A DNA stretch of 54,913 bases, from positions 1 through 54,913 of the IMG/VR virus record IMGVR_UViG_3300049489_000585. One strand, given 5' to 3'. How positions within the stretch are numbered: position 1 is the first letter of the stretch; each line of letters begins with the position of its first letter. Of this stretch, positions 1 to 54,913 are shown in pieces. Origin of the DNA: a virus. A program made the translations under genes and the position numbers. Below the pieces are notes generated by a model. It was not told the origin of the DNA. It did no database searches and saw only the letters and a list, made by a program, of their open reading frames with translations.

Positions 1-127
1 ATGTCAGTCCTTTCGCGTCGGCGCATTGAGGCCGAACCCTTCGTTCCACCGGACAAGCCCCGGCGGGTGGCATTGGCGCAATGACCTACTTGGTCAGCGC
101 CGGGTCTTGCCGGTGAACTCCGACGTT
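1..127. repeat. Direct repeat of 53924-54050 (shared cassette 7 / attC7 segment)
   Basis: Bases 1-127 are identical to 53924-54050. The shared block covers the start of the cassette 7 gene and attC7 up to the GTT of its right core. After that the two copies diverge: here GTGC of cassette 9, there AGGC of cassette 8. A length of exactly 127 fits a common assembler k-mer size, so this is probably a branch point in the assembly graph created by two coexisting arrangements. Confidence 0.93.
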
Positions 128-131
128 GTGC
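31..131 (+). other. Hybrid attC7/attC8 site (product of cassette 8 excision)
   Basis: The left R box GCCGAAC (31-37) and the long stem are those of attC7, but the right core is GTTGTGC (125-131), which belongs to attC8. This is what remains after attC7 x attC8 recombination removes cassette 8. The 5' arm has an extra C (GTTCCACCGG against GTGAAC-side GTTCACCGG), the conserved extrahelical base of attC sites. The cassette 9 gene stops inside this stem. Confidence 0.85.
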
Positions 132-784
132 CGCACTGAACACCGCCGCGCCAGTTCCACCAGCCAAGCGCGGAACTCCGGCGGCGTGTGCTCTCGCTCG
201 GCCTTGCTCATGATCTCGACCGTCGTGCATTCGGGCATCCGCACCACGACGGCGGTGTGCTGGCGCGGGGGCGGTATCGTCGGCAGGTCGTCGGGGCCAG
301 CGCCTACGATGTACAGCCAAGTGCGCTTCTCTGCGCGGTGGCCCCAGTCCACTTGCCGAACCTCGGCTGTCCAGCCGCCGAACTGGTCGGGCGTGCGCCC
401 GCGCTGCGGCAGGCCGTAGTGCCGCCATGCGCGGCTGCCTGCCGGGTGCTCCAGCACGCCGCCGCAGCGACGCACCGTGTCCAGCGCGAACTTGAACGTG
501 CCGCCGTCGTTGCCCCAAGCGAATTCCGCGGCCTTGTGCGGGTAGCGAGACAGCACCACGCCATTGATCATCGACCAGCGCGTGCAAGGTGGATGCGCCA
601 CAACCGGCAGCGTGCCTCGGTACGTCGTGGCATCGCGCACCTTGTCCCACACGTCCACGCCTGGCATGGCCTTGTAGCCGCTGTCCTCGCGCGCAAAGAG
701 CACGGCCACGCCTGCGCGGTGCGGCACAACACGCCCATCGAGCCGAGGCCCAACAGCGGCAACGGTAGTGGCTTCGTCCAGCAT
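86..784 (-). CDS. Cassette 9: conserved phage protein with a PPCxRW motif, function unknown
   Basis: This 232-residue frame is of a kind common in phages (AVLFARED near residues 28-35, VVAHPPCTRWS near 61-71, LEHPAGS, WGHRAEKRTWLYIVG). Its function is unknown; the PPC motif recalls cytosine methyltransferases but the rest does not establish that. The first ~20 codons lie inside attC9 with no clear ribosome site, so a GTG start near VPHRAGVAV is possible. The last residues (NVGVHRQDPALTK) are read from the attC on its left. In the copy at the right contig end that attC differs, and so does the C-terminus. Confidence 0.75.
   Translation of the reverse strand: MLDEATTVAAVGPRLDGRVVPHRAGVAVLFAREDSGYKAMPGVDVWDKVRDATTYRGTLPVVAHPPCTRWSMINGVVLSRYPHKAAEFAWGNDGGTFKFALDTVRRCGGVLEHPAGSRAWRHYGLPQRGRTPDQFGGWTAEVRQVDWGHRAEKRTWLYIVGAGPDDLPTIPPPRQHTAVVVRMPECTTVEIMSKAEREHTPPEFRAWLVELARRCSVRHNVGVHRQDPALTK
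123..221. repeat. Direct repeat of 54815-54913 (start of cassette 9)
   Basis: These 99 bases are identical to the right end of the window. They start just inside the attC core (ACGTTGTGC) and run into the 3' part of the cassette 9 gene. The overlap implies circular closure with a 54,692-bp period for the form that contains cassette 8. The form without it, closed through 1-127, would be 53,923 bp; the 769-bp difference equals cassette 8. Confidence 0.92.
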
Positions 785-823
785 GCTCAGCGCTGTTGGT
801 CCCGGCTCATGGGCACGTTGTGC
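724..823 (+). other. attC: attC9 recombination site
   Basis: R boxes GCACAAC (724-730) and GTTGTGC (817-823) are perfect reverse complements. The arms GCCCATCGAGCCGAGG and the 3' counterpart CCCGGCTCATGGGC pair except for an extra C and an extra A in the 5' arm. These correspond to the conserved extrahelical G and T of the folded bottom strand. A long inner stem (CCAACAGCG/CGCTGTTGG) extends it to 100 bp. The cassette 9 start codon lies inside the site. Confidence 0.85.
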
Positions 824-824
824 G

Positions 825-1142
825 TCAGTAGCAGATCACGCGCGCCAGGTGCGCCACCGTCGTGACCTTGATCGTCTTCCCGCTGGTGCTGGTCACTTCC
901 AGGCCCTTGGCGCCCATGTCGTTTTCCCAGCAGTACCATTCCAGCCACTCGGCGTCATCGCCCAGCTCGCGGGCCAAGCACGATGTGTAGGCATCCCACA
1001 TGCGGCCCATGGCAAGCGCTATCGGCGCCTCGGGGCCGCACTTGGTTAGCGCCTGCAGTGCCGTGTATTGGGCCTGCCAGTCGTCATACATGCGCTGCCA
1101 CTCAAGCAAGCGCGGCGCAATGTCTCGGGGCTTCTTCTTCAT
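825..1142 (-). CDS. Cassette 10: conserved phage protein, function unknown
   Basis: A 105-residue protein of a type seen in phage early regions (EWLEWYCWENDMGAKG near the middle, KTIKVTTVAHLARVI at the end). The start at 1142 has an AGGAGT ribosome site about 9 nt upstream. The stop lies directly beside the attC9 core, so the gene fills the cassette. It is antisense to attC10. No enzymatic motif is visible. Confidence 0.8.
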   Translation of the reverse strand: MKKKPRDIAPRLLEWQRMYDDWQAQYTALQALTKCGPEAPIALAMGRMWDAYTSCLARELGDDAEWLEWYCWENDMGAKGLEVTSTSGKTIKVTTVAHLARVICY

Positions 1143-1169
1143 GCCAATGCACTCCTACTTCCACCAGCC

Positions 1170-1258
1170 GCACAACTGGTCGTTGCAACGGACGGCCCTA
1201 CGGCCGTCCTGTGGTCCGCGAAGGCCCGGCAGGGCCGCCGCTGAACTGGTCGTTACAC
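1170..1258 (+). other. attC: attC10 recombination site
   Basis: R boxes are GCACAAC (1170-1176) and GTTACAC (1252-1258). The 5' arm GTTGCAACGGACGGCCC pairs with the 3' arm GGGCCGCCGCTGAAC, leaving one G and one A of the 5' arm unpaired, the usual attC asymmetry. It also contains an internal GGACGGCC/GGCCGTCC palindrome. It separates cassette 10 from cassette 11. Confidence 0.8.
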
Positions 1259-1885
1259 AGCAAAGTCGCGGCACTTGATCTTGGCGATCAACCGATGCCC
1301 ACTGCGGGTGTTCAACTCGATCTGAGGCCTGGCAACGATGCCCTCAGCCTGGAAGTCACCCCACGTCGATTGAATGCCGCGCTTTGCCCAAGCGACTGCA
1401 TCGTGCAACGTGCCAGCCCCAATCACCGGCGCAACATCAAGGCCCAACTTCTGCGCCACGTCATGCACATCATCGCGCTGCAGCCACCACTGCCCAACGC
1501 GCACATCGAACAGCGCGAAGCCTTGGTCTGGCCGGTAGTTGCCGCCGCCCTTCTGGATCTTGGCGCCGTAGCCCTCGCCATACAGCACCGCCTGGCCGTC
1601 TGCAAACACCTCGCCCAGCTTTGCGGCCAGTGGCAAGAAGCGTTCATTCAGGCGGCCCACCAGTTGCGCCGGGATCTGCGCGTCCTCGGTGCGCCCACCG
1701 AACGTGATGCCGCCGTCCTTGAAGATCACGCGGATGTTCGTGCCGTCCACCTTCTCGGTGAAGGTCCACACGTTGCCTGCAAGGTACTCAAACTCAGGCA
1801 GGGTCCATTGGCCTTCAAGCAGCGTCTTGTGCTTGCTGGTCATGTCGCGCTTGAAGAGGGTCTGAATCTTGTGGTACTCGCTCAC
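1253..1885 (-). CDS. Cassette 11: RNA ligase of the T4 Rnl2-like family
   Basis: A 210-residue nucleotidyltransferase-fold ligase. Visible motifs are EKVDGTNIR (motif I, with the lysine that would be adenylated), VLYGEGYG (III), FALFDVR (IIIa), EGIVARP (IV) and AKIKCRDF (V). Such enzymes seal nicked or broken RNA through an RNA-adenylate. No polynucleotide kinase partner is visible. The start is GTG at 1885 with AGGAA upstream; the stop TAA is formed at the attC10 core. It is the clearest enzyme among the distal cassettes and is antisense to attC11. Confidence 0.88.
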   Translation of the reverse strand: MSEYHKIQTLFKRDMTSKHKTLLEGQWTLPEFEYLAGNVWTFTEKVDGTNIRVIFKDGGITFGGRTEDAQIPAQLVGRLNERFLPLAAKLGEVFADGQAVLYGEGYGAKIQKGGGNYRPDQGFALFDVRVGQWWLQRDDVHDVAQKLGLDVAPVIGAGTLHDAVAWAKRGIQSTWGDFQAEGIVARPQIELNTRSGHRLIAKIKCRDFAV

Positions 1886-1904
1886 GGGTCATTTCCTGGT
1901 TGCT

Positions 1905-1994
1905 GTGTAACCCTGCGCTCAACCGGAGCGCCTCGGGCAGCATCACGCTGCGGGTGAATTCGGCTCGTGGCTCCCGGTTATCTCCACGTTATGG
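1905..1994 (+). other. attC: attC11 recombination site
   Basis: R boxes are GTGTAAC (1905-1911) and GTTATGG (1988-1994). The L arms GCTCAACCGG and CCGGTTATC pair with the extra C in the 5' arm. The central region is long and only partly self-complementary, giving a 90-bp site. Confidence 0.8.
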
Positions 1995-2168
1995 CGCCAC
2001 TCGCTTCGCCACCCGAAGCCGCCTGCGAGCGATCTTCGCGGCGGCTTCCTTCACTTCGGCGTGGTCGTCCGGGTGCGCGAAGATGCCGCGCACTTCGGTT
2101 GCTGTCGTCTCAGCCTTGCGCTGGCGAAACTCTCGCTGGCGCTCGGCGTTGGTCTTGGCGGGGCTCAT
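1989..2168 (-). CDS. Cassette 12: small basic protein, function unknown
   Basis: A 59-residue charged protein (starts MSPAKTNAERQREFRQRK; contains VRGIFAHPDDHAEVK) of a type seen in phages. Its start overlaps the stop of the next gene upstream by ATGA, implying translational coupling. Its TAA stop is formed by the TTA of the attC11 core. It may be a small DNA-binding protein, but no fold is certain. Confidence 0.7.
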   Translation of the reverse strand: MSPAKTNAERQREFRQRKAETTATEVRGIFAHPDDHAEVKEAAAKIARRRLRVAKRVAP

Positions 2169-2578
2169 CGCGCAACATCAGACGCCGCGTCCTCAAGCGA
2201 GGTAGCCTTGCTAGGCAGCAACCCGGCGGCGATGCGCGTCAGTTCAACCACGCGCTGCGCGACGACTTCGGTGCTTGCCGCGTTCTTGGCGGCCGCACGC
2301 ACAACACCATCAAACGCGCCCCTGTACTGACTCGCAAGCGAATTGGCAATCTCTTTCTCGATGCTCTTCATGAGGGACGGTGAAACGCATGCCTGCGCGA
2401 TGCCAACCTTGAGGGCCGCGAGAATTTGCGCCTCGGACTCGGAGACAGCCTTGTCCATCGCCTTCTTGAGCTGATTCCCGGTTCCGTACTGGTCGCGCAT
2501 CATCGATTCGATGGCCTGCTGAAGGCCGCGCTGAATCCAGCTCTGAATGGTTTCTTCGGTGATAGTTACTGCGGGCAT
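2165..2578 (-). CDS. Cassette 12: predicted alpha-helical protein, function unknown
   Basis: A 137-residue protein, mostly helical by composition, preceded by AAGGA at good spacing from the ATG at 2578. It sits between two other minus-strand genes with no attC between them, so cassette 12 appears to carry three genes as one unit. I do not recognise a family. Confidence 0.7.
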   Translation of the reverse strand: MPAVTITEETIQSWIQRGLQQAIESMMRDQYGTGNQLKKAMDKAVSESEAQILAALKVGIAQACVSPSLMKSIEKEIANSLASQYRGAFDGVVRAAAKNAASTEVVAQRVVELTRIAAGLLPSKATSLEDAASDVAR

Positions 2579-2600
2579 GGTTTAGTCCTTTGTGTGTGGT

Positions 2601-2846
2601 TCACAGGTCTCTCCAGTTCGTCTGCTTTTCGTCGGCGTAGTCCAGACCGAAGCAGCACTTGATTCGCATGCACAGGGTTTCGTCTGCGCCGTTGATGATG
2701 ATGCGGCCTTTGCCAAGGAAGCGGCCGAACAATGCGCGTTGCTCAGTGGCTGACATGCGGCCCATCCACTCGCCGAACACGGTGCCAGTCTTCTCCACCA
2801 AGAACAGGGCCATCTGTGCGGCGTAGTCGGTGCGGGTGGCTTGCAT
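2601..2846 (-). CDS. Cassette 12: small protein, function unknown
   Basis: An 81-residue protein beginning MQATRTDYAAQM. The start at 2846 is preferred over the ATG at 2873 because GGAG lies 6-7 nt upstream of it. The C-terminal half contains a CMRIKCC segment. It is the first gene of the three-gene cassette 12 in the direction of transcription. No domain is recognised. Confidence 0.65.
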   Translation of the reverse strand: MQATRTDYAAQMALFLVEKTGTVFGEWMGRMSATEQRALFGRFLGKGRIIINGADETLCMRIKCCFGLDYADEKQTNWRDL

Positions 2847-2884
2847 GTCGTTCTCCGGTTGCTGTGCGTTCATTGTGCGCCACC

Positions 2885-2896
2885 GTTACGCGTAAC
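2885..2896. promoter_or_regulatory. Perfect palindrome upstream of the cassette 12 genes
   Basis: GTTACGCGTAAC is a 12-bp perfect inverted repeat in the only non-coding stretch of cassette 12, just upstream of its first gene. The position would suit an operator or promoter element, but no convincing -35/-10 pair is visible. Confidence 0.35.
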
Positions 2897-2936
2897 ACAA
2901 GCTGCATTTGCATCTTTACATTCGCGTGCCTACGCG

Positions 2937-2990
2937 CCATAACCCTGCGCTCAACCGGACCGAGTACGGCCGGTTAGCTCCACGTTGGGC
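2937..2990 (+). other. attC: attC12, last site of the array
   Basis: The left box is CCATAAC (2937-2943) and the right core GTTGGGC (2984-2990). Arms GCTCAACCGGACCG and CGGCCGGTTAGC pair, leaving the 5' arm C and A unpaired. It is closely similar to attC3. The methyltransferase gene to its right ends inside it. Confidence 0.87.
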
Positions 2991-3574
2991 TTCATGAACA
3001 CCAGCCAGTGCGTGCCGGCCTTCTTGCCGCTCGTGTTGCCGAACAGCGGTTGATGCGGCGTCAGCGCCAGCACTTCCGACAGCTTCACCTGCGTCTCGTT
3101 CCACTTGAACACCAGCACGCCATCGGGGTGCAGCACGCGGAAGCACTCGCTGAAGCCGGCGCGCAGGTCTTCGCGCCAGTCCTGGCCCAGCTTGCCGTAC
3201 TTCGCGGCCAGCCAAGAGCGCGGGCCTGCGCGCACCAGGTGCGGCGGGTCGAACGCCACCAGCCGGAACGTGCCGTCATCGAAGGGCAGTGCGCGGAAGT
3301 CCATCAGCAAGTCGGGGCATACCGTCAGCGTGCGCGTGCCATCCTGGCGGCCGTGGCTGCGGTCGGTCACTGTCAGCGTCTCGCTGCGGCGGTCGCCGAA
3401 CACCGCGTCCGGGTGTCCACGGTCGAACCACATCATGCGGCTGCCGCTGCACGGGTCCAACACGCGGGGCGAGGAATCGGCGTTGAAGCCCAACCCTTCG
3501 TGCGAGCCGACATGCCCCGGCGGGGCTTCGGTGGTCATCGAATCATCGTTGCGGGGCATGCGGCTCCACTCCAT
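2951..3574 (-). CDS. SAM-dependent methyltransferase, phage type
   Basis: A 207-residue class I methyltransferase: VLDPCSGSRMMWFD (SAM-binding loop), DFRALPFDDGTFRLVAFDPPHL (DPPH in the DPPY position) and FKWNETQ near the end. The substrate is not clear. The start at 3574 has TGAGG 7 nt upstream and lies 9 bp from the preceding gene of the early operon. No attC lies to its right, so it is probably a backbone gene. Its last residues (NVELTGRTRSG) are nevertheless read from attC12, so insertion of the array seems to have replaced its original 3' end. Confidence 0.82.
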   Translation of the reverse strand: MEWSRMPRNDDSMTTEAPPGHVGSHEGLGFNADSSPRVLDPCSGSRMMWFDRGHPDAVFGDRRSETLTVTDRSHGRQDGTRTLTVCPDLLMDFRALPFDDGTFRLVAFDPPHLVRAGPRSWLAAKYGKLGQDWREDLRAGFSECFRVLHPDGVLVFKWNETQVKLSEVLALTPHQPLFGNTSGKKAGTHWLVFMKPNVELTGRTRSG

Positions 3575-3583
3575 CGTTGAGCC

Positions 3584-4426
3584 TCACTCGACATCGGCGG
3601 CCTTGCGCGAGCGGCGGCCGCGAGGCTTCGGCGGCTCAGGATCGGCGCCCGTCGTCTCGCCGGCGCCAGCATCCGGCCCGCCTGCCGCACCTTCCGTCCC
3701 GTCGCGCGGGAAGGGCCAGTCCTTGCCCAGCTGCTCGTCTGACGACCCAGCGCCGGGCGCCCCGTCAGTGTCCGGGTGGCCGCTACCGTCGTCGTCGGTG
3801 TGCTCTTCGTCGGGGCCGCCGTGCTCGGCCGAGAAGGCATCGCCGGCCTCGGTGTCCAGCAGGTCGGCCTGGCCATCCGCAGCGCCCGGGTGGTCCTTCT
3901 TGAAGGCCTCGGTGCTGCCGTCGATGGCCTTCGGCGGCGCCTCGGGCGGCGTGACGGTCACGAAGACCTTGCGCTTCTGCCGGCCCCAGAGCATGCCAGC
4001 GCCAGCCTCGTCCACGTCGGCGGTGCTGACGCGGAAGTCGACGTCCATGTGCCCGCCTTCGAAGAAGTCGAAGCGGAAGTCGTCGATCTTGCAGCTGCCC
4101 ATCTGCAGCGCCGAGTCCTCGGTGATGCCGCGGGCCACCACCACGGTCCAGCCTTCAAGGCAGGTCTCGGGCGCCCAGTGCTTCAGGTCCTTGGAGCGCA
4201 GGATGGGCGTGGTGACCTCCACGCCGGGCAGCTGCTCCTGGCCCTCGACCGGCGCGTAGACCGTCAGGCGCATGGTGGGCGAGAACAGGTCCAGCAGCTC
4301 GTTGCGCACGCTGGCGAGCTTGAGGCGGAAGCTGACAGCGGGCACGTCGTCCTTGCCGCTCTTCTGCGTGCGGCCGACGAAGGTGGTCAGCTCGCACTCG
4401 GTGTCGTGGTTCAGGTGGAAAAGCAT
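3584..4426 (-). CDS. Conserved phage recombination-operon protein, function unknown
   Basis: A 280-residue protein. Residues 1-150 look like a beta-rich domain. The rest is an acidic, Gly/Asp/Glu-rich, probably disordered tail with a short basic end (RGRRSRKA). An AAGGAG site precedes the start. It lies downstream of RecT, the nuclease and the ATPase, where phages often encode a single-strand DNA-binding protein. That role is possible, but no SSB motif is visible. Confidence 0.7.
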   Translation of the reverse strand: MLFHLNHDTECELTTFVGRTQKSGKDDVPAVSFRLKLASVRNELLDLFSPTMRLTVYAPVEGQEQLPGVEVTTPILRSKDLKHWAPETCLEGWTVVVARGITEDSALQMGSCKIDDFRFDFFEGGHMDVDFRVSTADVDEAGAGMLWGRQKRKVFVTVTPPEAPPKAIDGSTEAFKKDHPGAADGQADLLDTEAGDAFSAEHGGPDEEHTDDDGSGHPDTDGAPGAGSSDEQLGKDWPFPRDGTEGAAGGPDAGAGETTGADPEPPKPRGRRSRKAADVE

Positions 4427-4453
4427 GGGGCTCCTTGGTGGTGGTGGGCTTGG

Positions 4454-4789
4454 TCAGAACTGGCTGTCGGGGCCTTCGTCGACGCCGCTGTGGGCCAGCT
4501 GGCGCGAGGGCTCGACCGGGCGCAGCTCATACGCCGACACCGGCCGCGCCTGCAGCGTCCCGGCCAGGCGGCGCGCCACGTCCTCGGTGGTGACCGTCAT
4601 GCCGTAGATCGCGCCCTGGGTGAAGAAGCTCGTGTAGGGCGGCACGTCGCCGACGGCGGGCACGTCGATGCGCAGGAAGTGCACGCCGCCGATGGTCTGG
4701 TCGCTGAGCTTGCCGGCCAGGCGCTGGTGGCCGAACAGCTCGAGCAGGCCCCAGGCCTCGAACTTCTCGGTGGTCTTGTCGTCGTTCAT
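4454..4789 (-). CDS. Conserved phage protein, function unknown
   Basis: A 111-residue protein of a recurrent phage early-gene type (FEAWGLLELFGHQRLAGKLS, VHFLRIDVPAVGDVPPYTSFF, GAIYGMTVTTEDVA). It has an AAAGGA ribosome site. Its place in the recombination operon suggests an accessory DNA-metabolism role, without direct evidence. Confidence 0.72.
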   Translation of the reverse strand: MNDDKTTEKFEAWGLLELFGHQRLAGKLSDQTIGGVHFLRIDVPAVGDVPPYTSFFTQGAIYGMTVTTEDVARRLAGTLQARPVSAYELRPVEPSRQLAHSGVDEGPDSQF

Positions 4790-4908
4790 CGGGTCCTTTC
4801 GGTGGTGGTCAGAAGAAAGGCGGGCGGCCGTTGCCGGCGCGTGGTGGGAATCGAGGGAGGGAGGAGACAGGAGGTGCCCACCGCGCAGGATTCGCCCGTG
4901 GAAATGGG
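4790..4908. other. Short non-coding gap in the early operon
   Basis: About 120 bp without a supported gene between two early genes. It contains purine-rich GGGAGG runs on the plus strand and the AAAGGA ribosome site of the next gene. No terminator-like hairpin or promoter is seen. Confidence 0.4.
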
Positions 4909-5088
4909 TCAGTCGCAGCGCGTGCAGCGATTGAGCTCGGACACGCCGTGCGGACAGCGGGAGGCCCGCGCAGCGTTGCCGGCGGCCAGCGCGAGTTGGC
5001 GCTGCAGGCGTTCGATGGCGTCGGCCGCCTCTCGCTGCAGAAGCACGTTGGGCGGGCTCTCGCGAAGCCGCTGGATGAGAGCGTCCAT
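4909..5088 (-). CDS. Small putative zinc-binding protein
   Basis: A 59-residue protein: an amphipathic N-terminal half (ADAIERLQRQLALAAG), then SRCPHGVSELNRCTRC, whose three cysteines and histidine could bind zinc. Its ATG overlaps the stop of the SbcC-like gene (TGATG), so it is translationally coupled to it. Confidence 0.68.
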   Translation of the reverse strand: MDALIQRLRESPPNVLLQREAADAIERLQRQLALAAGNAARASRCPHGVSELNRCTRCD

Positions 5089-6884
5089 CAGGCTGCCTCC
5101 CTCAGTGCTTGGCGCCCAACGACGCCGGCCTCGATCCACTCGACCTGGACGCGCTCGCCCAGGCCGGCGGGTGGTTGCTTGAGCGTCGCGAACAGCAACG
5201 CGCTGTCGATCTCGCCGGTCTCGGCCAGCACGTCGAGCCACGCGAACAGGTCGCTGCGGCCCGGCAGGTCCAGCACGTCGACGCGGTCCAGCACCAGCAT
5301 GCGGGCGCTGGACACGTGCGCGATGGCCTCGGCCAGCATCGCGTCGGCACGCCAGCGCTCGGACTCGCTGCAAAGCGCGTAGGGCCTGCCGGCGCCGTAG
5401 GTGATCGCCATGTCGCTGTCGATCGACACCACCGGCCAGGCGGCATCGGCCGATGACTGCGCCAGGCGGGCGTTCACCGGGCCCAGGGCTTCGGACAGCA
5501 GATCGGCCGGGATGCCGTCGGGCGACAGTGCCTGCGCAATCGCGTCCCAGGCGGTCACGTCGGCGGCGTGCTGGCCGGCCTGCTTGGTCTTGGCCTCGGC
5601 GGCGTCGGCCAGCGCCTTGATCGACTTCAGCTTGTCGCCCTCGGCCACCGCGGCGGCGCGCTCGGCCTTCAGCTTCTCGACCTGGTCGCGGGCGTCCTGC
5701 AGGGCCGCGGCGTCGAAGGTCTCGTTCAGCTCGTCGGCGATGGCCTTGGCCTGGGCGTGCGCATCCTGGGCCGCAGCCAGATCGCGCTTGGCGTTGGCCA
5801 CGGCGCGCTGCATCAGCTCGAGCGCGCCGCACAACTCCGGCAGCCGGCTGCGGGCACCGTGGTCGCCGACGGCCAGAGCATCGATCGGGCCGTGCTCGGT
5901 TTCGTAGGCAGCCAGTGGGGCTGCCCAGGCTGCACGGAACTGGTGGTCGGCACCGACGAAGAACAGCGTGTCCCGCAGCGCGTGCGCCAGGTCATGCACC
6001 AGCCCAACACGCGGCCCTGCGCCGGCCTTCGCGGTGGCTTGCGCAAGCGCGGCCTCAGACTCGCTCAGGCCTCGCTGGTCGGCCTGCAGCTTGGCCTCGA
6101 GGCGGGGCACCTTGGCCGCATGCTCCTGCAGCGCCGGCAGCTTCGCCCGCAGCCCGGCACGGCGCTGCTCCTCGGCCTGCAGCCGTCCAATGGTCTGCTG
6201 CCAGGATGCGATGGCCACGTCAGCGTGCTTCGCGGCGGTGGCGTGCTTCGCGGCGGCCTCGGCGTCGTACGGCGGCACCGCGGCCTTCCAGCCCTTGGCC
6301 TTCTCGCTGCCGTAGGTCTCGCCGGTGACGGTGCGCCAACTACCTTTGCTTTCGGTCGCCTTGGTCTTGGCCTCGGTGCACGCGGCGTCGAAGCCAGAGC
6401 GCAGCAGCGGCAGCACGCGCTGCACCTTGGCGTCGTCGCAGCCCTTGGCCTTCAGGCGGGCAGCGATGTCGGCCTGCGCCATCTTCACGCCCATCAGGCC
6501 GAAGAGGAAGGCGCGGCGCTCGGTCAGTGGCAGCCGGGCGAACCGCTGGGCGTCCAGCACGTAGGCCAGCACCGGGTCGGTGTCGCGGCCCTTCTGGCTG
6601 TCGTGGATCTTGCCGCTGCGGTTGATGGTGACGCGCCACTCGTCGCCGTCGGCGTTCTTGACCTCGCACACGGCCAGGTCGGCGCCCTCGCGGATCAGGG
6701 CCGGCGCGTCCTTCTTCAGCGACACGCGGCCCAGGTCGGCGGTGATGGCCAGGGCCACGGCGTCCCTGAGACTCGACTTGCCGGCAGCGTTTTGACCGGC
6801 GAACAACGCCACCGGTGCGCGCAGCTGGATCTCGGCATGCTGGATGCCGAGGAAGTTTGTGACGTAGAGCGAACTGATGCGCAT
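5088..6884 (-). CDS. SbcC/Rad50-like AAA ATPase
   Basis: A 598-residue protein. The N-terminal ATPase half has Walker A GQNAAGKSS near residue 30 of FLGIQHAEIQLRAPVALFAGQ. The middle (about 200-450) is Ala/Lys/Glu-rich and coiled-coil-like. The C-terminal half has Walker B ARMLVLDRVDVLD. This is the layout of SMC-type DNA repair ATPases. The start MRISSLYVTNF at 6884 fits GGAGTG upstream; a longer frame is Arg/Pro-rich shadow. It sits between RecT and small genes, so it probably supports phage end-processing or recombination. Confidence 0.85.
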   Translation of the reverse strand: MRISSLYVTNFLGIQHAEIQLRAPVALFAGQNAAGKSSLRDAVALAITADLGRVSLKKDAPALIREGADLAVCEVKNADGDEWRVTINRSGKIHDSQKGRDTDPVLAYVLDAQRFARLPLTERRAFLFGLMGVKMAQADIAARLKAKGCDDAKVQRVLPLLRSGFDAACTEAKTKATESKGSWRTVTGETYGSEKAKGWKAAVPPYDAEAAAKHATAAKHADVAIASWQQTIGRLQAEEQRRAGLRAKLPALQEHAAKVPRLEAKLQADQRGLSESEAALAQATAKAGAGPRVGLVHDLAHALRDTLFFVGADHQFRAAWAAPLAAYETEHGPIDALAVGDHGARSRLPELCGALELMQRAVANAKRDLAAAQDAHAQAKAIADELNETFDAAALQDARDQVEKLKAERAAAVAEGDKLKSIKALADAAEAKTKQAGQHAADVTAWDAIAQALSPDGIPADLLSEALGPVNARLAQSSADAAWPVVSIDSDMAITYGAGRPYALCSESERWRADAMLAEAIAHVSSARMLVLDRVDVLDLPGRSDLFAWLDVLAETGEIDSALLFATLKQPPAGLGERVQVEWIEAGVVGRQALREAA

Positions 6885-6888
6885 GGCG

Positions 6889-7989
6889 TCACTCCACGGC
6901 AGGGCCAGCGGCGCGGGCGCGGCGGGCGGTGGGGGCTGCCGTCGCAGCGGCAGGCGCCTGGCCGGCGGCCTCGGCCTGTTCGCGCGCGCGGATCGCGGCT
7001 TCCTCGGCGGCGCTGGGTGCCCAGTCGTCGCCGGGGCCTTGGTCCGGCGGCGGGGCCGGGGCAGGCGGCGCAACGGCGGTGACGGCCGGCGGTTTCGGTG
7101 GCTTCGGCGGATCGACCTCGCCGGTCGGATCATCGCCACCACCGGCGCCGTCAGCCTCGGCATCCGGCAGGAATCCGAAGTCGCCGTCGATCACGTCCAT
7201 GCGCTGGTCCTGGCCACGCGAGGCAGCTTCATCAAGCCCAGCCGCGGTCTGGAACTCGATCGACAGCGGCAGGTACTTGGCCAGCCGACGGATCACCGTC
7301 TTGCGGCCCATCTCGACGAAGTGAGCGACCCACGGATGAGCGGCTTCCTTCTTGTACTTCTGGGCCTGTTGGAACCCCTGCGACGCGGCGCGGATGGCCT
7401 CGATCTGGTGGGTGCTCATGAACTCGAAGCAGTGGCCGCCGTCCTTCAGCTTGGCCACTGCGTAGAAGCCGACCACGCCGCCGCGGTCGCCCATCGCAGG
7501 CGTGTGGTTCAGCTTCTCGTCTAGGCCGTAGACCAGCTCGAATCGATCGTTCTCGCAGACCTCGTGCGCGGCGATGCTCACGATCTGCCCACTGCGCCGG
7601 GCCAGGTCGATCAGCCCCTTGTAGCCGATGATCACCTGCACGCTGTTGACCCAGCGCTCGTTGCCGTCGGCGTCCTTGCGCTTGGTGTTGAAGGGCACGA
7701 GGTAGGCGTGGCCGAGCACGGTGTTCGGCTCCAGGCCCATCTGCGCGCACTGGCCGATGGCGCCGACCAGAGACGCCACATCGCACTTGGCCAGGGCCGG
7801 CGTGGTGGTGGCCGCGATCTGCGCAACCTTCAGCAGCCGATCGATGCTCAGCGTCTTCGGCAGCATCTTGGCCAGGTCGCCCTTCTTCTTCTCAAGCAGG
7901 TAGGCGATCTGCTCCTTCGGCTTCATGTCGGCCAGCGGCCGGGTGGCGACCGCGCTGGCGGACTTCAGTTCTGCGATGTTGGTGGACAT
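6889..7989 (-). CDS. recT: RecT-family single-strand annealing protein
   Basis: A 366-residue protein. Residues 1-265 match RecT: LSIDRLLKVAQIAATTTPALAKCD, GQCAQMGLEPNTVLGHAYLVPF, VQVIIGYKGLIDLARRSG and KYKKEAAHPWVAHFVEM. The remainder is a Pro/Ala-rich, probably unstructured tail. It anneals complementary single strands after exonuclease resection. It is directly upstream of the ATPase and downstream of the nuclease, a typical phage recombination cassette. Single-stranded DNA handled by it may also favour folding of attC sites. Confidence 0.92.
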   Translation of the reverse strand: MSTNIAELKSASAVATRPLADMKPKEQIAYLLEKKKGDLAKMLPKTLSIDRLLKVAQIAATTTPALAKCDVASLVGAIGQCAQMGLEPNTVLGHAYLVPFNTKRKDADGNERWVNSVQVIIGYKGLIDLARRSGQIVSIAAHEVCENDRFELVYGLDEKLNHTPAMGDRGGVVGFYAVAKLKDGGHCFEFMSTHQIEAIRAASQGFQQAQKYKKEAAHPWVAHFVEMGRKTVIRRLAKYLPLSIEFQTAAGLDEAASRGQDQRMDVIDGDFGFLPDAEADGAGGGDDPTGEVDPPKPPKPPAVTAVAPPAPAPPPDQGPGDDWAPSAAEEAAIRAREQAEAAGQAPAAATAAPTARRARAAGPAVE

Positions 7990-7996
7990 GGTGTTC

Positions 7997-8839
7997 TCAC
8001 TCGTGGAAGTTGCAGGTAGACCAGCGCGCGCAATACTTCTCAGCGCACAGCATGGACTGGGGGTTAGGCGGGAACAGTCCCGTCCGAAACATCTCGGCCG
8101 CGAACTCGATCAGCCCGCGCTGGCCGTCGGCGCCGACCATCACGCGCTTGGCATCGAAGACCTTCGACGCCATGACCTGCGGCTTGCTGCTGGTCTGCAG
8201 TGCCAGCACCTGGCCGCCTAGGGTCTCCACCTGTTCGGTGTGCTCGTACATCAGTTGGTAGGTGCCGACCTGGGCGCTGCGGCCCTTGACCTTGGCCTCG
8301 CCCTTCTCGATGACGCGCGAGCCAGACTTGAGGTCCGGGATCACGATGCCGTCATCGGTGGCGGCCACGCGAGCGCGATCCATGGTGCCGGTCAGCCGGA
8401 TGACGATGCCACTGCCGCAGTCGATGTCGAGCGGGTCGAGCTTCTGCTCCACGCTCTTGAACGTGAACCGGGGCGACAGGTCCAGGCAGTACATCGTGTG
8501 CAGCTGCAGGCCGATCTTCTCGGCGTCGCTGACGGTCAGGTCATCCTTGCTGTAGTCCACGTCACGATCGGGCTTGTGCAGCGCGTCGACAAAGGCGCCC
8601 GCGGCGTCGTTGACCGACATGCGGCTGCCGCCCGGCAGGCGCCCGCTGTCGAAGGCCGCGGTGCTGGCGTGGAGTGCGGTGCCCAGCTGCGCGCGCAGGC
8701 CCGAGGCGTTGCGCATGCCCAGCAGGTGCTCGCCTTCCCACCGATGGGCGCAGTCGAACAGGCCACCCCAACTGGATGCGCGCACGGCGGTGACGCTGCG
8801 CTCAGCGACGACGGGGATGATGCGTTCAGGCGCGTTCAC
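7997..8839 (-). CDS. PD-(D/E)XK exonuclease, Cas4/RecB-like
   Basis: A 280-residue nuclease-like protein: an N-terminal ASSWGGLFDCAHRWEGEHLLGM region, a central GTMDRAR then IPDLKSGSR (the D...DxK part of the active site), QVGTYQLMYEHT, and a C-terminal CAEKYCARWSTC cluster. Cysteines at both ends suggest an iron-sulfur site as in AddB/Cas4 nucleases. The GTG start overlaps the stop of the preceding small gene. It would be the resecting partner of RecT. Confidence 0.82.
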   Translation of the reverse strand: MNAPERIIPVVAERSVTAVRASSWGGLFDCAHRWEGEHLLGMRNASGLRAQLGTALHASTAAFDSGRLPGGSRMSVNDAAGAFVDALHKPDRDVDYSKDDLTVSDAEKIGLQLHTMYCLDLSPRFTFKSVEQKLDPLDIDCGSGIVIRLTGTMDRARVAATDDGIVIPDLKSGSRVIEKGEAKVKGRSAQVGTYQLMYEHTEQVETLGGQVLALQTSSKPQVMASKVFDAKRVMVGADGQRGLIEFAAEMFRTGLFPPNPQSMLCAEKYCARWSTCNFHE

Positions 8840-8946
8840 AGCGGATTCCCCCAGAACTCAAACACCTTCGCCCAGGCCTTGGCCGCAGCGTTGCGGCGCG
8901 TCATGCCACTGCGGCGGTAGAAGCGATACAGCCGGATGAGCGTCAC
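8836..8946 (-). CDS. Very small basic protein (36 aa)
   Basis: GTG-started frame MTLIRLYRFYRRSGMTRRNAAAKAWAKV followed by a short tail. It overlaps both neighbours by a few bases (GTGA at each end), and a similar peptide type occurs in other phages. Coupling supports a real gene; function is unknown. (Only motifs of it are listed: MTLIRLYRFYRR, NAAAKAWAKV.). Confidence 0.55.
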   Translation of the reverse strand: MTLIRLYRFYRRSGMTRRNAAAKAWAKVFEFWGNPL

Positions 8947-9104
8947 AGCAGCACCACCGCGGCGGCAGCGCCCAGGATCGCGGCAATGGCGGCCCACTGC
9001 ACCCAGGGCAGCCACCGCGACGTGCTGCGGGCCTCGGCGTCGACCAATGCGGCGAGCTCGCTGCTGTACTCCAGGCCGTCCCGGATGTCGGAGTCGTGCG
9101 TCAT
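8943..9104 (-). CDS. Small single-span membrane protein
   Basis: A 53-residue protein starting MTHDSDIRDGLEYS with GAGG upstream. A C-terminal hydrophobic helix (WLPWVQWAAIAAILGAAAAV) ends the protein. Overlaps its neighbours by a few bases. Function unknown. Confidence 0.62.
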   Translation of the reverse strand: MTHDSDIRDGLEYSSELAALVDAEARSTSRWLPWVQWAAIAAILGAAAAVVLL

Positions 9105-9247
9105 GCCGGCCTCACGCTCAGGCGCTGCAGGTCGTCGTCCAGCGCATCGATGGCAGCGATCACGGCATCGCAACTGCTGCGCGCGATCAGGGTCAGCGTG
9201 CCACTGGCGCCGCTGCGGAGAACGTAGCGGGCGAGGAAGGTGCGCAT
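9101..9247 (-). CDS. Small protein (48 aa), function unknown
   Basis: Frame starting MRTFLARYVLRSGASG and ending LQRLSVRPA. ATGA overlap with the next gene and TGATG overlap with the previous one fit a tightly packed operon. No domain is recognised. Confidence 0.55.
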   Translation of the reverse strand: MRTFLARYVLRSGASGTLTLIARSSCDAVIAAIDALDDDLQRLSVRPA

Positions 9248-9375
9248 CACGGCTTCACCTCATCAACAACGGTGCCGCCGACCAGCGCCCCGGCTGCCCA
9301 CATGGCCAGCATCGACAGCGCGATGCCGGACAGCAGGCCCAGCAGGAACGCGAACGCAAGAAGGTCGGGGCGCAT
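9247..9375 (-). CDS. Small hydrophobic membrane peptide (42 aa)
   Basis: Starts MRPDLLAFAFLLGLLSGIAL and continues hydrophobic to about residue 35, so one or two membrane helices are likely. It is coupled by TGATG overlaps on both sides. Function unknown. Confidence 0.55.
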   Translation of the reverse strand: MRPDLLAFAFLLGLLSGIALSMLAMWAAGALVGGTVVDEVKP

Positions 9376-9764
9376 CACGTGTTCCTCGGCATCTTGTCCA
9401 GCGCGCGCTGCAGTTCAGTGGCGAGGTGCTCCATCCAGTCGGACGAGATCCACACCTCGTTCAGCTTGACCGCGAACACCGTGTACCCGTCGTGCGGGTG
9501 CCGCTCGTCCGCCGGCTCGACCTCGCACGCGACATCCCACACCGCGCCGCGGTACGGCACGCCGACGATCGCGTCACCGGGGCGGATCTGGATCTGGTGC
9601 TGCGGGCCGCGGCGGGCGGGGATCAGCGCTGCCTCAGCGGCAAGCGCGGTGTAGTGCTCGACGGCGCGGGCCTTGTCGACCGGCCGCTCAAGCACCGCCT
9701 GCGCGGCCTCGAATTCACCGAACGAGCTGTCCGACACGTCGGGCGTGGGGATGCGGGCGTTCAT
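9375..9764 (-). CDS. Conserved phage protein, function unknown
   Basis: A 129-residue protein. The N-terminal third is charged and helical. The C-terminal part has a compact beta-like pattern (IQIRPGDAIVGVPYRGAVWDV, TVFAVKLNEVWISSDWMEHL). Overlaps both neighbours, second gene of the leftward operon. Confidence 0.65.
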   Translation of the reverse strand: MNARIPTPDVSDSSFGEFEAAQAVLERPVDKARAVEHYTALAAEAALIPARRGPQHQIQIRPGDAIVGVPYRGAVWDVACEVEPADERHPHDGYTVFAVKLNEVWISSDWMEHLATELQRALDKMPRNT

Positions 9765-10018
9765 GCTGCCTCCGCGACGAGCCCGGCCGGCAACGCTTCA
9801 CGCCGCCCCGCCTTGGCGGCCTTGACGGCCTGCCGGCGGCCCAGCGCCTTCACGTTGGCGCGGCGCAGCTTCTTCTCCGCGCTGGCCGTGTGCTGACCCA
9901 GCCAGTCGCCACCCTTGGCCGGCTTCGGTGCGGCCGGGTGCTTCACGCCCTGGCCATGTCGGCGCCCCGAGCCCTTCTTGGTCGGGTGCTCCGTTCGTTG
10001 GTCGGTGATCTGCGGCAT
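9761..10018 (-). CDS. Small very basic protein, first gene of the leftward operon
   Basis: An 85-residue protein rich in Lys, Arg, Ala and His with no acidic clusters, possibly nucleic-acid binding. It is the first gene after the leftward promoter; GGGAGC precedes the ATG. Function unknown. Confidence 0.6.
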   Translation of the reverse strand: MPQITDQRTEHPTKKGSGRRHGQGVKHPAAPKPAKGGDWLGQHTASAEKKLRRANVKALGRRQAVKAAKAGRREALPAGLVAEAA

Positions 10019-10051
10019 CTGCGGCTCCCGGTGCGTGTTGCGATGGGATGA

Positions 10052-10080
10052 AATCTACACGCACCGTTTATGCATGTCAA
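10052..10080 (-). promoter_or_regulatory. Leftward early promoter (PL-like)
   Basis: On the minus strand, TTGACA (10075-10080) and TAGATT (10052-10057) are separated by 17 bp, close to a perfect sigma-70 promoter. It drives the recombination operon, and read-through would run into the cassette array, intI and int. Its -35 box lies in one arm of a concentric dyad. Confidence 0.82.
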
Positions 10081-10119
10081 CGGGTTGTGAAGAAAATTCT
10101 TTTCTCACGGGCCGTTGAC
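10076..10119. promoter_or_regulatory. 44-bp concentric operator dyad between divergent promoters
   Basis: Outer arms GTCAACGG (10076-10083) and CCGTTGAC (10112-10119) are perfect inverted repeats that contain the -35 boxes of both promoters. An inner imperfect palindrome (10087-10108, GTGAAGAAAA.. to ..TCTCAC) has the same centre. This would let one dimeric regulator control both directions. Confidence 0.65.
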
Positions 10120-10143
10120 TGTCTCAAACGAAGCGTTTAGCAT
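10115..10143 (+). promoter_or_regulatory. Rightward early promoter (PR-like)
   Basis: TTGACT (10115-10120) and TAGCAT (10138-10143) with a 17-bp spacer. The predicted transcription start is at about 10150, at the ATG of the first gene (10151), so that gene may be translated from a leaderless mRNA. Confidence 0.72.
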
Positions 10144-10150
10144 CGGCGCT

Positions 10151-10387
10151 ATGGACGAAATCATCGACAAGGCTTGCGAGGCCGCAGGCGGGCTGACAAA
10201 GCTCGCAGAGGCCATCGGTCAGAGTACGCAGACTGTCTCGAACTGGCGATCTCGCGGCGTCCCCGTCGTGCACTGCGCAGCCATCGAACAGGCCACCGGC
10301 GGCAAAGTCACGCGCCGCGATCTGCGACCCGACGACTGGGCTCGCATCTGGCCCGAGCTGGCCGAGCCCACCAAGGCCGCAGCGTGA
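10151..10387 (+). CDS. Cro/YdaS-like helix-turn-helix protein
   Basis: A 78-residue protein with an N-terminal HTH (KACEAAGGLTKLAEAIGQSTQTVSNWRSRGVPV), the pattern of YdaS/Cro-like phage regulators. It is the first rightward gene and probably binds the dyad at 10076-10119. No ribosome site precedes the ATG, and the promoter places transcription start at the ATG. No CI-like repressor with a peptidase domain is visible, so how lysogeny is held is unclear. Confidence 0.82.
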   Translation: MDEIIDKACEAAGGLTKLAEAIGQSTQTVSNWRSRGVPVVHCAAIEQATGGKVTRRDLRPDDWARIWPELAEPTKAAA

Positions 10388-10400
10388 CCGGAGCCGCTGC

Positions 10401-10586
10401 ATGACCATGCTCTCCCAACGCACCGCGCTCGCGGTCATCGGCCGGCTGTCGGCCAATCCGATCCCACTGCGCCCGCTGTGCGCGTGCTTCCCCGGCACCT
10501 GCCGCGGTGGCCAGGTCATCGACGGGCGGCTGGCCACCGGACAGTGGTGCAGGGCGCAGGTGCAGGCGGGGAGGGCGGGATCATGA
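10401..10586 (+). CDS. Small protein, function unknown
   Basis: A 61-residue protein (starts MTMLSQRTALAVIGRLSA; contains LCACFPGTCRGGQ). GGAG lies 7 nt before the start and the stop overlaps the next ATG. No family recognised. Confidence 0.55.
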   Translation: MTMLSQRTALAVIGRLSANPIPLRPLCACFPGTCRGGQVIDGRLATGQWCRAQVQAGRAGS

Positions 10587-11434
10587 CCGCCCCCCGCCCA
10601 GGCTCCTCGATCGACCGCGCCATGCGCGCGCTGCAGGCGTCCGGCCCGCTGCCGCGCGCTGAGCTGGCCCGCCTGATCGAGCGCGAGGACGACGAGCTCG
10701 ACGGCCTGCTTCGCTACGGCTTGCGCATGGGCCTGCTGGTGCGCAGCAACGGCGGCGATGACGTGTCCTATGCGCTGGGGGATGGGGTGCCGGTGGAGAT
10801 CGAGGCTCGGCCATCGGAGCCCCCAGCGAACGAATACACCGCGCGGCGGGGATCGCAACACGTTTTGAAGGCAGAGGCCGCCAGGCCCGACGCTACGGAC
10901 CGCGACACCCCCGCCATCATCAGCCCGGTCGGCGGACCCATGGGCATAGGGCAAGCTGCCGCCGCAGCCCCACGACAGAGCCTTGGCCAGCCGACTGCCG
11001 TGCTGGCCGAGCTGCGGCCCGGCCCCTACCAACCTCAGTCCGGCAGTCAGGCCGCGATCCTGCTGGCCTACCTGCAGCAGCACGCGCCGCACGGCGGGGA
11101 AGCGTGGCTGTCGCCTGCCGATCTCGCCGCGTCCGGGGCCAAGCAGTTCACCGTGCGCGCGAGCCTGGACACCGCGATGAAGTGCGGCGCCGTGTTGTCC
11201 AGGGGTAAGCCTCAACGCTATCAGTGCGGGCCGAACGCGCCCGTGGTGGCGGGCGTGGCGCCGACGGCAGAGCCTGCTGCTGCGCCTGCGCCTGACACCG
11301 CCGCAGCTGTCGAGCTCGCGGCCTTTCTGCTGAAGCAGATGGACGGCGAGATCGAGCGCCTGCAGAACAACCTGCGGGTGGTGCGCCGGCGGCGCGAGGA
11401 CTTCGCTGCGGCGATGAAGGGGAGGCGCGCTTGA
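10583..11434 (+). CDS. Winged-helix-like phage protein, function unknown
   Basis: A 283-residue protein. It appears to carry two winged-helix-like segments (RALQASGPLPRAELARLIE near residue 15; ILLAYLQQHAPHGGEAWLSPADLA near 155) and a C-terminal coiled coil (EIERLQNNLRVVRRRREDF). The layout suggests a DNA-binding replication or control protein. It lies just before the DUF1376 gene and overlaps both neighbours. Confidence 0.6.
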   Translation: MTAPRPGSSIDRAMRALQASGPLPRAELARLIEREDDELDGLLRYGLRMGLLVRSNGGDDVSYALGDGVPVEIEARPSEPPANEYTARRGSQHVLKAEAARPDATDRDTPAIISPVGGPMGIGQAAAAAPRQSLGQPTAVLAELRPGPYQPQSGSQAAILLAYLQQHAPHGGEAWLSPADLAASGAKQFTVRASLDTAMKCGAVLSRGKPQRYQCGPNAPVVAGVAPTAEPAAAPAPDTAAAVELAAFLLKQMDGEIERLQNNLRVVRRRREDFAAAMKGRRA

Positions 11435-11649
11435 GCGACCAACTGCCTGCCCCGCTGGTGCCGGCCGAAGTCGACCTGCGCACCGCCGCCGCAACGCGCG
11501 GACAGGCTCGCTACAGCGACGGCCGGCCGTGCATCCATGGGCACGTCGGAGACCGGTACACGCGCAACGCGTCATGCGTCGAGTGCCAACGCATTCGATG
11601 CCGAGCGGACAAGGCTCGGATTCGCACCCTCCTGGGCTCGCCACGTTGA
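11431..11649 (+). CDS. Small zinc-finger-like protein
   Basis: A 72-residue TTG-started frame with CIHGHVGDRYTRNASCVECQR, a CxxH...CxxC zinc-knuckle pattern seen in small phage proteins. TTGA overlaps on both sides indicate translational coupling. Confidence 0.62.
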   Translation: MSDQLPAPLVPAEVDLRTAAATRGQARYSDGRPCIHGHVGDRYTRNASCVECQRIRCRADKARIRTLLGSPR

Positions 11650-12464
11650 ACTACTACGAACACCACCTCGGCGACTACGACGGCGCCACCGCGCACTTGA
11701 CGTGGCTGGAGGACTGCGCCTACCGGCGGATGCTGTGCCTGTACTACCGCACGGAGTCACCGCTGCCGGCCGATTTGAAGCAGGTCTGTCGCCTCGTGCG
11801 CGCTACCTCCAAGCCCGAGCGCGATGCGGTGCAGCAGGTGCTGGGGGAGTTCTTCGTTCTGGCCGACGACGGCTGGCGCAACACCAGGTGCGACGAGGAC
11901 ATCGCGGCGTATCACGAGCTAGAGCCCGAGCGCGAGGCCAAGCGCGAGAACGCGAAGGAGCGCCAGCGCCGGGCCCGTCAGCGGCGTGCGGAGCTGTTCG
12001 AGTCGCTACGCGGTCACAACATCGTGCCGCCGTACGACACCACGACGAAGGCACTTGAAGCGCTGCTGTCACGCGTGACAGATGCTCCACAAGTCACGGC
12101 ACCTGTCACACCTGTCACGTGTGACAACACGGCTACCCATACCCACCTCCCACCTCCCACCTCCCAGATTGAAGAGAAGAAGCCTTCGGCTTCTGGGCGC
12201 GGTTCGCGCCTTCCCGCCGACTGGGACCCCGGTCAGCCTGGCTTCGCGTTTGCCACGACGCTGGGGCTGGCGAACGGCGTCGTGACCGCCGAGCTCGACA
12301 AGTTCCGCGACCACTGGGCCGCCAAGACTGGCAAGGACGCCACCAAGGCCGACTGGCAGGCGGCGTGGCGCAACTGGTGCCGCAGGTCCGTCGAGATGCG
12401 TCCGCCGGCCCACGGCGGCCAGCACGGCGGCGGTGCGCCGTTCGACGCGTCGGAGGTGCGGTAA
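11646..12464 (+). CDS. DUF1376-type phage replication protein
   Basis: A 272-residue protein beginning (TTG) with NYYEHHLGDYDGATAHLTW and LEDCAYRRMLCLYYRTE, the signature of DUF1376 phage proteins located beside replicative helicases. A basic linker (KERQRRARQRRAE) and a C-terminal KADWQAAWRNWCRR helix follow, as in O-like proteins. It likely takes part in origin recognition or helicase loading. A CCCACCT triplet repeat near 12145-12168 encodes a Pro-rich linker. Confidence 0.75.
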   Translation: MNYYEHHLGDYDGATAHLTWLEDCAYRRMLCLYYRTESPLPADLKQVCRLVRATSKPERDAVQQVLGEFFVLADDGWRNTRCDEDIAAYHELEPEREAKRENAKERQRRARQRRAELFESLRGHNIVPPYDTTTKALEALLSRVTDAPQVTAPVTPVTCDNTATHTHLPPPTSQIEEKKPSASGRGSRLPADWDPGQPGFAFATTLGLANGVVTAELDKFRDHWAAKTGKDATKADWQAAWRNWCRRSVEMRPPAHGGQHGGGAPFDASEVR

Positions 12465-12823
12465 TGCGCGGCCACGAACCCCTCATCGCTCTGCGTCGCC
12501 GCGGCCTGAAGCCAGGGCTCGTGAACATCGACCTGGAGCCTAGCCTATGGCGCGATTGGGCAGACTGGCCGGAGTGGACCGCCGTGCCGCAGATCGAGGT
12601 GCTGCCGTCCGACAGCATCCGGCTGCTGGACCTGCGGTTCCTGGTCGGCCTGCACGTGATGCTGGGTGGCTTCGATGACCGCCGAGTGTGGGCGCTCTTC
12701 GACGCCTGCAAGGCGGCCGGCGCAGCCCGCGTGCTTGGCTTCGTGCAGGTGTCGACGAACGGCGGCGACACGGTGCGCACGATCGAGGCGCGCGACAGCC
12801 TGGCCGAAGCGGTGGAGGCCTGA
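12464..12823 (+). CDS. Conserved phage protein, function unknown
   Basis: A 119-residue protein (starts MRGHEPLIALRRRGLKPG; contains LHVMLGGFDDRRVWALFDAC). Its ATG overlaps the previous stop (TAATG). It always-on neighbours replication genes here, so a role in replication is a guess from context. Confidence 0.62.
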   Translation: MRGHEPLIALRRRGLKPGLVNIDLEPSLWRDWADWPEWTAVPQIEVLPSDSIRLLDLRFLVGLHVMLGGFDDRRVWALFDACKAAGAARVLGFVQVSTNGGDTVRTIEARDSLAEAVEA

Positions 12824-12826
12824 CCC

Positions 12827-13789
12827 GTGGCGCAATTCATCCCCGACGACATCGACTTCGCGGCCTACGAACGCGAGACCGAGTGCAAGGCCAAGGTGCG
12901 CCGGGCCAGCGACTTCAGCGACGAGCTCGACACCGAGTTCGCCCCGCGCACCGGGCCGCGCAAGGCGTCGATGTTTTCGACCAAGCTGCGCGACGTGATC
13001 GAGTTCCGTCCGGGCGAGGTGACCTGCTGGGCCGGCTTCAACGGGCATCGCAAGTCGATGTTCACCGGGCAGGTGGCGCTGGACCTGTGCGTGCAGCGCG
13101 AGCGCACGCTGATCGTCAGCCTGGAGATGAAGCCGCGCAAGACGCTGGCCCGCATGTGCCGGCAGGCCACGGCGCGCGCAATTCCAACGCCGGATGAACG
13201 CCGCCGATTCATGTCCTGGTCCGACGGCCTGCTGTGGCTGTTCGATCACGAAGGCCGGCTGCTGCCGGACCGAGCGATCGCGGTGTGCCGCTACTTCGCC
13301 AAGGAGCTGCAGGGCCGGCACGTGGTGATCGACAGCCTGATGAAGGTCGTGCAGTCCGAGGAAAGTCTCGACGAGCAGAAGCGCATGGTCGGCGACCTGT
13401 GCGACATCGCCAAAGAGACGGACCTGCATGTGCACCTGGTGGCGCACTGCAAGAAGCCCGCTGGAATGGGTGAGGACAAGCCGCCGACGAAGTACGACAT
13501 CCGCGGAAGCGCGGCCATCAGCGACCAGTGCTCGAACGTCATCCTCGTGTGGCAGGACAAGGCCAAGCGCGCGAAGCAGACAGCCGCGCAACTGACAGGC
13601 CAGCCGACCGGCGAGGACCTCCTCAACCGCTGGGACGCGATCCTGGCCATCGACAAGCAGCGAAACGGTGAGGTCGAAGGGAAGTTCGGCCTGTTCTTCG
13701 ACGACGCCACGCTGCGCTTCACCGACAACCCACTGACGGCCGTCGAACCGTATGCATTCATGCACGAGAGGACCGACGATGTCTTCTGA
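12827..13789 (+). CDS. Replicative helicase-like ATPase (DnaB/RepA superfamily)
   Basis: A 320-residue RecA-fold ATPase. CWAGFNGHRKSMF is the Walker A region (GxNGxxKS variant), TLIVSLEMKPRKTLARM matches the DnaB SLEM motif, HVVIDSLMK is Walker B, and HVHLVAHCKKP matches the sensor strand. GTG start at 12827. It would unwind DNA at the phage origin together with the DUF1376 protein. Confidence 0.85.
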   Translation: MAQFIPDDIDFAAYERETECKAKVRRASDFSDELDTEFAPRTGPRKASMFSTKLRDVIEFRPGEVTCWAGFNGHRKSMFTGQVALDLCVQRERTLIVSLEMKPRKTLARMCRQATARAIPTPDERRRFMSWSDGLLWLFDHEGRLLPDRAIAVCRYFAKELQGRHVVIDSLMKVVQSEESLDEQKRMVGDLCDIAKETDLHVHLVAHCKKPAGMGEDKPPTKYDIRGSAAISDQCSNVILVWQDKAKRAKQTAAQLTGQPTGEDLLNRWDAILAIDKQRNGEVEGKFGLFFDDATLRFTDNPLTAVEPYAFMHERTDDVF

Positions 13790-14027
13790 CCCGCAAGCCG
13801 GCCGCGCTCCGGCGCTCACCCCGGAACAGCAGGAGCTTTTTCGCCGCTGCGGCGAGCGGATCCTGGAGAACCACCGCCTGGGCCGCAAGGTGACGCCCGA
13901 GGCGCTGGCCGATGGCAAGCGGTGGGCTGCCCTGCCGAAGCTGCCGCACGCATTGAGCAGCGGCGAGCCCGTCCCCGACAACCAACTGCCGCCCGCGCTA
14001 CGCGGCGGTGCACTGGAGGTGTTCTGA
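13779..14027 (+). CDS. Small protein, function unknown
   Basis: An 82-residue protein starting MSSDPQAGRAPALTPEQQEL, with GAGAGGACC ahead of the ATG. It overlaps the helicase 3' end by 11 bp and the next gene by TGATG. No domain recognised. Confidence 0.58.
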   Translation: MSSDPQAGRAPALTPEQQELFRRCGERILENHRLGRKVTPEALADGKRWAALPKLPHALSSGEPVPDNQLPPALRGGALEVF

Positions 14028-14173
14028 TGTCCTGGCTCATCGTGAAACTCATCAACGGCCTGCCAGTTCCCATCGACATGCGGCAGATGCCAGAAGCAGA
14101 TGCGAAGGCCGAACTGGCCCGGCTGCGCGCTGCCGAGCCGTCCGAACAGTTCATCGCGCTGGCGGTGCTCTGA
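14027..14173 (+). CDS. Small protein (48 aa), function unknown
   Basis: Starts MSWLIVKLINGLPVPIDM. TGATG overlaps with both neighbours support it as a real coupled gene. No function can be assigned. Confidence 0.52.
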   Translation: MSWLIVKLINGLPVPIDMRQMPEADAKAELARLRAAEPSEQFIALAVL

Positions 14174-14730
14174 TGCCCGTCAAACACGGCGCGTACCTCG
14201 GCAGCGTGCGCTGCATCGACAGTCTGCGCGACAGCTGCGTGATCGGCCTGGGTGGATGCTGGCACCTACGCTCTCCACGCGGCAAGCCGATGACGATTGC
14301 AGCCGCATGCCATCAGGTGTGGGTGCACGGCATCGGGAAGATCAGCGCGACCAAGGCGGCATGGCTCCTCAAACACGGCAAGTCGCCGGCTGCCGGCCTG
14401 ATCGTGTTCCGGGCTTGCGAAAGCTACGACTGCGTCAACCCTTCGCACCTGCGCTGCGGCACGCGTCAGGAGTGTGGTGAGCACCTGACGGCTACCGGCC
14501 GACTCAAGGGCAAGTCGCGGTCACTCGCGGCAAACCGCCAGGGCGCCAGATCCAGGCGCAAGCTGACCGACGAGCAGGCGAGCCTGATCCGCAGCAGCGA
14601 CGAGTCTGCTCGCGTGATGGCGGCCAGATTTGGGCTGTCGATGACGACGATCAACGACATCCGACGAGGGCGGAGATACCGGGATCTCGTGAGTGGCGCA
14701 AGCGTTTTCGCGCTTGGCGGTCAGTCATGA
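14173..14730 (+). CDS. HNH-type endonuclease-like protein with C-terminal HTH
   Basis: A 185-residue protein. CWHLRSPRGKPMTIAAACHQVWVHG followed by CVNPSHLRCGTRQE resembles the phage HNH proteins with an NPxHL motif. The C-terminal part (ARVMAARFGLSMTTINDIRRGRRY) is an HTH, as in HNH nucleases that bind DNA. It may be a homing or restriction-type nuclease; catalytic detail is uncertain. It is written in two motif fragments only. Confidence 0.7.
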   Translation: MPVKHGAYLGSVRCIDSLRDSCVIGLGGCWHLRSPRGKPMTIAAACHQVWVHGIGKISATKAAWLLKHGKSPAAGLIVFRACESYDCVNPSHLRCGTRQECGEHLTATGRLKGKSRSLAANRQGARSRRKLTDEQASLIRSSDESARVMAARFGLSMTTINDIRRGRRYRDLVSGASVFALGGQS

Positions 14731-14837
14731 CCACCGACCCCGCCGAAGTCAAGCCCGCCCGCATTGGCCTGGTGCTCGTGCTGCTGCCGCTTGCGGTCGT
14801 TGCGATCGTGGCCCTCATTGCGCGGTGGCTGGCATGA
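14727..14837 (+). CDS. Small membrane peptide (36 aa)
   Basis: ATGA overlap with the previous stop; one hydrophobic helix (IGLVLVLLPLAVVAIVALIA). Function unknown. Confidence 0.5.
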   Translation: MTTDPAEVKPARIGLVLVLLPLAVVAIVALIARWLA

Positions 14838-14838
14838 C

Positions 14839-15042
14839 ATGGATTCCTCGGAACAGCACCGCCACCGAACTGAGGTCCGACAGGTCCTCGCCTGGCGCGT
14901 CGAGCGCGGCCTCGACTGGGTCAAGGAGTGGCTCGCGGGCGTCCCCAAGTACCGCGGCCAGGCCGCAGCGGATCGACTGCGCAACGATGCGCGAGAGCAG
15001 TGGCAACGTGGAAACCGTGGGGCTCGCGATGACTGGCGCTGA
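14839..15042 (+). CDS. Conserved small phage protein
   Basis: A 67-residue protein starting MDSSEQHRHRTEVRQ with VKEWLAGVPKYRGQAAADRL, a recurrent phage early-gene type found beside RusA. It overlaps the start of rusA. Function unknown. Confidence 0.66.
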   Translation: MDSSEQHRHRTEVRQVLAWRVERGLDWVKEWLAGVPKYRGQAAADRLRNDAREQWQRGNRGARDDWR

Positions 15043-15484
15043 GGTTGTGCTCACGCTGCCCTACCCGGTGAGCGCGAACCGCTACTGGAACGCGATCACG
15101 ATCCCGGGCCGCACGATGATGGCGCCGAGCAAGGATGCCAAGGCCTACCGCAAGGAGGTCGCGCGCATCGCCAACGCCAGCGGCATCGCCAGTCCGTTCC
15201 CGTGGCGCGTGGCCGTCGAGCTCGACCTCTACCCGCACCGGCCCCAGGACTGGGCCAGGCGCACTCGCCTTGACCCGATCGGCTGGGACGACGACGTCAG
15301 GTGCATCGACCTGGGCAACGCCGAGAAGGTGCTCAGCGACGCGCTGCAGGGCATCGTGTTCGAGGACGACCGCTGGATCTGGGACCTGCACAAGCGCCGG
15401 AAGGAACCCGACGGCGAGGGCAGGGTCGTATTGCGTATTCGTCCACTGCCGCGCGTCGCACCGCAGCTGGCGCTGATCTCGTGA
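15029..15484 (+). CDS. rusA: RusA-family Holliday junction resolvase
   Basis: A 151-residue protein: [14 protein letters not shown] near the start, then [13 protein letters not shown] and [13 protein letters not shown], which carry the acidic metal-binding residues of RusA. It cuts four-way DNA junctions made during phage recombination or replication and closes the rightward early block. Confidence 0.87.
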
Positions 15485-15536
15485 AAACGGGGTCAGTCAG
15501 CGCCCCATCACTGCTGACGCAACGAAAGGCAACACC

Positions 15537-16007
15537 ATGAACCGCAAACACTCAGGCTTCACGCTCATCGAGTTGATGATCGTCGTGGCCATCATCGGCA
15601 TTCTGGCCGCGGTCGCACTGCCGGCCTACAAGGACTACACCATCAAGGCGAAGATGTCCGAGGTGATCCTGGGCGCCAGCCAGTGCAGAACCACGATCTC
15701 CGAGACCTACCAGACGGCCCCAGAGGGCACGGCTATCGCTGCTGACGGGTGGGGATGCGGGGAGGGGGTGGCCAACGCCACCAAGTACGTCGCATTGGTC
15801 GCCACCGACCCGAACGGCGAGATCACGGTCACCGCGCAGAACATCGACGCGGACGTGAACGGCAAGGCGATCACGCTGACCCCGCAGGACAAGGACAACA
15901 ACCCGCTGACGACAGCGGCCATCCCTTCCCAGGTGTACCAGTTCAAGTGCAAGTCGGCTGCTTCGAACGGCGTGCCGCTCAAGTACCTGCCGGGGTCGTG
16001 CAAGTGA
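15537..16007 (+). CDS. pilA: Type IV major pilin-like prepilin
   Basis: A 156-residue protein with a classic class III signal: short basic leader MNRKHSG, cleavage before [13 protein letters not shown], Glu at position +5 and a long hydrophobic helix up to LPAYKDYT. Two cysteines near the end (FKCK and GSCK) suit the pilin D-loop disulfide; two more are at SQCR and GCGEG. AAGG precedes the ATG. It lies between RusA and the terminase block, apart from any pilus operon. A pilin in a phage genome is unusual and could alter the host's receptor pili; that role is inferred. Confidence 0.9.
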
Positions 16008-16153
16008 ACACCAAGACGGAGGTGGCCGCGGCGACGGAGACCCCGAGGCAGCGGCTCTGGAGACGCGCGGAGACGATCTGCTGCGCGCTGGTGGCGGCAT
16101 TGGTGGCGACGCTGACGGTGCTGGGGGCCCTCGACCCCATGCTCCGCCCATGA
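16004..16153 (+). CDS. Small membrane protein after the pilin
   Basis: A 49-residue GTG-started frame overlapping the pilin stop (GTGA). It has a basic stretch (RQRLWRRAE) then one hydrophobic helix ([19 protein letters not shown]). It may act with the pilin or be an unrelated small phage protein. Confidence 0.5.
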
Positions 16154-16174
16154 ACCGCAAGGAATGACCCTCCA

Positions 16175-16354
16175 GTGACAGCCCGCCAGCGCCTCATCCC
16201 CTGCAGCGTCGTCGGTGGTCGCAGCCCGAAGACCGGCCGCCGCGTTGGATCGCGCCATCGGTGGAGCGGGGAGGGCGGTCGCAAGGGGTGGGGGATCGGT
16301 CAATGCCTGTTCTGCTTCTCCACCATCGACCAGGTGCGAAAGGCTGGCCCGTGA
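16175..16354 (+). CDS. Small cysteine-containing protein
   Basis: A 59-residue GTG-started frame with CSVVGGRSPKTGRR and GIGQCLFCFSTIDQV, a CxxC-like element. TGATG overlap with the next gene supports it. Function unknown. Confidence 0.5.
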   Translation: MTARQRLIPCSVVGGRSPKTGRRVGSRHRWSGEGGRKGWGIGQCLFCFSTIDQVRKAGP

Positions 16355-16761
16355 TGCCCAACCCACCGCCAGAGTCCACCGACAAGGTCACCAGGATGCA
16401 GGTGGCCATCGCGGAGCTGACATCGGTGCTGACCTTCGCCGAAGCCCTGGAGATCGTGCGCCGCTGGGGCAATCGCCGCTTCCGAGTGCCGATGAAGGTC
16501 GGCGTCGAGGACCCGCTGGCCCTGACCCTGGGCCTGGAGTGCGCGCAGCGGCTGGTGACTGCTTACGGCGGCCAGGTGCTCGAGCTGCCGGTCGAGAAAC
16601 ACGCCCTGCGCCAAATGCGAAACGAGGCAATCTGGCGGGCCTGCGTCGTCAACGGCAGGTCACCGGCTGAGGTGGCGCTTGAGTTCGGGCTGACGCGGCA
16701 GAGCGTGGCCTGGCTGATTGAGCGGATGCGGGCAAGGCGACAGGAGGCGGCGACATGTTGA
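16354..16761 (+). CDS. Mor-like transcription activator
   Basis: A 135-residue protein with AEALEIVRRWGNRRFRVP, then GLECAQRLVTAYGGQ and a C-terminal HTH (SPAEVALEFGLTRQSVAWLIERM). The pattern matches Mor/Mga-type activators of Mu-like phages. Placed directly before the terminase genes, it is a good candidate for the late-gene activator. Confidence 0.72.
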   Translation: MPNPPPESTDKVTRMQVAIAELTSVLTFAEALEIVRRWGNRRFRVPMKVGVEDPLALTLGLECAQRLVTAYGGQVLELPVEKHALRQMRNEAIWRACVVNGRSPAEVALEFGLTRQSVAWLIERMRARRQEAATC

Positions 16762-16810
16762 GCCTCGCGCACCGAATCAGGAACGCATCAGAGGTGGGAA
16801 GAACCGCGCC

Positions 16811-17251
16811 ATGAGGACAAACCGCACCAGCCCGGCAAAGGCGCGGCGGCTTGAGCTGCAGGCCCAGGCGCTCGAGCTGCGCCGTGCTGGCAACGGCTAC
16901 GAGGACATCGCGGAGAAACTGGGCATCGGCAAGTCGTCGGCGCACCGGATGGTCGAAGCCGCGATGGCTGGCGCCAGGGCGCAGATCGAGGCATCGGTCG
17001 ACGAGCTGCGCGCCGATGAACTCTCGCGCCTGGACGGCATGCTGGCCAAGCTGTGGCCGAAGGTGACCGACGACCCGGACGTGGCGGTGATCGACCGCAT
17101 CATCAAGATCGGCGAGCGCCGCGCCAAGCTGCTGGGACTGGATGCCCCCGTGCGCACATCGATCCAGGGCGGCGGCGACGATGCGCCACCGATCTCGACG
17201 GTGACAGAGACCAAGGTCACGTTCTACATGCCGGACAACGGCCGTGGCTGA
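16811..17251 (+). CDS. Terminase small subunit-like protein
   Basis: A 146-residue protein: an N-terminal HTH (ALELRRAGNGYEDIAEKLGIGKSSAHRMV), a helical oligomerisation middle (RADELSRLDGMLAKLWPKV), and DRIIKIGERRAKLLGLDAP. This is the usual form of DNA-recognising small terminases. It overlaps the large subunit gene by 8 bp. Confidence 0.8.
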   Translation: MRTNRTSPAKARRLELQAQALELRRAGNGYEDIAEKLGIGKSSAHRMVEAAMAGARAQIEASVDELRADELSRLDGMLAKLWPKVTDDPDVAVIDRIIKIGERRAKLLGLDAPVRTSIQGGGDDAPPISTVTETKVTFYMPDNGRG

Positions 17252-18734
17252 GACCCTGGCCATTCGCCCCCAGGCTGGCCCGCAGGAGCAGTTCCTCTCG
17301 TCGCCTGCCGACATCGTGATCTACGGCGGCGCGGCTGGCGGCGGCAAGTCGTGGGGCCTGCTGATGGAGCCGCTGCGCCACGTCACCACGAACCACCAGT
17401 TCGCGGCCGTCTTCTTCCGCCGCAACACCACACAGATCCGCAACCCGGGCGGCCTGTGGGACGAGAGCCGGACGCTGTACCCGCTGCTTGGCGCCAGGCC
17501 GGCCAAGGCGGTGCTCGAGTGGCGCTGGCCCTTTGGCGGGCTGGTGAAGTTCGGCCACCTCGAACACGAAAGCACCGTGTACGACTGGCAGGGCGCGCAG
17601 ATCCCGCTGATCTGCTTCGACGAGTTGACGCACTTCTCGAAGGGGCAGTTCTTCTACATGCTCAGCCGCAACCGCAGCACGTGCGGCGTGCGGCCCTACA
17701 TCCGGGCCACGACCAACCCGGACGCCGATTCCTGGGTGCGCGAGTTCATCGCATGGTGGATCGACCAGGAGACAGGCCTCGCCATCCCGGAGCGGTCTGG
17801 CGTGATCCGGTGGTTCCTGCGGTTGAATGACGCAATCATCTGGGCCGACTCGCTCGATGAGTTGGTCACGCGCTACGGGCGCGCGGACCTGCCGCATGAC
17901 CACGAGGACCAGCCGCGACCGAAGTCGGTGACCTTCATCACCGCGAAGCTGTCGGACAACAAAATCCTGTTGGCCAAGGACCCGGGCTACAAGGCAAACC
18001 TGGAGGCACAGAACGCCGTCGAACGCGCTCGGCTGCTGGGCGGCAACTGGAAGATCCGGCCAGCCGCCGGGCTGTACTTCCGCCGCGAGTGGTGCAAGGT
18101 CGTCGACGCAGCACCGGCCGACATTGAGGTGGTGCGCTACTGGGACCTGGCGGCCACCGAAAAGACCGAGAGCAACGATCCCGACTGGACCGTGGGCATC
18201 AAGCTCGGCCGGTCGCGGTCGACGCGCCGGTTCATCGTGCTGGACGCGCGCCGGATGCGGGCGGGGCCGCACAAGGTGCGCGAGGCCATCCTGAACACGG
18301 CCGAGGCCGACGGCCGGCGCGTGAAGATCCGGCTGCCGCAGGACCCTGGCCAGGCCGGCAAGGACCAGGCGCAGGAGTACGTGGCCGCGCTGTCGATGTT
18401 CGAGGCGAGGGCCCGCCGCGAGACGGGCGACAAGGTCACGCGCTTTGGGCCCTTCAGCGCGCAGTGCGAGGCCGGCAACGTCGACTTCCTGCGCGGGGGC
18501 TGGAACAGCGTCGTGTGGGACGCCCTGGAGGCCTTCCCGGAGGCGACGCACGACGACGATGCAGACGCCTGCAGCGGCGCCTACGCATCGCTGATCGGCA
18601 CGGCCGGTGACATCGATTCCGCCGGCTCAGGCGTCGCGCGCGTCAGCGCCGGCAACCAGGCCCCGCTGACCGAGAGCCACGACGGCTACGGCAGCCTGCG
18701 GCGCGAAGAGGAATCGACGGAAGGCTTCGCGTGA
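17244..18734 (+). CDS. terL: Terminase large subunit
   Basis: A 496-residue packaging motor. Walker A is GGAAGGGKSW (residues ~28-37), Walker B is PLICFDEL, and the C-terminal nuclease half starts at VVRYWDLAATEK (first acidic residue) and ends with HDDDADACSGA. The protein cuts concatemers and pumps DNA into proheads. GTG start at 17244. Confidence 0.93.
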   Translation: MAETLAIRPQAGPQEQFLSSPADIVIYGGAAGGGKSWGLLMEPLRHVTTNHQFAAVFFRRNTTQIRNPGGLWDESRTLYPLLGARPAKAVLEWRWPFGGLVKFGHLEHESTVYDWQGAQIPLICFDELTHFSKGQFFYMLSRNRSTCGVRPYIRATTNPDADSWVREFIAWWIDQETGLAIPERSGVIRWFLRLNDAIIWADSLDELVTRYGRADLPHDHEDQPRPKSVTFITAKLSDNKILLAKDPGYKANLEAQNAVERARLLGGNWKIRPAAGLYFRREWCKVVDAAPADIEVVRYWDLAATEKTESNDPDWTVGIKLGRSRSTRRFIVLDARRMRAGPHKVREAILNTAEADGRRVKIRLPQDPGQAGKDQAQEYVAALSMFEARARRETGDKVTRFGPFSAQCEAGNVDFLRGGWNSVVWDALEAFPEATHDDDADACSGAYASLIGTAGDIDSAGSGVARVSAGNQAPLTESHDGYGSLRREEESTEGFA

Positions 18735-18809
18735 GCACCGTTCGTGCAACTGCTGGCGGACAATTCGCGCATCGCAGCGACAACCAACCCACGGAAAGGC
18801 GGGACTGAC

Positions 18810-20375
18810 ATGGCAACCGAACAGGACACCACCCCGCCGGCGCCGCCGCTGGGCGAGATCGCGCCGATCGACGACGGCCTGTCGCCGCTGCGGCTGGACT
18901 CGCTGAAGGCCAGCGACCCGTTCATCGCGCTTCTGGAACCCACCGACTCGGTGCTGCAGAGCAAGGGCGGCATCGCGAACTTGAAGATCTACACCGAGCT
19001 GCTGCGCGACGACCAGGTGGCGTCGACCTGGGCACAGCGCCGGCTTGCGCTCACGAGCTGCGAGACCGTGGTCGAGGCCGGAGCCAAGGACGCGGCGTCA
19101 AAGCAGGCCGCGGTCGAGCTGCAGGCCGAGCTCGACGCCATCAACTGGGACGACATCACCGACAAGGCGCTGTACGCCGCCTTCTTCGGCTGGGGAGTGG
19201 CCGAAGTGATGTGGCGCCCCGAAGGCGATCGGGTGCGGTTCGATCGCATCCTGGTGCGCGACCGGGCCCGCTTCCGGTTCGACCGCGAGCGCGCGCTGCA
19301 CCTGTGGACCACCGGCAGCAGCTGGCGCCAGATGCCCGAGCGCAAGTTCTGGCCCGTGGTGTCCGGCGGCGACAACCACGACCAGCTCTACGGCCTGGGC
19401 ATCGCCAATGCGCTGTTCTGGCCGGTGTTCTTCAAGCGCAACGACATCAAGTTCTGGCTGATCTTCCTCGAGAAGTTCGGCATGCCCACGGCCATCGGCA
19501 AGATGACCGCCGGCCAGCTCGACGACCCCGAGCAGCGCAAGAAGGGCCTGGCCATGCTGCGCCAGATCGCCACCGACGCCGGCGTGCTGGTGCCGGTCAA
19601 CGACAAGGGCGAGGCCATCGTCGAGCTGCTGGAGGCCGCGCGCAGCGGCGCCGCCGACTATGAGTCGCTGCAGCGCGTGATGAACGAGGCGATCTCCAAG
19701 GTGGTCATGGGCCAGACCATGACGACCGACAACGGCGCCAGCCTGTCGCAGGCCAAGGTGCACGCAGGCGTGGCGCAGAAGATCGTGTCGGCGGACGCTG
19801 ACCTGCTGTGCGGCAGCTTCAACCAGGGCCCCGTGAAGTGGTGGACGGAGTGGAACTTCCCCGGCGCGATGCCGCCGCGGGTCTACCGCCACACCGATCC
19901 GCAGGAAGACCTGAACGCGCGGGCCGAGCGGGACGGGAAGATCAAGGCGCTGGGGTACGAGCCGACCGAGGAGTACGTGCGCGAGACCTACGGCGACGGC
20001 TGGGTCAAGTCGAAGGCGCCGGTCCAGGCGCCCGGCATGCCACCGATGGGCGCGCCAGGCGGCGATCCGAATGCCCAGTTCGCCGAGGGCGAGGTCGCAG
20101 CGCTGCAGGCCATGCGAGCGGCCAGGCGCGGCGACCAGAAGGCTCTGGCCGATGCTGCGGTGATGTTCGCCGAGCAGTACCAGACGATCATGGGCCGCCA
20201 GGTGGGGGCCATTCTTCAGGCGGCCGAGGACAGCGGCGACCCGGAGGTGTTTCGCCGCCGGCTCGACGAGCTGCTCGAGCAGCAGCCGGCGCCCGAGCTG
20301 ATCGACAAGGTCAACAGGGCCGGCATCTTCGCCCGCATGCTCGGCGCACTGCGGCAGCAGCGCCGCGCGGCCTGA
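18810..20375 (+). CDS. Mu gp29-like portal protein (DUF935)
   Basis: A 521-residue portal of the DUF935 type: ALYAAFFGWGVAEVMWRPEG, VRDRARFRFDRE, FKRNDIKFWLIFLEKFGMP and GQTMTTDNGASLSQAKVH. It forms the DNA entry ring. The start at 18810 follows GGAAAGGCGGG. It is followed by the gp30-like morphogenesis gene, as in Mu. Confidence 0.92.
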   Translation: MATEQDTTPPAPPLGEIAPIDDGLSPLRLDSLKASDPFIALLEPTDSVLQSKGGIANLKIYTELLRDDQVASTWAQRRLALTSCETVVEAGAKDAASKQAAVELQAELDAINWDDITDKALYAAFFGWGVAEVMWRPEGDRVRFDRILVRDRARFRFDRERALHLWTTGSSWRQMPERKFWPVVSGGDNHDQLYGLGIANALFWPVFFKRNDIKFWLIFLEKFGMPTAIGKMTAGQLDDPEQRKKGLAMLRQIATDAGVLVPVNDKGEAIVELLEAARSGAADYESLQRVMNEAISKVVMGQTMTTDNGASLSQAKVHAGVAQKIVSADADLLCGSFNQGPVKWWTEWNFPGAMPPRVYRHTDPQEDLNARAERDGKIKALGYEPTEEYVRETYGDGWVKSKAPVQAPGMPPMGAPGGDPNAQFAEGEVAALQAMRAARRGDQKALADAAVMFAEQYQTIMGRQVGAILQAAEDSGDPEVFRRRLDELLEQQPAPELIDKVNRAGIFARMLGALRQQRRAA

Positions 20376-20392
20376 GCGAGCCGGGGCCCGAC

Positions 20393-23300
20393 ATGGGAGC
20401 CCGGCACGAGCGCGTCGACTTCGTGCGCCTGGTGGAGCAGGCGCAGGACATGGCCGAGCTCGAGCAGGCGCTGGCCGAGGCGGTTCAGGCCGTGGCCACG
20501 CCGGCCGACGTGGCATCGATCCTCGACTTCCTCGAGATCCCGGCCAGCGGCGCCTTCGACGTGCCGCCCGAGCAGGCCATCGGCTACTTCAAGGCCAAGG
20601 GGCTGAAGGCCACCTTCTCCTATGCCGACATGCTGGACTACCAGCACGACCAGGCCTTCACCGTCGCCAAGATGATGGACATCGACATGCTGGGGCAGGT
20701 GCGCGCCAGCCTCGACGCGGCGATGGCCAACGGGACGGCGTTCAAGGAGTGGACCAAGGAGATCACGCCGGTGCTGCAGTCCGGCGGCTGGTGGGGCAGC
20801 AAGCAGGTGATCGACCCGCTCACGGGGCAGGAGATCGTCGCCCAGCTCGGCAGCCCGTGGCGCCTGGAGACCATCTTCCGCACCAACATGCAGACCGCCT
20901 ACGCGGCCGGCGCCTGGCAGGAGATCGTCGACCAGAAGGACCTGGCGCCACTGCTGATGTACGACGCCGTCGACGACTTCCGCACGCGGCCGCTGCACGC
21001 CTCCTGGGACCGCAAGGTGGTCGCAGTCGACTCTGTCTGGTGGCAGACCCACTACCCGCCGAACGGATACAACTGCCGCTGCGGGGTGATCCAGCTGTCG
21101 CACGACGAGGCCCGGGCCATGGGCCTGAAGGAGTCGGTGGACCCGCCGGAGGACGGCACCTACACCTGGAACAACCCGCGCACCGGCGAGAAGATGGAGA
21201 TCCCGCGCGGCCTAGACCCGGGCTTCGCGCACAACAGCGGCAAGCTGCTGCAGATGAAGAGCCAGCTGGCCAAGCTGGCGCAAGAGAAGGCGCAGGCCCT
21301 GGCCCCGGACATGGCGGCCGCGGCGAAGAAGGCGCTGGCCGATGCCGAGACGAAGAAGGTCCTTGATGGCCTGACATCCGACGCGGCCCGGGCGCAGCAG
21401 AAGGCCGCGGCCGCCGCCGGCAAGGCAGCCCTCGAGCGCGCAAAGGCACTGGCCGAAGAGAAGGCCGCGCAGTGGGCGGCCCAGCAACAGATCGACGCGA
21501 TCGCCAAGGGCAAGGAGACCGCCGGCGCTGGCGCGGCCTACAAGGTCAAGGCCCTGGCCGAGGCGAAGAAGATCACGGGCTGGGACGACCTGAAGCCGAC
21601 CGAGCAACTGAACCAGGTGCTCGACACCGCGGCCGGGTTGAAGGTCAAGGCGGACCTGTCGAAGGGCCTGTCGGCCTACAAGAACGCCATCCTGAAGGGC
21701 AAGAACCCGCCGCCGTCCGCGGTGAAGGCCTTCAAGTCGCTGGAGCCGGCCGAGGCCGATGCGTTCATCTCCAAGGTCGACGCCGAGAAGGCCGCGATCG
21801 AGAATGCCGCAGCCGACGCCGCGGCCAAGGCAGCGGCCGAAGCCGCAGCGCAGGCCCAGGCGGCAGCGCCGGTCAAGCCGGCATTCGTCGACACGCCGGA
21901 GCCGGACCCGGACACCATGGTCGTCATCGGCCGCAAGCCCAAGGGTGGCACGCCCGGCGCGCTGTACCAGGACACCGCCACCGGGCAGAAGTGGCTGGTC
22001 AAGTTCAACGGCAGCGTCGACGCGGTGAACAACGAGGTGCTGTCCTCGAAGCTGTACAACCTGGCCGGCGTCGAGGCGCCTGACCTGCACGCGATCACGA
22101 TCGACGGCAAGCCGGCCCTGGCCTCGCGCATCGTCGACGGCATCACCGAGGTGCCGGCGAAGGTGCTGGCGTCCACCCAGAGCGTCACCGAGGGCTTCGC
22201 AGTCGACGCCTGGATGGCGAACTGGGACGTCGCCGGCCTGAACTTCGACAACGTGGTGCTGGTGCAGGGCAGGGCGCTGCGCATCGACGTCGGCGGCAGC
22301 CTGCGGTATCGCGCCGTCGGCGGCCTGAAGGGGCAGGCCTTCGGCTCCAAGGTCAACGAGATCGAGAGCCTGCGCGACGGCACCAATGCCCAGGCGCGCC
22401 AGGTGTTCGGCGGCATGTCAGCGGCCGACGTCGAGCGCAGCGTCGAGAAGGTGCTGGCGGTGGCCGACGAGGACATCCGGGCCGTGGTGCTGCGCTACGG
22501 GCCGCCGGACGCTGCCGACCGTGAGGCGCTGGCCGACCTGATGATCGCCCGCAAGCGCGACCTCGAGCTGCGATTCCCGGCGGCCGCCGAGCGGGTGCGC
22601 GTGCGCCTGGGCACGGCCGAGCAGGCGCCCAGCCAGGCGGCCAAGCGGGTGACGGCTGCCGAGCAGGAGGCGGTCGATGCCTCGCGGGTCAACGGCTATG
22701 GTTTCAGCACCGACAGCGATCAGGTCGAGGACCACCAGGTCATCGTGCACGCCTTCAAGCGCGCGAACGGCGACGACGCGACTCGGGGATTCTTCAAACT
22801 CCTGCCGGGCGCATCGAATGACCTGCAGCAGGCGATCGCAGCCACCTCGCAGGACACCGCGCCGAGCGTGAACGTGGCCACCGCGCGCGACGCTGTGCTG
22901 TCGGCGGTGAAGTCGATCAACTACCGCGCCGACAAGGGCCAGAAGTTCGACGAGACCTGCATCGCCAAGGTGAAGGCGGCCCTGACCCAGGTCGACAAGC
23001 TGCTGGCCGACGTGGGCAAGATGAAGACCGGCGCCATGAAGCCGGAGACCTTGGCGTTCGTCGAGGCCGAGTTCAAGGCCTGGCGCGAAGCGCTGGCCCA
23101 GTCGCTGCCGGAGATCCAGAAGCTGGGGCCGGCCAAGAAGGTGACGAAGCTGTTCCCGGCTGGCCAGCTGCCCGACCAGGTCGACTTCCACGCGTCGGCT
23201 CGCGCCGAGAAGGTCGCAGGCCCGGCCTGGCGCCGCGTGACCGGCGAATACGCCTTCACCACCTCGAAGTTCGAGCGCAGCTTCGCAACCGAGACCGGCG

Positions 23301-24346
23301 GCCGCGCGACGGTGGCCGGCACATCGGTGCGATACGAGACCACGCTGCCCGACGGCACCACGGTGACCTACTTCCCGCATGACAGCGGCGTGGCCTGGGC
23401 GATGCAGGGCGTGGTCAAGATCGACGTGCCCGGCCGCGGCGTGGACTCGACCACAAGGGTGTTCGGGGCGATGGACGAGATCGGCCTGAAGTCGGTGCGC
23501 GCCACCGAGGTCGACCGGCAGCACCTGTACCTGAACGCCTTCGCGCGCATCGCGCTGCTGCGCAAGGGGAGCGCGCTGAAGTCCTTCGAGGCGATCACCG
23601 ACCGCACCGAGGCAGGCGTGCAGGCGAAGCTGGGCATGCTGAAGGCGGCCACCGGCCTGGATGTCGATGCCACCGAGGGCTGGCGGCAGATCGACGGCGT
23701 GCGGCAGGCCTTCGGTCACGGGCGCTCGTACCAGCTGCGGCCGGACCTGGATGCCGCCGAGATGGCCCGGCTGGACACGACGCACGTGCTCTTTCACAAC
23801 CCGCAGGGCCTGGGCACGAATGCCGGCGCCGGCGTGTTCGAGCGGCTGAAGGTCGTGATCGACGGCGGCGGCGTGTTCGCCAGCCTGACCGACCGGGTGC
23901 GCCGTGGCGTGGCCCTCTCCGGCTCATCGGTGTCGTCGGACCTGGCCAGCGGCGGGGGCGACTATCACTTCACCCGGATCAGGTCGCGCGCGCACCAGGC
24001 CGGCAGCACGGGCGTCTACTGGAAGACCTCGACCCTGCGGCGGATGGACGCGATCACCTACGAAGGCGATATGTTCGGGCGCACCACCGGGGCCAGCGTC
24101 GAAACCTATCGCCGAGGCCAGGACGTGGACAGCTTCCGGACCGTGGCCGGCACTACGTCGAACGAGACCATCTTCAAGGGCGGCATGTCGATCTTCGACG
24201 AGCTCGACCGCATCGTCCTGTCCTCGAAGGCTGAGGTCGACGAGGCGATCAAATGGATGCAGGCCAAGGGCTACAAGGCCTGGCCGGATGGCCGCCCGCT
24301 GGCAGAAGTCATCATCACGAAGGACAAGCACCGTGCAAAGCCTTGA
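20393..24346 (+). CDS. Mu gp30-like head morphogenesis protein with kinase-like extension
   Basis: A 1317-residue protein, much longer than gp30 (about 420). Residues ~45-260 are the head-morphogenesis domain (IGYFKAKG, FRTNMQTAYAAGAWQE, HYPPNGYNCRCGV). Residues ~290-490 are an Ala/Lys-rich helical linker. Residues ~505-700 look like a HipA/PI3K-type kinase fold (WLVKFNG, DAWMANWDVAGLNFDN, RIDVGGSLRYR). The last ~350 residues are another domain, possibly ADP-ribosyltransferase-like (uncertain). This resembles phage polyvalent proteins that enter the host with the DNA. Confidence 0.8.
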   Translation: MGARHERVDFVRLVEQAQDMAELEQALAEAVQAVATPADVASILDFLEIPASGAFDVPPEQAIGYFKAKGLKATFSYADMLDYQHDQAFTVAKMMDIDMLGQVRASLDAAMANGTAFKEWTKEITPVLQSGGWWGSKQVIDPLTGQEIVAQLGSPWRLETIFRTNMQTAYAAGAWQEIVDQKDLAPLLMYDAVDDFRTRPLHASWDRKVVAVDSVWWQTHYPPNGYNCRCGVIQLSHDEARAMGLKESVDPPEDGTYTWNNPRTGEKMEIPRGLDPGFAHNSGKLLQMKSQLAKLAQEKAQALAPDMAAAAKKALADAETKKVLDGLTSDAARAQQKAAAAAGKAALERAKALAEEKAAQWAAQQQIDAIAKGKETAGAGAAYKVKALAEAKKITGWDDLKPTEQLNQVLDTAAGLKVKADLSKGLSAYKNAILKGKNPPPSAVKAFKSLEPAEADAFISKVDAEKAAIENAAADAAAKAAAEAAAQAQAAAPVKPAFVDTPEPDPDTMVVIGRKPKGGTPGALYQDTATGQKWLVKFNGSVDAVNNEVLSSKLYNLAGVEAPDLHAITIDGKPALASRIVDGITEVPAKVLASTQSVTEGFAVDAWMANWDVAGLNFDNVVLVQGRALRIDVGGSLRYRAVGGLKGQAFGSKVNEIESLRDGTNAQARQVFGGMSAADVERSVEKVLAVADEDIRAVVLRYGPPDAADREALADLMIARKRDLELRFPAAAERVRVRLGTAEQAPSQAAKRVTAAEQEAVDASRVNGYGFSTDSDQVEDHQVIVHAFKRANGDDATRGFFKLLPGASNDLQQAIAATSQDTAPSVNVATARDAVLSAVKSINYRADKGQKFDETCIAKVKAALTQVDKLLADVGKMKTGAMKPETLAFVEAEFKAWREALAQSLPEIQKLGPAKKVTKLFPAGQLPDQVDFHASARAEKVAGPAWRRVTGEYAFTTSKFERSFATETGGRATVAGTSVRYETTLPDGTTVTYFPHDSGVAWAMQGVVKIDVPGRGVDSTTRVFGAMDEIGLKSVRATEVDRQHLYLNAFARIALLRKGSALKSFEAITDRTEAGVQAKLGMLKAATGLDVDATEGWRQIDGVRQAFGHGRSYQLRPDLDAAEMARLDTTHVLFHNPQGLGTNAGAGVFERLKVVIDGGGVFASLTDRVRRGVALSGSSVSSDLASGGGDYHFTRIRSRAHQAGSTGVYWKTSTLRRMDAITYEGDMFGRTTGASVETYRRGQDVDSFRTVAGTTSNETIFKGGMSIFDELDRIVLSSKAEVDEAIKWMQAKGYKAWPDGRPLAEVIITKDKHRAKP

Positions 24347-24710
24347 AGAAGGCACCCGCGACTGGCCCGGCGCCACGATCGCGATCACGGAGGGCGACGA
24401 CACCATGTTCCGCCCGGCCGCGTTCGTGTTCGACGTGCCCGGCGGCGTGGCCTGGGTCGAGCCGAACTACGCGGACCCGGCCGGCGCCTCTTCGCCAGGC
24501 TTCCACGTGTGGAGAGGCGATCGCAAGGAGTGGAGCGTGTTCACCAGGCCGAACGGCAGCAGGCTGTCGGTGCTGCGCTACGACCAAGACCACCGCGACC
24601 TGATCGGCGACGCTCTCGACTGGTTCGCCGACTGGCTTAAGGCCGAGGGCCGCACCTGGGCCGAAGAACGCGAGCGAGTGCGGGCGCTGGTGGCCGACGA
24701 GCTGGTCTGA
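24333..24710 (+). CDS. Small protein downstream of the head morphogenesis gene
   Basis: A 125-residue GTG-started protein (AAGGA upstream) that overlaps the previous gene by 14 bp. Contains FRPAAFVFDVPGGVAWVEPNY and GFHVWRGDRKEWSVF. Function unknown; the position suggests a head or effector-partner role. It converges on the antisense module with only 4 bp between stops. Confidence 0.65.
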   Translation: MQSLEEGTRDWPGATIAITEGDDTMFRPAAFVFDVPGGVAWVEPNYADPAGASSPGFHVWRGDRKEWSVFTRPNGSRLSVLRYDQDHRDLIGDALDWFADWLKAEGRTWAEERERVRALVADELV

Positions 24711-24714
24711 CGGG

Positions 24715-25056
24715 TCAGCGCAGCAGCGCGCGCTCCTGCTGCTCCCGGTTGAAGATGGACCATACCCGCATGGCGATCGACTTGCGCCACTTCGCGATGA
24801 TCGAGTCCTTGAAGTTCGGGTACTTGATCTTCGAGACCGCGCGCAGCATCGCGTGCGCGACCTCTTCACGTGGAACAACCGCGCGGAAGCGATAGTCGGC
24901 CGATGGCGTGACCTCCTCGACCACGCGCATGCCATTGGCCAGCGGGTTGAGGAAGCGCTCGACATCGCCCTTGAAGCGGCCGCGCACGATCAGCTTGCTG
25001 GCGTCGTCGCGGTGCTCGACGATGGAGACGAAGGCGGTGTTGGTGATGATCCACAT
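24715..25056 (-). CDS. Antisense module: conserved phage protein, function unknown
   Basis: A 113-residue protein starting MWIITNTAFVSIVEHRDD, with KLIVRGRFKGDVERF and VPREEVAHAM, a type recurrent in phage accessory regions. Last gene of a minus-strand operon placed inside the rightward head genes. Confidence 0.72.
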   Translation of the reverse strand: MWIITNTAFVSIVEHRDDASKLIVRGRFKGDVERFLNPLANGMRVVEEVTPSADYRFRAVVPREEVAHAMLRAVSKIKYPNFKDSIIAKWRKSIAMRVWSIFNREQQERALLR

Positions 25057-25058
25057 GA

Positions 25059-25283
25059 TCAGGCCTCGATGATGGTGATGGTGCCCGGCTGCAACTTGCG
25101 CAGGGCTGGGTTCTGGTGCTGGCGCGCGCACTCGATGTGCAGGTCGACCATCTGGCCGACGCGGCCGCTCTTGTCGCGCACGTGAAAGTGCGTCGTGCTG
25201 TCGAACGAGTTCGGGCCGATGAGCTCGCCGCACGCCGCGCAGGTCGGCAGGTACTTCAGAAAAGTGTCGTCGCCCACGGTCAC
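25059..25283 (-). CDS. Antisense module: CxxC protein, function unknown
   Basis: A 74-residue protein, GTG start at 25283. CAACGELIGPNS plus FHVRDKSG and HIECARQHQ could form a zinc site with the CxxC pair. It overlaps the HTH gene by 4 bp. Function unknown. Confidence 0.62.
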   Translation of the reverse strand: MTVGDDTFLKYLPTCAACGELIGPNSFDSTTHFHVRDKSGRVGQMVDLHIECARQHQNPALRKLQPGTITIIEA

Positions 25284-25498
25284 GCCTTCCTGCGGCGCCT
25301 GGCCGCGAGGTACTTCGGCAGCAGGGCCCGGATGGTGGTGAGGTAGCGCGGCGCCATCGCGCGGTGCGATGCGGCCGAAGGGTCGGCAAGCCAGCCTTCG
25401 ACCGCCTTGATCGACACGCCGGCGACCTCCGCGACATCGCGCTGGGTGAGGCCGCGATCGGCCATCAGCTGGCGGAGATGGTCGGCGGGCGTCGTCAC
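25280..25498 (-). CDS. Antisense module: small XRE-family HTH protein
   Basis: A 72-residue protein, GTG start overlapping the stop of the DUF4942 gene. LRQLMADRGLTQRDVAEVAG and VSIKAVEGWLAD form a typical XRE helix-turn-helix. It is a candidate regulator of its own operon through the palindrome inside the promoter at 26375-26403. Confidence 0.78.
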   Translation of the reverse strand: MTTPADHLRQLMADRGLTQRDVAEVAGVSIKAVEGWLADPSAASHRAMAPRYLTTIRALLPKYLAARRRRKA

Positions 25499-26352
25499 TT
25501 CGGGGCGGGCAGCGCGCCCGGGTAATGCTTGGCGATGATCAGGTTCATCTTGTCGACCAGGTCCGGCCGCTTGAACGTGACGTGCCCGTTGCAGTTCTTG
25601 AAGGTGCGGATCGACAGATACTCGGTTTCCAGCACACCGGTCTTGCGCCCGGTCCACGTGTTGAAGCTCGCTGCCTGCAGCTGCGAGTTCACGCCCTGCC
25701 TGTGATCCGGCTCCGGCTTGCCGTCCAGCACGCACAGCACCCGCACCAGGTCGTCCAGCGAATCGCAGCGGCTGTAGCTGCCTGATCCCGTCAGGTAGGT
25801 GATCACGATCCGCTTGCCGAACTTCTGCGGCAGGTTCGTTTTGTAGTCCCAGGCCAGCGACTTGAAGCAGGCGATCACGCCACGCTCGAACATCTCGCCG
25901 CGGCTGTCGTGCAGCATCTTGAAGGTCGACCGGACGTTGGGCGCGTTCAGTTCGGGGATGTCGCCGGATCTGATCGCCTTGTCCCACTTCTCGCGGGCCG
26001 CCGCGTCCATCAGCGTGCGCAGGCCAGACTCGTGCATCAGGTACTGCCACGCGGCCGCGTCGACACCCAGGCGCACCAGCTTGTCGACCTCCGATCGGTC
26101 GGCCGCAGCATGTTCCCAGGCTGTGCCGTCGCGGCGCGCCCCTATGCGGCTGTCGCACACGCTTCGCTGGTTGCTGCCGCTGTTGTAGTCGGTGCCGATT
26201 GAGATCCGAGGCACGCCCAGGTGGGCGGTCGACGCAATCTTTGAGGCCTCGCGGATCAGGTCGATGGCGGCATTGATCCGCTCGACGACGGCCGCGCGCT
26301 GGTTCACCAGGTTCTCGATGCTGACGGATGGGACGAGGTCTGTTGTTGTCAT
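25495..26352 (-). CDS. Antisense module: DUF4942-like protein
   Basis: A 285-residue protein. The start MTTTDLVPSVS at 26352 is chosen because AAGGAG lies 9 nt upstream. ENLVNQRAAVVERINAAIDL begins the domain and TEYLSIRTFKNCNGHVTF with LDLV-like FKRPDLVDKMNLIIAKHY closes it, as in DUF4942 proteins of phages and plasmids. First gene of the module. Function unknown. Confidence 0.7.
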   Translation of the reverse strand: MTTTDLVPSVSIENLVNQRAAVVERINAAIDLIREASKIASTAHLGVPRISIGTDYNSGSNQRSVCDSRIGARRDGTAWEHAAADRSEVDKLVRLGVDAAAWQYLMHESGLRTLMDAAAREKWDKAIRSGDIPELNAPNVRSTFKMLHDSRGEMFERGVIACFKSLAWDYKTNLPQKFGKRIVITYLTGSGSYSRCDSLDDLVRVLCVLDGKPEPDHRQGVNSQLQAASFNTWTGRKTGVLETEYLSIRTFKNCNGHVTFKRPDLVDKMNLIIAKHYPGALPAPK

Positions 26353-26374
26353 TGTTGGAGTCTCCTTGCTGCGA

Positions 26375-26403
26375 ATAGTACCCCTGCAATGCAGGGTGCA
26401 CAA
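26375..26403 (-). promoter_or_regulatory. Promoter of the antisense module with embedded operator
   Basis: On the minus strand TTGTGC (26398-26403) and TACTAT (26375-26380) are 17 bp apart. The perfect palindrome CCCTGCAATGCAGGG (26382-26396) fills the spacer, so a bound repressor would block RNA polymerase. The XRE protein encoded in the same operon is the obvious candidate. Confidence 0.75.
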
Positions 26404-26479
26404 GTAGACGACAAGCTGGCCGACTCGTCAAGTATTTGCACCTAGGCGCGGCGGGAAGCCCCTCCTACATTCCCGCCCC

Positions 26480-27592
26480 ATGAAGCCCTTCGAGCTTTTC
26501 AAGGCAGGCAGGCACACGGCATCGGGCGGGGCCTCGCTGTCGTTCAGTGCCGAGGATCTGCAGGCGGCCGTCGCTGCCTACGATCCTGCCGTCCACGAAG
26601 CTCCGATCGTCGTCGGCCACCCGAAGGACAACGCGCCGGCCTACGGCTGGATCAAGTCGCTGTCGTTCGCTGACGGCTCGATCACCGCCGAGCCCGCGCA
26701 GGTCGACGCCGACTTCGCCGAGATGGTCAAGGCCGGCCGCTTCAAGAAGCGCTCGGCCAGCTTCTACACTGCGGACGCGCCGAACAACCCGAAGCCCGGG
26801 TCGTACTACCTGCGCCACGTCGGCTTCCTCGGCGCGCAGCCGCCGGCCGTCAAGGGCCTGAAGGAGGTCGCCTTCTCCGATGCCGAGGAAGGCGTCGTCG
26901 AGTTCAGCGACTACGAGGCCTACGGCTTCAGCACGATCGCCGGCCTGTTCCGAGGCCTGCGCGAGTGGTTGATCGCCGAGAAGGGCGTGGACGCTGCCGA
27001 CAAGGCGATCCCGAACTACCTTATCGGATCGGTCGACGATGCAGCCAAACAGGCGGCGGACTCGGCCAAGCAAGACGCAATGGCCGGCGGCGCGATGCCG
27101 GCTTTCTCTGAAGGCGACGACATGAACATCCAGCAACTGCAGGCCGAGGTGACCCGCCTGACCGCGGAGAACACCGCCCTCAAGGCGAGCCAGCTGCCGG
27201 CCGACTTCGCCGAGCGCCAGACGAACCTGGCCGCGCGTGAAGCTGCCGTCGCCGCCGCCCAGGCGAAGGCCGACCGCGCCACCGTCGAGGCCCGGGTCGA
27301 CGCCGCCGTCAAGGCCGGCCGCCTGCTGCCTGCGCAGAAGAAGCACGCGGTCGACTTCGCGATGGCCCTGACCGATGGCGACGCCGTCATCGAGTTCGGC
27401 GAGGGCGACAAGGCCAAGAAGGTCAGCCAGCGCGAGGCCTACCTGCTGGACATCGAGTCGCGCGGCAAGGTCATCGAGTTCGGCGAGCTGTCCAGCCACA
27501 CCGACACTGGCGACGGCCGCCCACCCATCCATGCCGTGCAGCAGACCCTGGCTGATCAGGTCTTCAGCGGCGGCAAGAAGGCCGCTGCCTGA
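26480..27592 (+). CDS. Mu I-like prohead protease with scaffold
   Basis: A 370-residue protein. The N-terminal ~150 residues match Mu gp32-type protease (FSAEDLQAAVAAYDPAVHEAP, VGHPKDNAPAYGW, KKRSASFY). The C-terminal part is a coiled-coil scaffold (IQQLQAEVTRLTAENTALKA). An in-frame ATG at 27122 after GGCGACGAC could start a separate scaffold protein, as for Mu gpZ. Follows the portal/head genes after the antisense insert. Confidence 0.85.
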   Translation: MKPFELFKAGRHTASGGASLSFSAEDLQAAVAAYDPAVHEAPIVVGHPKDNAPAYGWIKSLSFADGSITAEPAQVDADFAEMVKAGRFKKRSASFYTADAPNNPKPGSYYLRHVGFLGAQPPAVKGLKEVAFSDAEEGVVEFSDYEAYGFSTIAGLFRGLREWLIAEKGVDAADKAIPNYLIGSVDDAAKQAADSAKQDAMAGGAMPAFSEGDDMNIQQLQAEVTRLTAENTALKASQLPADFAERQTNLAAREAAVAAAQAKADRATVEARVDAAVKAGRLLPAQKKHAVDFAMALTDGDAVIEFGEGDKAKKVSQREAYLLDIESRGKVIEFGELSSHTDTGDGRPPIHAVQQTLADQVFSGGKKAAA

Positions 27593-27625
27593 CCAGCGCA
27601 CCCCAACTGACGAGGTACACCGACC

Positions 27626-28003
27626 ATGACCACCTACACCGAAGCAGCCCGCGGCCTGGAGTTCCTGCTGTGGGAGCAGGAAGAGGGCTACAGCCGAGAG
27701 CAGGTCACGTTGACCGCGTCCCAGGGCGCACTGTTGGCCGGCACCGTCATGGCCAAGGTCACCGGTACCGGCAACTACGTCCCGTATGACGACGACGCGA
27801 ACGGCACCACCGCCGGCACCGGCATCGCCGCCGGCATCCTCTGCTATGACGTTGCCAACAGCGGTTCGACGCAGCCGGTCGTGATCATCGCCCGCCAGGC
27901 CATCGTCAAGTCGGCGCTGCTGGTGTGGGAGGCGTCGAACGACAGCACCGAGAAGGCCGCGGCCGTCGTCGAGCTGACGGCGCTGGGCATCCTGGTGCGC
28001 TGA
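27626..28003 (+). CDS. Head decoration protein, lambda gpD-like
   Basis: A 125-residue protein: REQVTLTASQGALLAGTVMAK, AAGILCYDVANSG and VIIARQAIVKSALLVW match the head-decoration (gpD) family. It stabilises the expanded capsid. Directly before the major capsid gene. Confidence 0.87.
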   Translation: MTTYTEAARGLEFLLWEQEEGYSREQVTLTASQGALLAGTVMAKVTGTGNYVPYDDDANGTTAGTGIAAGILCYDVANSGSTQPVVIIARQAIVKSALLVWEASNDSTEKAAAVVELTALGILVR

Positions 28004-28041
28004 AGCGCCGGCACTGAGACCACGAACGGAGCATCGACATC

Positions 28042-29028
28042 ATGGACATCTACACCGACTTCTTCAACCGCTCGGAGCTGCTGCGCGTCCTCTCGCTGCA
28101 GCCCTACACCCCGGGCCAGCTGGGCGCGCTGGGCATCTTTCAGTCGGTCCCGCTGTCGAGCACGATCTTCGCGGTCGAAGAACAGCCCAAGGATGCCGGC
28201 CGGCTGTTGACGGCGATGCAGCGCGGCGCGCCTCGGCAAGTCAACACCCAGGACAAGCGCAAGGTGCACACCTTCGCGGTCACCGATCAGTACGGCGACC
28301 AGGCTTCGGTGATGGCTGACGAGGTGCTGAACGCCCGCAGCGGCATCACCGGCGCGAAGGATGTGGTCGAGAACCGCCGCGCCGTCCAGATGGCCAAGCT
28401 GCGCCGCACCATGGACCGCACGCACGAGGTGCTGCGCATGACCCGCCTGCTGAGCCCGGCTTCCACAGAGTTCGGCTCGGCCGGCTCGTCGGCGATCCTG
28501 GCGGTGCAGACCGATGCCACGAAGACCCGCAAGGAGATTTTCGACAAGATCATCGTGCCGATGGAGTCCGCGCTGGACGGCCGCACCTACACCAGCATCC
28601 TGGTGCTGTGCAGCGACGGCTACTGGTCGGACCTCATGGACAACAAGCAGATCCGCGACACCTACGTGAACTGGGAACAGGCCCAGCTGGCGCGCAGCGG
28701 CCTGCAGGGCGAGAACGGCTCGATCGCGCCGCCGTTCCCCTGGGGCGACGTGGTGTGGCAACGCTACCGCGGCACCAGCGACTGCAAGATCCCCGACAAC
28801 GAGGCCCGCGCAATCCCGCTGGGCGTCGATGACCTGGCCTGGCAGGCGTTCGCGCCGAACACCACGGTCGAGTCGGTCGGGTCCGGCGCCATGGGCCAGC
28901 CGTACTACGTCGGCAGCAAGCCCATCACCGACAGCCAGGGCACCCTGGGCTGGGAGATGTCGATCCAGTCGCATGTGCGCATGGTCTGGGGCCGCCCGGG
29001 CTGCGTCCTGCCGCTGACCAAGTCCTGA
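28042..29028 (+). CDS. Major capsid protein, lambda gpE-like
   Basis: A 328-residue protein with features of the gpE family (LGIFQSVPLSSTIFAVEEQ, RRTMDRTHEVLRMT, VLCSDGYWSDLMDNKQIRD, LPLTKS at the end). It builds the capsid shell. Combined with a Mu-like portal and protease it shows a mosaic head module. Confidence 0.9.
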   Translation: MDIYTDFFNRSELLRVLSLQPYTPGQLGALGIFQSVPLSSTIFAVEEQPKDAGRLLTAMQRGAPRQVNTQDKRKVHTFAVTDQYGDQASVMADEVLNARSGITGAKDVVENRRAVQMAKLRRTMDRTHEVLRMTRLLSPASTEFGSAGSSAILAVQTDATKTRKEIFDKIIVPMESALDGRTYTSILVLCSDGYWSDLMDNKQIRDTYVNWEQAQLARSGLQGENGSIAPPFPWGDVVWQRYRGTSDCKIPDNEARAIPLGVDDLAWQAFAPNTTVESVGSGAMGQPYYVGSKPITDSQGTLGWEMSIQSHVRMVWGRPGCVLPLTKS

Positions 29029-29059
29029 CCCGAGGACGGCGAGAGCCAGCCGCAACCAG

Positions 29060-29083
29060 CAGGGGCGCGCGGCGCCCCTGTTT
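29060..29083 (+). terminator. GC-rich hairpin after the capsid gene
   Basis: An 8-bp stem (CAGGGGCG with CGCCCCTG, loop 29068-29072) followed by TTTC. It could partly terminate or protect the capsid mRNA; the T run is short. Confidence 0.5.
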
Positions 29084-29103
29084 CACTTCCGGAGCACTGA
29101 CGC

Positions 29104-29520
29104 ATGGCCTCACTCATTTTCAATCGAGCGCTGGAGCTCTGGGCCCGGGGCTCAATCGACTTCGACACCGACCCGTTCAAGGTGCTGCTGACGACCTCGG
29201 CGTACACCGAGAACAAGGACACGCACGACTTCCGCGACGATGTGACCAACGAGGTCACGGGCACCGGCTACACGGCCGGCGGCAACACCGTGACGGTCAG
29301 CGTGACGCTCGACACCGCGAACGACCGGGTCGACATCAGCCTGGGCGGCACGACCTGGCCCACGTCGACGATCACCGCGCGCAAGGGCGTGTACTACAAG
29401 GCCCGCGGCGGTGCCTCGTCGGCTGATGAGCTGTTGGCGGTCAACGACTTCGGCTCGGACGTGGTGACCAGCGCAGGCACGTTCACGCTGAACGCCAGCA
29501 CGCTGCGCATCCAGAACTGA
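29104..29520 (+). CDS. Structural protein, function unknown
   Basis: A 138-residue Thr/Asp-rich beta protein (LELWARGSIDFDTDPFKVLL, TYTAGG-type turns). Similar proteins accompany capsid genes as head or fibre components. Function not certain. Confidence 0.66.
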   Translation: MASLIFNRALELWARGSIDFDTDPFKVLLTTSAYTENKDTHDFRDDVTNEVTGTGYTAGGNTVTVSVTLDTANDRVDISLGGTTWPTSTITARKGVYYKARGGASSADELLAVNDFGSDVVTSAGTFTLNASTLRIQN

Positions 29521-29528
29521 GGCGAACC

Positions 29529-29804
29529 ATGACCGATCCCAACACCACCACCGTGTCGATCAACCTGTCCGAGCTGAGCCTCGAGCAGCTGGTGCAGCTG
29601 TCCCAGGGCCTGGGCAGGAAGATCGACGCCCTGCGCGACCAGCGCGCCTACCTGTCCATCAAGATCGCCGAGCGCGTGGCCAAGGGCGAGCGCACTTGCA
29701 CCGACCCCGCAATCGTCGGCGAGGTCGAGACGATCACCGCCGCCGACGTGGGCGTGCTCGATGCCAGCGCGCCTGGCGCCGACATCGACGTCTCTGCCGG
29801 CTGA
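29529..29804 (+). CDS. Small protein, function unknown
   Basis: A 91-residue protein with a helical first half (LSELSLEQLVQLSQGLGRKI) and an acidic end. It sits between structural and lysis genes. No family recognised. Confidence 0.62.
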   Translation: MTDPNTTTVSINLSELSLEQLVQLSQGLGRKIDALRDQRAYLSIKIAERVAKGERTCTDPAIVGEVETITAADVGVLDASAPGADIDVSAG

Positions 29805-29823
29805 AGACATGCCGAGGAATGGC

Positions 29824-30165
29824 ATGTCGCAGATCCCAACTCCCAGCGACTTCGCTGCGCTTGTTGATCTGCAGCAACGCCAGGAGGCGCAGATCCGAGT
29901 GATCGCTGCGGGCCATGTCCAGCTCGTGGACCAGATCAGCGAGATCACGGTAACGCTCCGACACCAGGATGAGCGAATCGCGGTCAACGACATGCAGCTG
30001 AGGCGGATTGAAACCGCCGTCGGCGAGAACACCGAACTGACTCGCGACATCAGGGACGCGATCACGGCCGGACGGGTCGCCGGCAGTCTGGTGCGATGGA
30101 TGGCGGCCACCGTCGTCACGCTGTCGGCCGCCTGGCTGGCACTGAAGGGATTCTGGAAACCATGA
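29824..30165 (+). CDS. Coiled-coil membrane protein (XhlA-like)
   Basis: A 113-residue protein; the start at 29824 follows GAGGAATGGC. A coiled coil (LVDLQQRQEAQIRVIAAGHV to ~80) is followed by one C-terminal membrane helix (LVRWMAATVVTLSAAWLALK). The layout recalls XhlA-like lysis or holin-associated proteins; it is next to the holin gene. Confidence 0.62.
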   Translation: MSQIPTPSDFAALVDLQQRQEAQIRVIAAGHVQLVDQISEITVTLRHQDERIAVNDMQLRRIETAVGENTELTRDIRDAITAGRVAGSLVRWMAATVVTLSAAWLALKGFWKP

Positions 30166-30386
30166 CCAAGCAACAAAATCCGACCGAGCCCGGCGTCGTG
30201 TTCGTGCGCATCAAGGGCAAGCGCAACGAGCAGGCGCACTGGTTCGACGGCCGCAACTTCTCGCGGGCCGGGTACGACTCGACGGCCGACGCGCACGCGG
30301 CCAGCCAAGGCGGCAAGCGCGTGCTTGTCGGGGGCGCGATCCTGCCCAAGGCCACCGAGCTGACCTGGCGGCCTGTCAAGGGCTGA
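30162..30386 (+). CDS. Small protein, function unknown
   Basis: A 74-residue protein starting MTKQQNPTEPGVVFV with WFDGRNFSRAGYDS. ATGA overlap with the previous gene. No domain recognised. Confidence 0.58.
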   Translation: MTKQQNPTEPGVVFVRIKGKRNEQAHWFDGRNFSRAGYDSTADAHAASQGGKRVLVGGAILPKATELTWRPVKG

Positions 30387-30396
30387 GGGAGGACAC

Positions 30397-30615
30397 ATGC
30401 TGATCGAAGGCGGATTCCAATGGTGGTGGCGCAAGTACAGCGCCGCTGCGTTGGCGGCGATCATCTCGATCCAGGCCGCCTGGAAGATGAGCGCCGACCT
30501 GCAGGCGCTGCTGCCCAAGGACTGGCTCGACACGGCCACGCTGATCCTGGCCGTGCTGGGCTTCATCGGCCGCTTCATCGCACAGACGCAGACCACCAAG
30601 GACGACCCGCGGTGA
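30397..30615 (+). CDS. Holin-like membrane protein
   Basis: A 72-residue protein with two hydrophobic helices (YSAAALAAIISIQAAW and TATLILAVLGFIGRFIAQ) and a charged C-terminus. Placed directly before the endolysin, it is the likely holin. Confidence 0.78.
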   Translation: MLIEGGFQWWWRKYSAAALAAIISIQAAWKMSADLQALLPKDWLDTATLILAVLGFIGRFIAQTQTTKDDPR

Positions 30616-31037
30616 TCACCCTGGCCCACTACTTCCGCGACTTCGAGCGCACGCATGGGCTGCTGCTGAGCGTAGATCTGCGGGCCAATGCTGCACGCAC
30701 GGTCGACCTGGCCAATCGCCTGATGGTGATGGCCAAGGGCGCGGGCGTGACGCTGGTTCAGATCCCCGGCACCGACAGCATCGTCCCCAGCGGCTGGCGG
30801 CCGGCCGACTACAACGCCACGCTGCCGAACGCCAAGCCGCGCAGCCTGCACATCACCTGCGAGGCGATAGACGTGAACGACCCGGACGGCGACCTCGACG
30901 AGTGGCTGATCACGCCGGATGGCCAGCGTGTGCTGACCGACCTGGTGCTGTGGCACGAGCACCCGGCCGCCACCAAGGGCTGGGCACACCTGCAGACCAA
31001 GCCGCCACGCTCAGGCCGGCGGACCTTCTACCCGTGA
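30612..31037 (+). CDS. M15-type peptidase endolysin
   Basis: A 141-residue GTG-started protein with SLHITCEAIDV and LWHEHP...WAHLQ, the zinc-ligand pattern of D-Ala-D-Ala peptidases (M15/VanY). It cuts peptidoglycan crosslinks at lysis. The start overlaps the holin stop by GTGA. Confidence 0.83.
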   Translation: MITLAHYFRDFERTHGLLLSVDLRANAARTVDLANRLMVMAKGAGVTLVQIPGTDSIVPSGWRPADYNATLPNAKPRSLHITCEAIDVNDPDGDLDEWLITPDGQRVLTDLVLWHEHPAATKGWAHLQTKPPRSGRRTFYP

Positions 31038-31047
31038 GGCCACCGCC

Positions 31048-31269
31048 ATGACTCGCTTCCTCATCATCGCCATGGCCACCATCGTGCTGAGCGGCTGCAG
31101 CGCGTTCAAGGGCACCTTCGAGAACCGCCTCGCGTGCTCCATGGACGGCATCGAGGCCTACTTCGTCAGCAAGTACGGCTGGCTTGGAATCAGCGCCGAG
31201 GTGGCCCAGAAGGACGCCTCGCTGGTGTGCGCACCGAGGGTGATCATCATGAAGGCAGCGGGGGCGTGA
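31048..31269 (+). CDS. Small lipoprotein
   Basis: A 73-residue protein with a type II signal (MTRFLIIAMATIVLSGC, lipobox LSGC). It could be an outer-membrane spanin-like lysis protein, given the neighbouring lysis genes, or another lipoprotein. Confidence 0.68.
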   Translation: MTRFLIIAMATIVLSGCSAFKGTFENRLACSMDGIEAYFVSKYGWLGISAEVAQKDASLVCAPRVIIMKAAGA

Positions 31270-31271
31270 GC

Positions 31272-31667
31272 ATGCTCGCAAACGACGCGCTCAGCGATGT
31301 GGCCGCGGCGGATGCTGCGGTCCGTTGGCTGGTGCTGCTGGCGGTGGTGCTGGCCATGGTCGCCATCGGGCTGGGCGCCGCGCTGTACGCCACGCGCCAG
31401 GAGCTGAAGCGCTCCCACAGGCTGTGCATGCACGCGTGGGTGAGCCTGGGCGCAGAACAGAGGACCGTGAAGCGCGGCCAGCAGGAACGAGATCAGCTGG
31501 TGCTGCAGATCGACCGGATGCTGACCCGAATCACTGAACTGCAAGAGGCCGCCAGGATCCTAGGCGGTCTGGCCGGCGAGCAACTCGACCGCATGAGCGC
31601 GGAGGCTTCTGGTCTGAGCCAGGTGCGGCGAGACTGGTCAGGCGCTTCAGTTGCGCAGGACACATGA
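31272..31667 (+). CDS. Inner-membrane coiled-coil protein (i-spanin-like)
   Basis: A 131-residue protein: an N-terminal membrane helix (WLVLLAVVLAMVAIGLGAAL) then a long helical part (QQERDQLVLQIDRML). This is the Rz-like layout. Together with the lipoprotein before it, it may form the outer-membrane disruption pair; the gene order is the reverse of the usual Rz-Rz1. Confidence 0.6.
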   Translation: MLANDALSDVAAADAAVRWLVLLAVVLAMVAIGLGAALYATRQELKRSHRLCMHAWVSLGAEQRTVKRGQQERDQLVLQIDRMLTRITELQEAARILGGLAGEQLDRMSAEASGLSQVRRDWSGASVAQDT

Positions 31668-31705
31668 TGCATTCGAAGGCCCGCATGACCGCAATGGAGT
31701 AGACC

Positions 31706-32215
31706 ATGGCCCAATTTCTGATTTTCAACGGCCCAGCGCCGACCACGGCCGCTCTTGCCAGCGTGACAACCGGCACTGCGATCAAGACGCTGTTGCAGTT
31801 CAAGCCCAGCGCAACGCTCCCTGGCAAGATCATCGCCTGGGGCATCTCGTTCGATGGCGCGGCAGACGCAGCAAAGATCAAGTGCGAGTTGATCGAAGTC
31901 GACGTGGCTGCAACTGTCACCGCGTCCGTGGCTGCGGACTTGACGAAGCTCGACGCTGCCGCGCTGGCCTGCGGCGATCCGACGACCAATTTGATCCAGG
32001 TCGGCACCACATCTACTGGCTACACCGCGACGGCAGAGGGAAGCATCACCGCGACGCGCTTGCTTGACGCTCAACTGGTGTCGCCAGCCGGTGGCTACGG
32101 CATCCAGTTCCCGTTAGGACAAGAGCCGCTGATTCAAGTCGCCAAGTTCGCGCGCATCCGCGTCCTGGCGGCTGCCGCAGTCAATGCCTACTGCTGGATG
32201 CGCGTCGAGATCTGA
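31706..32215 (+). CDS. Probable virion surface protein
   Basis: A 169-residue Ala/Thr-rich beta-like protein (starts MAQFLIFNGPAPTTAALA; GGAG before the ATG). Such proteins occur among head or tail appendage genes. Function not certain. Confidence 0.6.
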   Translation: MAQFLIFNGPAPTTAALASVTTGTAIKTLLQFKPSATLPGKIIAWGISFDGAADAAKIKCELIEVDVAATVTASVAADLTKLDAAALACGDPTTNLIQVGTTSTGYTATAEGSITATRLLDAQLVSPAGGYGIQFPLGQEPLIQVAKFARIRVLAAAAVNAYCWMRVEI

Positions 32216-32217
32216 TC

Positions 32218-32628
32218 GTGGCCGAATTGCTCATCAAGGCGCGCGACGCCAGCCACGACGATCCGGAGACGGACCGCCGCGGCTGCTACAAGCGCGGCGA
32301 CGTGGTGACGGTGCAGGACGACGGGCACCCGTGGGGCCGCAAAGAAGGGTTGCCTAACTTCATCATCCTGCGCATCCCCGGTGCCGCGCGAGCGCTGGCC
32401 GAACGGCTGGCCGATGAGCAGGACGACGACGACAGCGGCACCCTGCTGCAGGATGCGGACGGCATGCGAGGCAGGCACCGCCGCCGCCGCTGGCGCATCG
32501 ACATCGACGACCTGCCGGCAGCCGTGCGGACCGCGCTGATGACCACCGGCGCGGCACCCATCACCCGGGTGCAGATCCGCACCCGGCTCAAGCGCAAGCG
32601 CGACGGCGCTCTATTCACTGACCTGTGA
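32218..32628 (+). CDS. Conserved phage protein, function unknown
   Basis: A 136-residue protein (GTG start), with YKRGDVVTVQDDGHPWGRKE and a basic stretch (GMRGRHRRRRWRIDID). Belongs to the set of small genes before the fibre-like proteins. Confidence 0.62.
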   Translation: MAELLIKARDASHDDPETDRRGCYKRGDVVTVQDDGHPWGRKEGLPNFIILRIPGAARALAERLADEQDDDDSGTLLQDADGMRGRHRRRRWRIDIDDLPAAVRTALMTTGAAPITRVQIRTRLKRKRDGALFTDL

Positions 32629-32635
32629 GGACACC

Positions 32636-32980
32636 ATGCACCTGATGCTCTATGTAGGCGACGAGGGGTTTACCGACATCGACCTGCGCGATGGCGACAT
32701 CTTCGCCGTGCAGCCCGACGACTGGACCCCCGGCTCGAAGGAAAAGCAGCGCTACTTGATCGTCAAAACGCCGGACTTCACTGGCCCGTGGGACGAGCTG
32801 GTCAAGTCCGAGTACATGCAGGGCCCGGGCGAGGCGCCGGTGATCCGGCGCATGCGCTCGTACCGCGTCGACTACGTGCCGCTGCTGGACGCGGAGGAGC
32901 TGGCCGCAACGCGCGACCGCGCAGTTGCCGTCGAGCCCATCGTTGGCCGCTTCACCCTCGGTCACATCGCCCGAAAGTGA
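32636..32980 (+). CDS. Conserved phage protein, function unknown
   Basis: A 114-residue protein starting MHLMLYVGDEGFTDIDLRDG, with GDIFAVQPDDWTPGS. Similar in style to the preceding gene; both may be minor virion proteins. Function unknown. Confidence 0.62.
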   Translation: MHLMLYVGDEGFTDIDLRDGDIFAVQPDDWTPGSKEKQRYLIVKTPDFTGPWDELVKSEYMQGPGEAPVIRRMRSYRVDYVPLLDAEELAATRDRAVAVEPIVGRFTLGHIARK

Positions 32981-33075
32981 CGTGGGAGGGGCGCGAGCAG
33001 CCGCTGCATCGCTGCTCTCACCCCGGGTGCCCGACGAACAAAAGACCCAAGCCGAAACAACCACCGAAGCGCTGA
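32977..33075 (+). CDS. Very small basic protein (32 aa)
   Basis: GTG-started frame overlapping the previous stop, with HRCSHPGCPTNK and a basic Pro/Lys end. Two cysteines and histidines could bind a metal. Weakly supported, by coupling only. Confidence 0.4.
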   Translation: MTWEGREQPLHRCSHPGCPTNKRPKPKQPPKR

Positions 33076-33078
33076 CCC

Positions 33079-34041
33079 GTGGCCACTGAAGTCATCAGCA
33101 CGATCCGCTCATCAGGGGGCGACTACACGACCCTGTCCGCGTGGGAGGCTGGCGAGCAGGGCAATCTGGTCACGGCTGACGAGATCCGCACGGCCGAGTG
33201 TTACGACGACTGGCCGAGTGGGCTGGCGGACAACGTGTCTATCGTTGGCAGCACGGTGGACTCCACGCGCTACATGCGGATTACCGTGGCGGCTGGGCAT
33301 CGCCACAACGGGACGCCGCAGACCGGGTTTTTCCTCAAAAAGTCAACCGGGTTCAGCGGTCTGATCTACAACGATCAGAGCTACACGCGGATGTCGTGGC
33401 TGGACGCGGAGAACACGCACACCACCACGAATTTGGTCTACCGGATCGGAAACGTCACCGCACCGAAGATGGAGAACTGCCTGGGCAAGAGCGCAGGCAG
33501 TGGCGGGGTAGTGTTTGCGGACATCGCCAACACAGCGAAGCTGATTTGCTGTCTGGCCTATGGGTCCGCGACCGGGTTCGCGGTCACGTCCGGGGTCACG
33601 ACGACCACGCTGCTGAACTGCGTCGCTGCAGGATGCACCACTGGATTCTTGCGCTCGATCGGCACGACCAAGAATTGCGTCGCTTACAACAACACCACCA
33701 ACTGGGGTGCTGGTACGCCCGAGGCAGCCAGCACCAACAATGCCACCAGCAGCGGCAGCGACGATGCGCCGGGTGGCAGCAGTGTGATCAGCGTTGCCAG
33801 CGGTGATTTCGTCAACGCTGCGGCGAATGACTTCCACCTGTCCAGCGGGTCTGTGCTGATCGGCGCTGGCGCGAATCTCACCAGCGATTTCACGATCGAC
33901 ATCGACGGCGACACGTGGCCCAGCAGCGGCGCGTGGGACATCGGGTTTGATCGCTATGTGTCTGCCGGTGGGGGCGCGGTCGTGCCCGGCGCCAACTACC
34001 GCAGGTACGGTCAGGCCGTGAACCGCGCCAGCACTTACTGA
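33079..34041 (+). CDS. Right-handed beta-helix-like appendage protein
   Basis: A 320-residue Gly/Thr/Ser/Asn-rich protein (GTG start) with short repeated strands and turns (NDQSYTRMSWLDAENTHT, LLNCVAAGCTTGF), as in pectate-lyase-like fibres. Probably a surface or fibre protein. Enzyme activity cannot be told. Confidence 0.65.
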   Translation: MATEVISTIRSSGGDYTTLSAWEAGEQGNLVTADEIRTAECYDDWPSGLADNVSIVGSTVDSTRYMRITVAAGHRHNGTPQTGFFLKKSTGFSGLIYNDQSYTRMSWLDAENTHTTTNLVYRIGNVTAPKMENCLGKSAGSGGVVFADIANTAKLICCLAYGSATGFAVTSGVTTTTLLNCVAAGCTTGFLRSIGTTKNCVAYNNTTNWGAGTPEAASTNNATSSGSDDAPGGSSVISVASGDFVNAAANDFHLSSGSVLIGAGANLTSDFTIDIDGDTWPSSGAWDIGFDRYVSAGGGAVVPGANYRRYGQAVNRASTY

Positions 34042-34042
34042 C

Positions 34043-34807
34043 ATGGCCCGCGCAGGTCGCTCATTCCCGATCCAGGCTTGGCGCCGGTACCCGGCGCCGG
34101 CTGGCGGTGGTGGCGCGACAGCCACAGGCCAGACGATCACTGCCACGGCAAGCCTGATTGCTGGATCTGCGAGCGGCGAGGTCAACGCTACCTCTAGCGG
34201 CGTGACGCTGACAGCGACTGCCAGCCTCGTACTGGGCTCGGCCAGCGGCAGCGCGACCGCGGCCGGCCAGACGCTCACGGCAACCGCAAGCCTGCTGGCC
34301 GGCAGCGCCACCGGCGAGGTCAACTCTACGGCCACGGGCCAGACGCTCACGGCCACCACCAGCCTTGTCGCCGGCTCAGCGTCGGGCGGCAACGCTGGCA
34401 CGGCCGCAGGCGCAACGGTCACCGCCACCGCCTCGCTCATCGCTGGCGTGGCCACCGGCGAGGTCAACGCGACGGCGGCTGGCACCACGCTGAGCGCAGG
34501 CGTCAGCCTGATCGCCGGCTCTGCATCCGCGGCCAACGACGCCACGGCATCCGGCGTGGTGATCGAGGCCTCGGCCTTGTTCATCGCCGGCTCGGCAACT
34601 GGCAACGCCGGCGCCACCGCGCCTGGCGTCGTGATCAGCCTGCAGGCCTTGCTGGTAGCGGGCAGCGCCTACGGGCCGAACATGTCGGCCTCGCCAGGGT
34701 TCATTGCCGCAGGCACCCCGCGCCGCTACAGCGCCACGCGGTCAAAGCCGATCTTCGAGGCCGCCATCGGCGCGGACGGCCGCAACCTACCGAGGCGCAG
34801 GGCATGA
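34043..34807 (+). CDS. Tandem-repeat surface protein
   Basis: A 254-residue protein built of about eight imperfect 24-residue repeats (34123-34680) of the form GQTLTATASLIAGSASG. The DNA is repeated as well. The regular Ala/Thr/Gly pattern suggests a beta-rich fibrous or capsid-surface protein. Nothing enzymatic is visible. Confidence 0.68.
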   Translation: MARAGRSFPIQAWRRYPAPAGGGGATATGQTITATASLIAGSASGEVNATSSGVTLTATASLVLGSASGSATAAGQTLTATASLLAGSATGEVNSTATGQTLTATTSLVAGSASGGNAGTAAGATVTATASLIAGVATGEVNATAAGTTLSAGVSLIAGSASAANDATASGVVIEASALFIAGSATGNAGATAPGVVISLQALLVAGSAYGPNMSASPGFIAAGTPRRYSATRSKPIFEAAIGADGRNLPRRRA

Positions 34808-35103
34808 CAACGCGATTCGACAGCAAGGACCCAAGCGAGAGCGTGAGGGTCGGTTTCGACTACACGCGCCTGGGCGTTCCCGGCAATCCTGATGTGCAGG
34901 TCACAACGCGCGTTGGTGAAGACGCCAGCCCTGGCTCGATCAAGTCGGGCAGTGCGATCGTCAACGGGTACTGGGTGTACCAGGCAGTGATCGGCGGGCT
35001 GGACGGCGTCGACTACGACTTCAAGTGCTTCGCCGACGTGGGCTCAGAGCGGCTGCTGATCGACGGAATCTTGCCGGTGCGCGCGAAGCCGCCACGGCCC
35101 TGA
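34804..35103 (+). CDS. Small structural-region protein
   Basis: A 99-residue protein starting MTTRFDSKDPSESVRVGFD, overlapping the repeat protein by ATGA. Resembles small proteins found before gp36-like genes. Function unknown. Confidence 0.6.
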   Translation: MTTRFDSKDPSESVRVGFDYTRLGVPGNPDVQVTTRVGEDASPGSIKSGSAIVNGYWVYQAVIGGLDGVDYDFKCFADVGSERLLIDGILPVRAKPPRP

Positions 35104-35117
35104 ACGGAGGCACATCG

Positions 35118-35516
35118 ATGGCCTACATCACAGACCAAGAGTTCGAGCAGGCGTTCGGCGATGAAGAGCTGGCCGACCTGACCGGTGACGGTTCGGAGTT
35201 CGCAAAGGTCGCAGAGGCTGCGTCCAGCCTGATCAACGGCTACATCGCTTCGAAGTACACGCTACCCCTGCTGACCGTTCCCGACGTGGTCAAGGGCTGG
35301 GCCCTGGACATCACGCGTTACCGGCTTTGGGACGAAGCCGCACCAGCGGAGGTGCGCCGTCGGTACGAGGACGCGCTGCAGCAGCTGCGCGACCTGGCCG
35401 CCGGCCGCCTGGCGCTGCCGCCCGGTGTCGACGGAACGCCTTCGACTGGGGGCTTCGAGTCCGAGGGCTTCGCTGACGAGCGGGTCTTCACGGCCACCAC
35501 CCTCGAGGACTTCTGA
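35118..35516 (+). CDS. Mu gp36-like head-tail connector (DUF1320)
   Basis: A 132-residue protein: YITDQEFEQAFGDEEL, AEAASSLINGYIASKYTLPL and ALDITRYRLWDEA match DUF1320. It joins head and tail. GGAGG precedes the ATG. Confidence 0.86.
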   Translation: MAYITDQEFEQAFGDEELADLTGDGSEFAKVAEAASSLINGYIASKYTLPLLTVPDVVKGWALDITRYRLWDEAAPAEVRRRYEDALQQLRDLAAGRLALPPGVDGTPSTGGFESEGFADERVFTATTLEDF

Positions 35517-35518
35517 CC

Positions 35519-36037
35519 GTGGGCAAGATCGTCTTCCGCATCGACGACAGCAAGGCCACCGCCAAGCTGAAGCTGCTGCAGTCGGCGATCGACAACCCGC
35601 AGCCGGTGTACGCCACGGTCGGCCGGGTGCTGGTCAACCGCATCCGCCTGTGCTTCAAGCTCGGCATCGACCCGTGGGGCAACCCATGGCAGGCGCTGAA
35701 GTTCCGCAAGGGCCAGCCGCTGCGCGACACCGGGCGGCTGAACCGCTCCATCGTGTCGAAGGTCGACGCCACCGGCGTGACGGTGGGCACGAACCTGATC
35801 TATGCGCCGGTCCACCAGTTCGGGGCCACCATCGTGCCGAAGAACAAGCCGCGCCTGGTGTTCCCTGGCCCGAACGGCAAGCTGATCTTCGCCAAGAAGG
35901 TGACCATCCCGGAGCGCCCATACATGCCGCTGCGGCGCGGCGCAACGGAGGTGGCCCTGCCGCCCGATTGGGCACTGCTGGTGATCCGCTCGATCAAGAG
36001 CTACCTGCAGCACGCGCCCGACAAAGCGAAGGCCTGA
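35519..36037 (+). CDS. Mu gpG-like tail completion protein
   Basis: A 172-residue protein (GTG start): RIRLCFKLGIDPWGNPWQAL, GRLNRSIVSK and VHQFGATIVPKNKPRLVF match the phage virion morphogenesis family (Mu gpG). Acts in head-tail joining. Confidence 0.85.
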   Translation: MGKIVFRIDDSKATAKLKLLQSAIDNPQPVYATVGRVLVNRIRLCFKLGIDPWGNPWQALKFRKGQPLRDTGRLNRSIVSKVDATGVTVGTNLIYAPVHQFGATIVPKNKPRLVFPGPNGKLIFAKKVTIPERPYMPLRRGATEVALPPDWALLVIRSIKSYLQHAPDKAKA

Positions 36038-36041
36038 CCCC

Positions 36042-36470
36042 ATGTTCCACGACACCGAACAGAAGATCGTCGACCGCCTGAAAGCTGTGCTTGGGACGGA
36101 GGTGTACGTCGACACCCTGCACGCGATCGAGAGCGTGCCTGAGCTGCGCCAGAAGGCGCCGGCCGTGTGGGTGATCTATGACGGCTTCAGCGTCGGGTCG
36201 ATGGTCGGGTCCGGCTCGGTGCAGCAGATCACGCAAGAGTGGTTCGTTGTCATCGCCGCGAAGTCGGCGAAGGGCCGCGGCGACAGCAGCGCAGCGCGCG
36301 ACGAGGCCGGCGAGATCGCCCTGCAGGTGCTGCAGGCCCTGCTGGGCTTCCACCTGGGCGGCGGCAAGTATTTGCACCTGTCAGATGCGCCGGGTCCTGA
36401 ATACAGTGCCGGCTACGCTCATTTGCCCCTGGCCTTCACCAACGCGGCCACCTTCAAGGGCCAGACCTGA
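36042..36470 (+). CDS. Mu gp37-like tail terminator (DUF1834)
   Basis: A 142-residue protein in the gp37 position, starting MFHDTEQKIVDRLKAVLG with PAVWVIYDGFSVG. Likely ends the tail tube. Confidence 0.75.
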   Translation: MFHDTEQKIVDRLKAVLGTEVYVDTLHAIESVPELRQKAPAVWVIYDGFSVGSMVGSGSVQQITQEWFVVIAAKSAKGRGDSSAARDEAGEIALQVLQALLGFHLGGGKYLHLSDAPGPEYSAGYAHLPLAFTNAATFKGQT

Positions 36471-36485
36471 TCACTGGAGAAACCC

Positions 36486-37406
36486 ATGGCCACTGACTAC
36501 AGCTACATCGGCATCGGCAAGATCTACCTCCGCGAGATCGGTGCGTCGCTCGGCTTCCTCGAAGTGGGCAACTGCTCGGCCCTCGGCTTCGGCGTCACCG
36601 AGGAAGAGAAGAAGCTCAAGGACTTCACCGAGCCAGGCGGCGGCACGCGCAACAGCGTCAAGCGCATCGACGCGGTGACCGCCAGCTTCACGATGCACGA
36701 CATCAACGCGAACAACCTGGCGCGCGCCCTGTATGGCACGGTCTCCGCGGTGGCATCGGCCGGCGTGGTCGATGAGGCTCACACGGTCTACGAAGACACG
36801 TTCGTGCCCCTCACCTTCATGCCTGCCGCGTCACCGGTGCCGACCGTTGTCGGGGCGCCTGACGCCGCGACCAGGGCGAACTCGACGGCCTACGCGCTGG
36901 GCGACTTCATCAAGCCGGCCACGCCGAACACCTTCTTCTACGTCGTGACGGTGGCAGGCACTTCGGCCGGCTCGCCGCCGACCTTCCCGACCACGATCGG
37001 CGGCAGTGTTGCCGACGGCACGGCCACCATCGTCTGCGCCGGCCTGCTGGCGCCGGCGTCCGGTACCGACTACGAGGTCCGTGCTGGCGGCCTCTTTGTC
37101 CTGGCTGACCGGGTCTTCGGCGGCGTGCCTTGGGAGATCAGCTACACCAAGGCAGCCGCCGACGTGATGAACGCGCTGACCAGCTCGGGCAAGGAATACG
37201 AGATGGTCTTCGACGGCCTGAACGAGGCCCGCAGCGGCAAGCGCACGCGCGTCACCGCCTACCGCGTGAAGCCCGGTGCGCTGCAGAACCTGGGGCTGAT
37301 CGGCGAGGACTACGCCGCGCTCGAGGTGTCCGGTGAGGTGCTGCAGGACACCACCAAGGTCGGCGCCGGGATCTCGAAGTACCTCAAGGTCGAGATGGAA
37401 GCCTGA
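36486..37406 (+). CDS. Major tail tube protein
   Basis: A 306-residue protein: SYIGIGKIYLREIGASLGF, a middle insertion (residues ~120-200, with a Thr/Gly-rich strand pattern) and GKRTRVTAYRVKPGALQNL with a C-terminal SKYLKVEMEA. The position before the tail chaperone genes supports a tube protein carrying an Ig-like insert. Confidence 0.8.
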   Translation: MATDYSYIGIGKIYLREIGASLGFLEVGNCSALGFGVTEEEKKLKDFTEPGGGTRNSVKRIDAVTASFTMHDINANNLARALYGTVSAVASAGVVDEAHTVYEDTFVPLTFMPAASPVPTVVGAPDAATRANSTAYALGDFIKPATPNTFFYVVTVAGTSAGSPPTFPTTIGGSVADGTATIVCAGLLAPASGTDYEVRAGGLFVLADRVFGGVPWEISYTKAAADVMNALTSSGKEYEMVFDGLNEARSGKRTRVTAYRVKPGALQNLGLIGEDYAALEVSGEVLQDTTKVGAGISKYLKVEMEA

Positions 37407-37408
37407 CC

Positions 37409-37843
37409 GTGACCGGCATGACGCGCGACGAGTTCAGCGCCATCGAGCCGGCAGCACTGGGCGCCGTCGACATCGGCGACGAGGCGAACGGCACCGCCCA
37501 GCGCGTCGTCGTCAGGGCGCTGAAGGTTGGCCAGCTTCCAGCCTTCGCGCGCGCTGTGCGGCCGCTGACGGCGCAGGTCGAGGCGCTGATCGCCGGCGGC
37601 CTGTCGGTGAACGCCGTGCTGGCGCTGCTGGAGCAGCACACCGACAAGGTCGTCGAGGCCCTGGCGGTGGCCACCGGTGCGTCGTCTGCCGCGCTGAACG
37701 ACAGCAGCGTCGAGCAGATCGGCGAGCTGCTGCTGGCCGTGCTGGCGGCGAACAAGGATTTTTTGCGCGGCCGGCTGACGGCAGCCCTTCGGACGGCCGC
37801 GACGTTGAACCCTGGGGCTGGGCAGACACCGTCGCAGCCCTGA
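37409..37843 (+). CDS. Tail assembly chaperone (G-like, short form)
   Basis: A 144-residue protein (GTG start), zero-frame product: VVVRALKVGQLPAFARAVRP and QIGELLLAVLAANKDFLRGR. Helps tape measure and tube assembly. The same mRNA also makes a longer frameshifted form. Confidence 0.83.
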   Translation: MTGMTRDEFSAIEPAALGAVDIGDEANGTAQRVVVRALKVGQLPAFARAVRPLTAQVEALIAGGLSVNAVLALLEQHTDKVVEALAVATGASSAALNDSSVEQIGELLLAVLAANKDFLRGRLTAALRTAATLNPGAGQTPSQP

Positions 37844-38031
37844 AGGCGTCCGGGTCGTGGTCGCTCGACGAGATCAAGGGGCTGACGCTTGAGCAGGTTC
37901 GCGACTTCCTGACGGCAGCCGACAGGCAGCAGCGCGACCGCCGGCTCGGCGACGCGATCGCCGCACGGATGGCCCAGGCCGAAGGCAAGCACTGGAAGGC
38001 CTACGTGAAGGGGATCAAGGGTGGCCGCTGA
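37409..38031 (+). CDS. Tail assembly chaperone, -1 frameshift fusion (GT-like)
   Basis: The heptamer T TTT TTG at 37759-37765 lies in frame after AAG GA and permits a -1 shift. The new frame (ARPADGSPSDGRD then WGWADTVAALKAS) continues to 38031, giving about 207 residues. This is the conserved gpG-gpGT arrangement of long-tailed phages. The T domain (QQRDRRLGDAIAARM) binds the tape measure, whose gene follows and overlaps. Confidence 0.78.
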
Positions 38032-40765
38032 CCTTACCTTCCGCATTGGTGCGGAACTCACCGAGATCAAGGGCGCTCTGGCGGGCCTGAAGAAGGACAT
38101 CGCCAGCGTCGGCCAGGCCGCCAATGCATCCGGCGGCCAGCAGACCTTCAAGGGCGTCGAGGGAGGCGCACGCGCGGCGCTGGGCGGCGTGGCTCGCTTG
38201 GTGGCCGGCTTGGTGACGCTGGCCGGCGTGATCAAGCTGATCGGCGCGGCCGACGAGTTGAACACGCTGAACGCGCGCATCAAGCTCGTCACCAACAGCA
38301 CCGAGGAATACAACCGGGCGCAGGTCGCCCTGTTCGACCTGGCGCAGCGCACGCGCAGCAGCCTAGGCTCGACGATCGACCTCTACGCCAAGATCGCCCA
38401 ATCGACCAAGGACGCCAATGTCGGCCAGGAGGTGCTGCTCTCGGTCGTCGAGACCATCAACCAAGCCGTGCAGCTCTCCGGCGCCAGTGCGCAGGCCGCC
38501 GAGGCAGCGCTGGTGCAGTTGGGCCAGGGTCTGGGCAGCGGCACGCTCCGCGGCGAGGAACTGAACAGCGTGCTCGAGCAGACGCCGGCTCTGGCCGACG
38601 CGATCGCCAAGGGCATGGGCATCACCCGGGCCGAGCTGCGAAAGTACGGCGAGGAAGGCAAGATCACCAGCGAGCAGGTGATCAAGGCCCTGCTGGCGCA
38701 GCGCGACGTGGTGGCCGAGCAGTTCGCCTCGCTGCCGCTGACCGTGGGCCAGTCGGTCACGCTGCTGAAGAACGCCGGCCTGCAGCTGCTGGGCGCCTTC
38801 GACGACAGCAGCAAGGCCACCTCCGGCCTGGCCAGCGTGATCAAGGACCTGGCCGACTACCTGGCCAGCGATGAGGCGGCCGGCGCCGCGGTCGAGTTCG
38901 CCGCCACCTGGTCGAACGCCTTCCGCCTGTTCGTCGACGACGTCAAGGATGCGGTGCGCATCGTGCGCGAGGCGACCGGCGACATCGTCGGCAGCAGCGA
39001 GGATCTGGTCAGCATCGTCGCGCGCGCCTTCCGCGAGCTGCCGGTCAACGTGCGCACCGGGATCCAGATCGTGACCGTACAGGCGGCCGCGATGTTCGAC
39101 CGCCTGGTGTCATACGCCACCTTCGTGAAGGACAACTTCAAGGCGATCTTCACCAACGACACGCAGGACGCGGCCTTCGCGCGGTTCCAGCGGCGCAATG
39201 CGGCAATCGCGGAGGCCGCCAGTTCAACCGTCGACGACGCCTTGGCCGAGCGCGACAAGGCCCTGGCAGACGCGAAGGCAGCCGGCACCGAGGCGCAGCG
39301 CCGGCGTCAGCAGGCGCGCAACACGCGCGGCAGCACCAGCCTGGGCACCTTCAAGCCGCAGACATCCGACAAAGACAAGGCCAAGGCCGACGCCCTGCGC
39401 AAGGCCGAGATCGACAGCCAGGAACGGCTGCTGAAGGACTCGTCGCAGCGGCAGATCAGCATCCTCCAGGAGCTCTACGAAGACGCCAAGATCGCGGCGG
39501 CCGACTACTTCAGCCGGCGCCAGGCGCTGGAGATCGAGGGGCTGGATCGCGCGATAGCCATCGAGCGGCAGCGCGCGGCAGCCGGCGGCGCCGAGAGGGT
39601 CAAGGCGCTGGCCGACATCGAACTGCTGGAGCGCCAGAAGGGCGACGTACAGCGCCGCATCCAGCGCGAGCAGGCGGCCGATGCACGCAAGCTCGACGCC
39701 GAGCTGGCCCAGGCCCGGGCGCAGGAGGCCGAAAACGAAGGCCGCACCGCCGACGCGGCGCGCATCCGCCTTGAGGCCCAGTACCGCGACCTGCTGGCCC
39801 GGATGGAAGCCGATGGCAACGCGGCCGGCGCGCGGCTGATCCGCGGCCTGATCAACACCGGCGTGGCAAAGGCGCAGTTTGACGAGATCAGGCGGCAGGC
39901 CGAGGCCGTGTTCGCGGACCTGGAGCGCCAGCGCGGTCGCATTGCTGGCCTTGTGGACACCGGCGCGATCACGCCGGAGCAGGGCCGGACCCAGGGCCAG
40001 GCCGCGCAGGTGGACGCCGCCGCGCGCCTAGCGCCCATCAATGCGCAGCTGCAGGAGCTGGCTGGCACCCTGAAGGACCCCGGGCTGGTGCAGGCAGCGA
40101 ATGACCTGGGCGACGCGATCGGCCGGATCGGGCAGGGGCCTCTCACCGGCCTGGATGCGGCTATCGTCAACCTGCGCAAGAGCCTGGACGACATGAGCCA
40201 ACAGTTCGCGCAGACGGCCACGAACGCAGGCGTCGACGCGGTGACGCAGCTGTTCACCGACCTGGCCAGCGGCAGCAAGTCGGCCGGGGAGGCGCTGCGC
40301 GACTTCGTGCGCAACTTCGCCACTTCGATGGTGCAGATCGCCGCGCGCGCGTTGGCCACCTACGCGGTGCTGACGCTGCTGGATGCGGCCTATCCTGGCC
40401 TCGGAAAGATCGTCGCCGCCGGCGCATCGGTCGGTGCCAACGTCAAGCACGGCGGCGGCATGGCCGGCACCGGCGCGACCCGTCAGGTGCCGGCCTGGGC
40501 CTTCGCCGGCGCCCCGCGCTTTCACGGCGGCAGCGGTGTGCTGGGCCTGAAGCCCGACGAGATCCCGGCGATCCTGCAGACCGGTGAACGGGTGCAGTCC
40601 CGCGCCGAGGTGGCGTCGATGCAGGGCGGCGGCGGTGGCACCCGGATCATCAATGTGATCGACCCGAACCTGGTGCAGGACTACCTGACCAGCGCGGCCG
40701 GCGAGCGCACGATCGTCAACGTGATGCAGCGCAACGCCGGCGCGGTGAAGCAGGCCCTGGCGTGA
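38021..40765 (+). CDS. Tape measure protein
   Basis: A 914-residue protein (GTG start) with an N-terminal tape-measure domain (LVAGLVTLAGVIKLIGAADEL, LSGASAQAAEAALVQLGQGLG), long coiled coils at ~400-680, a hydrophobic stretch near 790 (MVQIAARALATYAVLTLLDA) and a Gly-rich C-terminus (FHGGSGVLGLKPDEIPA). At 0.15 nm per residue the tail would be about 137 nm. Confidence 0.92.
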   Translation: MAADLTFRIGAELTEIKGALAGLKKDIASVGQAANASGGQQTFKGVEGGARAALGGVARLVAGLVTLAGVIKLIGAADELNTLNARIKLVTNSTEEYNRAQVALFDLAQRTRSSLGSTIDLYAKIAQSTKDANVGQEVLLSVVETINQAVQLSGASAQAAEAALVQLGQGLGSGTLRGEELNSVLEQTPALADAIAKGMGITRAELRKYGEEGKITSEQVIKALLAQRDVVAEQFASLPLTVGQSVTLLKNAGLQLLGAFDDSSKATSGLASVIKDLADYLASDEAAGAAVEFAATWSNAFRLFVDDVKDAVRIVREATGDIVGSSEDLVSIVARAFRELPVNVRTGIQIVTVQAAAMFDRLVSYATFVKDNFKAIFTNDTQDAAFARFQRRNAAIAEAASSTVDDALAERDKALADAKAAGTEAQRRRQQARNTRGSTSLGTFKPQTSDKDKAKADALRKAEIDSQERLLKDSSQRQISILQELYEDAKIAAADYFSRRQALEIEGLDRAIAIERQRAAAGGAERVKALADIELLERQKGDVQRRIQREQAADARKLDAELAQARAQEAENEGRTADAARIRLEAQYRDLLARMEADGNAAGARLIRGLINTGVAKAQFDEIRRQAEAVFADLERQRGRIAGLVDTGAITPEQGRTQGQAAQVDAAARLAPINAQLQELAGTLKDPGLVQAANDLGDAIGRIGQGPLTGLDAAIVNLRKSLDDMSQQFAQTATNAGVDAVTQLFTDLASGSKSAGEALRDFVRNFATSMVQIAARALATYAVLTLLDAAYPGLGKIVAAGASVGANVKHGGGMAGTGATRQVPAWAFAGAPRFHGGSGVLGLKPDEIPAILQTGERVQSRAEVASMQGGGGGTRIINVIDPNLVQDYLTSAAGERTIVNVMQRNAGAVKQALA

Positions 40766-40774
40766 GGTCCCGGC

Positions 40775-41977
40775 ATGCCCGCTGATGTCGTCGTCGATGG
40801 CCTGACCTGCGTCCCGTGGGTGTACCGGCCGGGAGACCAGGTGCTTGAGCGCCTGGAGTGGCTGACCGACGTGATCCCGGCCTACGATGGCTCGGAGCAG
40901 CGCATCCGGCTGCGCGGATCGCCCCGGCGCGCGTTCGAGGGCGAGTTCCTGCTGAGCGGCCGCGACCGGCGCACGGCCGAGAACCTGCTGCACGGCTCTC
41001 AGGCGCGAGATTGGGCTGTGCCGGTGTGGATGGACGCCCAGACCCTCTCGGCGCCCGTTTCTGGTGGCAGCACCGTGCTTTCGGTGGACACCACCACCCG
41101 GGACTTCCACGCCGGCGGCGCGGTGTACGTCGGCACCGGGCCGGACGCCTTCGAGGTTAAGTCGATCGCGAGCCTGACGTCGTCGAGCATCACGCTTTCC
41201 GTGGCGCTGGGGGCTGGCTGGCCGGCCGGCACCGAGGTGCTGCCGCTGCGCGCGGCGCGCATGCCGGCCGACTTCCGGCTGTCGCGCTTCGACTTCGACA
41301 CGATCTACGGGCGGGTGCGCTTCGAGTGCATCGGCGGCGACGACGGCGTGACGGGCGCCGACCCGGGGCCCACCTACCGCAGCGCGCCGGTGCTCACGCT
41401 GCGGCCGAACTGGACCGAGGACGTCGACGCCCGGCTGCTGCGCAAGCTGGCGGCGCTGGACGCCGGCACCGGGCCGCTGTTCTATGACGACGAGTCGGAC
41501 GGGCCCGTGCGCCAGCAGTCGCACCGGTGGCTGCTGTCCGGGCGCGCCGAGATCCACGCCTTCCGGCAGTGGCTGTACGCCCGCCAGGGCCGCTTGGTGG
41601 ACTTCTGGCTGCCATCCTGGGCCGCCGACCTCGTGCTGGTGGCCTCGGCCGGCTCTGGCGCCACGCAGATCGACGTGGAGGCCTGCGGCTACACCGACCG
41701 CGTGGCGCAGGACATCGGCCGGCGCGACATCCGCATCGAGCTGGCCAGCGGCTCGTCGATCACCCGGCGCATCACCGCCAGCACCGTCGTCAGCGCCAGC
41801 GTCGAGCGGCTGACCATCGATTCCGCGCTGGGCACGGCCATCGCGCCGGCCGACGTGGTGCGCATCACCTTCCTCGACCGGGTGCGCCTGGACGCCGACG
41901 CCGCGGAAATCGCCTGGTGGACATGGGACACGGCCGAGTCGCGGCTGCTGACAAGGGGCTCACGCAATGATCTGTAG
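40775..41977 (+). CDS. Distal tail protein (minor tail)
   Basis: A 400-residue protein following the tape measure: RLRGSPRRAFEGEFLLSGRD, YGRVRFECIGGDD and FRQWLYARQGRLVDFWLPSW. Probably a baseplate or tail-tip hub protein. No enzyme motif. Confidence 0.72.
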   Translation: MPADVVVDGLTCVPWVYRPGDQVLERLEWLTDVIPAYDGSEQRIRLRGSPRRAFEGEFLLSGRDRRTAENLLHGSQARDWAVPVWMDAQTLSAPVSGGSTVLSVDTTTRDFHAGGAVYVGTGPDAFEVKSIASLTSSSITLSVALGAGWPAGTEVLPLRAARMPADFRLSRFDFDTIYGRVRFECIGGDDGVTGADPGPTYRSAPVLTLRPNWTEDVDARLLRKLAALDAGTGPLFYDDESDGPVRQQSHRWLLSGRAEIHAFRQWLYARQGRLVDFWLPSWAADLVLVASAGSGATQIDVEACGYTDRVAQDIGRRDIRIELASGSSITRRITASTVVSASVERLTIDSALGTAIAPADVVRITFLDRVRLDADAAEIAWWTWDTAESRLLTRGSRNDL

Positions 41978-41983
41978 CACGCC

Positions 41984-42802
41984 ATGACGTACAACGCCCG
42001 AGAGATCAGCACCGCCGACGGCGCGCCAGTCGAGCTGTACACCTTCGTCACCGGCGCCATCACCCGGCGCTACACCTCGGCCGATGCCGACATCGTGGTC
42101 GACGGCAACACCTACACCGCGGCGGTGCTGCAGCGCTCGGCCATCACCACCACCGCCGAGCGCGCGCGCAACGCGCTGCAGATCACATGCGCGCGCGACT
42201 TCCCCATCGCCGAGCTGTTCCGGGTGGCGCCGCCGTCGGAGATCATCGCGCTGACCGTGCGTCGGGTGCACCGCGGCGACACCGACGTGGCCGTCGGGTG
42301 GATGGGCCGGGTGGTCAACTGCGAATGGCAGTCGGGCAGCACCGCGCGCCTGAACTGCGAGCCGGTGTCGGCATCGCTGCGGCGCATGGGCCTGCGGCGC
42401 AAGTACCAGCGGCAGTGCCCGCACGTGCTCTACCTGCAGGGCCCTGGGCAGTGCAACGTGGTCCGGGCAAGCCACAGCACCACCACCACGATCACCAGCG
42501 TCACCGGCCTGCTGATCGGCGTAGCCTCGCTGCCGTCCAAGCCCTGGCCTGGGGGCTTCGCCGAGTGGACGCTGCCCGACGGCAGCATCGAGCGCCGCTT
42601 CATCGAGGCCCAGCCCTCGGCCGGTGTGCTGAAGATCACCCAGGCCTTCCAGGGCATCACCATCGGCCAGACCGTGACCATCAGCCCGGGCTGCGACCAC
42701 ACCCAGGCCACCTGCATCGCCACCTACTCCAACGGCGACAACTACGGCGGATTCCCCTTCATCCCGTTGAAGAACCCCTTCAACGGCACGCCGGTCTACT
42801 GA
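41984..42802 (+). CDS. Tail tip protein, DUF2163 / BR0599-like
   Basis: A 272-residue protein: REISTADGAPVELYTF at the start, and the C-terminal GCDHTQATCIATYSNGDNYG with FPFIPLKNPF, the mark of the DUF2163 family. Tail-tip assembly role. Confidence 0.85.
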   Translation: MTYNAREISTADGAPVELYTFVTGAITRRYTSADADIVVDGNTYTAAVLQRSAITTTAERARNALQITCARDFPIAELFRVAPPSEIIALTVRRVHRGDTDVAVGWMGRVVNCEWQSGSTARLNCEPVSASLRRMGLRRKYQRQCPHVLYLQGPGQCNVVRASHSTTTTITSVTGLLIGVASLPSKPWPGGFAEWTLPDGSIERRFIEAQPSAGVLKITQAFQGITIGQTVTISPGCDHTQATCIATYSNGDNYGGFPFIPLKNPFNGTPVY

Positions 42803-42821
42803 CCCACCGACGAGGCACGCC

Positions 42822-43058
42822 ATGGATCCATGGACCGCTTTCTACCTTCTCATCGTCGCGGCGCTGATCTCCTATGCGCTGGCCCCGAAGCCGCCGTCGC
42901 CGAAGCCCGCCAGCATCGAGGACTTCGACATCCCGACGGCCGAGCAAGGGCGCGAGATCCCGGTGGCCTTCGGTACCGTCACCGTGACCGGGCCGAACGT
43001 CATCTGGTACGGCAAGCTCGGCACCGAAGAGATCGTGGCGTCAGGCGGCAAGAAGTGA
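42822..43058 (+). CDS. Small tail-assembly membrane protein
   Basis: A 78-residue protein with an N-terminal hydrophobic helix (FYLLIVAALISYAL) followed by PPSPKPASIEDF. Occurs regularly before the tail-tip gene in such phages; role unknown. Confidence 0.68.
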   Translation: MDPWTAFYLLIVAALISYALAPKPPSPKPASIEDFDIPTAEQGREIPVAFGTVTVTGPNVIWYGKLGTEEIVASGGKK

Positions 43059-43288
43059 ACGCAGAAGACCCGCTCGTCATGGTGCGCCACTGCACGGCCG
43101 GCGGCGCTCGGTACTGCGCGCCAGGCTTGCGCGCCTTCTGCCGCCGGCACGGCCTGGACTTCCGCGCCTTCCTGCGCGGTGGCCTGCCGGCCAGCGTGAT
43201 CGAGCGGACAGGGGACGCGATGGCCCAGTGCGCCGTGGCCAACGCCCGGGCGGAAGTGGCAGAGAGGGCTGACCATGGGCAGCAGTAG
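43055..43288 (+). CDS. Small cysteine-containing tail-region protein
   Basis: A 77-residue GTG-started protein, overlapping both neighbours: VRHCTAGGARYCAPGLRAFC and RRHGLDFRAFLRGGLPAS. A recurrent phage type between DUF2163 and the tail tip gene. Function unknown. Confidence 0.68.
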   Translation: MNAEDPLVMVRHCTAGGARYCAPGLRAFCRRHGLDFRAFLRGGLPASVIERTGDAMAQCAVANARAEVAERADHGQQ

Positions 43289-46200
43289 CAGCAGCCGGGT
43301 CGCTGGCTACCGGTACAAGATGGGCCTGCACTTCGGCATCTGCCAAGGCCCCATCGACCGCCTGCGCAGCATCATCGTCGGCGAGCGCATCGCCTGGCAG
43401 GGTGGCAAGACCGACAACGCGAGCTTCCGCGTCCAGGCCCAGCAGCTGTTCGGCGGCGACGAGCGCGAGGGCGGGATCGCGGGCGACGCGGTGGCCATGT
43501 TCGGTGCCAACACCCAGACGCTGCCGGGCGCCGTGGCTGCGCTGCTGCCGTCCCCATCGCCAGCCTTCCGGGGCGTGTTCACGCTGGCCTACGATGGCCT
43601 GATCGGGTCGAACAACCCGTATATCAAGCCCTTCGCCTTCAAGGTGCAGCGCACCCTGGCCGGCTGGAACGCCGGGCCCTGGCTGCCGGACAAGTGCGAG
43701 ATTGGCGCGCTGGGCGCCGAGACCTTCTCTTTCACGGTGCTGCAGTCGCGGTTTGCCGGCGGCGATGCGTCCGACGAGAGCGGCTTCCTGCACGGCGCAC
43801 CGACGCAGTCTGGCGGCTCGGTCACCTCGAGCGGCTTCCGCGTCGACAGCGACAACGCGGCGACCCCTTCGACCCCTTCGACCCTCACCTATGACTGGCC
43901 CGGGTTCGGTGACGCAGGGGTCGGGCCGCTGACGCTGGAGTTCTTCATCGAGTGGGAGGCCACGCCGAACATCGCATACACGCCCTGCGTGCGCCTGATC
44001 ACCGACACCACCAACGTGTCGGGCACGACCCAGGACTTCGGCTTCACCGGCAGCGGTGGCGCGATGGTGTACAACGATGCGGGCTTCGGCGTCGAGTACA
44101 GCGGCAGCGTTGCGCCAGTGTTCCCGGTGCACTGCGCGGTGGTGCTGGACGACGACGAGAAGTCGGTCTACATCGGCGGCACGCGGGTGCACAACGCGAC
44201 CGGTGCGATTCCGCCCAGCGCGAACCCGATGCGCCTGATCCTGGGCGACCCGGCAGGCTACACGTCGGGCCTCACGCGCTTCAGCATCAGCGGCTTCCGC
44301 GTGCGCCGCGAGGCCCTGTACTCCGGCGCCACGATCACGCCGCCGACATCGATCCCTGACCCTGACGTGGCGGCCGCGCAGACCGGCAACGTCGCGATGA
44401 ACCCGGCGCACATCATCTACCAGTGCCTGACCGATCCGGTGTGGGGCATGGGCTACCCGACGGCCACCATCGGGTCGACCTTCGAGGATGCCGCGAATGC
44501 GCTGTACGACGAGGGCTTCGGCCTGTGCCTGCTGTGGAACAAGCAGGAGGAGCTGGGCGCCTTCATCCGCATCGTGCTGGACCACATCGGGGGCGTTCTC
44601 TACGCCGATCCGAAGACCGGGCTGTTCGAGCTGAAGCTGTTGCGCGCGGACTATGACCCAGGCACCCTGCCGGTGTTCGGGCCGACCGAGATCCGCGAGG
44701 TCGAGAGCTTCCAGCGGGTGGGCTACGGCGAGACCATCAACGAGATCACGGTGGTGTTCCGCGATGTCGAGACCAACAAGGACACGCCAGTCACGGTGCA
44801 GAACCTGGCCAACGTGCAGGCCCAGGGCGCCGTCGTCAGCACAACCCGGCAGTACCCTGGCCTGCCCAGCGCCGACCTGGCCCTGCGGGTGGCGCAGCGC
44901 GACCTGATCGCAGCATCGACTCCGCTGGCTAAGGGGCGGGTGACCATGAACCGCGAGGCTTGGTCGCTGGTGCCCGGCGGGGTGTTCAAGCTGAGCTTCC
45001 CTAAGCTGGGCCTGGACAGCGTCGTGGTGCGGGTGCTGGACATCGACTACGGCGAGCTGGCCGACGGGACTGTGTCGGCCCAGGTCGCCGAGGACGTGTT
45101 CGGCTTGCCGGACAGCAGCTACGCGGCGCAAGAGCCGATCGGCTGGGAAGAGCAGGACAACGAACCGGCCGCCATCGTGCATCAGGAGATCATCGAGGCG
45201 CCCTACCGCGGCCTGGTGGGCGCGATGACGGTGGCCGAGCTGGCGGCCGTCGACGAGGATTCTTCCTACCTGTGTGCCCTCGCGGCCCGGCCGTCGGACA
45301 CCGCGACCGGCTTCTCGATCTACAGCCGGGTCGGCGCCGCGGAGTTCCTGCGGCGCGGCGCGGGCAGCTTCGTTCCATGGGGCGAGCTCGACGCCGACAT
45401 CGGACACACCGACACCGCCCTGGTGCTGGCGGCCGGCGCCCTCGACCTCGAGGCCGTGGTGCTGGGCGGCCTGGCGATCATCGGCACCGGCGCGGCGGCC
45501 GAGTGGGTGCGGGTGGACGCGATCAACATCGGCACGCGCACGCTGACCGTCGCGCGCGGCATGCTCGACACCGTGCCAGCGGCGCACGCGGCCGCCGCGC
45601 CTGTGTGGCTGGGCGACGGGTCGCTCGGCATCGAGGGCATCGAGCGGGTGACGGCAGAGGATGTCGACTTCCAGCTGCTGACCCGCGACGGCCTTGGCAG
45701 CCTGCCGCTGGGCGAGGCGACGACGATCAGCCTGGCCGGCGACCAGCGCCAGGCGCGGCCGTACCCGCCGGGCAAGCTGCAGATCAACGGCACCAGCTAT
45801 CCGTCCAGCGCCAGCGACGCGCTCACGATCACCTGGGCGCACCGCGACCGCCTGCAGCAGACCGCCGACTTCATCGCCCAGACCGCCAGCAGCATCGGCC
45901 CGGAGGCCGGCACGACCTACAGCGCTGAGCTGCGCAACGCGGCCGACGTCGTGATCGCTTCCGCCTCGGGCCTGACCGGCACCATCTGGGTGCCGACGAT
46001 CACCCAGGGCGGCACCTACGACGCCACCGTGCGCCTGTGGTCGGTGCGTGGCGGCCTGGAGAGCTGGCAGGTGCACGACCACACCTTCAGCTACACCAGC
46101 GCGGGCGTGAGCATCGGTGCACCGGGCCAGACCGGCGTCGTCACCGCCAGCCTTGTGTTCCCGGCGGCAGGTGCGGCGATCGCTTTGGCGTTGACTCAGA

Positions 46201-47570
46201 CGGCACAGGCTGCGCGCGCGGCATCCGGCTGGAGGTCCACCATCACCCTGCAGAACATCGGCGGCGGATCGTCGGTGGGCGTTGGGTCGGTGCTGACCGC
46301 GCAGTTCACGCGCTACTACACGGTCGGCCCCGACCTGTTCGGCGATGTCACGCAAGCCGGCATCACGTTTTCGACCACCAGGACGCGGGCGCAGGCCCTT
46401 GGAGACTGGGCGACCATCGCGAACCTGAACAGCGTGCTTCGGGCGCGCGGCTGGAACATCTACCTGGACGGCAGCGACGCCAATCCGTCGGTGCAGCTGT
46501 TCGGACCGATCGGCGAGGAATGGGATGTCTACCCGACGCCTGCGGGCACGCCGCCGAACTCGATCTTCTTCGGCCTGGAGCAGAGCATCGCGACGCGAGG
46601 CGGCCCGGCCATCCTGACAGACCGGCCGCAGATCGTCACGGCGACGCTGACCGGCACGCCGAACCCGGGCGACCTGTACACGGTGACCCTGAATGGCGTG
46701 GACTACACCTACACCGCGCTGACGACCGACGACCTCGCTGGCGTGGCCTACGGGCTGGCCACGGTGATCAACGCAGCATCTACCTTCAACGCCACGTCGG
46801 CCGCTAGCGTGATAACGATTGACGGCATCCTGGCGTCCAACGTCTACACCTACTCCGGGTCCGCCTCCGGTGCGCACGCCTACGGCCAGGTCGGCGCCGA
46901 CGCCTTCTGGACCAGCACCACCTTCCTGCTGAACACGCTGGGCGCCGACAACTCGACGACCTTCACCGACGCCAGCACGCTCGGCCACACGGTCACCACG
47001 AACGGCGGCGCAAAGGTCACCAGCAGCCAGCTGGACGCCGACGGCAACGGGGACTTCCTGTCAGTGCCGGGCCATACCGGCTTCGACTTCGGCTCCGGCG
47101 AATTCTGCGTCGAGGCCATCGCAGCGGTGCGCAACAACCCAGGGACAGGCCCGCGCCCGATCATCGCCAGATGGAAGAACGGGCTCAACCAGCTGGCGTT
47201 CTTCCTCGGCGTCGACAACTCGAACAAGCTGGTCTTCTACTACTCGACGGACGGAACCAACGGGGTGTTTACGCCGGTCACCTCGAGCTCGATCGCCGTT
47301 GGCACGACGCCGCAGCACTTCATGGCGAACAGGATCAGCGGCACGCTGCGCCTGTTCATTGCTGGGATCAAGCTGTACGAGGCGACGCACTCCGGGGCGA
47401 TCTTCGTGCCCACCAGCACCCCGCTGACGATCGCCGGCGTCGACTACTCGTCGTCGAGCTCGCACACCGACCTGCTGGGCAAGCACCGGACGTTCCGCAT
47501 CACCAAGGGGTCCGGCCGCGGCTACACGGCGAACTTCACGCCGCCGACGGGGCCGTTCGCGAACTACTGA
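43275..47570 (+). CDS. Tail tip / host-specificity protein
   Basis: A 1431-residue protein (J-like). The N-terminal part (SRVAGYRYKMGLHFGICQG) and central domains (~340-620) match tail-tip hub proteins. Residues ~175-355 look like an inserted LamG-type lectin fold (LTLEFFIEWEA, SISGFRVRREALY). Residues ~1220-1425 are a second one (FCVEAIAAVRNN, LRLFIAGIKLYEAT, HRTFRITKGSGRGY). Lectin folds at the tip suit receptor or glycan binding. Fibronectin-type domains may lie at ~810-1000. Confidence 0.85.
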   Translation: MGSSSSSRVAGYRYKMGLHFGICQGPIDRLRSIIVGERIAWQGGKTDNASFRVQAQQLFGGDEREGGIAGDAVAMFGANTQTLPGAVAALLPSPSPAFRGVFTLAYDGLIGSNNPYIKPFAFKVQRTLAGWNAGPWLPDKCEIGALGAETFSFTVLQSRFAGGDASDESGFLHGAPTQSGGSVTSSGFRVDSDNAATPSTPSTLTYDWPGFGDAGVGPLTLEFFIEWEATPNIAYTPCVRLITDTTNVSGTTQDFGFTGSGGAMVYNDAGFGVEYSGSVAPVFPVHCAVVLDDDEKSVYIGGTRVHNATGAIPPSANPMRLILGDPAGYTSGLTRFSISGFRVRREALYSGATITPPTSIPDPDVAAAQTGNVAMNPAHIIYQCLTDPVWGMGYPTATIGSTFEDAANALYDEGFGLCLLWNKQEELGAFIRIVLDHIGGVLYADPKTGLFELKLLRADYDPGTLPVFGPTEIREVESFQRVGYGETINEITVVFRDVETNKDTPVTVQNLANVQAQGAVVSTTRQYPGLPSADLALRVAQRDLIAASTPLAKGRVTMNREAWSLVPGGVFKLSFPKLGLDSVVVRVLDIDYGELADGTVSAQVAEDVFGLPDSSYAAQEPIGWEEQDNEPAAIVHQEIIEAPYRGLVGAMTVAELAAVDEDSSYLCALAARPSDTATGFSIYSRVGAAEFLRRGAGSFVPWGELDADIGHTDTALVLAAGALDLEAVVLGGLAIIGTGAAAEWVRVDAINIGTRTLTVARGMLDTVPAAHAAAAPVWLGDGSLGIEGIERVTAEDVDFQLLTRDGLGSLPLGEATTISLAGDQRQARPYPPGKLQINGTSYPSSASDALTITWAHRDRLQQTADFIAQTASSIGPEAGTTYSAELRNAADVVIASASGLTGTIWVPTITQGGTYDATVRLWSVRGGLESWQVHDHTFSYTSAGVSIGAPGQTGVVTASLVFPAAGAAIALALTQTAQAARAASGWRSTITLQNIGGGSSVGVGSVLTAQFTRYYTVGPDLFGDVTQAGITFSTTRTRAQALGDWATIANLNSVLRARGWNIYLDGSDANPSVQLFGPIGEEWDVYPTPAGTPPNSIFFGLEQSIATRGGPAILTDRPQIVTATLTGTPNPGDLYTVTLNGVDYTYTALTTDDLAGVAYGLATVINAASTFNATSAASVITIDGILASNVYTYSGSASGAHAYGQVGADAFWTSTTFLLNTLGADNSTTFTDASTLGHTVTTNGGAKVTSSQLDADGNGDFLSVPGHTGFDFGSGEFCVEAIAAVRNNPGTGPRPIIARWKNGLNQLAFFLGVDNSNKLVFYYSTDGTNGVFTPVTSSSIAVGTTPQHFMANRISGTLRLFIAGIKLYEATHSGAIFVPTSTPLTIAGVDYSSSSSHTDLLGKHRTFRITKGSGRGYTANFTPPTGPFANY

Positions 47571-47620
47571 TGGCCGGCGGTTGACGGGCGTCTGTCGCGC
47601 GCCTGTTTCCGCCCGAGCCG

Positions 47621-47640
47621 ACTTGTCCCGCCGTTGTCCC
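47621..47640 (+). repeat. Putative integrase arm-type site, left of attP core
   Basis: ACTTGTCCCGCCGTTGTCCC recurs at 47814-47833 with 18 of 20 bases the same. The two copies flank the attP core, as arm-type Int sites do. Confidence 0.6.
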
Positions 47641-47644
47641 GCGA

Positions 47645-48928
47645 TCAGCCGACTTTGCGGTCTTTCGACTTGCGCAAGTCATTGATTTTCAACACGTGCG
47701 CACCGCGGGAACGGGTTGTGATTCTGGTCGTCGTGGGTTCGAGTCCCATCAGCCACCCCACCCTATGAGAATCGGCCACTTCGGGGGCCTTTTTCTTGGC
47801 CGGCTCGGACGGCACTTGTCGCGCCGTTGTCGCAGGCCCGATGTTCCCGGCCCATGCCGCGACGTGGCTCGGCGCCAAGTGGGCGTAGCGCTGCAGCATG
47901 TCGGCCGAAGCCCAGCCGCCGAGTTCCTGCAGGGCGCTGTCAGGCGTTCCGGCCATGCGGTGCCAGCTGGCCCAGGTGTGCCGCAGGTCGTGCCAGCGCA
48001 GCGTGGGTAGCCCGGCCCGAATGCAGGCCTTGCGCCAGGCCGCGCTGCTGGCCTTGCCGGTGGGCATCTCCCAGGTCAGCCGCGGCTTGTCCTCCGGCCG
48101 GCGCTTCTTGGTCCACCGCGGGGCCGGGAACACCCAGCGCTTGTGCATGCCCTGCTGGCCGCGCAGCACGTCCATGGCGTCGGGGTTCAGCGGCACCGAG
48201 AGCGCCTTGCCGGCCTTGGCCTCGTCGGCGTGCACCCAGGCGGCCGCCCGCGGCAGGTCGACCTCTGACCACTGCAGCAGCCGGACGTTGCTCTCGCGCA
48301 GGCCGGTGGCCAGCGCGAAGCGGGCCATGGCGCGCAGGTGGTCCGGCAACTCGGCCAGCAGCGCCAGCGCTTGCTCGTGCGTGATCCAGTTCGTGCGGCC
48401 CTCGGGCTCGTGCAGCTTGGGCACCGGGGGCGGCGCCGGCAGCCAGCCGCGCAGTTGGGCGTGCTTCAGGATGCGCGACAGGTCGCTCAGGTAGCGGTTG
48501 ACGGTGGCCGGCGACAGCATGCGCGGCGCCGGTGGCCTCTCTCCGGCAGCCTTGGCGGCCTCGATGTCGGCGGCGTTCGCCGGCTCGGCCTGGCGCTCGC
48601 TGCTGATCTTGCGCACCATGTCGGCGGTGATGCCGGCCAGCGGCTTGCCGATCAGGCGGGCGGACAGCCAGCGGAGGTTCCGCTTGGCCTCCTCGAGGCT
48701 GCGCAGGTGCTGGTGCTCATCCAGCCACGACAGGACCGCTTCGTCCCAGGTGTGGGACGGCGCCTCACCTAGACGGTGCTGCCGCCACTGATCGCGGTAA
48801 GCCGTGGCGGCCCACTCCTTCGCCGCGGCTTCGTCCGTGGTGCCAGTGCTGCGGACAAAGCGCCGGCCGTCCTGGGCGGTGAAATCGACCCACCAGGTGC
48901 CGCGCTTGCCTCGTCGGTAGACCCGCAT
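47645..48928 (-). CDS. int: Phage tyrosine integrase
   Basis: A 427-residue recombinase. The start MRVYRRGKRGTWWVDF at 48928 has AAGGA upstream. The catalytic pattern is TGLRESNVRLLQW (first Arg), HDLRHTWASWH (HxxR), GGWASADMLQRYAHL (W and Tyr). An N-terminal arm-binding domain comes first. It integrates the phage through attP at 47713-47760; the last ~45 codons (GLEPTTTRIT) run through that attachment site. It differs from intI and lacks the IntI insert. Confidence 0.92.
   Translation of the reverse strand: MRVYRRGKRGTWWVDFTAQDGRRFVRSTGTTDEAAAKEWAATAYRDQWRQHRLGEAPSHTWDEAVLSWLDEHQHLRSLEEAKRNLRWLSARLIGKPLAGITADMVRKISSERQAEPANAADIEAAKAAGERPPAPRMLSPATVNRYLSDLSRILKHAQLRGWLPAPPPVPKLHEPEGRTNWITHEQALALLAELPDHLRAMARFALATGLRESNVRLLQWSEVDLPRAAAWVHADEAKAGKALSVPLNPDAMDVLRGQQGMHKRWVFPAPRWTKKRRPEDKPRLTWEMPTGKASSAAWRKACIRAGLPTLRWHDLRHTWASWHRMAGTPDSALQELGGWASADMLQRYAHLAPSHVAAWAGNIGPATTARQVPSEPAKKKAPEVADSHRVGWLMGLEPTTTRITTRSRGAHVLKINDLRKSKDRKVG
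47713..47760 (+). other. attP: attP core: 3' half of a tRNA-His gene
   Basis: From GGGTTGTGATTC (anticodon GTG) through the T loop (GGGTTCGAGTCCC) to AGCCACCCCA the sequence matches the 3' part of bacterial tRNA-His. The 5' half of a tRNA is absent. Integrating here would restore the host gene. The core sits next to int and between two arm-type repeats. It is present uninterrupted, so the sequence shows the circular or virion form. Confidence 0.87.
47814..47833 (+). repeat. Putative integrase arm-type site, right of attP core
   Basis: ACTTGTCGCGCCGTTGTCGC, the partner of the repeat at 47621-47640 (18 of 20 identical). It lies within the 3' end of int. Confidence 0.6.
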
Positions 48929-49122
48929 TCGTCCTTGCTCCCTGCCGCTGGCGGCCGATGGTACTGGGTGCGCACCCACTCGATCAGATCCTCGTCGATG
49001 AACAGCCACGCCCGCCCGACCTTGGTCGCCGGCAGCCCGCGGCGCTCGATGGCCTCGGTGACGGTGTCCGGGTGCGCCTTCAGCATCTTGGCGGCGCGGG
49101 TGAGGGTGAGGATGCGGGCCAT
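48769..49122 (-). CDS. Excisionase-like helix-turn-helix protein
   Basis: A 117-residue protein starting MARILTLTRAAKMLKAH; residues 1-55 form a MerR/excisionase-type HTH (PDTVTEAIERRGLPATKVG, then FIDEDLIEWV). The tail overlaps int by 160 bp in another frame. Its start lies just after the intI stop. It could be the Xis that steers the phage integrase, or a regulator of either recombinase. Confidence 0.7.
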   Translation of the reverse strand: MARILTLTRAAKMLKAHPDTVTEAIERRGLPATKVGRAWLFIDEDLIEWVRTQYHRPPAAGSKDECGSTDEASAAPGGSISPPRTAGALSAALAPRTKPRRRSGPPRLTAISGGSTV

Positions 49123-49124
49123 GG

Positions 49125-50222
49125 TCAGACCAGCGAGTCCAGCGGGCTGCGCACGCACATGCCGCCCTGCTTGGCCGGCAGGACGTGGGTATAGATCATC
49201 GTGGTCTCCAGATCGGCGTGGCCGAGTAGGGCCTGAATCGTGCGGATGTCGTACCCGTCCTGCAGCAGGTGGGTGGCAAAGGAGTGCCGCAATGTGTGCG
49301 GGGTGGCGCGCTTCATGATCCCGGCGCCGGCCACGGCCCGGGCCATCAGGCGCTGGATGCCGTCCTCGTGAAGGTGGTGGCGCCTGACAAGGCCAGTCCG
49401 CGGGCACGTGACGTAGGTGTCGGTGGCGAAGATCCACTGCCAGCGGATGTCCTGCCCGGCCCGCGGGTACTTCAGGTGCAGCGCGTGCGGAAGCTCGACG
49501 TCGGCCCGGCCGGCAGTGAGGTCGACCTGGTGCAGCGCCTTGCGCGCTTCCATCACCTCGCGCAGCTGGCCGGCCAGCGATCGCGGCAGCATGACGGTTC
49601 GATCCTTGGCGCCCTTGCCGTCGCGGACGGTGATGCTGCTCGACTCGATGTCCGCGTCCTGCATGCGCAGGCGCAGACCTTCCGTCAGCCGCAGGCCAGC
49701 GCCGTACAGCAGGCGCAACACCAGGCCGCGGATGTTGGCCTGCGGGATCTGCAGCCACAGGCGCGCCACCTCGTCCCGAGTGAGCACGACCGGCAACTTC
49801 TGCGGCTGCTTGGCGCGCACGATTCCCTCGACCCATGGCAGCTCGACCTGCAGGGCTTGCTGGTACAGGAAAAGCAGCGCGGCCAGGGCCTGGCGCTGGG
49901 TGCTGGCCGACACGTCGCGCACCTGGGCAAGATGCGTGAGGAACTGCGACACCTCCGGCGCGCCCATCTCGAGCGGGTGGCGCTTGCCGGACCACAGCAC
50001 GAACTGGCGCGTCCAGTGCCAGTAGGCCTGCTCCGTACGGCGCGAATAGTGTTTGGCCCTGATCGCGCCGACCACCAGGTGGCGCAGGTGGCCAGGCTCA
50101 CCCGGCTGCGGCTCACTCGCGGATGCAGGAACGCTGCTGCGGGCCAGCCCATCTCCGCGAGCCAGCGCGACAGCGCGGCGCGTAACGGGCTGGCAGGTCG
50201 GCGGTGCTTGGAGGATGGCCAT
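49125..50222 (-). CDS. intI: Integron integrase IntI
   Basis: A 365-residue tyrosine recombinase of the IntI family. Core-binding domain: IRAKHYSRRTEQAYWHWTRQ, FLTHLAQVRDVSASTQRQAL, LPVVLTRDEVARLWL. Catalytic residues: Arg in YGAGLRLTEG, Lys in RDGKGAKDR, HTLRHSFATH, GHADLETTMIYTH with the nucleophilic Tyr. The IntI-only helix that handles attC extrahelical bases is present (ALHLKYPRAGQDIRWQWIF). It is about 25-45 residues longer at the N-terminus than usual, so the start may be downstream. No frameshift or missing residue is seen: it should be active. attI and the cassette array lie upstream. Confidence 0.96.
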   Translation of the reverse strand: MAILQAPPTCQPVTRRAVALARGDGLARSSVPASASEPQPGEPGHLRHLVVGAIRAKHYSRRTEQAYWHWTRQFVLWSGKRHPLEMGAPEVSQFLTHLAQVRDVSASTQRQALAALLFLYQQALQVELPWVEGIVRAKQPQKLPVVLTRDEVARLWLQIPQANIRGLVLRLLYGAGLRLTEGLRLRMQDADIESSSITVRDGKGAKDRTVMLPRSLAGQLREVMEARKALHQVDLTAGRADVELPHALHLKYPRAGQDIRWQWIFATDTYVTCPRTGLVRRHHLHEDGIQRLMARAVAGAGIMKRATPHTLRHSFATHLLQDGYDIRTIQALLGHADLETTMIYTHVLPAKQGGMCVRSPLDSLV

Positions 50223-50270
50223 GGCGTCGGGTGTTACACCGCAGATCCTGCGGTCGAATTGAAGTTAGGC
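50223..50270 (+). other. attI: attI site
   Basis: The core GTTAGGC (50264-50270), preceded by GAA, lies 42 bp from the intI start and opens the array; crossover would fall between G and TT. Two inverted repeats precede it: GTGTTACAC (50231-50239) and CCGCAGATCCTGCGG (50239-50253). They could be IntI-binding or operator sites. The stop of the cassette 1 gene is inside this region. No LexA box is seen. Confidence 0.82.
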
Positions 50271-50518
50271 GTCTCAACGCGCTCCCACCAGCCGCCCCAC
50301 TCAGCAGGCGTCAGTCTGTCGGCGTGCAAGTGTTCGTGCGGCTGGCAGCACTTCAGCTTGCGCGGCATGTAGTCGTTCGGCCTATCGCCTTGCAAGCGCG
50401 GCGCGCTGGCGTTGGTGTAGCCAACGAACAGCACTTGTTCGCGCATGCGTCCGAGCACGTCGCTATAGCGGTTCCGGTAGGTGCCAACCTCGGTCGGCAA
50501 GGTCTTTGTGTACGCCAT
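50234..50518 (-). CDS. Cassette 1: conserved phage protein, function unknown
   Basis: A 94-residue protein. The start MAYTKTLPTEVGTYRNRY at 50518 has AGGAG upstream (a longer frame starts at 50563). The middle has LFVGYTNASAPRLQGDRPND and CCQPHEHLHADRL. The last residues (NFNSTAGSAV) are read from attI. It ends 11 bp before intI and is read in the same direction. Confidence 0.72.
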   Translation of the reverse strand: MAYTKTLPTEVGTYRNRYSDVLGRMREQVLFVGYTNASAPRLQGDRPNDYMPRKLKCCQPHEHLHADRLTPAEWGGWWERVETPNFNSTAGSAV

Positions 50519-50564
50519 CGCTTTCTCCTTTGTTCGCTGGCCTGGGTCACGCGCCGGTGGCAAC

Positions 50565-50630
50565 GCCTAACCCGTCGTCCGACCTGACAGCCCCGGCAAG
50601 CCGGGTCTGCAGGTCAACTTTGCGTTAGGG
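50565..50630 (+). other. attC: attC1 recombination site
   Basis: R boxes GCCTAAC (50565-50571) and GTTAGGG (50624-50630). Arms GTCCGACCTGACAG and CTGCAGGTCAAC pair with one C and one A unpaired in the 5' arm; a CCCCGG/CCGGG inner stem closes it. Confidence 0.9.
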
Positions 50631-50631
50631 C

Positions 50632-51381
50632 TCAAAACCCCATGCCCTGCTGCTCCGGCACGGGCTGCGCCAAATCGAGCAGGGAACCTTGCGCGTAAGC
50701 GGCTTCTATCCGCTGGCACGCCAAATCGAAGGCAGCGCGGTCAACCTCGCAGCCTATGAACTTCCGCCCAGCGCGGGCACATGAAACGCCAGTCGTTCCT
50801 GCGCCCATGTGCGTGTCCAGCACCGTGTATCCGGGCCGCGAGTAGTCCGCCACCAGCGCATCCATCAGCAGGGTCGGCTTGCCACCCATGCGGGCCTTGT
50901 CGTTCCAGCCAGGCCCGGCCACGTAGCCGCCCGGCAGCGTGCCCCACTTCATCTGCGCCTTGGTGCGCGCCACCACAATCCAGTCCGTCCACGAGCTGGG
51001 GCCGTCACCACTCAGGCGCACAGCGCGCCCCGGCTGGTAAAAGGGCAGCGGTGCAAACGCATAGCGCCCGGCCTTCTCCAGCGCGGTGCGCACAGCCAGC
51101 GCCAAGTCGCTGTCGGTCATCCACACCACCCAGCCGCTGCACACCCGCGTGTACTGCTCGGCAAAGTACGCCACGTCTTCAAGCGTCAGCGCGCGGTAGC
51201 CCAGGGCCTGCCGTTCGGCGCTGTCGCGTGCTTTCGAGGCACCGGCATCGTGGCCCGCGTGGCACCGTTCGCTGTAGGGCGGGTCGGTTATCACCGCGTC
51301 CACGCTGGCAAGCGTGGGCAGCACTTCGCGGCAATCACCGCGGTGCAGTGTGGCTTGCCCAATGGTCACGGTCTCCAGCAT
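50632..51381 (-). CDS. Cassette 2: DNA N6-adenine/N4-cytosine methyltransferase
   Basis: A 249-residue enzyme. DAVITDPPYSERCH holds the catalytic DPPY near residue 30, and the C-terminal VLDTHMGAGTTGVSC with FIGCEVD is the SAM-binding part; this order is that of beta-class enzymes. The start MLETVTIGQATLHRGD at 51381 has GAGGA 6 nt upstream; the longer frame begins inside attC2. It may protect phage DNA from host restriction. Antisense to attC2. Confidence 0.9.
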   Translation of the reverse strand: MLETVTIGQATLHRGDCREVLPTLASVDAVITDPPYSERCHAGHDAGASKARDSAERQALGYRALTLEDVAYFAEQYTRVCSGWVVWMTDSDLALAVRTALEKAGRYAFAPLPFYQPGRAVRLSGDGPSSWTDWIVVARTKAQMKWGTLPGGYVAGPGWNDKARMGGKPTLLMDALVADYSRPGYTVLDTHMGAGTTGVSCARAGRKFIGCEVDRAAFDLACQRIEAAYAQGSLLDLAQPVPEQQGMGF

Positions 51382-51405
51382 TCGTTGTCCTCGTAGCAAA
51401 TACAG

Positions 51406-51464
51406 CCCTAACAGGTCGCTCAAACGGACGGGCCTACGGCCCGCCGTTTAGCTTTGCGTTAGCC
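51406..51464 (+). other. attC: attC2 recombination site
   Basis: R boxes CCCTAAC (51406-51412) and GTTAGCC (51458-51464). Arms GCTCAAACGGACGGGCC and GGCCCGCCGTTTAGC pair, leaving a C and an A of the 5' arm unpaired; loop TAC. Confidence 0.92.
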
Positions 51465-51922
51465 CGCTCAAGCGGATCCAGCACAAATTCCGCGATGTGA
51501 CGGCCGGTGCCCTTTCCTGCGGATCCGTCCTCGGTCGCAAGCCAGCGCACGTCGCCCAGGTTGCGTACCTTCGCGCCCTCGGCCAGCAGCATCAGCACCC
51601 ACTTGTCTATCGGGTACACCAGCACCACGCGCTTGCCCTTCTTGGCTTCGGCAATCGCCTTCCGGGCCCAGGCCGTCGGCCCCTTCTTCTTCCCCTGGTG
51701 CATCACGGATCCAAAGGGCGGGTTGACGTAGTTACTTTCGCCCCACTCGCACGTAAGGCCGTCGAACTCGGGCGGCTTCGGGTAAGGGCACGGGTCGAAG
51801 GTGAAGCTGTAGCGCGCGTGCAGGTCTGCGAACAAATCCGGCGGCGTCAGCCAGTAGTGCTTGCCATCGTCGCCGTTGCCAGCGTGGAACTTGTTTGCGT
51901 CAGGTGCTAGGTTGTTTGCCAT
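51434..51922 (-). CDS. Cassette 3: phage Dam-like N6-adenine methyltransferase
   Basis: A 162-residue enzyme of the phage N6A-methylase family: HYWLTPPDLFADLHARYSF, TFDPCPYPKPPEFDG, ESNYVNPPFGSVMH (NPPF active-site motif). GAGAG precedes the start at 51922. The end (RANAKLNGGP) is read from attC2. With cassette 2 it forms a DNA modification set. Confidence 0.9.
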   Translation of the reverse strand: MANNLAPDANKFHAGNGDDGKHYWLTPPDLFADLHARYSFTFDPCPYPKPPEFDGLTCEWGESNYVNPPFGSVMHQGKKKGPTAWARKAIAEAKKGKRVVLVYPIDKWVLMLLAEGAKVRNLGDVRWLATEDGSAGKGTGRHIAEFVLDPLERANAKLNGGP

Positions 51923-51947
51923 CGTTCTCTCATTTGTTGTTGCAGCG

Positions 51948-52001
51948 GGCTAACCCGCCGCTGAACCGGACTGAGTACAGCCGGTTAGCTGCACGTTCGG
52001 C
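51948..52001 (+). other. attC: attC3 recombination site
   Basis: Left box GGCTAAC (51948-51954), right core GTTCGGC (51995-52001). Arms GCTGAACCGGACTG and CAGCCGGTTAGC pair with one G and one A unpaired in the 5' arm. Very similar to attC12. Confidence 0.9.
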
Positions 52002-52009
52002 TTCATGCC

Positions 52010-52354
52010 TCAGTTCGCCATGTCGGCGGCAGCCAGCACAATCGCGCGCCTCGTGGCGGCCCGCGGGTCCGTTCCCCACAGCACATCGTGCGCCACAGCC
52101 TCGCCGTCAAAGGCAACGCCGGCCACCGTCACCGCGCCCTCGGTCAGAGTCTGCGCAATGTCTAGTTCCAGCGTCACGGCAAGGTCCAGCGCCTGGCCGC
52201 TGTCGGTCAGAGGGTTCCACCACGTCGCGTGCGTCAGCCACAGTGAGGGCTCGTTCGGCATCTCGGCCTCACGCTCGCTCTGCTTGCGTGCGTTCAGTCC
52301 GTAGCCGGCGGCTTGCGCGGCCTTCAGCAGCAGTTCTTTGTCCGTCAGCATCAT
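52010..52354 (-). CDS. Cassette 4: conserved phage protein, function unknown
   Basis: A 114-residue protein of a recurrent phage type (DKELLLKAAQAAGYG, WWNPLTDSGQALDLAVTLEL, RAATRRAIVLAAADMA). AAAGGAG precedes the ATG pair at 52354/52351. No enzymatic motif. Stop lies 9 bp from the attC3 core. Confidence 0.8.
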   Translation of the reverse strand: MMLTDKELLLKAAQAAGYGLNARKQSEREAEMPNEPSLWLTHATWWNPLTDSGQALDLAVTLELDIAQTLTEGAVTVAGVAFDGEAVAHDVLWGTDPRAATRRAIVLAAADMAN

Positions 52355-52387
52355 CTCGCTCCTTTGAATTCACGCGCTCCGGCCGCA

Positions 52388-52439
52388 GCCGAACTACTCG
52401 CTCAAGCCGACCTTCGGCGGCTTAGCTCGAACGTTATGC
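52388..52439 (+). other. attC: attC4 recombination site
   Basis: Left box GCCGAAC (52388-52394), right core GTTATGC (52433-52439). Arms GCTCAAGCCGACC and GGCGGCTTAGC pair with C and A unpaired; loop TTC. At 52 bp the shortest of the array. Confidence 0.88.
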
Positions 52440-52440
52440 A

Positions 52441-52851
52441 TCAGTAACCCGGGTAGTTGCGCTCGGCCTGCGCATCGTTGTGCTTGCTCCAATACTCTGC
52501 CTTCGCCGTGGTGTAGCTCCACTCGTTGCGCCCGTCTTCAGGCCCAGCCACCGTGTACGGTCCGAACTCACTTTGCACATTCCTTGCCCGCAGCGCCGAC
52601 AGAATGCAAGCCGGGCAATCGTTCGCAGCCTCACACATCGCCTTGAACCCACTCGCATCCAGCAGGCGCAGCAGTTCATCGCGCGGCGGCGCTGGCTCTG
52701 GCCCGCCATCGTCGTGCAGATTGGCGCACATGCCGCACACACGCTGCGGGTTCAGCGTGCAGCCGCGCTCGTGGCGCTTCATTGCGCTCGGGCTTCCGTT
52801 GCCCTTGTTGCAGTGGTCGCAGTAGTAGCGCGGCCTCATTGCGGTTCTCAT
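52441..52851 (-). CDS. Cassette 5: zinc-finger-like protein, function unknown
   Basis: A 136-residue protein with RYYCDHCNKGNGSPSAMKRH, ERGC and RVCGMCANLH, which suggest two metal sites in the first 45 residues, and CPACILSALRA further on. GGAGAGG precedes the start at 52851. The remainder is charged. No known family. Confidence 0.72.
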   Translation of the reverse strand: MRTAMRPRYYCDHCNKGNGSPSAMKRHERGCTLNPQRVCGMCANLHDDGGPEPAPPRDELLRLLDASGFKAMCEAANDCPACILSALRARNVQSEFGPYTVAGPEDGRNEWSYTTAKAEYWSKHNDAQAERNYPGY

Positions 52852-52878
52852 GCTTGTCCTCTCCGTTCACCAACTGAT

Positions 52879-52936
52879 GCATAACCCTTCGCTCGAACGG
52901 ACGGCCTACGGCCGCCGTTCAGCTCCCACGTTAGCC
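52879..52936 (+). other. attC: attC5 recombination site
   Basis: Left box GCATAAC (52879-52885), right core GTTAGCC (52930-52936). Arms GCTCGAACGGACGGCC and GGCCGCCGTTCAGC pair with C and A unpaired. Confidence 0.91.
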
Positions 52937-52946
52937 AGACACATGC

Positions 52947-53294
52947 TCACTTCAGTATCTGGCGAAGAGCCCAGTACTCGGGGTTGACGATGGCGGTCAT
53001 GGCATCGCTGAACACCAGGCCGCCAATCAGCGCGGTAAGCCCGCAAACGATGCCGACGCCAATCCAAGCAAGGCCGCGGTCAAACTCATCGTTCCATTCG
53101 GGCCTATCACCAGATGTTTTCCTGCCCACAAAGCGCGCGACCCACACGCACGCAGCAGCCCACGCGGTCAACACCACCAAGTCAAGCGCGCCAGAGAGCG
53201 GAGCCTGCTTCACCAGCACGCCCCACAGATACTCCGCCGTTGTGCCGAGTTTGTTTGCCAGCGCCGTCACGGCCTGCAAGGTCTTGTCGTCCAT
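52947..53294 (-). CDS. Cassette 6: two-span membrane protein
   Basis: A 115-residue protein. The start MDDKTLQAVTALANKLG at 53294 has AGGA upstream. Two membrane helices (DLVVLTAWAAACVWVARFV; LAWIGVGIVCGLTALIGGLV) with a charged loop between. Could be a superinfection-exclusion or holin-like protein; no direct evidence. Confidence 0.75.
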   Translation of the reverse strand: MDDKTLQAVTALANKLGTTAEYLWGVLVKQAPLSGALDLVVLTAWAAACVWVARFVGRKTSGDRPEWNDEFDRGLAWIGVGIVCGLTALIGGLVFSDAMTAIVNPEYWALRQILK

Positions 53295-53331
53295 GTCATT
53301 CCTATTCGCATGCCAGCATTTCACCAGTGCT

Positions 53332-53394
53332 GGCTAACTGGCGCATGCAGCGGACTCGCCCTAGCGGGCTCGCGCGCTGATGCTGTCGTTCGGC
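53332..53394 (+). other. attC: attC6 recombination site
   Basis: Left box GGCTAAC (53332-53338), right core GTTCGGC (53388-53394). Arms GCATGCAGCG and CGCTGATGC pair with one unpaired G in the 5' arm; inner CTCGCCC/CGGGCTCG. Confidence 0.86.
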
Positions 53395-53395
53395 C

Positions 53396-53713
53396 TCAAG
53401 TTCCAACCTTGTCGGCCGTCCCCTTCCAGGTGAATTCGCCATCGGCGCCCACCGGGAAGTGCGCGCGGCAGATGGCGCAGAACGTGCCGCTGTAGAAGGC
53501 GGGCTCGCGGGCATAGGTCTCGGCCAGCGCCAGGCCCATCGTCGTCACGCCGCCGCACTTTTCGTGCACGTAGGACTGGCGCACGGGCCGCACAAAGCCC
53601 TTCGCGCGCTCTTCGGCGCTCAGCACCACGTAGCCCTTCTGCTGCCCCGTGGCCGGGTCAATCTCGCGGTGGTCGGGCGTGACGGGCGAACCGTCTGTCA
53701 GCGTGGTGTTCAT
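53396..53713 (-). CDS. Cassette 7: conserved phage protein with two CxxC-like sites
   Basis: A 105-residue protein of a recurrent phage type: YVHEKCGGVTTMGLALAETY, SGTFCAICRAHFPVGADGEF and KGTADKVGT at the end. Cysteines suggest zinc binding. Its ATG overlaps the stop of the upstream gene (ATGA). It stops directly beside the attC6 core. Confidence 0.78.
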   Translation of the reverse strand: MNTTLTDGSPVTPDHREIDPATGQQKGYVVLSAEERAKGFVRPVRQSYVHEKCGGVTTMGLALAETYAREPAFYSGTFCAICRAHFPVGADGEFTWKGTADKVGT

Positions 53714-53925
53714 TGCTTCTCCGCAAGCTCGAAATTGAAGGCGCCGCCTTCGATGTTGAAAGAACAGACGAAACGCCCGGTCTCGTCCACCTCTTGCGCC
53801 GGAATCGACACCTTGCTGCCCAGCCTGCGCAGCAGCGCAATCAGAAGCTGGTCCTTGAAGTCGTCGATCACGTCCGCGTGCAGCCCAGCGCCAGCGGCGC
53901 GAGCGGCATCAGTTCCCTTGCCCAT
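53710..53925 (-). CDS. Cassette 7: small protein, function unknown
   Basis: A 71-residue protein. The start MGKGTDAARAAGAGLHADV at 53925 has AAGGA upstream; a longer frame enters attC7. DDFKDQLLIALLRRLGSKV is helical. First of two coupled genes in cassette 7. Its ATG lies in the 127-bp block repeated at 1-127. Confidence 0.72.
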   Translation of the reverse strand: MGKGTDAARAAGAGLHADVIDDFKDQLLIALLRRLGSKVSIPAQEVDETGRFVCSFNIEGGAFNFELAEKQ

Positions 53926-53953
53926 GTCAGTCCTTTCGCGTCGGCGCATTGAG

Positions 53954-54054
53954 GCCGAACCCTTCGTTCCACCGGACAAGCCCCGGCGGGTGGCATTGGC
54001 GCAATGACCTACTTGGTCAGCGCCGGGTCTTGCCGGTGAACTCCGACGTTAGGC
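53954..54054 (+). other. attC: attC7 recombination site
   Basis: Left box GCCGAAC (53954-53960), right core GTTAGGC (54048-54054). Arms GTTCCACCGGACAAG and CTTGCCGGTGAAC pair with an extra C and A in the 5' arm. A long inner part (CCCGGCG with CGCCGGG) makes it 101 bp. The segment up to GTT recurs at 31-127. Confidence 0.9.
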
Positions 54055-54269
54055 GTCTTGCTGTCATCGAAGCCGTGCTCCACGGCTCGCCAGTCGCCGC
54101 GCCTGGCTTCGCGCATGTCCAGCGCGCGGAATTCGGCCGTGATCTGCCTGCGGAACTTGCGCGCCGCGTTCACATCGGCAGTCACGGTCATGTTCACCTG
54201 ACAGGCCATGTAGAGCCCGGTGGACTTCCCGTCCTTGGTGAAGTTCTCCACCAGCCACGAGTACGTCAT
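54009..54269 (-). CDS. Cassette 8: conserved small protein, third gene
   Basis: An 86-residue protein starting MTYSWLVENFTKDGKSTG, with YMACQVNMTVTADVNAARKF and EARRGDWRAVEHGFDD. The end (NVGVHRQDPALTK) is read from attC7. The ATG overlaps the stop of the second gene (ATGA). Function unknown. Confidence 0.74.
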   Translation of the reverse strand: MTYSWLVENFTKDGKSTGLYMACQVNMTVTADVNAARKFRRQITAEFRALDMREARRGDWRAVEHGFDDSKTPNVGVHRQDPALTK

Positions 54270-54484
54270 GAGTAGTCCTCGTCAAAGTTGCACGGCACCG
54301 TCCACTGCTTGCCGCAGCGGCTGCACTCGATGATGTCGTGATCGTCTATTACGCCGCAGCAGTCCACAGTGCGCGGCGCCGGGCATCTTTGCAGGTGCTT
54401 CTGGCAAAGCTCGGGCTTCTCGGCATCGTGCAGGCTGCACCCGCCTTTGATACGGCCACCTTCGTAGCGCTTAGGCGTCGTCAT
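54266..54484 (-). CDS. Cassette 8: small zinc-finger-like protein, second gene
   Basis: A 72-residue protein starting MTTPKRYEGGRIKGGC, with CQKHLQRCPAPRTVDCC and IIECSRCGKQW, several cysteines that could bind zinc. Its start overlaps the first gene of the cassette by 14 bp. Function unknown. Confidence 0.68.
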   Translation of the reverse strand: MTTPKRYEGGRIKGGCSLHDAEKPELCQKHLQRCPAPRTVDCCGVIDDHDIIECSRCGKQWTVPCNFDEDYS

Positions 54485-54746
54485 ACAGGTCGTATCGCTG
54501 GCAAAGCGCGTCCATGTCAAGCCGGGCGCGCTGCGTCACCAGTTCGCGTCCGTCACGAAATACCACGCAGCGGTAGCGCTGGCCCGGACGAATCTTCCAC
54601 TTGTCGGCCTCAACGCCTTCAAGCACCAGCCGCTCGTCAGCAGTTACGGCATCGCGCGGCTGGCCGTAACTGCGCCACATTTCGCTGGCGTCGCAGTCGT
54701 AGAACTTGCGCGCGGTTCTCACTTCGTCTTTCAGTACCAATACCAT
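54471..54746 (-). CDS. Cassette 8: small protein, first gene
   Basis: A 91-residue protein starting MVLVLKDEVRTARKFYDCD, with KIRPGQRYRCVVFRDGRELV. AGAGGAG precedes the ATG. Resembles small phage proteins of unknown function. Overlaps the second gene of the cassette. Confidence 0.7.
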   Translation of the reverse strand: MVLVLKDEVRTARKFYDCDASEMWRSYGQPRDAVTADERLVLEGVEADKWKIRPGQRYRCVVFRDGRELVTQRARLDMDALCQRYDLYDDA

Positions 54747-54769
54747 CGTTTGCTCCTCTGCGCCACGAC

Positions 54770-54823
54770 GCCTAACCCGTCATTCGAGCCGACCGTTCCG
54801 GCGGCTCAATTCCCACGTTGTGC
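54770..54823 (+). other. attC: attC8 recombination site
   Basis: Left box GCCTAAC (54770-54776), right core GTTGTGC (54817-54823). Arms ATTCGAGCCGACC and GGCGGCTCAAT pair with C and A unpaired. Its right core is the one found in the hybrid site at 31-131. Confidence 0.91.
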
Positions 54824-54913
54824 CGCACTGAACACCGCCGCGCCAGTTCCACCAGCCAAGCGCGGAACTCCGGCGGCGTGTGCTCTCGCTCGGCCTTGCT
54901 CATGATCTCGACC
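54772..54913 (-). CDS. Cassette 9 gene, 3' end in the cassette 8-containing arrangement (cut by window end)
   Basis: Same gene as 86-784, but with attC8 on its left. The frame then ends NVGIEPPERSARMTG with a stop in the left R box, instead of NVGVHRQDPALTK. The 5' part lies beyond the contig end and continues at about base 222. Confidence 0.78.
   Translation of the reverse strand, partial: VEIMSKAEREHTPPEFRAWLVELARRCSVRHNVGIEPPERSARMTG

Follow-up and report, generated by a model that had tools for sequence, protein, structure and literature searches.

Phage-borne integrons (PMC9892861), a class 1 attI1 peptide that is finished by the inserted cassette (PMC8876359) and integrons with a reversed intI (PMC3607928) are already known. 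Integron cassettes are usually treated as modules that give the same protein at any position of the array. The integrons found in phage genomes combine intI, attI, attC sites and cassettes, including cassettes that code methyltransferases, and phage attCs are recombined by IntI1 (Qi et al. 2023, PMC9892861). In that paper the arrays have the usual bacterial orientation or divergent sites, whereas the cassette genes of the phage integron presented here are inverted; its main text contains none of the terms 'C-termin', 'reverse' or 'opposite'. Most genes of the annotated Vibrio and Shewanella phage integrons are divergent from intI.

The closest parallel for a protein end set by recombination is ORF-11/ORF-18 of class 1 integrons, a frame that crosses the crossover point of attI1 and whose end is set by the inserted cassette; the stop may come from the GTTRRRY box (PMC8876359). 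In the same source ORF-11/ORF-18 is a short leader that begins in attI1, ends in the cassette and acts by translational coupling. No leader of this type was found in the phage locus; its frames belong to complete cassette proteins, which begin in the cassette and finish in the attC or attI of the neighbour. The reversed integrons of Treponema resemble the phage integron in that intI and the cassette genes are transcribed in one direction, but intI points to attI there (PMC3607928), while in the phage it has the usual direction and it is the genes inside the cassettes that are inverted. A Treponema-type inversion of intI was rejected because the start of the phage intI faces attI.

The locus analysed here is very probably a phage integron of canonical layout with inverted cassette genes, whose proteins carry switchable tails coded by the neighbour and whose attCs have acquired stops in one reading frame, frame 2. 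Among the titles and abstract starts listed in searches of open-licence PMC papers, neither phage integrons with inverted cassettes, nor attC-coded tails, nor frame-specific stops were found.

Organization of the phage integron

The window, meaning the whole stretch of DNA that was analysed, is IMG/VR virus record IMGVR_UViG_3300049489_000585 at its full length of 54,913 bases. It belongs to a temperate tailed phage, with genes for a head protease, a major head protein, a tape measure protein and a phage integrase, and carries, besides an integron integrase, 13 cassettes in an array. A 68-nt repeat occurs six times, with a spacing of 66-72 nt, in a rightward phage gene (34111-34532). A tRNA-Asp predicted by ARAGORN amid the structural genes (37419-37507, minus strand) may be spurious.

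The integron integrase gene intI (49125..50222, minus strand) codes a protein of 365 aa that scores 412.7 bits against TIGR02249, for which the cut-off is 265. The putative attI region (50223..50270, plus strand) lies beside the start of intI. It was recognised by its sequence, featuring a crossover box GTTAGGC at 50264-50270 and a flank that is similar in related phages. The array spans rightward of intI, across the contig ends, through to position 3582. A covariance model, R1, built from eight attCs of the window gave 14 matches in it (E ≤ 0.0015), every one of them on the plus strand. These correspond to 13 distinct sites, one attC being matched twice because the contig ends overlap the array. 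In canonical attCs the extrahelical bases sit on the R''/L'' side. The folded sites of the window likewise have two bulged bases in the left (R''/L'') arm, and folds and covariance models together support an array of attCs with R and L boxes. Like in ordinary integrons, all sites read away from intI. Sites A1 (50565..50630), A3 (51948..52001), A4 (52388..52439), A5 (52879..52936), A6 (53332..53394), A10 (1170..1258) and A11 (1905..1994) were placed by models R1 and R2; the remaining sites, also on the plus strand and placed by covariance models, are described below with the genes that they touch.

Cassette exchange at the G|TT cut is indicated by sequence comparison, since versions of the array that differ by the presence or absence of cassette 8, and cassettes with differing neighbours, diverge exactly at this point. 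The cassette genes do not lie on the attC strand, as they would for expression from Pc, and are instead opposite to attC. The array is faced by a group of leftward phage genes (3584..8839, minus strand) comprising SbcC-like (5088-7163), RecT-like (6889-7989) and exonuclease-like (7997-8839) genes, all on the minus strand. The stop codon of the final gene of the group is 8 nt from the array.

Cassette genes that end in a neighbouring site

The inverted orientation of the cassette genes places each 3' end against the attC of the neighbour. Five of the 13 genes in the window (cassettes 1, 3, 8, 9 and 13) finish inside the neighbouring attC or attI, those of cassettes 11 and 12 end in a TAA made by the crossover box (1253 and 1989, respectively), and six (cassettes 2, 4, 5, 6, 7 and 10) stop ahead of the crossover. 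All five tailed genes are in a single frame, frame 2, in which the crossover is read as AA|C. The junction codon AAC (Asn) takes two bases from the cassette and one from the neighbour. Counted with this shared Asn, the read-ins of cassettes 1, 3, 8, 9 and 13 are 10, 8, 13, 13 and 11 residues long, respectively.

Four of these genes had been named in a preliminary description as having tails coded by attC, and all four tails are present in frame. The cassette 9 gene (86..784, minus strand; phrog_12600, 4.6e-63), which consists of cassette DNA at 126-784 and of neighbour DNA at 86-125, and the cassette 8 gene (54009..54269, minus strand; assigned from its sequence and relatives) are two different genes that both end in NVGVHRQDPALTK, coded by the bottom strand of attC A7 (53954..54054, with a second copy at 31-131). 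The boundary, taken as the G of G|TTRRRY, is at 125 (=54048). The cassette 13 gene (2951..3574, minus strand) codes a phage methyltransferase (phrog_954, 2.3e-69) ending in NVELTGRTRSG, from the bottom strand of A12 (2937..2990; boundary at 2984). The Dam-like methyltransferase of cassette 3 (51434..51922, minus strand; phrog_111, 1.3e-15) ends in RANAKLNGGP, whose R and A are cassette-coded while NAKLNGGP extends from the junction codon into the bottom strand of A2 (51406..51464; boundary at 51458). The earlier observation is thus confirmed and is wider than noted. It gave neither the inversion of the genes as the reason nor the restriction to one reading frame, and lacked a fifth tail: the cassette 1 gene (50234..50518, minus strand) ends in NFNSTAGSAV, coded by the bottom strand of the attI region and closed at TAA 50234. 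Newly inserted cassettes would receive the attI-coded peptide as their default tail. A frame-2 peptide of the form NxNSTAxxAx followed by a stop recurs at attI in many related phages.

The cassette 8 gene is found in six other contigs with bodies that are 85 to 99% identical; two more matches cover only ~20 residues at its end. The DNA alignment of the family shows agreement up to ...CC.AAC and unrelated sequence beyond. Five different tails occur, four of them next to different attCs and one next to attI, namely NVGVHRQDPALTK in the window, NVEAERLDQAAEDRR in contig L052, NRNSTADPAA next to attI in L053, NARLSGRQRP in L055 and NAKLT in L056. A variant of the gene that stops ahead of the junction occurs in L054 and L057. 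The body of the cassette 13 methyltransferase ends ...THWLVFMKP in homologues inside and outside integrons, and in cassettes it is followed by NVELTGRTRSG, NVGVEPVTPATEE, NG, NVRAKLPAEVALPCGAKEN, ND and others, the homologue of L144 keeping its own stop before the junction. Unrelated genes have a common tail beside similar attCs in four pairs, for instance NVAIKRLP on two genes. The proposal that cassette exchange alters protein ends holds both in the window, for cassette 9 (see below), and in independent phage contigs, for two gene families.

The frequency of such read-ins was established on attC matches in phage loci (matches of model R2 with E up to 0.1). Of 186 matches, three belonged to control records and were dropped. 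A GTT box and flank were present in 175, which gave 150 non-redundant junctions once near-copies were removed. The gene continues into the neighbour in frame 2 at 46 of these junctions. It is closed by the crossover TAA at 30, by a TGA located 8 nt inside at 27 and by some other stop of its own at 34, while eight junctions are without an ORF. Apparent read-ins through frames 0 or 1 at the five other junctions are doubtful and likely due to false ORFs. The first residue of the tail is N in 45 of the 46 frame-2 read-ins and the median tail length is 11 residues (range 2-35).

Being short, switchable and common to unrelated genes, the tails might be useful: C-terminal exchange would diversify phage proteins in their stability, partner binding or escape from host sensing, and shuffling would be kept partly for that. 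This is unlikely, because the tails start past the end of the conserved domain, where non-cassette homologues end or carry unrelated short ends, because most genes of the window avoid a tail, and because no tail residue is conserved other than the Asn imposed by the DNA. The selected feature that was found is the stop (see below), not the peptide. The AF2 model of the methyltransferase gives pLDDT < 50 for the tail (residues 199-207), in a model that is poor as a whole (mean 54.3). The tails, located beyond the conserved domain, are probably for the most part tolerated rather than useful.

Cassette 9 at two junctions

The ends of the record repeat parts of the array, positions 1-127 being identical to 53924-54050 and positions 123-221 to 54815-54913 (99 nt). 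These terminal identities mean that the contig ends meet the array at a branch, one arm of which has cassette 8 while the other lacks it; both forms of the array, in which A7 and cassette 9 are either separated by this cassette or adjacent, are thus contained in the record. The two versions of cassette 9 diverge exactly at the crossover. Its gene ends in NVGVHRQDPALTK beside A7 and in NVGIEPPERSARMTG beside A8, the attC of cassette 8 (54770..54823), whose bottom strand codes the alternative tail. When joined to the A8 flank, the cassette 9 body reads ...SVRHNVGIEPPERSARMTG and the protein has 234 aa, compared to 232 aa. The predicted change of the cassette 9 tail when cassette 8 adjoins it is therefore borne out by two junctions that are both present in the record. 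An exact search for the 3' end of cassette 9 in other viral contigs gave no match.

Contig ends are prone to error, and the second cassette 9 junction could be an assembly artefact, with no exchange in this population. Such an artefact is distinctly improbable given that the junctions part exactly at the crossover, that they share a piece of exactly 127 nt, the length that a branch of the assembly graph would produce (metaSPAdes uses k = 127), and that the same kind of exchange is found for other genes in independent contigs.

Stop codons in the attC sites

If frame 2 is translated, attCs should carry stops in this frame, and phage attCs do. The phage set of 133 attCs is composed of the clustered junction sites and of sites from two MAG-binned phage contigs, and was compared to 60 bacterial attCs, which had been located with a phage-derived attC model. 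Of the 80 genome_contigs loci, 40 were used. Mean length is equal in the two sets and GC is 0.63 and 0.60, respectively. A frame-2 stop is present inside 118 of the 133 phage attCs versus 29 of the 60 bacterial ones (p = 6.1e-9), a comparison in which related sites are not fully independent; the phage result is stable across four levels of redundancy removal. The differences are not significant for frame 0 (88/133 versus 34/60) and frame 1 (82/133 versus 32/60).

The variable middle of the phage attC contains 92 frame-2 stops, compared to 47 in frame 0 and 29 in frame 1. The odds ratio of frame 2 versus frames 0 and 1 in this region is 2.42 in phages (p = 3.0e-8) and 0.94 in bacteria. Shuffling of the attC middle gives z values of 8.9, 0.8 and -2.4 for frames 2, 0 and 1 of phage sites; the frame-2 value is 8.1 without the window and 7.5 under strict clustering, and -0.3 for bacterial sites. 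Closure in frame 2 extends to 82 of the 96 attCs whose present neighbour does not use this frame, as expected if cassette partners keep changing. The excess would imply that the tails are translated in vivo and bounded by selection, and it seems that stops for the inverted genes have evolved in the sites next to them.

The tails could be only conceptual, with genes formally open into attC in a frame that goes unused, and attC shaped by recombination alone. The conservation of attC for recombination and the chance level of frame-2 stops in bacterial attCs are in line with this explanation, but the excess of frame-2 stops in phage attCs is absent in the bacterial ones and sits in the part of attC least constrained by recombination, which renders this explanation very improbable. 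An origin of the tails in attC conservation alone was rejected on the same excess, limited to frame 2 in phage attCs and absent in bacterial ones.

Start codons are also found in attCs. In the window, those of cassette genes are included in their own attC, at A9 (724..823, plus strand) for the gene 86-784 and at A13, the last site of the array (3488..3582, plus strand), for the gene 2951-3574. Among 130 phage attCs, 45 contain an ATG that begins a bottom-strand ORF of at least 70 codons, compared to 9 among 60 bacterial ones. Frame 1 is slightly depleted in stops, in keeping with start codons for the gene to which the attC belongs. The amino terminal ends that precede the conserved domain vary among homologues of the cassette 13 methyltransferase, which accords with start codons located inside the gene's own attC.

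A bottom-strand stop, mostly TGA, is positioned 8 nt past the crossover G in 43 of the 133 phage sites and in 8 of the 60 bacterial sites.

Orientation of the cassette genes

A coding score was obtained with a codon model trained on eight ORFs of the window, three of which were checked by family search. The gene is opposite to attC in all 12 window cassettes scored and in 62 of 71 cassettes of the window and related phage loci, some of which overlap; the other nine are co-oriented with attC by this score. When loci retrieved with three cassette genes are turned so that the query gene is on the plus strand, 80 of 81 attC matches are on the minus strand, the exception being a weaker reverse match of the same site. 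Co-orientation of the genes with attC was rejected on the coding score and on the strand of these matches. In the control, the attC of the class 1 integron cassette aac(6')-Ib scores on the gene's own strand, the gene of this cassette being on the attC strand, unlike those of the window.

The longest-ORF rule assigns the gene to the strand opposite to attC in 77 of 111 phage cassettes and to the same strand in 33, with one tie (8 opposite and 4 same in the window), versus 7 opposite and 34 same among 41 cassettes of bacterial loci. Restricted to cassettes in which the longer ORF exceeds the other at least 1.3-fold, the rule gives 55 opposite and 13 same in phages, and 2 and 28 in bacteria. It is noisy in GC-rich DNA, and some cassettes may truly be co-oriented with attC. 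An ordinary integron with the usual gene orientation, whose bottom-strand genes are spurious antisense ORFs, is scarcely credible: the longest ORF of the top strand exceeds that of the bottom strand in 4 of 12 window cassettes, but the bottom-strand genes match families (methyltransferases, RNA ligase, phrog_12600), are favoured by the coding score throughout and have homologous phage genes that are also opposite in strand to attC.

In the turned locus L024, two cassettes of one array, at ~6395-6951 and 7470-8026, are equal in length and coding score, and one is apparently a duplicate of the other.

Proposed exchange of protein ends in a phage operon

The preferred reading is that of a temperate phage carrying an integron in which intI, attI and attCs are arranged so that all attCs read away from intI. 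The cassette genes point leftward to attI and are most likely transcribed from a leftward operon of the phage, the putative source being the SbcC-, RecT- and exonuclease-like genes whose last member stops 8 nt before the array. Each cassette begins at the TT of G|TTRRRY, which puts the 3' end of its gene next to the bottom strand of the adjoining attC. Most frame-0 genes are closed by the TAA of the crossover box, and frame-1 genes by the TGA found 8 nt before the crossover or by some other stop inside the cassette. Frame-2 genes often continue through AAC (Asn) into the neighbour's attC up to an in-frame stop, with a predicted gain of ~11 residues (median). IntI would presumably move cassettes at attC and attI, so that the neighbour changes and the tail changes with it. 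The phage attCs have acquired frame-2 stops in their variable middle, and nearly any adjacent gene would be closed after a short tail.

It is plausible on balance that the attC of this clade acts as a two-way translational connector, providing on its bottom strand a frame-2 stop for the upstream gene and often, in the other frames, the start of its own gene. Inverted cassettes could then be shuffled in any order within a phage operon, with combinatorial protein ends. A protein end that depends on the neighbour means that recombination would edit proteins besides gene order, and the frame-specific stops would be a sequence-only signature that phage attCs are read as coding DNA. The inverted cassettes would account for the way in which an integron could be driven by an operon of the phage instead of Pc. 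Junction peptides, open to mass spectrometry, would report cassette order.

Related integrases and hosts

In a quick tree of 117 sequences, 28 phage-borne IntIs, including that of the window, form one branch (SH-aLRT 97), and 11 other phage IntIs are found elsewhere. The nearest non-phage branch contains IntI1 and one Rhodocyclaceae IntI. Identity to IntI1 is 51-56% in the plasmid matches listed. The phage Virus Rctr41k (L048, KX853513), from a methane-oxidising enrichment, codes an IntI-like protein that is 47% identical, with neighbour genes on the same strand; no attC match with model R2 at E up to 1 was listed for it. Two contigs of the 28-IntI branch sit in Rubrivivax MAGs, which suggests that the hosts of these phages are Burkholderiales.

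Follow-up and report, generated by a model that had tools for sequence, protein, structure and literature searches.

Integrons are usually viewed as bacterial devices that are occasionally picked up by phages. Phage-borne integrons are already known from the Vibrio phages p16 and p42, a phage P1 isolate, and the Shewanella prophage M16-3 (Qi et al. 2023, PMC9892861). Like the locus described here, these captured integrons place an IntI, attC sites, and cassettes in a phage genome, and methyltransferase cassettes occur among them. Their integrases are of host type (75% to V. cholerae IntIA, 95% to S. oneidensis) and are 43–56% identical to the IntI of our locus, whereas the latter falls in its own phage-dominated clade and is accompanied by inverted cassettes. 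The same study reported clusters of attC sites without an IntI (CALINs) in the virulent phages TJE1, P12002L, and PH101, which were recombinogenic with IntI1 (PMC9892861). In contrast to these CALIN phages, our locus contains an IntI, and its IntI, attI, and array are complete and adjoining.

Classical chromosomal and class 1 integrons share several features with our locus: IntI reads away from attI, the attC sites have the same polarity, and cassettes enter at attI, which in our case is predicted from sequence only. Their cassette genes, however, read away from attI, whereas those of our locus read toward it. The "reverse" integrons of Treponema (PMC3607928) resemble our locus in that intI and the cassette genes are co-directional. 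In Treponema, it is intI that is reversed and reads toward attI, whereas here intI keeps the classical direction, pointing away from attI, and the cassette genes are reversed. No earlier description of a phage-dominated integron lineage with inverted cassettes was found in the open-licence literature.

Phage genome and integron integrase

The window, that is, the whole stretch of 54,913 bp analysed here, comprises an entire IMG/VR virus record. Judged by its gene content, it is a near-complete temperate siphovirus-like phage with a circular map. The head and tail genes (26480–47570, + strand) encode a protease, a major head protein, a tape measure protein, and tail proteins (phrog_976, phrog_29, and tape measure/tail families). 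Downstream of intI lie an excisionase-like gene and a second tyrosine integrase, which is of phage type and the phage's own (47645–49122, − strand; TIGR01764, PF00589, phrog_1), and this integration module together with the head and tail genes marks a tailed temperate phage. Genes for RecT, a PD-(D/E)XK nuclease, and an SbcC-like protein are located upstream of the cassette array (3584–10018, − strand) and are co-directional with the cassettes. One gene of the tail region contains six imperfect copies of a 66–72-nt repeat (34111–34532).

The phage-borne integron integrase gene intI (49125–50222, − strand) encodes a protein of 365 aa. IntI scored 412.7 bits against TIGR02249 (integrase_gron; cut-off 265), and its best solved relative was VchIntIA (2A3V, E = 2.6e-72). 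In the alignment with 2A3V, all six catalytic residues (R, K, H, R, H, Y) and the IntI-specific patch were found in IntI. The protein has an N-terminal extension of approximately 50 residues before the usual integrase start, which is partly common to its relatives.

The attI (50233–50270, + strand) was recognised by its conservation across the clade. It comprises GTTACAC (50233), a CCGCAG..CTGCGG inverted repeat, and a GTTAGGC core (50264), and the start of intI lies 42 bp from this core, with the gene reading away from attI. Homology between the phages ends at the attI core, and the recombinant joint of two related contigs (L013 and L014, described below) also sits here. This attI is the predicted cassette entry site next to intI. 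With an IntI, a predicted attI, and 13 cassettes bounded by attC sites, all within a siphovirus-like genome, the locus is, on its predicted parts, a genuine phage integron.

A maximum-likelihood tree of IntI (110 rows, quick search) placed the window IntI in a clade of 25 with an SH-aLRT of 98. The clade consisted of 22 viral rows, the window included, and three MAG contigs, of which L053 was a 100% match to a viral record. PHROGs matches revealed genes for head or tail proteins adjacent to the integron in L004, L005, L014, L024, and L027, indicating that the relatives are viral in origin; for L013 and L026, one protein each was scanned, and neither was structural. The major head protein of the window had no match in the related records, in a search run without a positive control. 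Cultured phages carried only integron integrases of host type and one relative with 47% identity (Rctr41k). Rctr41k, whose IntI is the nearest of non-host type in named phages, had no convincing attC chain and was set aside.

Cassette array and the two contig-end joints

The array consists of cassettes 1–8 (50265–54817) and continues across the contig joint with cassettes 9–13 (126–3576), giving 13 cassettes, all with genes on the − strand. A search for chained box pairs gave 12 cassettes directly, and the limit of cassette 6 was set by visual inspection. Cassette 1 (50265–50624) is bounded by a GTTAGGC/GCCTAAC box pair, and its gene (approximately 50234–50518, − strand) reads into attI. Cassette 2 (50625–51458), delimited by boxes, encodes an N6/N4 DNA methyltransferase (PF01555, 5e-13). 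Cassette 3 (51459–51995), also delimited by boxes, has a weak Dam-like methyltransferase match below the cut-off (PF05869, 3e-4), and its gene (51434–51922) crosses the core. Cassette 4 (51996–52433) has a 94.6% homologue in the related contig L132, beside a homologue of cassette 8. Cassette 5 (52434–52930) was defined by boxes and gene call, and cassette 6 (52931–53388) by the left box from the cassette 5 chain, an R'' box read by eye at 53332, and gene call. Cassette 7 (53389–54048) carries attC7 (53954–54054); it was defined by boxes and by a 127-bp repeat at 1–127, and it is the last cassette before the fork discussed below.

Cassette 8 (54049–54817, 769 bp) was delimited by boxes and contains three small ORFs (54009–54269, 54266–54520, and 54471–54746). 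Its site attC8 (54770–54823, + strand) has R''/R' boxes and a hairpin with bulges on the R'' side. Beyond the joint, cassette 9 (126–817) was defined by boxes and has an ORF (86–784) that crosses the core, and cassette 10 (818–1252) was defined by boxes and gene call. Cassette 11 (1253–1988) encodes an RNA ligase (PF09414, 1e-20), and cassette 12 (1989–2984; boxes and gene call) has three small ORFs. Cassette 13 (2985–3576) was delimited by boxes and gave weak methyltransferase-like matches; the distal array end is GTTGAGC at 3576. The other cassette products are small proteins without an assigned function. Folding gave the expected hairpin on the bottom strand of most attC sites, while attC6 folded poorly and attC8 only moderately (z = −1.7).

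The first 127 bases of the window are identical to positions 53924–54050, and this identity is exact and maximal (position 128 is G and 54051 is A). Positions 54815–54913 are identical to 123–221; this second identity is exact, reaches the contig end, and has a backward extension of zero. The window contains no perfect long repeats other than the 127-bp and 99-bp pairs. In the joint of form B (1–127, + strand), the 127-bp end of cassette 7 runs directly onto cassette 9. In the joint of form A (54815–54913, + strand), cassette 8 is followed by the first 99 bp of cassette 9, so that the sequence support of this right joint reaches 99 bases only. The exact difference between the two joints is cassette 8: the circle measures 53,923 bp when closed through the form B joint and 54,692 bp when closed through that of form A.

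The attC7 box is GCCGAAC at 53954, the boxes at cassette 8 are GTTAGGC (54048) pairing with GCCTAAC (54770), and cassette 9 begins with GTTGTGC at 125. At the joint, both forms have ACGTT, which holds the G^TT core, so the crossover would fall inside these five bases. Direct comparison agreed with the first-pass annotation on the two end identities, on the difference of one 769-bp cassette, and on the switch at GTT; the inverted cassette genes, the phage-dominated lineage of the integrase, and the complete genome circle go beyond that annotation. IMG/VR classes the whole virus record as "linear"; the 127-bp circular overlap is masked by the extra cassette-8 tail. A second contig with either joint was not found among the records open to the search: an exact 16-mer from the end of cassette 7 led to seven unrelated contigs, and a 20-mer of the cassette 9 start matched no contig.

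The genes of cassette 9 (86–784) and cassette 8 (54009–54269) have no stop before the core and run into the neighbouring site, so their C-terminus varies with the neighbour, which for cassette 9 is the left one. When the tails were compared, the C-terminus of cassette 9 was ...NVGVHRQDPALTK in form B and ...NVGIEPPERSARMTG in form A. The genes of cassettes 1, 3, and 13 likewise read through the core into the neighbouring site.

Published JGI assemblies used metaSPAdes with k = 33, 55, 77, 99, and 127 (PMC7171226), which is general JGI practice and is not stated for this record. The first-pass annotation had noted that the repeat lengths of 127 and 99 match common assembler k-mers, and they are indeed the last two k of this standard series. 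Being consecutive, they allow the contig ends to be read as a fork in the assembly graph. A fork at k = 127 would make the contig begin exactly at the 127-mer common to both versions (1–127). The assembler would close the genome circle via the 7–9 joint and then append the alternative cassette-8 branch, which would end 99 bases into cassette 9, the k = 99 overlap, with the k = 127 bridge missing. A simple simulation with 150-base reads gave a bridging probability of 0.42 at 10×, 0.80 at 20×, and 0.98 at 40×. Together with the dead-end branch, these values suggest that the depth of the cassette-8 form was probably below approximately 30×, an estimate drawn from one dead-end event.

Cassette 8 and array turnover in related phages

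A search with the cassette 8 protein identified nine other viral loci. The DNA homologues (77–95%) lay beside different neighbours. The alignments began at cassette base 1 in five of the nine and at base 9 in two, and the full or near-full length was aligned in two (L140 and L132). The family adjoins attI in L014 and L024. By these alignments, cassette 8 is a discrete travelling unit with exact edges. Its protein had no match among 50,697 records of cultured phages, and a search of 399 genomes from the order to which the Rubrivivax MAG belongs turned up a single poor match (31% identity, in a frame with stops). The cassette 8 and 4 homologues of L132 lie in a ten-core array (6361–12132) on a 44-kb viral contig with no detectable integron integrase; this array possibly depends on another integrase.

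An exact presence/absence twin was observed in L013 and L014, two phage contigs from different metagenomes. They are 100% identical in intI and attI (1,095 bp) and in the next cassette (580 bp). Between attI and that next cassette, L014 has one cassette of the cassette-8 family and L013 has none, with a 3-bp AAC overlap. The start of the L014 contig repeats the end of its own cassette-8-family cassette for 115 bp and then passes into a different neighbour, which by its pattern is the same kind of signal as the ends of the window.

Two array versions, 7-8-9 and 7-9, were very probably present together in the sampled population. This is the best reading because a single genome could contain both joints only if it had two arrays or were itself duplicated, the breakpoints lie exactly on recombination cores, cassette 8 is independently discrete and mobile, and the L013/L014 twin demonstrates that joints of this kind occur. 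As an assembly product, the contig could in principle be chimeric or stem from one genome in which cassettes 7 and 9 are each present twice; the same observations make this highly improbable, since the joints of a random chimera would not be placed on the cores.

The two versions would differ through IntI-type recombination between attC7 and attC8 on folded bottom strands, with the crossover at G^TT, and cassette 8 would most likely leave as a circle in part of the population. We consider it highly likely that IntI-type site-specific recombination caused the difference. The agent could also be a host-encoded IntI, as Burkholderiales-type bacteria have integrons whose IntI is approximately 50% identical to that of the window, and phage attC sites can serve as substrates for IntI1 (Qi et al., PMC9892861). 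This is improbable, however, as the phage has an intact IntI beside its own attI, a pairing that is maintained across the clade. The explanation as a whole, a phage-owned integron in two coexisting versions with cassette 8 removed by IntI-type recombination, appears likely.

The backbones of L005 and L022 are approximately 96% identical on both sides of the integron, whereas the array is wholly different from attI to its distal end. From this comparison, arrays in this clade are replaced faster than the backbone changes. In 10 of the 12 relatives whose contig stops inside the locus on the array side, this end fell within approximately 127 nt of an attI or attC core, where approximately 2.5 were expected (0.21 each, from a mean cassette of approximately 600 bp). 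L010 and L011 were counted as one; that entry and L163 end at the attI core itself, and the exceptions were L003 and L187. A nine-of-ten version of the count gave p ≈ 7e-6, and the value was similar by hand after adding L163 and L187. This count serves as supporting evidence only, because some cores were positioned by eye, repetition of attC sites is another possible cause of broken assemblies, and the sample is small.

Many bacterial GTDB contigs (L052–L131) also stop no more than a few hundred bases upstream of intI, as if array heterogeneity broke assemblies there too. Smaller differences were seen as well: L003 (341–344) and L004 (8658–8710) are otherwise identical contigs that differ by a deletion of approximately 50 bp within a cassette gene, and the near-identical L017 and L018 differ by one 42-bp tandem repeat unit in a cassette (approximately L017 1552–1756).

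The first-pass annotation had attributed the mixed population to an active integrase. Its two versions stand as the best reading, while an active integrase is plausible on indirect evidence, namely the intact IntI and the fast array turnover of the clade. Recent or ongoing activity in this phage is somewhat favoured. Two long-separated strains, one of which underwent an earlier loss or gain of cassette 8, could now co-occur by chance and, with an integrase that need not be active, would look identical. The data carry no timing, and as L013 and L014 come from different metagenomes, such a difference can lie between samples. However, the contig shows no further fork at strain level, and the intact IntI and the turnover of arrays also speak against this alternative, which we regard as unlikely though realistic.

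The same annotation spoke of precise excision. The difference is precise and cassette-sized, but the sequence gives no direction between excision and insertion. Integrons insert mainly at attI and excise anywhere via attC × attC, and an internal difference is thus more simply a loss, which makes excision fairly likely. A gain, with cassette 8 inserted at attC7 of a 7-9 array, would agree with a directionless contig, with an assembled circle in the 7-9 form and a dead-end cassette-8 branch suggesting limited depth, and with the position of the cassette-8 family at attI, the usual entry site, in L014 and L024. Given the simpler account by loss, we rate such a gain as rather unlikely.

Cassette polarity and expression

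Strands were called with a codon model trained on phage genes; longest-ORF calls were dropped because they were unreliable at this G+C content. The attC boxes are palindromic, so pairing alone cannot give the reading direction, and under the opposite polarity (gene then attC, as in the classical arrangement) the boxes paired equally well. The difference between forms A and B settled the polarity, since it keeps attC7 and loses attC8, which places the cut at the right-hand GTT. The opposite polarity was ruled out on this ground, together with the agreement of L013/L014 and the side of the hairpin bulges. In the window, 20 bulges lay on the R'' side and 1 on the other arm, and bacterial integrons showed 88 to 16 on the same side.

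With the polarity settled, the cassette genes are inverted relative to attC and read toward attI in 13 of 13 cassettes of the window. The same inversion was found in 46 of the 47 scored cassettes from 12 non-redundant arrays of the clade. All 15 scored cassettes of five related Burkholderiales-type bacterial integrons (L055, L066, L069, L073, and L074) had the classical orientation. The classical layout, with genes leading away from attI and expressed from Pc, was not found in the window, and a Pc promoter on the attI side cannot express cassettes whose genes read toward attI. One leftward gene run leads from 10018 across the array to intI and on to the excisionase-like gene and the integrase. 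Because the array lies inside this single run, we infer that the cassettes would be read by the phage's own leftward transcription unit.

We think it reasonably probable that the locus represents a phage-owned integron lineage with its own inverted cassette pool, which would be read by leftward phage transcription and would swap accessory genes within populations. The genes swapped would be methyltransferases, an RNA ligase, and small unknown proteins, and the contig ends may well have caught one such swap. DNA methyltransferases are commonly linked to anti-restriction. If this reading is true, contig ends could report recombination in natural populations, and phage genome variation would be measurable cassette by cassette in existing metagenome reads. 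Some temperate phages would then own a system of site-specific gene exchange and a cassette pool apart from the bacterial one, and the reading yields a prediction of the genes that phages exchange, with DNA methyltransferases among them in this case.
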